Shown in pieces: positions 1 to 21,382 of a stretch of 21,382 nt of DNA (its first letter is position 1; every line of letters starts with the position of its first letter). The notes under the pieces are model-generated. The model was not told the DNA's origin. It searched no databases and was given only the letters and a program-made list of their open reading frames with translations. The stretch comes from a virus, in IMG/VR virus record IMGVR_UViG_3300042884_000022, positions 1 to 21,382 of that record. The stretch is one strand, 5' to 3'. Both the position numbers and the translations under genes were made by a program.

Positions 1-2
1 AT

Positions 3-431
3 GAAGAACTAAAGAGCAGGCTACCGAATGTTGAGGAGCAACAGATTAAAAAATACATTTGGCATCGTGTAATCGGTCAGACGTGGAACGGCTACCAAAA
101 GGAGCTGATTGTAGTAAAGGAGCTGAACGCAGCGTTCCCCGATGCGAACTTTAAGAAGACCACCTTTAACATTGACCACGACTACTGCATTGATGCGGAG
201 ATGTTCTACAACAAAACCCTGATGCTCGGCTTGCAAATCAAGCCTGAGTCTTACAAAGCAATGGGCAGCCCCTACCAACTACGAGCAAAGGAGGCGCACC
301 GCGCCAAGAATGAGCGATACAAGCAGGAGTTTGCACCCTATGTTTATGTTTACTACGGCAAGGAAGGCATCTTAGATAAGGAGCAACTATTTAATCAAAT
401 CAATTTATTTTTACACTATGCCAATACCTAA
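3..431 (+). CDS. Possible PD-(D/E)XK nuclease, 5' truncated
   Basis: The frame is open from the window's left edge to the TAA at 429-431, so this is the last 142 codons of a longer gene. The ATG at 201 is internal: coherent protein (KKYIWHRVIGQTWNGYQKE) is readable well upstream of it. The stretch CIDAEMF, then about ten residues, then LQIKP looks like the D...(E/Q)xK core of PD-(D/E)XK nucleases, with a helix rich in Tyr, Lys and Arg after it. Some phage restriction-enzyme-like proteins (MjaI type) have a similar layout, but I cannot confirm that family without the N-terminus. It overlaps the next small gene by 14 nt and shares its terminator. The nuclease call is inference from the motif; that the frame is coding is clear. 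Confidence 0.55.
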   Translation, partial: EELKSRLPNVEEQQIKKYIWHRVIGQTWNGYQKELIVVKELNAAFPDANFKKTTFNIDHDYCIDAEMFYNKTLMLGLQIKPESYKAMGSPYQLRAKEAHRAKNERYKQEFAPYVYVYYGKEGILDKEQLFNQINLFLHYANT

Positions 432-555
432 AGTTCAAAGCGGAGAAAAGCAAGCCGAATACATCCAACGCTGCTTGGAGGCTATCGGAAGCGAGTACCA
501 AGACAAAGACCAAGCAGTAGCAGTTTGCTACACGCAATTCAGAGAGGGCAAGTAG
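418..555 (+). CDS. 45-aa protein with phage VCYTQ-type motif
   Basis: A small gene of 45 codons starts at ATG 418 inside the end of the preceding gene and stops at TAG 553-555. The protein begins MPIPKVQSGEKQAEYIQRC and ends AVAVCYTQFREGK. The pattern PxPxxGE..(D/E)(F/Y)I.RC, then D..QAvAVCY.QWR, is familiar from short segments attached to phage prohead proteases and other head proteins, where its job is unknown. Here it stands alone. Two cysteines are 18 residues apart. It is the last gene of its unit: the terminator hairpin starts within its final codons. Function unknown; coding status is supported by the motif and the tight overlap. Confidence 0.6.
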   Translation: MPIPKVQSGEKQAEYIQRCLEAIGSEYQDKDQAVAVCYTQFREGK

Positions 556-569
556 TCCTCTTTTTTTTT
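543..569 (+). terminator. Intrinsic terminator after the first unit
   Basis: AGAGGGC (543-549) pairs with GTCCTCT (555-561) in seven base pairs, one of them G-T, around an AAGTA loop. Nine T residues (561-569) follow directly. The stem begins inside the last codons of the 45-aa gene. It separates that unit from the promoter just downstream. Confidence 0.8.
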
Positions 570-578
570 GTTGCATTG

Positions 579-608
579 TTGGTAATTAAATTATTTGTTA
601 TATATTTG
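579..608 (+). promoter_or_regulatory. Bacteroidota-type promoter (TTG-N19-TAnnTTTG)
   Basis: TTG at 579-581 and TATATTTG at 601-608 are separated by exactly 19 nt. This matches the Bacteroidota primary sigma factor consensus (-33 TTG, -7 TAnnTTTG). It lies between the terminator at 543-569 and the first start codon at 632, in an A+T-rich spacer. Transcription would start about 5-8 nt after 608. It is the only strong match I found in the spacers, so it may serve the long set of overlapping genes that follows. Confidence 0.75.
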
Positions 609-631
609 ACAAACATTTAATACCAATCAGA

Positions 632-724
632 ATGAAACTACTACTTAAAAACACGGCATACTTCTGCGCTCTTGCGCTGACGTTTTGGGCATACCTATGG
701 ACTCTTGAACTTCTTGGGATATGA
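632..724 (+). CDS. 30-aa single-span membrane peptide
   Basis: The first ATG after the promoter opens a 30-codon frame ending in TGA 722-724, which overlaps the next start as ATGA. The peptide has a short charged N-terminus (MKLLLKN) followed by a hydrophobic, aromatic stretch (AYFCALALTFWAYLW) long enough to cross the inner membrane once. It ends TLELLGI. There is no GGAGG; the start is preceded by ACCAATCA, a leader repeated before the gene at 1062. It could be a real membrane peptide or a leader peptide that couples translation of the following gene. The coding call rests on promoter proximity and the ATGA overlap. Confidence 0.5.
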   Translation: MKLLLKNTAYFCALALTFWAYLWTLELLGI

Positions 725-1047
725 TATTCACATACAACGACCTAAAGTTTTGGCTTGAAGATGCCGACCTGCTACCGCAGTCTTATTGGGATGCCCTTGA
801 GGATTACAACCCCGATGACAAGAACTCCGATGAGATTCTTGCCAAGTGGCTTGGCTACGTTCACGTTGCAGACTTCTACGAGTACGAGATGCAAATCACA
901 TACATAGAGGAGTCATACAATGAGGATGGCTATACCAACACCACCGCATACCCTACCACATCCATTTACAGGGATATACCAAGCCTTGCCGATGACATCT
1001 ACATTAAGTGGATGAATTGGGCAACTCAAGTAGCGTCAGAAGAATAA
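721..1047 (+). CDS. Acidic protein of unknown function
   Basis: A 108-codon gene translationally coupled to the membrane peptide by an ATGA overlap. The protein is strongly acidic, with many Asp, Glu and Tyr, starting MIFTYNDLKFWLEDADLL and containing short segments such as SYWDALEDYNPDD and ADFYEYEMQITYIEESY. I see no catalytic motif, signal peptide or membrane span. Small acidic early phage proteins sometimes mimic DNA or bind host enzymes, but nothing here shows that. Its position just after the promoter suggests early expression. Not recognised. Confidence 0.75.
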   Translation: MIFTYNDLKFWLEDADLLPQSYWDALEDYNPDDKNSDEILAKWLGYVHVADFYEYEMQITYIEESYNEDGYTNTTAYPTTSIYRDIPSLADDIYIKWMNWATQVASEE

Positions 1048-1061
1048 TTAAAACCAATCAA

Positions 1062-1244
1062 ATGAAATATCAAACTATATCCCAACTACTCCGAGAGCTC
1101 AAGTCGGTAGACATATCCGAATCAATCCTCAAAGACATAGAAACCATTGAGAAGGTTACCTTGCGTATTGCCTACCACGATGCCCTGCTTCGTGTTCCCT
1201 TTGACCAATGGTATGAAGCAACATTCAAAACAGAAACAAAATGA
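1062..1244 (+). CDS. 60-aa helical protein of unknown function
   Basis: Start ATG 1062 was chosen over an upstream in-frame ATG at 1008, because 1062 lies after the previous stop and is preceded by ACCAATCA, the same leader as the gene at 632. The protein (MKYQTISQLLRELKSVD..., ending WYEATFKTETK) is predicted mostly alpha-helical with alternating charged and hydrophobic residues. It has no recognisable motif. Its TGA (1242-1244) overlaps the exonuclease start as ATGA, so it is co-expressed with the exonuclease and may be an accessory to it, but that is only context. Confidence 0.7.
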   Translation: MKYQTISQLLRELKSVDISESILKDIETIEKVTLRIAYHDALLRVPFDQWYEATFKTETK

Positions 1245-2011
1245 AAATAATAGAACTTTTAGATGGCAGCACTTGGGATATGGAGACAGTCCTTGAGAAG
1301 ATGCACGATGATGACTTTTACTACGGAGTGTTGGGCAAGAACGCCCTGTCATCTTCGGCTTGTAAGCTGCTGCTGACATCACCCAAGACGTACCACTACG
1401 TTACAAAATATGGCAGCGAGGACTCCGATGCGTTTGCGGTAGGCAGACTCGTTCACCTGATGGCTCTTGAGCCGCACAGGGTGGCGGACTACGAGGTGAT
1501 TGAGGTGCAGAGCAAGAACGCAAAGGCGTGGCAGGATGCAAAGGGCAAGCGCAACCTATGCACCCGCAAAGAGTACAACGAGGCGCAACGCATCTCTGAT
1601 GCGCTCCTGCGCAACGAGAACGTGCTTGGGCTTATCACAGGCTGCGAGTTTGAGGTGCCGAAGATTGGTATGATTGGCGGCCTGCCCTTTAGGGCGAAGG
1701 CTGACATCTATGCTGATGGATTCTTGGCTGACTTAAAAACAACAACCGACCTACGAGCATTCCCTTATTCTGCAAAGAAGTACGGATACGATGTGCAGGC
1801 ATTTATCTACACCCGATTGTTCGGAGTGCCGATTGATAAGTTTTTCTTTGTCGCTATTGACAAGGCAAGCCTTGACATAGGCATCTACTCTGTAAGCCCC
1901 GAGTTCGTGGCAGAGGGAGAACGCAAGACCCTTGAGGCTATTGAAATGTACAAGCAGTTCTTCATCTTGGGTGAGGACTTGGACTCATACACAATAGTAG
2001 GCACGTTATGA
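1241..2011 (+). CDS. RecE/Cas4-like PD-(D/E)XK exonuclease
   Basis: The 256-aa product has the motif order of PD-(D/E)XK exonucleases related to the C-terminal domain of RecE (exonuclease VIII) and to Cas4/RecB nucleases. It has TSPKTYHY at about 46-53, GRLVH with His72, KAD with Asp155, DLKT with Asp164 and Lys166 as the DxK pair, and YDVQAFIY with Gln186 and Tyr190. Enzymes of this group resect double-stranded DNA ends and in phages supply 3' single strands to an annealing protein. The length fits a stand-alone nuclease domain. No SSAP/RecT gene is visible downstream, so a partner would lie outside the window. It is coupled by ATGA overlaps on both sides. Confidence 0.85.
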   Translation: MKIIELLDGSTWDMETVLEKMHDDDFYYGVLGKNALSSSACKLLLTSPKTYHYVTKYGSEDSDAFAVGRLVHLMALEPHRVADYEVIEVQSKNAKAWQDAKGKRNLCTRKEYNEAQRISDALLRNENVLGLITGCEFEVPKIGMIGGLPFRAKADIYADGFLADLKTTTDLRAFPYSAKKYGYDVQAFIYTRLFGVPIDKFFFVAIDKASLDIGIYSVSPEFVAEGERKTLEAIEMYKQFFILGEDLDSYTIVGTL

Positions 2012-2160
2012 CCGACATCACCAAATGCACGGGCGAGGGCTGCGCCCTCAAAGAAACGTGCTACCGCTTTACCGCCCCTACGGATATGTACCAATCGTTC
2101 TTTGTTGGCGTACCTGTCAAGCACGGCCAATGCGAATACTATTGGAACACCAAACTTTAA
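2008..2160 (+). CDS. 50-aa Cys-rich (zinc-ribbon-like) protein
   Basis: ATG 2008 overlaps the exonuclease stop as ATGA; TAA is at 2158-2160. The 50-aa protein has four cysteines: KCTGEGCALKETCYRF near the start (C-x4-C-x5-C) and GQCEYYW near the end. The arrangement could bind one metal ion or form disulfides. I recall similar short C..GC..K..CYRF...CxYYW proteins from phages of Bacteroidota, always without assigned function. It follows the exonuclease directly and is probably expressed with it. Confidence 0.7.
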   Translation: MTDITKCTGEGCALKETCYRFTAPTDMYQSFFVGVPVKHGQCEYYWNTKL

Positions 2161-2172
2161 CATCAAACCAAT

Positions 2173-2191
2173 TGTTGCATTTTTTGCAACA
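2173..2191 (+). promoter_or_regulatory. Small hairpin with T5 loop
   Basis: TGTTGCA (2173-2179) and TGCAACA (2185-2191) form a perfect 7-bp inverted repeat around five T residues. It lies in the 50-nt spacer between the genes at 2008 and 2211, one of the few breaks in the run of overlapping genes. No T-run follows, so it is not a classical terminator. It could be an RNA processing site or an operator. Confidence 0.4.
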
Positions 2192-2210
2192 CCTGAAATA
2201 CCAAAGAATA

Positions 2211-2366
2211 ATGCAAGATCAGTTTATGAGGATTGCTATGGCGCAGCTCCGTAGCACCTACCCCTTCAAACCCCAACGCAGGGCAGTAGCTGCTCGGATG
2301 TGGGTAAGATATTTAGACCGCAAAGCGATGGCGCAATGGTTCAAAGACCAAGAGGCGAGCGTATGA
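2211..2366 (+). CDS. 51-aa basic protein of unknown function
   Basis: The frame is open from further upstream, but the in-frame part before 2211 lies over the Cys-rich gene and the hairpin spacer. ATG 2211 is therefore the likely start, with ATG 2226 possible. The 51-aa product (MQDQFMRIAMAQLRSTYPF...RAVAARMWVRYLDRKAMAQWFKDQEASV) is basic and probably helical, with many Arg and Met and three Trp/Tyr residues. It could bind nucleic acid, but no defined domain is visible. Its TGA (2364-2366) overlaps the glycosyltransferase start as ATGA, which supports it being a translated gene. Confidence 0.6.
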   Translation: MQDQFMRIAMAQLRSTYPFKPQRRAVAARMWVRYLDRKAMAQWFKDQEASV

Positions 2367-3301
2367 TTAGACCCTTTGTGCTTGCCTTCCACAAGCAGAA
2401 CTCGGGTGTATCACACCACAGGACATTTGCACCCTTGATATGCCACAAGGATGTAGATGTCTTTTTTATTGAGAAGATAACGGACATTGACCCCGAGATG
2501 TGGCCGAAGGTCACTCACATCTTTGCAAGCCGTGCATTTCCTGTTGAGCCGTTTGATGACTTCGTAAAGCTCTGCCGTAAGGAGGGCATCAAGTTAATCG
2601 TTGACAATGATGATTGGTGGGTTTTGCCCCCTACGCACCCTTTGCAGGGTCTTTACGTTGAGCAGATGAGAACTCGCATCGTGCGCTCTATGAAAGCAGC
2701 AGATGAGGTATGGGTGACAAACAAGCACCTTGCCTCAAAGGTCAAGAAGTACAATACCAACATCCGAATCATCCCCAATGCAATCAGCGTAGCAACGTGG
2801 CAGGTAGGGAGAGAACCAAGCGAAGAAGTGCGCTTCGGGTATATTGGGGGCAACCACCACGCAGCAGACGTAAGAGAGTCCACAATCAACCTTGAGGGCT
2901 ATCAAGGGTATGTGGCAGAGGTAGATGGCTACCCCGATATTATGAAGGCAAGCCATAGGCTGCCAACGATGCCACCAACACACTACCACAAGCTCTACGA
3001 GTTCTTTGATGTAAGCCTCGTACCGCTAACAACATCAGAGTTTGCCAAGTGCAAGTCGCACCTGAAGATGCTTGAGGCAGGGTTCAGCAAGTGCGCTCTA
3101 ATAGTGAGCAACACGCAACCCTATTCACCATACATCACTAAAGATAATTGCCTTGCCATCAAGCACCCGAGCGAATGGGCGGGAGCAATCAAGAGGCTAA
3201 AAGAAAACCCCAACCAAGTGGCAGACCTAACGGAATCGTTATACGAGTTTGTGCAGGACTTCACAATGGACAAGATAAACGAACTACGATGCTTTACATA
3301 G
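2363..3301 (+). CDS. GT-B-fold glycosyltransferase (group 1 type)
   Basis: The start at ATG 2363 gives an ATGA overlap and 312 residues; an upstream in-frame ATG at 2300 lies inside the previous gene. Features of GT-B glycosyltransferases are readable in order: an N-terminal Rossmann-type half with LIVDNDDWW (about 79-86) and DEVWVTNKHL (114-123), the linker IIPNAI (136-141), then a second half opening with FGYIGGNHH (158-166) and carrying KSHLKMLEAG (231-240), the usual place of the conserved acidic residue that contacts the nucleotide sugar. Group 1 enzymes transfer a sugar from a nucleotide donor. The acceptor is unknown; neighbours (a second glycosyltransferase and a methyltransferase) suggest a short glycan-modifying pathway, perhaps acting on virion proteins, DNA or host surface sugar. 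No membrane segment is seen. Confidence 0.8.
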   Translation: MIRPFVLAFHKQNSGVSHHRTFAPLICHKDVDVFFIEKITDIDPEMWPKVTHIFASRAFPVEPFDDFVKLCRKEGIKLIVDNDDWWVLPPTHPLQGLYVEQMRTRIVRSMKAADEVWVTNKHLASKVKKYNTNIRIIPNAISVATWQVGREPSEEVRFGYIGGNHHAADVRESTINLEGYQGYVAEVDGYPDIMKASHRLPTMPPTHYHKLYEFFDVSLVPLTTSEFAKCKSHLKMLEAGFSKCALIVSNTQPYSPYITKDNCLAIKHPSEWAGAIKRLKENPNQVADLTESLYEFVQDFTMDKINELRCFT

Positions 3302-3816
3302 TCACTCCCTGCTCACGCCCTCATAACCTTGTAAGGTTAAAACAACATATCCCTGCGTACGCAACGTGGGTGGTGATGATGGATGCCTCTACCAACTACA
3401 AGGGAGCAACAAGCGCATCAATCACACACTACTCTACACGCACGGGGGATATGGGTAACCCCCTACGCAATGAGTTCCTTGACTTGTATGCTGATTCCTT
3501 TACCAAAGAAGATTGGGTGTACTATTTGGATGATGACAATATCCTGCACCCAAAGTTCCTTGAGGAGTGGAACAACCTAAACGGACTTGATTGCTCAATC
3601 GTAACGTGGGGGCAAATAGGTAGGCTGCGCCCTACCGACCAACCACAAGTCGGCAACATAGACACCGCCTGTTATATGTTTAAGCCCCACGACCTGCCCA
3701 ACTTGCGCTTTGAAAATGTGTATGAGGCCGATGGCATCTTTGCAAGTGAAGCCGCAAGGCTCGGCACACTTATCTGCGTAGAGCAGTACCTTTGCTACTA
3801 CAACGCCCTAAAATGA
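3289..3816 (+). CDS. Small GT-A-type glycosyltransferase
   Basis: ATG 3289 is preferred over an in-frame ATG at 3148 that lies deep inside the preceding gene; it leaves a 13-nt overlap and a 175-aa protein. It starts with a beta strand and loop of the family-2 kind (MLYIVTPCSRPHNL, residues 1-14). The sequence DWVYYLDDDNILHP (75-88) carries Asp81-83, the position of the DxD metal and nucleotide-sugar site in GT-A enzymes. The later part has GNIDTACYMFKP and ADGIFASEA, plausible acceptor-side segments. The protein is shorter than typical family-2 enzymes (about 230 residues or more), so it is a minimal catalytic domain. It sits between the GT-B enzyme and the methyltransferase, with overlaps on both sides. 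Confidence 0.75.
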   Translation: MLYIVTPCSRPHNLVRLKQHIPAYATWVVMMDASTNYKGATSASITHYSTRTGDMGNPLRNEFLDLYADSFTKEDWVYYLDDDNILHPKFLEEWNNLNGLDCSIVTWGQIGRLRPTDQPQVGNIDTACYMFKPHDLPNLRFENVYEADGIFASEAARLGTLICVEQYLCYYNALK

Positions 3817-4340
3817 AAACGAGTAAACAAATAGACGGGTGGTTTAACCACCAAGCAGCATACGACTACCTCCTTGCCAATATGCCCGAAGACGGCACGT
3901 TCGTAGAGTTGGGGGCTTGGCTCGGTAAGTCATCAGCCTACCTATGCGACAAAGCAACATCCCAAAACATCACAATCATTGATTCTTGGAAGGGTTCACC
4001 AAACGAACTCACCACCACCCACAAGCTCGCAACGGAGGTAGACATCTACGACCTGTTCTTAGAGAATATGGGAGAGCGTAAATACAATGTAATCAAAGCA
4101 ACATCTAAAGCAGCATCAAAGAAGTTTGCCAACGAATCGTTAGACGTGGTATTCATAGACCTAACCCATACCTATGAAGCGGTAAAGGAGGACATCAAGC
4201 TATGGCTGCCCAAAGTAAAGAAGGGAGGCTTCATCGCAGGAGATGACTACCATCAACATTGGCAGGGTGTAATCCAAGCGGTAGATGAACTATTGCCACG
4301 AGCTACGTTCATTGATGACTGTTGGATTTACCAAAGGTGA
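3813..4340 (+). CDS. Class I SAM-dependent methyltransferase
   Basis: The start at ATG 3813 gives the ATGA overlap with the previous stop; the product is 175 aa. Rossmann-type methyltransferase motifs are in order: motif I as FVELGAWLGKSS (30-41), the end of strand 2 as IIDSW (55-59), a strand with VVFIDLTHTYE (112-122), and GGFIAGDDY (138-146) before a short helical end. This matches the Methyltransf_24-like group, which includes O-methyltransferases encoded beside glycosyltransferases. It lacks the DPPY or PC motifs of DNA methylases, so a small-molecule or sugar hydroxyl is the more likely substrate. Its position after two glycosyltransferases suggests capping methylation of the same glycan; that is inference. 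Confidence 0.8.
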   Translation: MKTSKQIDGWFNHQAAYDYLLANMPEDGTFVELGAWLGKSSAYLCDKATSQNITIIDSWKGSPNELTTTHKLATEVDIYDLFLENMGERKYNVIKATSKAASKKFANESLDVVFIDLTHTYEAVKEDIKLWLPKVKKGGFIAGDDYHQHWQGVIQAVDELLPRATFIDDCWIYQR

Positions 4341-4597
4341 AGAACCACACAAAGGTCTATCTCAAAGGGATGGGCTACTCCACAACTGACTTTATCCCCT
4401 GCGAGGTATGTCAAGGCCAAGCCGTAGACATCCACCACATAGAGTCAAGAGGTATGGGTGGAAGCAAAATTGCTGATACCATAGAAAATCTGATGGCACT
4501 ATGCCGTGCCTGCCACGTTGCATACGGGGATATTAAAGAATGGAAGGAGCGACTTCAAGCAACACACAACCACCACCTATCAAAAAGAGTTATTTAG
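4337..4597 (+). CDS. HNH endonuclease, GTG start
   Basis: No ATG gives a full-length product. GTG 4337 overlaps the previous TGA as GTGA, the same junction type used by most neighbours, and gives 86 aa; TTG 4322 is a weaker option. The HNH (McrA-like) motif is complete: Cys22-x2-Cys25, the His-His pair at 33-34 in DIHHIES, Asn51 in IENLMALC, and Cys56-x2-Cys59-His60. The cysteines bind zinc and the histidines and asparagine form the metal-dependent nuclease site. Many phages carry an HNH protein next to the terminase genes and some need it for packaging cleavage. This one is separated from the terminase by the ParB-methyltransferase, so it could equally be a homing-type or modification-linked nuclease. 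Confidence 0.8.
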   Translation: MKNHTKVYLKGMGYSTTDFIPCEVCQGQAVDIHHIESRGMGGSKIADTIENLMALCRACHVAYGDIKEWKERLQATHNHHLSKRVI

Positions 4598-4599
4598 TT

Positions 4600-6087
4600 A
4601 TGCAAAGAGCAGCAATCGGTACAATCATACCAAACCCAACCAACCCAAGAATCATAAAGGATGACAAGTTCAAGAAGCTTGTAAAGTCCATACAGGAGTT
4701 CCCACAGATGCTTGAGCTGCGCCCAATCGTAGTGGATGGCAATATGGTAGTGCTTGGGGGGAATATGCGCTTAAAGGCGTGTATTGCGGCAGGACTGAAG
4801 GAAGTACCCATCATTGTTGCTGACCAACTGACCGATGCACAGAAGTTGGAGTTCATAATCAAAGACAACGTAGGATTCGGAGAATGGGATTGGGACTTGC
4901 TCGCTAACCAATGGGATGTAGAGGCATTAGAAGATTGGGGTCTTGAACTGCCCTTTGACAATACTCCTGTGGTTGAAGCCGAAGAGGATGACTACGAAGC
5001 ACCATCCGAAATAAAAACAGACATAGTCTTAGGGGACTTAATAGAGATAGGCAACCACCGTCTGCTATGTGGGGACTCTACCGATAGCGATGCAGTCGCA
5101 AGGCTGATGGATGGACAGAAGGCTGACCTTGCACACAATGACCCGCCTTACGGGATGAAGAAGGAGAATGATGGAGTTCTAAACGACAACCTTAACTATG
5201 ATGACCTCCTTGAGTTTAACGAGCAATGGATTCCACTTCAGTTCAGTCACCTCAAGGATAACGGCTCTTGGTACTGTTGGGGCATTGATGAGCCATTGAT
5301 GGACATTTATACCAACATCCTAAAACCATACGCAAAACAAGGAGAACTCACATTTAGGAATCTAATAACTTGGGATAAAGGTAACGGTCAAGGTCAAAAT
5401 TCAGATAATACGAGAAGCTTCGCTACGGCAGACGAGAAGTGTTTGTTTGCTATGTTAGGAGTTCAAGGGTTTAATAATAATGCCGATAATTATTTTAAGG
5501 GTTGGGATTCTATTGTAAATTATTTAGATAATCAAAAAAATAAAGCGAAACTCACAATAAAGGACTGCAAAAGATTAGCAGGCCATAGCGAAAAAAGCGG
5601 ATGTCATTGGTTTGACAAAAGTCAGTGGATGATGCCAACAGAGGACACCTATAACTCTTGGCGGGACTATTGTCTAAGCAATGGTATTGACGCATTTCAT
5701 AAGAAGTACGATGAACTGAAGAAGGAGTACGATGAACTGAAGAAGGATTATTATGCAACCCGTGCCTACTTCAACAACACGCACGACAATATGAATAACG
5801 TGTGGCACTTCGCTCGACATAACAAAGATGGAAGCGAAGGCGGTCACGCAACACCTAAACCCATACCCCTTTGTGAGCGAGCAATCAAAAGCAGTTGCCC
5901 CGATGGTGGACTTGTGATTGATTCGTTTATGGGCAGCGGTTCTACTATGGTGGCATCACACCAACTCAACCGCAAGTGCTATGGTATGGAACTTGACCCG
6001 AAGTATTGCCAAGTCATAATAGACCGAATGCACAAGCTCGACCCTTCACTTGAAATTAAAATTAACGGCAAGCCTTATGACAAGTAG
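4600..6087 (+). CDS. ParB-like domain fused to N4/N6 DNA methyltransferase
   Basis: Start ATG 4600 follows the HNH stop by 2 nt; the product is 495 aa. Residues about 1-110 form a ParB/sulfiredoxin-type domain (PNPTNPRII, LRPIVVDG, and GGNMRLKA at 53-60, the counterpart of the ParB nucleotide-binding box). The C-terminal two thirds is a DNA methyltransferase: DPPYGM at 181-186 is motif IV and FMGSGST at 443-449 is the SAM-binding motif I. The order IV, target-recognition region, I is that of the beta class. DPPY points to adenine-N6 (or cytosine-N4) methylation. The region at about 260-400 is visibly A+T-rich and holds a two-unit heptad repeat, so it is probably the variable target-recognition part. 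It overlaps the terminase small subunit gene by 11 nt. Likely role: protection of phage DNA from restriction. Confidence 0.85.
   Translation: MQRAAIGTIIPNPTNPRIIKDDKFKKLVKSIQEFPQMLELRPIVVDGNMVVLGGNMRLKACIAAGLKEVPIIVADQLTDAQKLEFIIKDNVGFGEWDWDLLANQWDVEALEDWGLELPFDNTPVVEAEEDDYEAPSEIKTDIVLGDLIEIGNHRLLCGDSTDSDAVARLMDGQKADLAHNDPPYGMKKENDGVLNDNLNYDDLLEFNEQWIPLQFSHLKDNGSWYCWGIDEPLMDIYTNILKPYAKQGELTFRNLITWDKGNGQGQNSDNTRSFATADEKCLFAMLGVQGFNNNADNYFKGWDSIVNYLDNQKNKAKLTIKDCKRLAGHSEKSGCHWFDKSQWMMPTEDTYNSWRDYCLSNGIDAFHKKYDELKKEYDELKKDYYATRAYFNNTHDNMNNVWHFARHNKDGSEGGHATPKPIPLCERAIKSSCPDGGLVIDSFMGSGSTMVASHQLNRKCYGMELDPKYCQVIIDRMHKLDPSLEIKINGKPYDK
5707..5748 (+). repeat. Two 21-bp tandem repeats coding heptads
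   Basis: Two copies of a 21-bp unit (5707-5727 and 5728-5748) differ only in the last base. They encode YDELKKE and YDELKKD, seven residues each, so the repeat adds whole heptads to a short charged coiled-coil inside the methyltransferase. Copy number could vary without shifting the frame. Confidence 0.8.
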
Positions 6088-6424
6088 TGACATCCATAAA
6101 AAGGCAATGCTCGATGCGTTGGAGAAATCGTTAGGGGTTGTGACCTCCGCTTGCAAGAGTGTTGACATTGCAAGGCAAACGCATTACCGATGGCTGCAAG
6201 AGGACAAAGAATACAAAGCAGCAGTCGATGAACTATCAGACGTAGCCATTGACTTTGCAGAGAGCCAACTGCACAAGCAGATAAAGGAGGGCAACTCCAC
6301 CGCTACTATCTTTTTTCTAAAGACCAAAGGCAAGAAGCGTGGGTACGTGGAACGCCAAGAGGTAGACGTATCTTCGGGCAAGCTATTTCAAATTGAGGTG
6401 CTTGGCGAAGATTCAGACCAATAA
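6077..6424 (+). CDS. Terminase small subunit
   Basis: ATG 6077 gives 115 aa and overlaps the methyltransferase end by 11 nt; an upstream in-frame ATG at 6050 is less likely. The N-terminal half is a helix-turn-helix of the homeodomain-like sort found in small terminases: VVTSACKSVDIARQTHYRWLQ, with the second helix followed by acidic residues. The second half (DFAESQLHKQIKEGNSTATIFFLKT, then KKRGYVERQEV) matches the oligomerisation and tail region of TerS proteins of the phBC6A51 kind. The subunit recognises phage DNA and hands it to the large subunit. The large-subunit gene follows with a 32-nt overlap at most. The identification rests on sequence plus position. Confidence 0.85.
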   Translation: MTSSDIHKKAMLDALEKSLGVVTSACKSVDIARQTHYRWLQEDKEYKAAVDELSDVAIDFAESQLHKQIKEGNSTATIFFLKTKGKKRGYVERQEVDVSSGKLFQIEVLGEDSDQ

Positions 6425-7559
6425 AGTATATAACCACCTAAAGCGCAGCGACAAGAAGATAGTCGTTGAGCAGGGCGGTACTCGTAGCGGAAAGACTTAC
6501 AACATCCTGCTATGGGTAATTTTCTATTATAGCACACGAGAAACAAACAAGACCATCACCATCTGCCGTAAGACGTTCCCTGCGCTGCGAGCTTCGGTGA
6601 TGCGTGACTTCTTTGAGATACTGCGCAACCACGACCTGTACAGTGAAAGCTTCCACAACAGGTCAAGCCACGAGTACTACCTAAACGGCAACCTTGTAGA
6701 GTTTATCAGCCTTGACCAACCGCAGAAGATACGGGGGCGCAAGCGCAACCTCCTGTACATTAACGAAGCCAACGAGCTGACGTATGAGGATTGGCAGCAG
6801 CTTATTATGAGAACAGAGGACAGGGCAATCCTTGACTACAACCCTTCGGATGCGTTTCATTGGATCTACGACAAGGTCGTACCGAGAGATGACTGTGAGT
6901 TCTTTAAGACCACTTATCTTGACAACCCGTTCCTTGATAGCAGCATCCGAAATGAAATAGAACGCTTGCGTGATACCGATAACGACTATTGGAGAATCTA
7001 CGGACTTGGAGAACGGGGTATGAGCAGAGCCACCATCTTCCAATACGGGCAGGCAGAGATACCAACGGATGCCACGCTCCTATGTCACGGGATGGACTTT
7101 GGGTACACCAACGACCCAACTGCACTTGTGGCAGTTTATAAGTCGGGTGACAATCTTTATGTGGATGAGCTTATCTACCGCACGGGGATGACCAACCCCG
7201 ACATCAGCAACGTACTTGCCTCACTTGGCCTTGACAGACGCACGGAGGTATTTGCTGACTCTGCTGAACCCAAATCTATTGAGGAGCTGCATCGTATGGG
7301 ATGGAACGTGAAACCCACGCAGAAGGGCGCAGATAGCGTCATAGTGGGCATTGACGTACTGAAGCGACACAAGCTATTTGTAACACCACGAAGCAGCAAC
7401 CTAATTAAAGAATTGCAAAACTACAAATGGGTAGAGGACAAGAACGGCAACCTGCTGAACAAACCGATTGACGCATTCAACCACGCCATAGATGCGCTGC
7501 GCTATGCAACGTATAACAAGTTGAGCAGACCTAACTTTGGCAGGTATGCCATACGCTAA
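6393..7559 (+). CDS. terL: Terminase large subunit (packaging ATPase-nuclease)
   Basis: The 388-aa frame has no ATG before the ATPase motif; TTG 6393 or TTG 6402 is the probable start, both inside the small-subunit gene. Walker A is GGTRSGKT (28-35 counting from 6393). Walker B is LLYINEAN (120-127), with Asn-Glu in place of Asp-Glu, a known variant in PBSX-like terminases. The C-terminal RNase H-like nuclease has three acidic sites: GMDFGYTNDP with Asp235, EVFADSAEPKS, and DAFNHAIDALRY. The protein powers DNA translocation into the prohead and cuts concatemers. It is slightly short compared with typical TerL of about 420 residues, but all motifs are present. TerS lies upstream and the tail genes follow directly. 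Confidence 0.95.
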   Translation: MRCLAKIQTNKVYNHLKRSDKKIVVEQGGTRSGKTYNILLWVIFYYSTRETNKTITICRKTFPALRASVMRDFFEILRNHDLYSESFHNRSSHEYYLNGNLVEFISLDQPQKIRGRKRNLLYINEANELTYEDWQQLIMRTEDRAILDYNPSDAFHWIYDKVVPRDDCEFFKTTYLDNPFLDSSIRNEIERLRDTDNDYWRIYGLGERGMSRATIFQYGQAEIPTDATLLCHGMDFGYTNDPTALVAVYKSGDNLYVDELIYRTGMTNPDISNVLASLGLDRRTEVFADSAEPKSIEELHRMGWNVKPTQKGADSVIVGIDVLKRHKLFVTPRSSNLIKELQNYKWVEDKNGNLLNKPIDAFNHAIDALRYATYNKLSRPNFGRYAIR

Positions 7560-7563
7560 AACT

Positions 7564-7582
7564 AAAAGGTTATTTTAATACA
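7564..7582 (+). promoter_or_regulatory. AAAAGGTTATTT translation leader
   Basis: The spacer before the gene at 7583 contains AAAAGGTTATTTTAAT. The same AAAAGGTTATTT block occurs before the gene at 18892, at the identical distance: 13 nt between AAAAGG and ATG in both. Both genes lack an overlap with the preceding gene, so a dedicated ribosome-loading leader is reasonable. AAAAGG is a weak match to the anti-Shine-Dalgarno region. Confidence 0.5.
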
Positions 7583-8275
7583 ATGGAACTAAAGGTAATT
7601 GTACCCACCGCCCTATCAGAGATCACGCTTGACCAATACCAACGCTTTGCGAGGCTTGAGGGCGATGAGGAGTTCTTGACCCACAAGATGCTTGAGATAT
7701 TCTGCGGAGTGCCTCTTGCTGACTTGCCCAACGTAAAGTTTGCAAGCGTAGCCAATGTGATGCGCCACATCAATACGATGTTCAGCGAGAAGCCAAACCT
7801 AAAGACGGAGTTCACGATGGGCGGTGAAACCTACGGGTTCATCCCTAACCTTGAGGACATCACCTTCGGGGAGTATGTAGATTTGGACAATTATATGGGT
7901 GACATACAAGAGCTGCACAAAACGATGGCAGTCCTCTACCGACCTATCACCGAGCGCATAGGCAAGCGGTATGCTATTGAGCCATACGAATCAGCATCCA
8001 AGTACTCCGCATCAATGAAGGATGCACCAATGGATGTTGTGATGGGAGCATCGGTTTTTTTTTGGCGTTTAGGAAACGAACTACTGCTCGCTACCCTGAC
8101 CTCTTTGGAGAAGGAGAAAACGAGTACTCCGCAGAGTCTCAATTCGGTAGAAAGTGGGGATGGTATTCTTCCTTCCATCAGCTTGCTCAAGGAGATGTTA
8201 CAAGATTTGAACGAGTCGGAAGGCTTGGCGTTCACGAAGCCCTTACCTTTCTCGTTTTTGAAAAAGAGCGCATAG
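7583..8275 (+). CDS. Probable tail assembly chaperone, unshifted product
   Basis: The unshifted frame encodes 230 aa starting MELKVIVPTALSEITLDQYQ. Up to residue 160 it is a well-behaved helical protein (HKMLEIFCGVPLADL, NLEDITFGEYVDLDNY) resembling small proteins between terminase and tail genes in Bacteroidota phages. At 8055-8063 nine T residues encode V-F-F, and a -1 shift there leads into another open frame that ends exactly at the next gene. This layout is that of tail assembly chaperones (lambda G/GT type), which bind the tape measure during tail assembly. The unshifted C-terminus (WRLGNELLLATLTSLEKEK, ending PFSFLKKSA) is 71 codons and stops at 8273-8275. The chaperone role is inferred; tape measure and tail tube genes lie unusually far away. 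Confidence 0.6.
   Translation: MELKVIVPTALSEITLDQYQRFARLEGDEEFLTHKMLEIFCGVPLADLPNVKFASVANVMRHINTMFSEKPNLKTEFTMGGETYGFIPNLEDITFGEYVDLDNYMGDIQELHKTMAVLYRPITERIGKRYAIEPYESASKYSASMKDAPMDVVMGASVFFWRLGNELLLATLTSLEKEKTSTPQSLNSVESGDGILPSISLLKEMLQDLNESEGLAFTKPLPFSFLKKSA
8055..8063 (+). other. T9 slippery site for -1 frameshift
   Basis: Nine T residues follow GG at 8053-8054. In the gene's frame the codons are GTT TTT TTT TGG, so T-TTT-TTT is a canonical -1 slippery heptamer: both tRNAs can re-pair after slipping back one base. The -1 frame is open only from 7981 to 8313, contains no ATG before this point, and this is its only long homopolymer. An error in homopolymer length during sequencing (10 T instead of 9) would give the same fusion and cannot be excluded here. 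Confidence 0.65.
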
Positions 8276-8313
8276 ACGTTGAACGCAAACAATTAGATAA
8301 GATAAAAAAATGA
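8062..8313 (+). CDS. -1 frame C-terminal part of the chaperone fusion
   Basis: After a -1 slip, decoding resumes at 8062 (TTG GCG TTT AGG) and adds 83 residues, giving a 243-aa fusion with the first 160 residues of the 7583 gene. The segment contains DLFGEGENEYS, then KWGWYSSFHQLAQGDVTRFE, then LTFLVFEKERIDVERKQL. WGWY..i..LA.GD...f..v..L.vh..L.fL.fEK is a conserved block I associate with phage tail proteins at this locus. Its TGA (8311-8313) overlaps the next ATG as ATGA, the junction used across this genome, whereas the unshifted frame stops 34 nt early. Initiation at TTG 8062 as a separate protein is a less likely alternative. Confidence 0.65.
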   Translation: MAFRKRTTARYPDLFGEGENEYSAESQFGRKWGWYSSFHQLAQGDVTRFERVGRLGVHEALTFLVFEKERIDVERKQLDKIKK

Positions 8314-8777
8314 GACAGTTCTACGACATCACCACCAAGCTAAAAGACACGCTTGAAGCGAATAGCCAAGTCAACGTGGTAACGACAGGGGATATTTTTG
8401 ACATAGACCTAAACAAGCAGACCATCTTCCCTTTGTCGCATATCATTATTAACCAAGCAACATTTGAAGGACAAATAGTACGGATGAATGTAAGCATCGT
8501 TTGTATGGACTTGGTGGATGAGACCAAAGAGAACCCACGCTTGCAGGCAGAGCCGTTCTACGGCACGAGCAACGAGCAAAACATACTGAACACCCAACTC
8601 GCAGTAATCAACGATGTGGTGACAGAACTGCGCAGGGGTACTCTGTACACCGACCTTTATCAGTTGGATGGCACAGCATCTTGCGTTCCCTTCAGCGAGA
8701 GGTTTGAGAACCTGCTTGCAGGGTGGACTGCAACCTTTGACGTGCTGCTTGCTAACACCGAGATAAGCATCTGCTAA
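8310..8777 (+). CDS. Probable tail terminator/completion protein
   Basis: This 155-aa protein starts at ATG 8310, inside the -1 frame stop. It reads MRQFYDITTKLKDTLEANSQ, then GDIFDIDLNKQTIFPLSHIIIN, NVSIVCMDLVDE, NILNTQLAVINDVVTELRRG and ENLLAGWTATFDV. An N-terminal helix, alternating beta strands and a long central helix fit the tail-terminator or neck fold seen in siphoviruses. I recall the block GDIFDvDLNKqT.fPL.Hi..n and NtQLaiin..lE.LRRG.LY.dLYQL from Bacteroidota phages. Its place before the HK97 gp10-like gene supports a role in closing the tail tube at the head end. Exact role is inferred. Confidence 0.6.
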   Translation: MRQFYDITTKLKDTLEANSQVNVVTTGDIFDIDLNKQTIFPLSHIIINQATFEGQIVRMNVSIVCMDLVDETKENPRLQAEPFYGTSNEQNILNTQLAVINDVVTELRRGTLYTDLYQLDGTASCVPFSERFENLLAGWTATFDVLLANTEISIC

Positions 8778-8778
8778 A

Positions 8779-9324
8779 ATGGCACGGAAGGAATTGTTGG
8801 AAGCGGTGCTTACCAAGTTTGCGAAGTTTGTAATTCAGCAGGCGAGGACTAACCTTACCAAAGGCAAGCACAACTTTGACAAGACCCTTTACAATTCTTT
8901 GCAGTATAAACTATTTGTAGGCGAGAACTCGTTTACTCTTGGCATTGAGATGGAGGACTATGGTGACTTCCAAGACAAGGGCGTAAAGGGCGCAGGAGGC
9001 ACGAGAAAGTCCACAAGCCCATTCAACAGGCGAAACAACAAGGGCAAGATATGGAAGCAGAAAGCACCCGATAGCCCATACAGTTACAAGGAGGGCAAGA
9101 AGCCATCAGCCAAGCACTTCAAGCGGTGGGCAGAGAGCAAGGGGCTGAATCCTTTTGCGGTGCGTGAGTCGGTATATCGGCAGGGCATCCCTGCAACGAA
9201 GTTCTTTAGCACTCCGTTTAGGCTTGGGTTTGCCAAGCTACCCCCTGAGCTTATTCAGTCGTTCCAATTAGGCAAAGATGATCTGCAAGCATTTACCCGT
9301 AAGGACTTAAATATAAAACTATGA
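8779..9324 (+). CDS. HK97 gp10-like neck/tail completion protein
   Basis: ATG 8779 follows the previous stop by 1 nt; the product is 181 aa. The protein is basic, with an N-terminal helix (MARKELLEAVLTKFAKFVIQQ), a beta segment (FTLGIEMEDYGDFQDKGVKG) and a Lys/Arg-rich loop (FNRRNNKGKIWKQKAP). The YGDFQDKGVKG segment corresponds to the conserved Y..fqe.GtkG of HK97 gp10-family proteins, which join the tail to the head-tail connector. The sequence continues with ATKFFSTPFRLGFAKLPPEL, similar to the R.F..pa C-terminal part of that family. Its stop overlaps the next start as ATGA. Moderate certainty. Confidence 0.6.
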   Translation: MARKELLEAVLTKFAKFVIQQARTNLTKGKHNFDKTLYNSLQYKLFVGENSFTLGIEMEDYGDFQDKGVKGAGGTRKSTSPFNRRNNKGKIWKQKAPDSPYSYKEGKKPSAKHFKRWAESKGLNPFAVRESVYRQGIPATKFFSTPFRLGFAKLPPELIQSFQLGKDDLQAFTRKDLNIKL

Positions 9325-10550
9325 GTACACCTGTATTTTCTACGCCAAATAGCCTTGCTATGGCAAGAAGCCCACAATTTGTCACGGCAAAGAACAACGC
9401 TCTTGCGCTTGACACGCTTACGGAGATGGACTTGAACCTGCGTATTCGCACGGGTGTCCTTGCTGCATCGGGTTCGTTTAACTATTCGTTGAGCAAAGAC
9501 TATTCAATAAACCAAGTCATCAACTTTGAAATCAGCGACCTTGTGCGCTCGGAGTTCTACCACGACTTTAGCGTATGGAATGACATAGGCTACACGCAGA
9601 GTCCGCAGGGTGAGGCGTTGTGGATAGTACCCGAAGGCTCTGTGACATTCTCTAACAACGGAGCAGCACCCGCCAACGCAACCTTCCCCGATGAATCCCC
9701 TACCGCATACGCATACCTAACTACCGATGGATGGGCAACCCGTGATAACATCGCCCCTGTTGCGGTAACGCAGGCCGTGCTTGCCACGAATCGCAATCGG
9801 CAGGTGCTTGTCGGTAACTACGAATCCCTTGCGATTAACAATAGCGTAAATAATGGTCTTGCTAAAATTATCATTAGTTGGCAGAGTGGTGATTCTGATG
9901 ATTTCTATGTGAGTTCCGTAAGCACCGCCCCACCAACACGCGCAACCAACAACTCACAAAACCTTGTAATCTATGCAGGAGTCGGCCCTGCAAACCTTGA
10001 GAACAATCCTTTTTTACCTACCGAGATAAAGCCAAGCGAGCAACCTAATGGTGGCATAGGGCAGTACTACGATGTAATTCTAAAGAATGCATCCAATACC
10101 ACGATTGGAACGGTGAGGTACTATGTTCAATGTGAGGCAAAGTACACGCCTGTACAGGTGGCGTTTATCAACCGCTTTGGCGTTGCTGACTTCATCACCT
10201 TCTTTAAGCGCAGCGATGAGCGTGGTAACTTCAGGCAGGACTCCTACCAAAAGAGCATCTACAACGATGGCTTCACCACCCCTTCATTGGAGGTAGGCAA
10301 GTACCAATCCTTCAACGTCAACTCTCGCAACACCCTAACTCTAAACACAGGGTTTGTTGACCAAAACTACGATGAGACTATTGAGGACATTCTGATGAGC
10401 GAGTATGTCGCGGTATATACCAATAGTAATTGGGTAAGTGCCGTTCCGAATCGTGGAACCATAGAATACCAAAAGAGCGTGAACACAAAACTTATCAATT
10501 ACACAATGTCCTTTGACTTCGGATTTGATGAGCGCAGCTTGGTACGATGA
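9321..10550 (+). CDS. Putative tail structural protein, 409 aa
   Basis: The 409-aa product is rich in Asn, Ser, Thr and aromatic residues and appears mainly beta-stranded, as usual for tail fibre, distal tail and baseplate proteins. It starts MSTPVFSTPNSLAMARSPQFV. A central linker (NNGAAPANATFPDES) precedes further beta repeats. The block VQVAFINRFGVADFITFFKRS near residue 280 looks like a conserved core that I associate with tail proteins of Bacteroidota phages; exact role unknown. It has no membrane span or signal peptide. It lies between the neck-type gene and the 715-aa tail protein and is coupled to both by ATGA overlaps, suggesting equal synthesis of the two large proteins. It could be a distal tail or receptor-binding component. 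Confidence 0.6.
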   Translation: MSTPVFSTPNSLAMARSPQFVTAKNNALALDTLTEMDLNLRIRTGVLAASGSFNYSLSKDYSINQVINFEISDLVRSEFYHDFSVWNDIGYTQSPQGEALWIVPEGSVTFSNNGAAPANATFPDESPTAYAYLTTDGWATRDNIAPVAVTQAVLATNRNRQVLVGNYESLAINNSVNNGLAKIIISWQSGDSDDFYVSSVSTAPPTRATNNSQNLVIYAGVGPANLENNPFLPTEIKPSEQPNGGIGQYYDVILKNASNTTIGTVRYYVQCEAKYTPVQVAFINRFGVADFITFFKRSDERGNFRQDSYQKSIYNDGFTTPSLEVGKYQSFNVNSRNTLTLNTGFVDQNYDETIEDILMSEYVAVYTNSNWVSAVPNRGTIEYQKSVNTKLINYTMSFDFGFDERSLVR

Positions 10551-12694
10551 ACAAGGTTGATATTTACATCAATGGCTTTCGCCTTGACATATTTGATGAT
10601 GAGGAGATAAGCATCAATCTCTCGGTTCAGAACGTGCAGGACATCAGCAAGGTGTTCACGGACTTCACGCAGGGGTTTACCATTCCTGCAAGCCCACGCA
10701 ATAACGAGATACTTCAGCACTACTACAACGCCAATATCACGGAGTCTATAATCACTACCGAGACGGGCGGTAGCCCCGTATGGAATAGCATAGGCATCAC
10801 TTGGAATACTTTTAACACGGCTTGGAACGCAGGTGCAACAAGCACGAGCGTTGCTAATACTTTTGATGGCAGGTTAAGACAAGAAGCAAGAATTGAAATA
10901 AACTCCTTGCCATTCCGCACAGGCGTGATTGAGGTAGAGAACGTGCAGTTGAAAGGCACGGAGCCGTATGCCTACACCTTGACATTCTATGGGGATGTGG
11001 TAACGCTTGTTGATTTGTTTGGCGAGGACTATCTGTATGACGTTGACTTTGCAGAGTTCAACCACGAGTACACCGATACTGTGGTATTTAATAAGCTAAC
11101 CACCAATGATGACACAGGCTTGTTTTATCCGCTTTGCAGTCCTGTAAAGAATTGGTTTTATCAGAGTGGTAGTGGTGGTGCTGCTAATAACGAAAACAAT
11201 ATCGCTCATCATTCGGGAGGCGTAGGTCAGCGCGGAATCCGCTACTACGAGTTAAAGCCCGCGTTGAAGGTTCAATCTATTCTTAATGCAATAGCAGCCC
11301 AATACGGAATCACGTTTACAGGCTCATTCTTGTCCGCTACTCCGTTTGTTGATTTGTCGCTATGGCTGCACCGCTTTGAGGGGTATCTTTTTAGCGGAGG
11401 CAATGATATAGAATATCAGTTAATAAATATGAATCGCAATACGGGTAGCGGTTCGCAGTTTAATTTGACTACTGATACTTGGAATGTTCCTGCGGGACTT
11501 TCGGCAGGAAGACCATATAGCCTTTCTATCACAATTCAAAATGCATCAGAGAAGTATGAATTGACCGCTTTCTCCAATGGCATACAAATAGGAACTATTT
11601 TAGTAAATGCACATCCTTCCACAAGTGTTACGACATTGATGCAGCCCGTATTTGCTGCGGATGGCGCACCCGTACAATTATTTATCAGACCGCAGCAAGC
11701 GACTGCAATGACGTACCAATGCACGGACTACACCGCTACGAACTTACTTACCTCTGTTGTAAACTTTTCAGTAGACCAAACCACATCTGCCTCCTACTCC
11801 TTTCAAGTGATAGTGCAAGACATAATGCCTGAAATAAAAGTAAAGGACTTTTTGGCAGGTATTCTTAAGATGTACAATATGGTGATTGTGCCAACTACAT
11901 CCACGAGCTTCTTGCTTCAGCCATTGCAGGATTGGTACGCAGCAGGAACCGACCAAAACTATCAGACCTATCTTGACATCACAGAGTATGTTGTGAACCG
12001 CCCACCTCTATACAGGGAGATTGAATTTAAGTACCAAGAGACAGAGCAGATACTTGGCTTCCAATACCTGCAAACAAACAACGTAGGCTTTGGGGATTTG
12101 AATAACACCTTTAGTTTTGATGGCGATGAGTTCCTAATTGAGGTGCCGTTTGAATGCCCGTTATTTGAGAGGCTTACTGACCAAGCAAACGGAGTTCTCA
12201 CCAATGTACTCGTGTACAAGAGCATCACAAGCGAGGCAAACGAAGACGGTATATTTAACCCATACTTGGGTGCGCCCGTATTGTTTTATGGGTACTTTGA
12301 TAACTACGACCTTGAAGAAACAAATCCTTTAACATTTGTAAATGCAGATGGTAGCCACGAACAAGTGAACATCGCTTGGTATGCCAATACATCTAACCGC
12401 TATTCAAGCGCGGCAGACTCGCATTCTATTTGCTTTGGCGCAGACATAGACCCATACCACCTGCAATCGGTAAACCAAAGCCTTTACTTTAATGAGTATA
12501 GCGACTACATCACCGACCTATACGCCAAGAGCCGCAGGTTGTACAACGTAGAAGCGGTGTTGCCCATTGGTAAAATCATCACGCTGAACCTTCAGAATGC
12601 AATCATTTGGAACAACACCAAGTACCTAATCAACAACGTGAGTCTAAATATGACCACAGGCAAAGCATCATTTGAACTCCTTAACGTAGTATGA
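10547..12694 (+). CDS. Large tail (hub/baseplate-like) protein, 715 aa
   Basis: The N-terminal segment reads VDIYINGFRLDIFDDEEISINLSVQNVQDISKVFTDFTQ in short conserved blocks, followed by FTIPASPRNNEI and later RLRQEARIEINSLPFRTG and LTFYGDVVTLVDLFGED. This set of blocks is characteristic of a large tail protein found in many phages of Bacteroidota. The middle (about 280-420) looks like an inserted beta-sandwich: many Ser, Thr, Asn, with NMNRNTGSGSQFNL and YSLSITIQNASEKYEL. The C-terminal third returns to the conserved part (MPEIKVKDFLAGILKMYNM, YNVEAVLPIGKIITLNLQNA). A hub at the tail tip, possibly carrying a carbohydrate-binding insert, is my inference from size and order. No enzymatic motif was seen. 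Confidence 0.65.
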   Translation: MNKVDIYINGFRLDIFDDEEISINLSVQNVQDISKVFTDFTQGFTIPASPRNNEILQHYYNANITESIITTETGGSPVWNSIGITWNTFNTAWNAGATSTSVANTFDGRLRQEARIEINSLPFRTGVIEVENVQLKGTEPYAYTLTFYGDVVTLVDLFGEDYLYDVDFAEFNHEYTDTVVFNKLTTNDDTGLFYPLCSPVKNWFYQSGSGGAANNENNIAHHSGGVGQRGIRYYELKPALKVQSILNAIAAQYGITFTGSFLSATPFVDLSLWLHRFEGYLFSGGNDIEYQLINMNRNTGSGSQFNLTTDTWNVPAGLSAGRPYSLSITIQNASEKYELTAFSNGIQIGTILVNAHPSTSVTTLMQPVFAADGAPVQLFIRPQQATAMTYQCTDYTATNLLTSVVNFSVDQTTSASYSFQVIVQDIMPEIKVKDFLAGILKMYNMVIVPTTSTSFLLQPLQDWYAAGTDQNYQTYLDITEYVVNRPPLYREIEFKYQETEQILGFQYLQTNNVGFGDLNNTFSFDGDEFLIEVPFECPLFERLTDQANGVLTNVLVYKSITSEANEDGIFNPYLGAPVLFYGYFDNYDLEETNPLTFVNADGSHEQVNIAWYANTSNRYSSAADSHSICFGADIDPYHLQSVNQSLYFNEYSDYITDLYAKSRRLYNVEAVLPIGKIITLNLQNAIIWNNTKYLINNVSLNMTTGKASFELLNVV

Positions 12695-12828
12695 AGCCCA
12701 CCTATTTAAGTTATTTGATAGAACTGCTGCAAGCAAGTGACTATCGCAACGTCTCCGAAACTATTGACATAGCAAAGGGCAAGAACGCAATACCACGAAC
12801 TTGGAAGGAGTTTCTAAAACGTAGATAA
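12691..12828 (+). CDS. 45-aa protein before the tape measure
   Basis: A small gene of 45 codons starts at ATG 12691, overlapping the preceding TGA, and stops at TAA 12826-12828, sharing one base with the tape-measure ATG (TAATG). The peptide starts MKPTYLSYLIELLQASDY and ends PRTWKEFLKRR: an amphipathic helix, then a basic tail. Tail chaperone genes usually sit at this place in siphovirus genomes, but this one has no slippery site and is too short to be a normal chaperone. Function unknown. Overlaps at both ends are the main evidence that it is translated. Confidence 0.6.
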   Translation: MKPTYLSYLIELLQASDYRNVSETIDIAKGKNAIPRTWKEFLKRR

Positions 12829-14702
12829 TGGCAGTAGTAGAGGAAATTCGTATTGAAGGAGATACTTCGGGCTTTCAGAAGCAGATTGATGCGCTTAATA
12901 AAAAGATTGAGGAGCTTGAGAAGAATCTCGGTGGCGTACAGAAGGAAGCGGCAGACGTAGGCAAGGAGGCCAAGAAGACGGGTGGCATCATCAACAAGGC
13001 ATTTGACGGCCTAAAGAAAGTCGTTACCGCACCCTTTGAGCTTGCAAAGAGAGCAGCAAGCGGATTAGGAAGCCTACTCAAAGGCGGTCTTGGTCTTGGC
13101 CTTCTTGTTGGCGTAGTAGATAAACTATCGGAGGCTTTTCAAAGCAACCAAAAGGTAGTAGATGCGGTCAACAAGGTGATGACTACCTTGAGCATTATCT
13201 TCAGTCAGATAACCGAAGCAATCTTTGGTGCGGTAGAGGAGCAGAGCAAACTCAACGGAGGCTTTGATGCCACGAAGAAGGTACTCGGTGGCTTGATTAG
13301 CGGAGTGCTTAATGTATTTGTAGGCATCATACAGGGCATTCAGTTGGCGGTGCTTGAAACGCAGCTCGCTTGGGAGAAGTCCTTTTTTGGAGATAAGGAT
13401 GCAACACGCATCAAAGAACTAAACAAGGAGATAGCCCTCACTCGTGAGGAGTTGACCAAGACGGGGGAGAACCTTGCAGAGAGTGGCAAGATGGTCATCA
13501 ATAACCTTGCAGAAGCAGCAAGCGAGGTAGCAAAGACCGTTGTAGCAGTTGCAAAGAGCGTTACAAAGGCCGTGCAGGATTTGGATGTTGATAAGGCCGT
13601 TAGTGATGCGGAGCGATTGGTAGCGTTACGAAAGGCGGCAGCCCTTGCTGATGTAGAACGGCAGAAGATTCAACTTCAGTTCCAAAACACCCAAGAGCAG
13701 CTTCGGCAGTTGCGTGATGATGAGCTTGTCTCACTTGCAGAACGTCAATCGGCAAACGACAAACTCCTTGCATCTCTTGAGGAGCAAGCGGAGCTTGAGA
13801 GGGTGCAGTTAAATATAAAGGTTGCAGCAGCGCAGGCAGAGTTAGGAATTGTAAACTCTAATGAGAACCTTGTTGCGCTGAAGCAAGCGCAGTTGGAGTT
13901 GATTGATTTGGATGAAAGGCTGCAAGGTCAGAAGTCAGAGGCGTTGGCAAACCAAAACTCCCTTCTTCGTGAGCAGGCAGACATCACCAAGAGCATCGGT
14001 GAGACCGACCAAGAGATATTTGAGATTCAGCAGAACGCTCAACTTGAACTCATAGATGATGCGGTAGCAAGAGCCGAGAAAGAAATAGAGATAGCCCAAA
14101 ATGTCTTCAATCGAAAGAAGGCATTGCTTGAGCAAGAGGTAGCGGCTACAAAGGCAGGAACCGCAGCTCGTGCAGAGGCAGAGAATGCCCTAAAGTTATT
14201 TGAAGCGGAGAACGCAGCAGGTCGCTTGGCTTTGGAGAAGAACTTGCAGCAGGCAAAGTTAGATGCTATCAAAGGCGCACTAAACGGAATTGCTCAACTC
14301 GTAGGTGAGAATACGTTACTCGGTAAAGGCATAGCGTTAGCGCAGGTAGCCATTGACACCTATACGGGTGCTACAAAGGCTCTCGCGCAGGGCGGTATGT
14401 TTGGTTACATAGGAGCAGCAGGAATCATCGCAACGGGTATTGCAAACGCAAGGAAGATAACCGCTACGCAAGTGCCTACTGAATCGGGTGGTGGTGGCAG
14501 CAGCCCTGCCATAACAAACACGATCTCGCAGCCCTCTACCCCTGCGCAGTTTAACATCGTAGGGCAGTCTAACCTTAACCAACTTGCGCAGAGCATAGGC
14601 GGTCAGTTTCAGCAGCCCATCCGTGCTTATGTCGTAGGGCAGGATGTAACGACCTCACAACAACTACAACGCCAAAGAGTAAAAACCGCAACATTCGGAT
14701 GA
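12828..14702 (+). CDS. Tape measure protein
   Basis: The 624-aa protein has the expected layout. The N-terminal coiled coil contains QKQIDALNKKIEELEKNL. Two hydrophobic stretches follow (GSLLKGGLGLGLLVGVVDKL and VLGGLISGVLNVFVGIIQG). A very long charged helical region runs through about 220-480 (LRQLRDDELVSLAERQ, EIEIAQNVFNRKKALLEQE), and a C-terminal hydrophobic part (IALAQVAIDTYTGATKAL, IGAAGIIATGIANARKIT) ends the helical body. A Gly/Ser linker and disordered end follow. Tape measure proteins set tail length; at the usual rule of roughly 0.15 nm per residue, 624 residues would give a tail of about 90-95 nm. It is adjacent to tail genes upstream and, unusually, to head genes downstream. Confidence 0.85.
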   Translation: MAVVEEIRIEGDTSGFQKQIDALNKKIEELEKNLGGVQKEAADVGKEAKKTGGIINKAFDGLKKVVTAPFELAKRAASGLGSLLKGGLGLGLLVGVVDKLSEAFQSNQKVVDAVNKVMTTLSIIFSQITEAIFGAVEEQSKLNGGFDATKKVLGGLISGVLNVFVGIIQGIQLAVLETQLAWEKSFFGDKDATRIKELNKEIALTREELTKTGENLAESGKMVINNLAEAASEVAKTVVAVAKSVTKAVQDLDVDKAVSDAERLVALRKAAALADVERQKIQLQFQNTQEQLRQLRDDELVSLAERQSANDKLLASLEEQAELERVQLNIKVAAAQAELGIVNSNENLVALKQAQLELIDLDERLQGQKSEALANQNSLLREQADITKSIGETDQEIFEIQQNAQLELIDDAVARAEKEIEIAQNVFNRKKALLEQEVAATKAGTAARAEAENALKLFEAENAAGRLALEKNLQQAKLDAIKGALNGIAQLVGENTLLGKGIALAQVAIDTYTGATKALAQGGMFGYIGAAGIIATGIANARKITATQVPTESGGGGSSPAITNTISQPSTPAQFNIVGQSNLNQLAQSIGGQFQQPIRAYVVGQDVTTSQQLQRQRVKTATFG

Positions 14703-15634
14703 TGAAACTAATTGAACTTATACTTGATGAATCAATGCTGCTCACGGGCATTGACGCAATCTCCCTTGTAGAATACCCTGCGATTGAGGAGGACTTCATT
14801 GCGCTCAACTCACAAAGGGTTGAGTTCGCCACGCAGAGCGATGAGAAGCGCATCCTTATGGGAGCAGCACTCGTACCCAACAAACCCATCTACCGAGCAG
14901 AGGGGCAGGAGGAGTTCTACGTTTACTTCAGCGAAGCCACCATCCGCAAAGCAAGCGAGATGTTCTTTCAGAAGTCCAAGCAGAACAACGCTACCCTTGA
15001 ACACGAGGTAGGCATCAACGGCCTCACGGTTGTAGAGTCGTGGATCATTGAGGATGAGATACACGACAAGAGCAAGAAGTATGGCTTTGATTTGCCCGTA
15101 GGCACTTGGATGGTATCTATGAAAGTCAACAACCCCGAAATTTGGACAAACTTTGTCAAGACAGGAAAGGTCAAAGGCTTCTCTATTGAGGGCTACTTCG
15201 TGGACAAGCTAAACCTTGCCAAGCAAGAGATGGCGCAGATAGAGGAGCAGGAAGCAGCGTTGATGCTTGCGCAGATTGTCGCTATCATAAAAAGAGATGG
15301 TCGTAAGAAGTCGGGAACACGCACCGAGATGGAGTCGTTCTCTGACTACCCCGATGCGGTAAAGAACAACGCCAAGCGTGGCATTGAACTAAACGAGAAG
15401 AACGGCAACAAGTGTGCAACGCCTGTCGGTAAGGTAAGAGCGCAGCAGCTCGCACAAGGCAAGCCCGTATCTGTTGAGACCATTACACGGATGTACTCGT
15501 ACTTATCGCGAGCCGAAGAATACTACGATGAGAACGACACGCAAGCCTGCGGCACAATATCGTTCCTTCTATGGGGCGGTCTTGCAGGTAAGCGTTGGGC
15601 AGAATCCAAACTAAAAGAACTTGGCAATGTATAG
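14699..15634 (+). CDS. XkdF-like prohead protease with extra C-terminal domain
   Basis: ATG 14699 overlaps the tape measure stop; 311 aa. The first 200 residues match XkdF-like putative serine proteases: ILMGAALVPNKPIYR, EFYVYFSEATIRKAS, NNATLEHEVG with the His of the proposed active site, ESWIIEDEIHDKS, LPVGTWMVSMKV, and GKVKGFSIEGYF with the candidate serine. Such proteases trim scaffold and capsid during prohead maturation. Residues from about 216 form a separate domain (DYPDAVKNNAKRGIELN, KCATPVGKVRAQQLA, TITRMYSYLSR, LLWGGLAGKRWAESKL). This module is attached to various phage head proteins and its function is unknown to me. The scaffold and capsid genes follow within 1 kb, consistent with a head-maturation role. 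Confidence 0.75.
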   Translation: MMKLIELILDESMLLTGIDAISLVEYPAIEEDFIALNSQRVEFATQSDEKRILMGAALVPNKPIYRAEGQEEFYVYFSEATIRKASEMFFQKSKQNNATLEHEVGINGLTVVESWIIEDEIHDKSKKYGFDLPVGTWMVSMKVNNPEIWTNFVKTGKVKGFSIEGYFVDKLNLAKQEMAQIEEQEAALMLAQIVAIIKRDGRKKSGTRTEMESFSDYPDAVKNNAKRGIELNEKNGNKCATPVGKVRAQQLAQGKPVSVETITRMYSYLSRAEEYYDENDTQACGTISFLLWGGLAGKRWAESKLKELGNV

Positions 15635-15851
15635 ACCAATGAAACTGCCCGTTGCTTCACCGAGAGGTGGCAGGCGGGGATGCTTGTGTAAAGACAACAC
15701 CTACAAGTCTAACTGCTGCGATGGCTCTCTTGCAGCGCAAGGTATAGGCTCGTTAGTGGGTCAAGGCACAAGCGTAAGGATACGAGGCGAGGAGTGGCAG
15801 ACCATCAATACCCTATGGGAGTCAACAAATACTCTATGGCAAGACCTCTAA
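15627..15851 (+). CDS. 74-aa Cys-containing protein of unknown function
   Basis: ATG 15627 (8-nt overlap with the protease end) is chosen over TTG 15621. The 74-aa protein reads MYRPMKLPVASPRGGRRGCLCKDN in its start, then SNCCDGSLAAQGIGSLVGQG and a C-terminal WQTINTLWESTNTLWQDL. The cysteine arrangement (CLC, then about ten residues, CC) could bind metal. I recall similar RGGRRGCLC...CCDGSL.AQGIG proteins from Bacteroidota phages, also unassigned. The end contains a short imperfect repeat NTLWES/NTLWQD. It sits between protease and scaffold, so a minor head protein is possible; no stronger claim is justified. Confidence 0.65.
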   Translation: MYRPMKLPVASPRGGRRGCLCKDNTYKSNCCDGSLAAQGIGSLVGQGTSVRIRGEEWQTINTLWESTNTLWQDL

Positions 15852-15891
15852 AAATGTTACAAATAATCAAAACCCCTTTAATTAGTTAGAT

Positions 15892-16467
15892 ATGAAAGCA
15901 AACAATATCCTAAACCGCATCCTTGCCGAACTGTCCTCCATCCGTGAGGTTAAGTTTGAGCAGATGACACTTGAGAACGGAGCCGTTCTTGAGGCAGAAT
16001 CATTTGAAGCAGGTAACGAAGTCTTTGTCATTAGTGGCGATGACCGAGTGGCTGCTCCTGTTGGCGAACACCTCCTTGAAGATGGTCGTGTACTCGTTAT
16101 CACCGAAGAAGGCGTAATCGCTGAAATTAAAGAAGCTGCTGCCGAAGCAGAGGAAGTAGAAGTTGAGGTTGAGGCCGCAGTATCTACCGAACTTGCAGAG
16201 GAAGTAGAAGAAGCCCCTGCGGTTGTTGCAATCATCGAGAAGGTTCTCGAGGAGATTGCAATGATGCGCGAGGAGATGAAAGGAATGCGTGAGGAGATGG
16301 GCGGCTACGCCAAGAAGGAGGAGATGTCAGCTATCAAGGCTGAACTATCTGCCGCACCTGCTGCGAAGCCCATCAAACATAATCCCGAAACAAAGCAAGT
16401 CCAAAAGATGAGTTCTAACCGCCCCGAAAGAGCGATTGACCGAGTCCTTGCACGAATCAACAGTTAA
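15892..16467 (+). CDS. Probable capsid scaffolding protein
   Basis: Start ATG 15892 follows a 40-nt A+T-rich spacer; 191 aa. The first 70 residues form a beta-rich repeat-like segment (LENGAVLEAESFEAGNEVFV, GEHLLEDGRVLVITEEGVI). Next is a very acidic Ala/Glu/Val-rich region (EAEEVEVEVEAAVS) and a charged coiled coil (EIAMMREEMKGMREEMGGY). The C-terminus (NRPERAIDRVLARINS) is basic and amphipathic, the type of segment by which scaffolds bind capsid protein. Acidic, coiled, low-complexity proteins encoded just before the capsid gene and after the protease are typically scaffolds. Function is inferred from order and composition. The A-rich leader of the capsid gene starts 11 nt after its stop. 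Confidence 0.65.
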   Translation: MKANNILNRILAELSSIREVKFEQMTLENGAVLEAESFEAGNEVFVISGDDRVAAPVGEHLLEDGRVLVITEEGVIAEIKEAAAEAEEVEVEVEAAVSTELAEEVEEAPAVVAIIEKVLEEIAMMREEMKGMREEMGGYAKKEEMSAIKAELSAAPAAKPIKHNPETKQVQKMSSNRPERAIDRVLARINS

Positions 16468-16478
16468 TAAATAAAAAA

Positions 16479-17405
16479 ATGGCTACAACTACTTCAATCA
16501 CAACAAACTACGCAGGAGCGTTTGCAAGCAAGTATATCTCTGCTGCACTTCTTTCTGCTAACACGCTTGACAAAGGTCTCATCGAGATTCTTCCAAACGT
16601 AAACTACCGCACCACCCTTCAGAAGGTGAACACAAACGACATCGTAAAAGATGCAACTTGTGATTTTGATGCAACTTCTACCTTGACTTTGACCGACCGC
16701 GTTCTTGAGGTTGAGCCATTCCAAGTGAACTTGCAACTTTGCAAGAAGGACTACTACGATTCTTGGATTGGTGGTCAGATGGGCTTCTCTGCCTACGATA
16801 GCATCCCTGCTTCTTTTGCTGACTTCCTTATCGCCCACGTTGCCGCAAAGACCTCACAGAAGATTGAGCAGAACATTTGGAACGGAACTGCTGCTTCAGC
16901 AGGTGAGTTCAGCGGATTCCTTTCTTTGATGACTGCCGACTCTGACGTTATTGACGTAACCGCTACCACCGTGACTGCTGCTAACGTAATCACGGAGCTT
17001 GGTAAAGTTGCTGATGCTATCCCTTCTGCCCTTTACGGAAAAGAAGACCTGCAAATCTTTGTCCCACAAAACGTAGCGAAGGCTTATGTACGCGCTCTTG
17101 GTGGATTCGGAACTTCAGGTCTTGGAGCCAACGGTGTTGACAACAAAGGCACAATGTGGTATGGTCAAGGAGATTTGTTCTTTGACGGCATCAAGGTTGT
17201 TATGTGTAACGGTCTTCCTTCTAACAAGATGGTCGCTGCTCAAGCAAGCAATATGTTCTTCGGAACAGGTCTTTTGAACGAGCGCAACGAAGTTCGTGTA
17301 CTTGATATGGCTGACCTTGACGGTTCAGACAACATCCGCGTAATCCTTCGCTTCTTCGCAGGAGTTCAGTACGGAATCGGAGCTGACGTAGTCCTTTACT
17401 CTTAA
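16479..17405 (+). CDS. Major capsid protein (HK97-fold candidate)
   Basis: The 308-aa protein is preceded by AATAAATAAAAAA, a strong A-rich Bacteroidota-type initiation region. It starts MATTTSITTNYAGAFASKYI, then ANTLDKGLIEILPNVNYRTT, CDFDATSTLTLTDRVLEV, an alpha segment (SFADFLIAHVAAKTSQKIEQN), EDLQIFVPQNVAKAYVRAL and the end NIRVILRFFAGVQYGIGADV. A helix-rich N-terminal arm and the mixed alpha/beta core with a final beta strand agree with HK97-fold capsid proteins. Codon choice is more T-ending (CTT, TCT, GCT, GGT) than in the neighbours, which fits high expression. A terminator-like hairpin follows. Protease and scaffold genes are just upstream. The fold is inferred, the capsid identity strongly suggested by context. 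Confidence 0.8.
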   Translation: MATTTSITTNYAGAFASKYISAALLSANTLDKGLIEILPNVNYRTTLQKVNTNDIVKDATCDFDATSTLTLTDRVLEVEPFQVNLQLCKKDYYDSWIGGQMGFSAYDSIPASFADFLIAHVAAKTSQKIEQNIWNGTAASAGEFSGFLSLMTADSDVIDVTATTVTAANVITELGKVADAIPSALYGKEDLQIFVPQNVAKAYVRALGGFGTSGLGANGVDNKGTMWYGQGDLFFDGIKVVMCNGLPSNKMVAAQASNMFFGTGLLNERNEVRVLDMADLDGSDNIRVILRFFAGVQYGIGADVVLYS

Positions 17406-17424
17406 TCCGAGTTAATGTAAATCA

Positions 17425-17460
17425 AGAGGGGGCTTGGGCTATGTCCTCGCCCTCTTTTTT
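17425..17460 (+). terminator. Intrinsic terminator after the capsid gene
   Basis: AGAGGG (17425-17430) pairs with CCCTCT (17450-17455) in six base pairs around a 19-nt loop, followed by six T residues (17455-17460). It lies 20 nt after the capsid stop. It may be leaky, since the tail-tube gene begins 23 nt downstream and no clear promoter lies between. Confidence 0.6.
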
Positions 17461-17483
17461 AATTCTAATAAAACAAAGAAACA

Positions 17484-18032
17484 ATGGCTTGTGATTTAAC
17501 AAAAGGCAGGGCGGTACCCTGTAAAGACGTAGTAGGTGGCATTTATGCCGTGTACTTTGTAGACTTCGGTGACTTGGGTACTGTTACCCTCACCAACGAT
17601 GAGATTACCAACATCAGTGGTACTTTCTCTGCTTACCAATACCTTGTGAAAGGCAATAGCTCTTTTGAGCAAACCTTTAACTCAAGCCGTGAGAATGGTA
17701 CAACCTTCTTCACGCAGACTTTGAATCTTACGTTGACCAAACTCACAAAGGAGGACAACAAAGAATTAAAGCTGCTTGCTTATGGTCGGCCTTACGTGGT
17801 CGTTCAAGACTACAACGGCAACGCCTTTATGATGGGTCTGAACTACGGAGCCGAAGTAACAGGTGGAACGATTGTAACGGGTGCTGCTATGGGTGACCTC
17901 TCGGGCTATACTTTGACAATGGAGGGACAGGAGCAACTTCCTGCTAACTTCATCGCAGGTGCTACCGTTGCCAATCCATTCGCAGGACTTGCAGGTGCAG
18001 TTGAAACGATTGTAGTGGGTTCTAACTCGTAA
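17484..18032 (+). CDS. Probable major tail tube protein
   Basis: Start ATG 17484 is preceded by AATAAAACAAAGAAAC, an A-rich leader. The 182-aa product begins MACDLTKGRAVPCKDVVGGI and continues with alternating strands (AVYFVDFGDLGTVTL, SSFEQTFNSSRENGTTFFTQTLNLTL), a short helix (KEDNKELKLLAYG) and a strand-rich Gly-containing end (YGAEVTGGTIVTGAAMGD). Size, small helix between beta sheets and expression-type codons fit tail tube subunits. I recall ..CDiTkGR..pCKD.vGGi.a.YFv.. from structural proteins of Bacteroidota phages. A tail tube gene normally lies right before the chaperone and tape measure; here it follows the capsid gene instead. A capsid decoration role is an alternative. Confidence 0.6.
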   Translation: MACDLTKGRAVPCKDVVGGIYAVYFVDFGDLGTVTLTNDEITNISGTFSAYQYLVKGNSSFEQTFNSSRENGTTFFTQTLNLTLTKLTKEDNKELKLLAYGRPYVVVQDYNGNAFMMGLNYGAEVTGGTIVTGAAMGDLSGYTLTMEGQEQLPANFIAGATVANPFAGLAGAVETIVVGSNS

Positions 18033-18038
18033 ATGAAT

Positions 18039-18060
18039 TAGGGGGGCGAAAGCCCCCTTA
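18039..18060 (+). promoter_or_regulatory. Strong GC hairpin with GAAA tetraloop
   Basis: TTAGGGGGGC (18038-18047) pairs with GCCCCCTTA (18052-18060) around a GAAA loop: nine pairs, one of them G-T, six of them G-C. No T-run follows; the next bases are TATATTTACACA and then the start codon at 18071. It may be a weak terminator or a block to 3' mRNA decay that protects the tail-tube message. Confidence 0.65.
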
Positions 18061-18070
18061 TATTTACACA

Positions 18071-18454
18071 ATGAGTACACTCAACAATATATTCGCCAAG
18101 TTCTCGGCTAAAGAGCCGATGAAGGTTGAATTGTCTTTGATTAACGATGTTAAGTCAAAGGCGCAAGAGATGCGGAAGTTAGAGAGTGATGTGAATTCAT
18201 TTTTGTCAGAGTTCCAAAGATTGATAAATGACCTAAACGCTAAAATTTCAGAAGGTCAAAAGTATCAGCAGCGAGCTAATGCTTTAACAACCGAAGGCGT
18301 TAAACTTGTTTCTAATGCTTCAAAAGCTATTCAAGAACTTGGGCTGCAGGTAAATGATAGTCCTGAAATAGTTGAATTGTTTAATTTGAACAGAACGCTG
18401 ACGGAACGAGTTTTTTCTATTGGTGAGCAATTCTCAAAAATCAAAAAACCATAA
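18071..18454 (+). CDS. Small coiled-coil protein, paralog A
   Basis: The 127-aa protein starts MSTLNNIFAKFSAKEPMKVELS and is otherwise a charged helix (QEMRKLESDVNSFLSEFQR, DLNAKISEGQKYQQRAN) with IQELG at 87-91 and a helical end (RTLTERVFSIGEQFSKIKK). It shares IFxK, (K/A)EPMKVE, LxDxK and later ELG with the gene at 18456, in the same order and at similar spacing, so the pair probably arose by duplication. The gene looks more A+T-rich than the capsid genes. It sits after the GAAA hairpin and between tail tube and portal-region genes. No enzymatic motif was seen; a structural or assembly role is a guess from location. Confidence 0.7.
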   Translation: MSTLNNIFAKFSAKEPMKVELSLINDVKSKAQEMRKLESDVNSFLSEFQRLINDLNAKISEGQKYQQRANALTTEGVKLVSNASKAIQELGLQVNDSPEIVELFNLNRTLTERVFSIGEQFSKIKKP

Positions 18455-18455
18455 A

Positions 18456-18806
18456 ATGAGTAAGCAAATTTTTTCTAAAATCGCCAAGATTGGCGAGGAA
18501 GTACGTGCAGCAGAACCAATGAAAGTTGAGTTTAACGCATTGGCCGACCTCAAGGGTTACCAATCAACAATTAGGTCAGCATCTGAAAAGGTAAGCGGTC
18601 AACTTAATGCCGCCATTACATCTCTCGTTGCTGCTCAAAAGGTAGCCGAAACTGCTCTTGCTGAAGCTCGCAAGGCTCAAGCAATGGCTAAAGAACTTGG
18701 TGTTGATGAGGGTCAGTTTAACGGATGGGAGAAGCAATTTGTTGCGGCTCGTGATTCTTTTGATTCTGCAAGAGCTGCAATCGTTCGTATTCAGAATAAT
18801 ATCTAA
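18456..18806 (+). CDS. Small coiled-coil protein, paralog B
   Basis: ATG 18456 follows the previous stop by 1 nt; an upstream ATG at 18420 lies inside paralog A and is rejected. The 116-aa product starts MSKQIFSKIAKIGEEVRAAEPMKVE in short blocks, with the shared EPMKVE at 20-25. A long Ala-rich helix follows (AAQKVAETALAEARKAQAMAKELG), with ELG at 80-82, then NGWEKQFVAARDSFDSARAAIVRIQ. It is more Ala-rich than paralog A, which has more Asn, Leu and Lys. Two hairpins after its stop close this block. Unknown function; probably acts with or alongside paralog A. Confidence 0.7.
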   Translation: MSKQIFSKIAKIGEEVRAAEPMKVEFNALADLKGYQSTIRSASEKVSGQLNAAITSLVAAQKVAETALAEARKAQAMAKELGVDEGQFNGWEKQFVAARDSFDSARAAIVRIQNNI

Positions 18807-18823
18807 TTTTAGCATTGCTAAAA
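18807..18823 (+). promoter_or_regulatory. Inverted repeat after paralog B
   Basis: TTTTAGC (18807-18813) and GCTAAAA (18817-18823) form a perfect 7-bp inverted repeat around ATT, starting right after the stop codon. It stands just before the stronger hairpin at 18829-18849. An operator or part of a two-hairpin terminator are both possible. Confidence 0.45.
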
Positions 18824-18828
18824 AGGTT

Positions 18829-18849
18829 AAAGGGGCGTAAGCCCCTTTT
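18829..18849 (+). terminator. Intrinsic terminator with GTAA tetraloop
   Basis: AAAGGGGC (18829-18836) pairs with GCCCCTTT (18841-18848) in eight base pairs around a GTAA loop, ending in four T residues (18846-18849). It closes the paralog block. The portal-region genes begin 43 nt later, behind the AAAAGGTTATTT leader. Confidence 0.75.
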
Positions 18850-18872
18850 CTATTTTCAAACAAATCCAAAGT

Positions 18873-18891
18873 AAAAGGTTATTTATTTAAG
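18873..18891 (+). promoter_or_regulatory. Second AAAAGGTTATTT leader
   Basis: AAAAGGTTATTTATTTAAG ends directly before ATG 18892. The first twelve bases are identical to the leader at 7564, and the distance from AAAAGG to the start codon is 13 nt in both. It follows a terminator, so it may lie in the 5' leader of a new transcript; no TTG/TAnnTTTG promoter is visible in the 42 nt between. Confidence 0.5.
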
Positions 18892-19227
18892 ATGCATATC
18901 CTTCAAGTATCAGCCTCACCACAAGCCATTGTAATCATACCTCGCACATTCCCTGCGAGCGTTACGATTGCCTTAATTGATGAATCAACAAACACCACCG
19001 CAACACCTGCGGTCACGGCTGCCTCTGCTAATGGTTTTATGACCCTCACAGGCACGTTCAGCCTTGTCAACAATAGATTCTATGGCTTAAAGGTATTCGC
19101 ATCGGGAAATCTAATATATCGGGATAGGGTATTCGTAACTTCGCAAACAGATTACGAGAAATTTACGGTGAACCAAAACGTCTACACCGAAGAAACAAGC
19201 TATGACAATGAGTACATCATCATCTAA
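18892..19227 (+). CDS. Small beta-rich structural protein candidate
   Basis: The 111-aa product starts MHILQVSASPQAIVIIPRTFP and is mostly beta-stranded (SVTIALIDESTNTTATP, FMTLTGTFSLVNNRFYGLKVF, LIYRDRVFVTSQTDYEKFTVNQ), ending TSYDNEYIII. I recall the C-terminal block (I/L)IYRDR.F.T.QTDYE.(F/Y)T(V/I)N...Y....SYDNE(Y/F)I from small proteins encoded beside portal genes in phages of Bacteroidota. Function unassigned; a minor virion protein is likely from its place. Its end overlaps the portal start by 20-26 nt, so the two are translationally linked. Confidence 0.7.
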   Translation: MHILQVSASPQAIVIIPRTFPASVTIALIDESTNTTATPAVTAASANGFMTLTGTFSLVNNRFYGLKVFASGNLIYRDRVFVTSQTDYEKFTVNQNVYTEETSYDNEYIII

Positions 19228-20977
19228 AGTCCACGTTGTGAACTTCAGTTCCTATACCACACCTGTCGTTAAAGAGGTGCAGGGCAAGGACTATGTAGAA
19301 TACGGAGACAACAACGACTATTTCGGCTACCTAATTGACAGGTATAACGGCTCACCCACCAACAACGCTATCCTCAACTCTTTGATGGATATGACTTTTG
19401 GCAAGGGCTTGGATGCAACGGACTCTGCCAAGAAGCCGAGCGAGTACGCAGCGATGCGTGGCTTGTTTACGAAAGCCTGCTTGCAGAAGGTCGTAGCGGA
19501 CTATGTGATGATGGGGCAATGCTCCTTTCAGGTCGTGTACTCGCAAGACCACAACACCATCGTAGAGGTGCAGCACATCCCCGTAGAGACGCTACGAGCC
19601 GCAAGGTGCAACGAAGATGGTGAGATTGAGGCTTACTACTACGCAAAGGATTGGGAAGACGTAAAAGGCAGGAGAGAGACTGCGGTACGCATCCCTGCAT
19701 TTGGCAAGAGCCGTGAGGGTTTGGAGATACTTTACATCAAGCCCTACCGAGCAGGATTCTATTACTACTCCCCTGTGGACTATCAAGGTGGCCTTCCATA
19801 CGCAGAGCTTGAGGAGGAGATTGCAAACTACCACATCAACAACATTCAGAACGGCCTTGCGCCTTCAATGCTTATCAACTTCAACAACGGAGTACCGAGT
19901 GAAGAAGAACGCAGGAGCATAGAGCAGCAGATAGCCACGAAGTTTAGCGGCAGCTCAAACTCGGGTAAGTTTATCCTTGCGTTCAATGACAACAAAGACC
20001 TTGCAGCAACGGTTGACCCCGTTCAGCTATCGGATGCCGCAGAGCAGTATCAGTTCTTGAGTGCTGAAGCAACGCAGAAGATAATGGTCTCGCATCGTAT
20101 CGTAAGCCCTATGCTTTTAGGCATCAAGGACAATTCGGGATTAGGCAATAACGCTGATGAGCTGAAGACCGCTTCCACGCTTTTGGATAACCTTGTTATT
20201 CGCCCCAAGCAGGAGATTATCATTGACGGCATTGATATGATTCTTGCGTACAACGACATCAGCCTCAACTTGTACTTCAAGACCCTTCAGCCTTTGGAGT
20301 TCACCGAAGACGTAGTTACGCCTATGGATATGGAGACTCGTGAGGAGGAGACAGGCGTGAAACTTGCCAAGCAAGACAATCGCCCCTTCCTGCGTGATGA
20401 GCTTGCAGCAGAGTTGCTAATGAACATTGAAAGTCTTGGCGAAAGCGAGGAGGAGCTGATGCAGGACTTTGACCTAATCACGGCTGACATTGTTGAGGAT
20501 GAAGGAGCAGAATACGATGTAGAGGCATACCTCAACTCACGCACCGACCTTGCAGCGCAACAGGAGAGCGAGCAAGACACGGAGCGTTACAAGGTGCGCT
20601 ACTTCTATGCGGTAGGAACTAAAAAAGACCCAAAGGGTGAAAGCCGTTTGCTATGCCGCACGTTGATAGGTGCTAAAAGGGTTTACCGCAAGGAGGATGT
20701 AGAGGCATTGAGTTCAAAGGGTGGAGCAGAAGCACAGGGTGAAAGGTATAGCGTATGGCTTTACAAGGGCGGTGCTAACTGCCACCATCGTTGGGAGCGT
20801 AGAATCTACCGCAAGAAGCTAACTAAAGAGGGCAAGATTTACGGGGGAGGCTCTTTGAACGGCACGGATATTATCAACGTAAACCAAGCCATTCGTATGG
20901 GGTTCCGCCCCGAGAAAAATGACCCGATGGTTGCTATCGCCCCTATTGAAACACCAACAAAAGGATATAAAAACTAA
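19202..20977 (+). CDS. Portal protein with C-terminal extra domain
   Basis: There are two near starts, ATG 19202 and ATG 19208; the longer gives 591 aa. The first 420 residues look like a phage portal: GDNNDYFGYLIDRYNGSPTNNAI at the start, then KVVADYVMMGQCSFQVVYS, RIVSPMLLGIKDNSGLGNNAD and the helix IRPKQEIIIDGIDMILAYN, a typical wing/stem sequence order. The portal is the 12-subunit ring through which DNA enters the head. Residues from about 465 form an extra domain: RYFYAVGTKKDPKGESRLLC, AKRVYRKEDVEAL, SVWLYKGGANCHHRW with Cys527, His528 and His529, then RRIYRKK. Similar C-terminal parts are attached to head proteins of other phages; function unknown. The gene lies after the capsid, not before it as usual. 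Confidence 0.8.
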   Translation: MTMSTSSSKVHVVNFSSYTTPVVKEVQGKDYVEYGDNNDYFGYLIDRYNGSPTNNAILNSLMDMTFGKGLDATDSAKKPSEYAAMRGLFTKACLQKVVADYVMMGQCSFQVVYSQDHNTIVEVQHIPVETLRAARCNEDGEIEAYYYAKDWEDVKGRRETAVRIPAFGKSREGLEILYIKPYRAGFYYYSPVDYQGGLPYAELEEEIANYHINNIQNGLAPSMLINFNNGVPSEEERRSIEQQIATKFSGSSNSGKFILAFNDNKDLAATVDPVQLSDAAEQYQFLSAEATQKIMVSHRIVSPMLLGIKDNSGLGNNADELKTASTLLDNLVIRPKQEIIIDGIDMILAYNDISLNLYFKTLQPLEFTEDVVTPMDMETREEETGVKLAKQDNRPFLRDELAAELLMNIESLGESEEELMQDFDLITADIVEDEGAEYDVEAYLNSRTDLAAQQESEQDTERYKVRYFYAVGTKKDPKGESRLLCRTLIGAKRVYRKEDVEALSSKGGAEAQGERYSVWLYKGGANCHHRWERRIYRKKLTKEGKIYGGGSLNGTDIINVNQAIRMGFRPEKNDPMVAIAPIETPTKGYKN

Positions 20978-20980
20978 GAT

Positions 20981-21382
20981 ATGGCAACGGCATTATGGAT
21001 TAAACGAGAGGACTTGGTTCGCAACACCGCAATAGGCGGTAACGTGGACACGGACAAGTTCATTCAGTTCATTAAGATTGCGCAGGAGATACACCTGCAA
21101 AACTATACGGGAACGAAACTCTACGACAAGATCAGCAATGACATCATCGCCAATACTCTTGCCAACCCTTACTTGGCGTTGGTGAATGATTACTTGCAGC
21201 CGATGTTGATTCACTACGCGATGGTGGAGTACTTGCCTTTTGCTGCTTATACCATCGGCAACGGTGGGGTGTTCAAGCACAACTCCGAGAATAGCACAAC
21301 GGCAGAAAAGATTGAGGTTGACTATTTGGTCGGCAAGGCTCGTGACTTAGCGCAGTACTACACCGATAGGTTCATCACATAT
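20981..21382 (+). CDS. Head-tail connector protein, 3' truncated
   Basis: ATG 20981 follows the portal stop by 3 nt; 134 codons are present and the frame runs off the window. The protein is mainly helical: MATALWIKREDLVRNTAIGG, VDTDKFIQFIKIAQEIHLQNY, LVNDYLQPMLIHYAMVEYLP, GGVFKHNSENSTTAEKIEVD, KARDLAQYYTDRFITY. This helical pattern fits head-tail adaptor proteins (gp6-like), which bind the portal's lower face; I recall the DKFIQF.KIAQ.IHiQNYlGT...KL block from this position in phages of Bacteroidota. Position directly after the portal supports it. The C-terminus is missing. Confidence 0.75.
   Translation, partial: MATALWIKREDLVRNTAIGGNVDTDKFIQFIKIAQEIHLQNYTGTKLYDKISNDIIANTLANPYLALVNDYLQPMLIHYAMVEYLPFAAYTIGNGGVFKHNSENSTTAEKIEVDYLVGKARDLAQYYTDRFITY

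Follow-up and report, generated by a model that had tools for sequence, protein, structure and literature searches.

A constant glycosyltransferase pair with an optional methyltransferase, and two GT-B forms that track capsid type, in a group of environmental phages

In the cluster O mycobacteriophages Corndog and Firecracker, one O-methyltransferase and several glycosyltransferases (GTs) are encoded by overlapping genes among the virion genes (in Firecracker in the order portal, OMT, gp34, GT, GT, protease), and modification of the capsid was proposed by the authors. Corndog (Freeman 2023, cited in PMC12363180), Che8 and Myrna are reported to have glycosylated proteins (PMC12363180). Phage-coded virion glycosylation is documented in a small number of actinobacteriophages, for which its role has been considered in relation to animal immunity (PMC12363180). 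The Actinoplanes phage phiAsp2 carries three overlapping genes, Pas33-Pas34-Pas35, annotated as GT, methyltransferase and glucosyltransferase, near tail and head genes. In phi92-like phages (Stephanstirmvirinae), GT-A and GT-B type genes stand in a row in the four-GT cluster gp163-gp166, which is located between endolysin and primase/polymerase genes and has no methyltransferase.

Here, we describe a cassette of two predicted GTs and a methyltransferase in a 21,382-nt stretch of viral DNA (the window; positions 1 to 21,382 of IMG/VR record IMGVR_UViG_3300042884_000022) that belongs to a phage group whose host phylum is probably Bacteroidota. The relevant features are as follows.

541..571, + strand: terminator-like hairpin with a T run, preceding the gene run
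576..608, + strand: Bacteroidetes-type promoter-like site TTG-N-TATATTTG
1241-2011: nuclease, DUF3799/ExoVIII (the exonuclease gene)
2008-2160: 50-aa gene between the nuclease and GT-B
2211..2366, + strand: conserved small ORF of 51 aa, ATGA overlap with GT-B, possible cassette member (tblastn)
2363..3301, + strand: predicted GT-B (GT4-like) glycosyltransferase, 312 aa (phrog_7162, AF2/Foldseek, invariant residues)
3289..3301, + strand: GT-B/GT-A overlap, 13 nt, recurring in relatives
3289..3816, + strand: predicted minimal GT-A glycosyltransferase, 175 aa, D81-D82-D83 (AF2, Foldseek, VIA, alignment)
3813..3816, + strand: GT-A/methyltransferase overlap, ATGA, recurring in relatives
3813..4340, + strand: Methyltransf_24 SAM methyltransferase, predicted sugar O-methyltransferase, 175 aa (PF13578, hhalign)
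4337..4597, + strand: HNH endonuclease, GTGA overlap with the methyltransferase (PF01844, 6.7e-8)
4600-6087: ParB-methyltransferase (ParB-N6/N4)
16479..17405, + strand: putative major capsid protein (phrog_11320, phrog_1623, position)

The initial annotation had recognized the three enzymes in this order, joined by overlaps of 13 nt and ATGA, and the coordinates, the order and both overlaps are all confirmed. It had also placed the cassette between the recombination nuclease and the ParB-methyltransferase, where it does lie; it is flush with neither, because the 50-aa, 51-aa and HNH genes intervene. The 51-aa ORF, found by tblastn in 31 of 34 records including those without the early GT-B described below, may be part of the cassette. 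The HNH gene, which directly follows GT-A in many loci without the methyltransferase, is a neighbor rather than a member. Cassette, terminase and structural genes form one co-directional run that follows the promoter-like site and in which no gap exceeds 133 nt; the motif of the site is of the Bacteroidetes type. In 24 of 30 records, the exonuclease gene is preceded by such a site at a distance of 0–2.5 kb; by chance, 0.8–1.5 matches are expected per strand per whole record, as estimated from four shuffled records. The putative capsid protein matches phrog_11320 (unknown function) at 1.9e-42 and phrog_1623 (virion structural protein) at 8.9e-9, and its designation as capsid is suggested by these matches together with its position.

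Across related viral contigs, GT-A is accompanied by a GT-B in 58 of 58 distinct spans from the exonuclease gene to the terminase gene. The search for co-occurrence proposed earlier found all three genes together in 42 of these spans, so the three cannot be said never to occur together. That the constant pair might be an artifact of fetching loci with GT queries was rejected, as loci anchored on the exonuclease still gave the pair in 41 of 41 distinct complete spans (155 loci, of which 105 were excluded because the span was incomplete or this terminase absent, the remainder being duplicates). Among the 119 distinct GT-B/GT-A junctions, an overlap of 13 nt is the most frequent (82), followed by one of 16 nt (36); in a single outlier GT-A lies 628 nt away. 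GT-A overlaps the methyltransferase by 4 nt at ATG in all 104 distinct junctions examined. Since the overlaps recur, the cassette is not a chance cluster. Shuffling of the region yields stop-free runs of up to 251 codons; open-frame length by itself is therefore no proof, and the case for the genes rests on conservation, the cassette being under purifying selection with median dN/dS values of 0.093, 0.120 and 0.141 (about 0.1). Within this phage group the GT pair is thus constant and the methyltransferase an optional third gene. The three genes do not form a fixed unit: GT-A stays in place, GT-B can give way to another one located behind the terminase gene, and there is gain and loss of the methyltransferase. 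The whole cassette is absent from one exonuclease-carrying contig (L344) with a different terminase, and outside the group, in phi92-like phages, the GT-B is found with other GTs beside primase/polymerase genes, without GT-A and methyltransferase.

The GT-B protein matches phrog_7162, annotated as glycosyltransferase, at 8.2e-46, and Pfam gave a sub-threshold match only (0.016). Its AF2 model (pLDDT 88.9) resembles GlgM, MshA and PimB' (Foldseek E 2e-12 to 6e-12; TMq 0.75 at E 2.1e-12), which supports a GT-B fold of the GlgM/MshA/PimB kind, GT4 type. Residues K231, S232, K235 and E238 are invariant in 25 homologues. Compared with EX7E, the motif of GT4-type GT-B enzymes, E238 is invariant and C230 stands eight residues before it, counted by sequence.

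A GT-A fold for the 175-aa enzyme is supported by its AF2 model (pLDDT 76.1, pTM 0.79), which matches GlcAT-P in Foldseek (E 1.8e-7, prob 1.00) and aligns with WrtF, TarP, TarS and RmlT at VIA Z scores of about 16 over 160–168 residues (14–16 over 160–170 of the 175 residues in the VIA comparison as a whole). The predicted metal motif, D81-D82-D83, is invariant in all 36 members of the alignment. The window protein falls below the cut-off of the Pfam GT2 model PF13641 (15.8 bits versus 27; E 0.015) and is not among the 14 of 36 homologues that match this model at E≤0.01 (best 8.1e-5). GT-A had no match in named phages at E 0.01, and DNA-level similarity of the window to named phages was confined to stretches of the ParB-methyltransferase gene (8 records). 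Sequence searches of the PDB gave non-significant matches of GT-A to TarP (0.2) and of GT-B to 5i45 (0.18), and NCBIfam had no match for either GT or for the methyltransferase.

The methyltransferase matches PF13578 (Methyltransf_24) at 8e-20, with 72.1 bits versus a cut-off of 26.3, and stays just under the cut-off of the TylF model PF05711 (22.2 bits versus 23). In the SAM motif, E32-L33-G34 and G38 are invariant, and E32, G34, D57, D116, H119, D144 and D145 are invariant in 23 homologues; D116, D144 and D145 agree with the metal ligands of sugar O-methyltransferases. A search of PDB sequences with the profile gave no match at 0.01, and the single sequence gave weak O-methyltransferase matches (0.02). 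Some of its relatives occur in sugar-related surroundings: in the GT/methyltransferase/GT gene set of phiAsp2, in a cluster of sugar-nucleotide-like genes (according to our reading of the ORFs) of a 735-kb phage, and in plasmid records, 3 of 14 of which bear a rhamnan synthesis F annotation. The enzyme is predicted to act on a sugar.

Compared with the Corndog-type cassettes, the present group shares the placement of GTs and a methyltransferase within a run of virion genes, as seen from co-direction and from the late position of GT-B described below. It differs in host phylum, in the position of the window cassette, which precedes the terminase genes, and in the two alternative places of GT-B. 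In hhalign comparisons (prob 0.2–2.1 throughout), GT-A versus gp35/gp36 and GT-B versus gp34 are non-significant, and the methyltransferases give only a weak match (E 0.023, prob 2). The best reading appears to be that the cassette works like the Corndog-type one, to which it is not recognizably homologous. In phiAsp2, by contrast, the methyltransferase domain of Pas34 is homologous to that of the window (hhalign prob 97.8, E 1.3e-12), although Pas34 has 596 aa with this domain in the middle; Pas33 resembles GT-A weakly, around the DDD motif (prob 14). The phi92-like gp164 is a full-length homologue of GT-B (26–28% identity), whereas gp166 shows no relation to GT-A.

A new observation is that GT-B occurs in two forms that track capsid type. 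The early form is present in all 23 records, the window included, that carry a window-type capsid (90–100% identity), and a query with the late form gave in these records only matches of 34–40%, no more than the early gene itself gives. The late form is present in 9 of 9 records with a 58–65% capsid, one of which carries both forms. Of 44 loci, 41 have it as the gene next after the terminase gene; among the 58 spans, 11 have their GT-B past the terminase gene, within the run of structural genes. The exonuclease gene crosses between the capsid types, being 97% identical in two late-form records. We considered that the late GT-B is a relocated early gene, and rejected this because the two forms share 36–38% identity and both reside in one record (L305/G010). 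The GT-A tree requires at least two changes of GT-B type, also on strongly supported branches; GT-A was therefore kept while its partner was switched. The association of GT-B with capsid is in part mere linkage, since the late GT-B sits within the structural gene block, and loss of the early GT-B in late-form records could be simple redundancy. The partition may be based on few events, as the structural block comprises two lineages and the GT-A tree forces two changes. The methyltransferase is present in 20 of 23 window-type-capsid records, and by eye no structural allele follows its presence; as just three of the 23 records lack it, this comparison is a weak test.

The reading that we favor, at a probability of roughly 0.5, is that the cassette builds a short glycan on one or more of the phage's own virion proteins by two GT steps, with O-methylation in most members. 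The GT-B enzyme (GT4 type) and the minimal GT-A enzyme with its DDD metal motif would attach two sugars in sequence, drawing on nucleotide sugars of the host as donors, and the Methyltransf_24 enzyme would then, in most members, O-methylate a sugar. Because GT-B changes with capsid type, it may be the cassette member fitted to the structural proteins; GT-A would supply a constant second sugar, and the methyl group would be an optional cap. The genes, their predicted folds, their linkage, the selection on them and the partition by capsid type are results of the analysis; for the acceptor, the sugar identities, the order of addition and the action of the methyltransferase on a sugar, this is what we infer. 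A GT together with a methyltransferase is interpreted likewise by the authors of a Rhodococcus phage paper (PMC13313380). The short pathway first suggested, building a glycan and perhaps capping it, is well supported by the GT pair, constant in the group, and by the methyltransferase as an optional addition (42/58). The remark that no nucleotide-sugar synthesis gene is present is borne out for the epimerase family, which the search covered (PF01370 in 0 of 24 records). Virion proteins fit best among the three targets first listed, and the other two, phage DNA and host surface sugar, are disfavored.

Hypermodification of DNA, in which the GTs would glycosylate a hydroxymethylated base and the methyltransferase would modify base or sugar against restriction, is suggested by the ParB-N6/N4 methyltransferase gene in the same region of the window, by TET/JBP and TET-associated GT (TAGT) genes in that region of relatives, by two further findings among 24 records (a C5 methyltransferase in 10, a thymidylate-synthase-fold gene in one), and by the DNA polymerase and primase genes that adjoin the phi92-like GT-B relatives. 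We nevertheless regard it as unlikely. GT-A and GT-B occur in 58 of 58 spans, yet the ParB-linked module is absent from 40 of them, and DNA-modification genes vary in presence independently of the cassette. Among the 24 long records searched (of 34), candidates for making a hydroxymethyl base occur in two (PF00303 in 1/24, Tet_JBP in 1/24), so that in most records no enzyme known to supply a base open to glycosylation is apparent; neither family was found in the window, itself partial. The TET/TAGT modules share the gene region but differ in protein families, in their variable presence and in their separateness from the cassette, TAGT genes coexisting with GT-A and GT-B. GT-A scores only weakly against TAGT in hhalign (prob 2), and no TAGT or HMC-GT profile was among the Pfam and PHROG matches of GT-A or GT-B, while the TAGT of L282 does match PF20691 and phrog_842. 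Not every GT or 'DNA methyltransferase' PHROG in a phage should be read as DNA modification. A TET-like gene was also observed in G012, outside the 24 long records.

Alteration of LPS or capsule during infection, which would act against superinfection or against adsorption of progeny to debris, draws on the nearest folds of GT-A, which include the wall-polymer GTs TarP (prophage-borne), TarS and RmlT and the fucosyltransferase WrtF, and on rhamnan synthesis F among the methyltransferase relatives (the 3 of 14 plasmid records). We hold it to be improbable, as the GT-B form tracks capsid type and the membrane GT and temperate phage typical of Gtr-type seroconversion cassettes were not seen: the three enzymes have no hydrophobic segment (maximal 19-residue mean hydropathy 0.90), no flippase family is among the Pfam matches of ten scanned proteins, and the tyrosine integrase PF00589, the integrase family that the search covered, is found in 0 of 24 records, so lysogenic conversion is not expected. 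Comparably doubtful is another intracellular target (host protein, tRNA or small molecule) modified for takeover, the link to structural type then being hitch-hiking. PHROGs places the GT-B family under moron/auxiliary/host takeover, and contig L216 has GT-B alone; however, two GTs that always pair, plus an optional methyltransferase, are more readily explained by a glycan chain than by a GT acting at a single site, and the late GT-B lies within the structural gene run.

If glycosylation of virion proteins is correct, finding the two-GT cassette as a constant feature of a common metagenomic phage group, probably of Bacteroidota, would show that virion sugar coats are more widespread and under selection outside the actinobacteriophages too, and the swap of GT-B matched to the capsid points to a testable class of acceptor. 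More tentatively, the group may possess an interchangeable virion 'glycan code', in which a constant second-step GT-A is combined with either capsid-matched GT-B and with a switchable O-methyl cap gained and lost many times. This would represent a modular, recombining sugar coat in environmental phages; its role would then have to be in protection from bacterial defenses, in the stability of the particle or in adsorption, and not in evading animal immunity.

In the open-access literature, as judged from titles and the beginnings of abstracts, no report of virion glycosylation in Bacteroidota phages was found, and the GTs considered here are not mentioned in the examined passages of the BASEL paper. 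A study of flexible genes in cryoconite phages lists GTs among variable genes; its Bacteroidetes phage, of 76 kb, is a different phage (PMC7468147). A scan of bacterial genomes revealed no polysaccharide locus as a source of the cassette and returned two loci, L216 and L215 (5 kb), both in Bacteroidota MAGs. In the 12.9-kb contig L216, which looks like a phage contig, GT-B lies near recombination genes, without GT-A or methyltransferase. In 10 of 30 records, further promoter-like matches lie 1.4–2.6 kb past the start of the exonuclease gene; they are probably due to chance, as the one in G001 falls inside the GT-A gene.

The window (21,382 bases) is apparently a piece of a tailed-phage genome, and its sequence makes a host in the Bacteroidota likely, since among named phages its terminase is closest to that of a faecal phage (40.5%), followed by those of Flavobacterium psychrophilum phages (38.1%), and contigs binned with Bacteroidota MAGs carry two distant GT-B relatives. 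The features around the glycosyltransferase cassette are:
541-571, +, terminator-like hairpin with T run, upstream of the gene run
576-608, +, Bacteroidetes-type promoter-like site, after the hairpin
2211-2366, +, 51-aa gene, coupled to the GT-B gene by ATGA
2363-3301, +, GT-B glycosyltransferase (phrog_7162, AlphaFold2 model)
3289-3816, +, GT-A glycosyltransferase (AlphaFold2 model, DDD motif)
3813-4340, +, methyltransferase (PF13578)
4337-4597, +, HNH gene, coupled to the methyltransferase gene by GTGA
Re-checked coordinates bear out the positions and the 13-nt and ATGA overlaps that the initial annotation gave for the trio; its account of the neighborhood was right for these three genes but lacked the coupled 51-aa and HNH genes. 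The 51-aa protein is present in 31/34 of the records examined, including records without the window-type GT-B, and a hairpin (TGTTGCA-TTTTT-TGCAACA, 2173-2191) occupies the 50-nt gap 5' of its gene.

The window GT-B matches phrog_7162 (8.2e-46) over almost its entire length. Full-length homologues occur in a 735-kb phage, in Streptomyces phage Zuko, where the gene adjoins a nucleotide-sugar epimerase gene with the terminase two genes further on, and in phi92-like phages whose hosts are Escherichia, Klebsiella and Pseudomonas. Its AlphaFold2 model (25 sequences in the alignment, pLDDT 88.9) is a predicted structure that matches GT4 enzymes, i.e., GlgM (2.1e-12), MshA, PimB' and BshA. For the GT-A, Pfam GT2 matches were sub-threshold and no match was found in PHROG or among named phages; the predicted structure (36 sequences, pLDDT 76.1, pTM 0.79, residues 108-124 below 50) resembles GT-A enzymes, with GlcAT-P at 1.8e-7 (Foldseek) and Z-scores of about 16 to WrtF, RmlT, TarP and TarS (VIA-align), and the DDD motif is invariant across the homologues. 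The methyltransferase matches PF13578 (8e-20) and falls under phrog_2675, labeled 'DNA methyltransferase', a label that seems to cover proteins of the kind of phiAsp2 Pas34, which has the same domain and is flanked by two GT genes, and that we regard as misleading. Methyltransferase relatives also lie within genes annotated 'rhamnan synthesis F' in 3/14 plasmid records, and in the 735-kb phage, where we interpret neighboring ORFs as genes similar to those for GDP-mannose dehydratase, aminotransferase and formyltransferase.

Scans of IMG/VR returned 208 GT-B, 172 GT-A and 192 methyltransferase relatives, and the best 80 of each were analyzed. Among the best 80 GT-B loci, GT-A is absent only from L006 and L080, contigs that both end before it, and the methyltransferase is absent from seven, by contig end in L006, L020, L068 and L080 and with room left in L055, L062 and L074. 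Because fetching by cassette genes biases the sample, loci were also anchored on the exonuclease (two scans, 513 and 309 relatives, best 80 each, 155 loci in total, being those nearest to the two queries, with more distant relatives outside the sample). After exclusion of 105 loci (early contig end or absence of this terminase) and of duplicates, 41 distinct exonuclease-to-terminase spans ran past the terminase: 31 with GT-B, GT-A and methyltransferase, 4 with GT-B and GT-A, and 6 with GT-A and a GT-B behind the terminase. The co-occurrence check proposed in the initial annotation finds the three genes together in 42/58 distinct spans over all loci; 5 more have GT-B and GT-A, and 11 GT-A with GT-B behind the terminase. 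The whole cassette is absent from L344, a long locus among those excluded, which has a different terminase. Median dN/dS was 0.093 for GT-B (51/66 pairs used), 0.120 for GT-A (93/105), 0.141 for the methyltransferase (55/66) and 0.060 for the GT-B behind the terminase (7/10), after removal of pairs with saturated or tiny dS, the pairs used still having high dS (medians 0.87-2.18).

The GT-B occurs as an early form, before GT-A, and a late form, 36-38% identical to it, which lies immediately 3' of the terminase gene, within the structural run, in 41/44 loci found with a late-form query; L325 has an extra stretch in between, and L322 and L328 start inside the gene. GT-A, where reached in these loci, keeps its position 5' of the HNH gene. 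The methyltransferase accompanies the early form (42/47 spans vs 0/11 with the late form; Fisher p 1.9e-8, kinship ignored); the fragment L325, outside the 58 spans, combines GT-A, methyltransferase and late GT-B. Among 34 records examined, the putative major capsid protein was readable in 32. A capsid 90-100% identical to that of the window goes with early GT-B in 23/23 records (window included), where the late-form query gives 34-40% matches, no better than the early gene itself; a capsid 60-64% identical (58-65% with partial matches) goes with late GT-B in 9/9, one of them a fragment ending before GT-A (G014). Both forms occur together in one of the nine, G010 (locus L305). The methyltransferase is present in 20/23 records with the 90-100% capsid vs 1/9 with the 60-64% capsid. 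Linkage and redundancy account for part of this match, because the late gene sits inside the structural block. In two late-form records, G006 and G007, the exonuclease shares 97% identity with that of the window, therefore early genes cross between both structural lineages. A GT-A tree, built by a quick method from 59 sequences left after thinning of 142 distinct ones, requires two or more changes of GT-B form, on strongly supported branches too, and an exonuclease tree (24 rows) requires five. Methyltransferase presence switches ten times on the GT-A tree, branch support disregarded. We read this as a constant GT-A, a GT-B that travels with the structural block, and an optional methyltransferase.

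Genes are co-directional across 721-20977, no gap exceeding 133 nt. The 576-608 site resembles the Bacteroidetes-type promoter consensus, and a similar site precedes the exonuclease gene by 0-2.5 kb in 24/30 records. Two more forward matches occur in the window, at 31 and 12090, and in 10/30 records a match falls 1.4-2.6 kb 3' of the exonuclease start. This arrangement suggests co-transcription of the cassette with the packaging and structural genes, with no bearing on timing. The structural order at 7583-20977 is unusual: the terminase is followed by several genes whose function is unknown, then by protease-like and capsid-like genes, with the portal gene at the distal end.

The observation of the trio is solid, and a short glycan pathway is likely. 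Among the targets considered, the virion is the best, at a probability of about 0.5. As to DNA as the target, relatives carry exchangeable DNA-modification modules 3' of the ParB-domain gene, i.e., an N6/N4 methyltransferase (window), Tet_JBP, TAGT (TET-associated glycosyltransferase) or none; L268 has a Tet_JBP gene (PF12851, 1.7e-11) and a GT-like gene without profile match, and L282 a TAGT gene (PF20691, 7.7e-11). GT-A and GT-B are kept in 58/58 spans whatever this module is (absent 40, N6-type 11, TAGT 5, TET 1, other 1). Of the 34 records, 24 (lengths 21-32 kb, completeness not given, the window, itself partial, among them) were searched with profiles. These searches found Tet_JBP in 1/24 and a thymidylate-synthase-fold gene in 1/24, therefore a glycosylatable base is not generally available; C5 methyltransferases occur in 10/24, and tyrosine integrase and epimerase in 0/24. 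The thymidylate-synthase-fold gene (G004:C1:9135-9761, PF00303 6.1e-15), which lies upstream of the exonuclease and contains a stop where the profile matches, is possibly a nucleotide hydroxymethylase. A divergent base-making enzyme could escape the search, because TET-like genes of some relatives (including G012, outside the 24) are about 25% identical to that of L268 and the 14 control genomes of the Tet_JBP search held no positive control.

Systems of this kind are already known. The nearest parallel in design is the Corndog cassette of mycobacteriophages: in Corndog an O-methyltransferase accompanies two GTs and a putative N-acetylglucosaminyltransferase, and the authors proposed capsid modification as their role (PMC4351075). 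In Firecracker and Dylan the O-methyltransferase, a protein without assigned function and two GTs lie, in this order, between portal and protease. Glycosylated proteins are reported for Che8, Corndog and Myrna, according to work cited in PMC12363180. Homology between Corndog-type cassettes and that of the window is not recognizable by sequence comparison, and the likeness is therefore claimed in working, not in membership. New to us, as judged from open-access titles and abstract beginnings, are where the cassette lies, the enzymes that make it up, the group to which the host probably belongs, and the exchange of the GT-B in step with the capsid.

TET/JBP and TAGT genes lie behind the ParB_N gene at L268:8788-11019 and L282:8453-9794 and in L303, L308, L309 and L311, and this exchangeable DNA-hypermodification slot is the position of the ParB-N6/N4 methyltransferase fusion of the window. 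The terminase large subunit (6393-7559; G001 23767-24927) comes in two N-terminal types that resemble each other in the C-terminal part, the second being found without ParB and TerS genes in the loci inspected. A PAPS-reductase-like gene (phrog_424, 4.2e-25) separates the HNH gene from the methyltransferase or GT-A gene in 12/58 spans, e.g., L304, L306, L307, L310, L316 and L326, and at 5569-6432 in G003 (L219/L220 joined, reverse complement).
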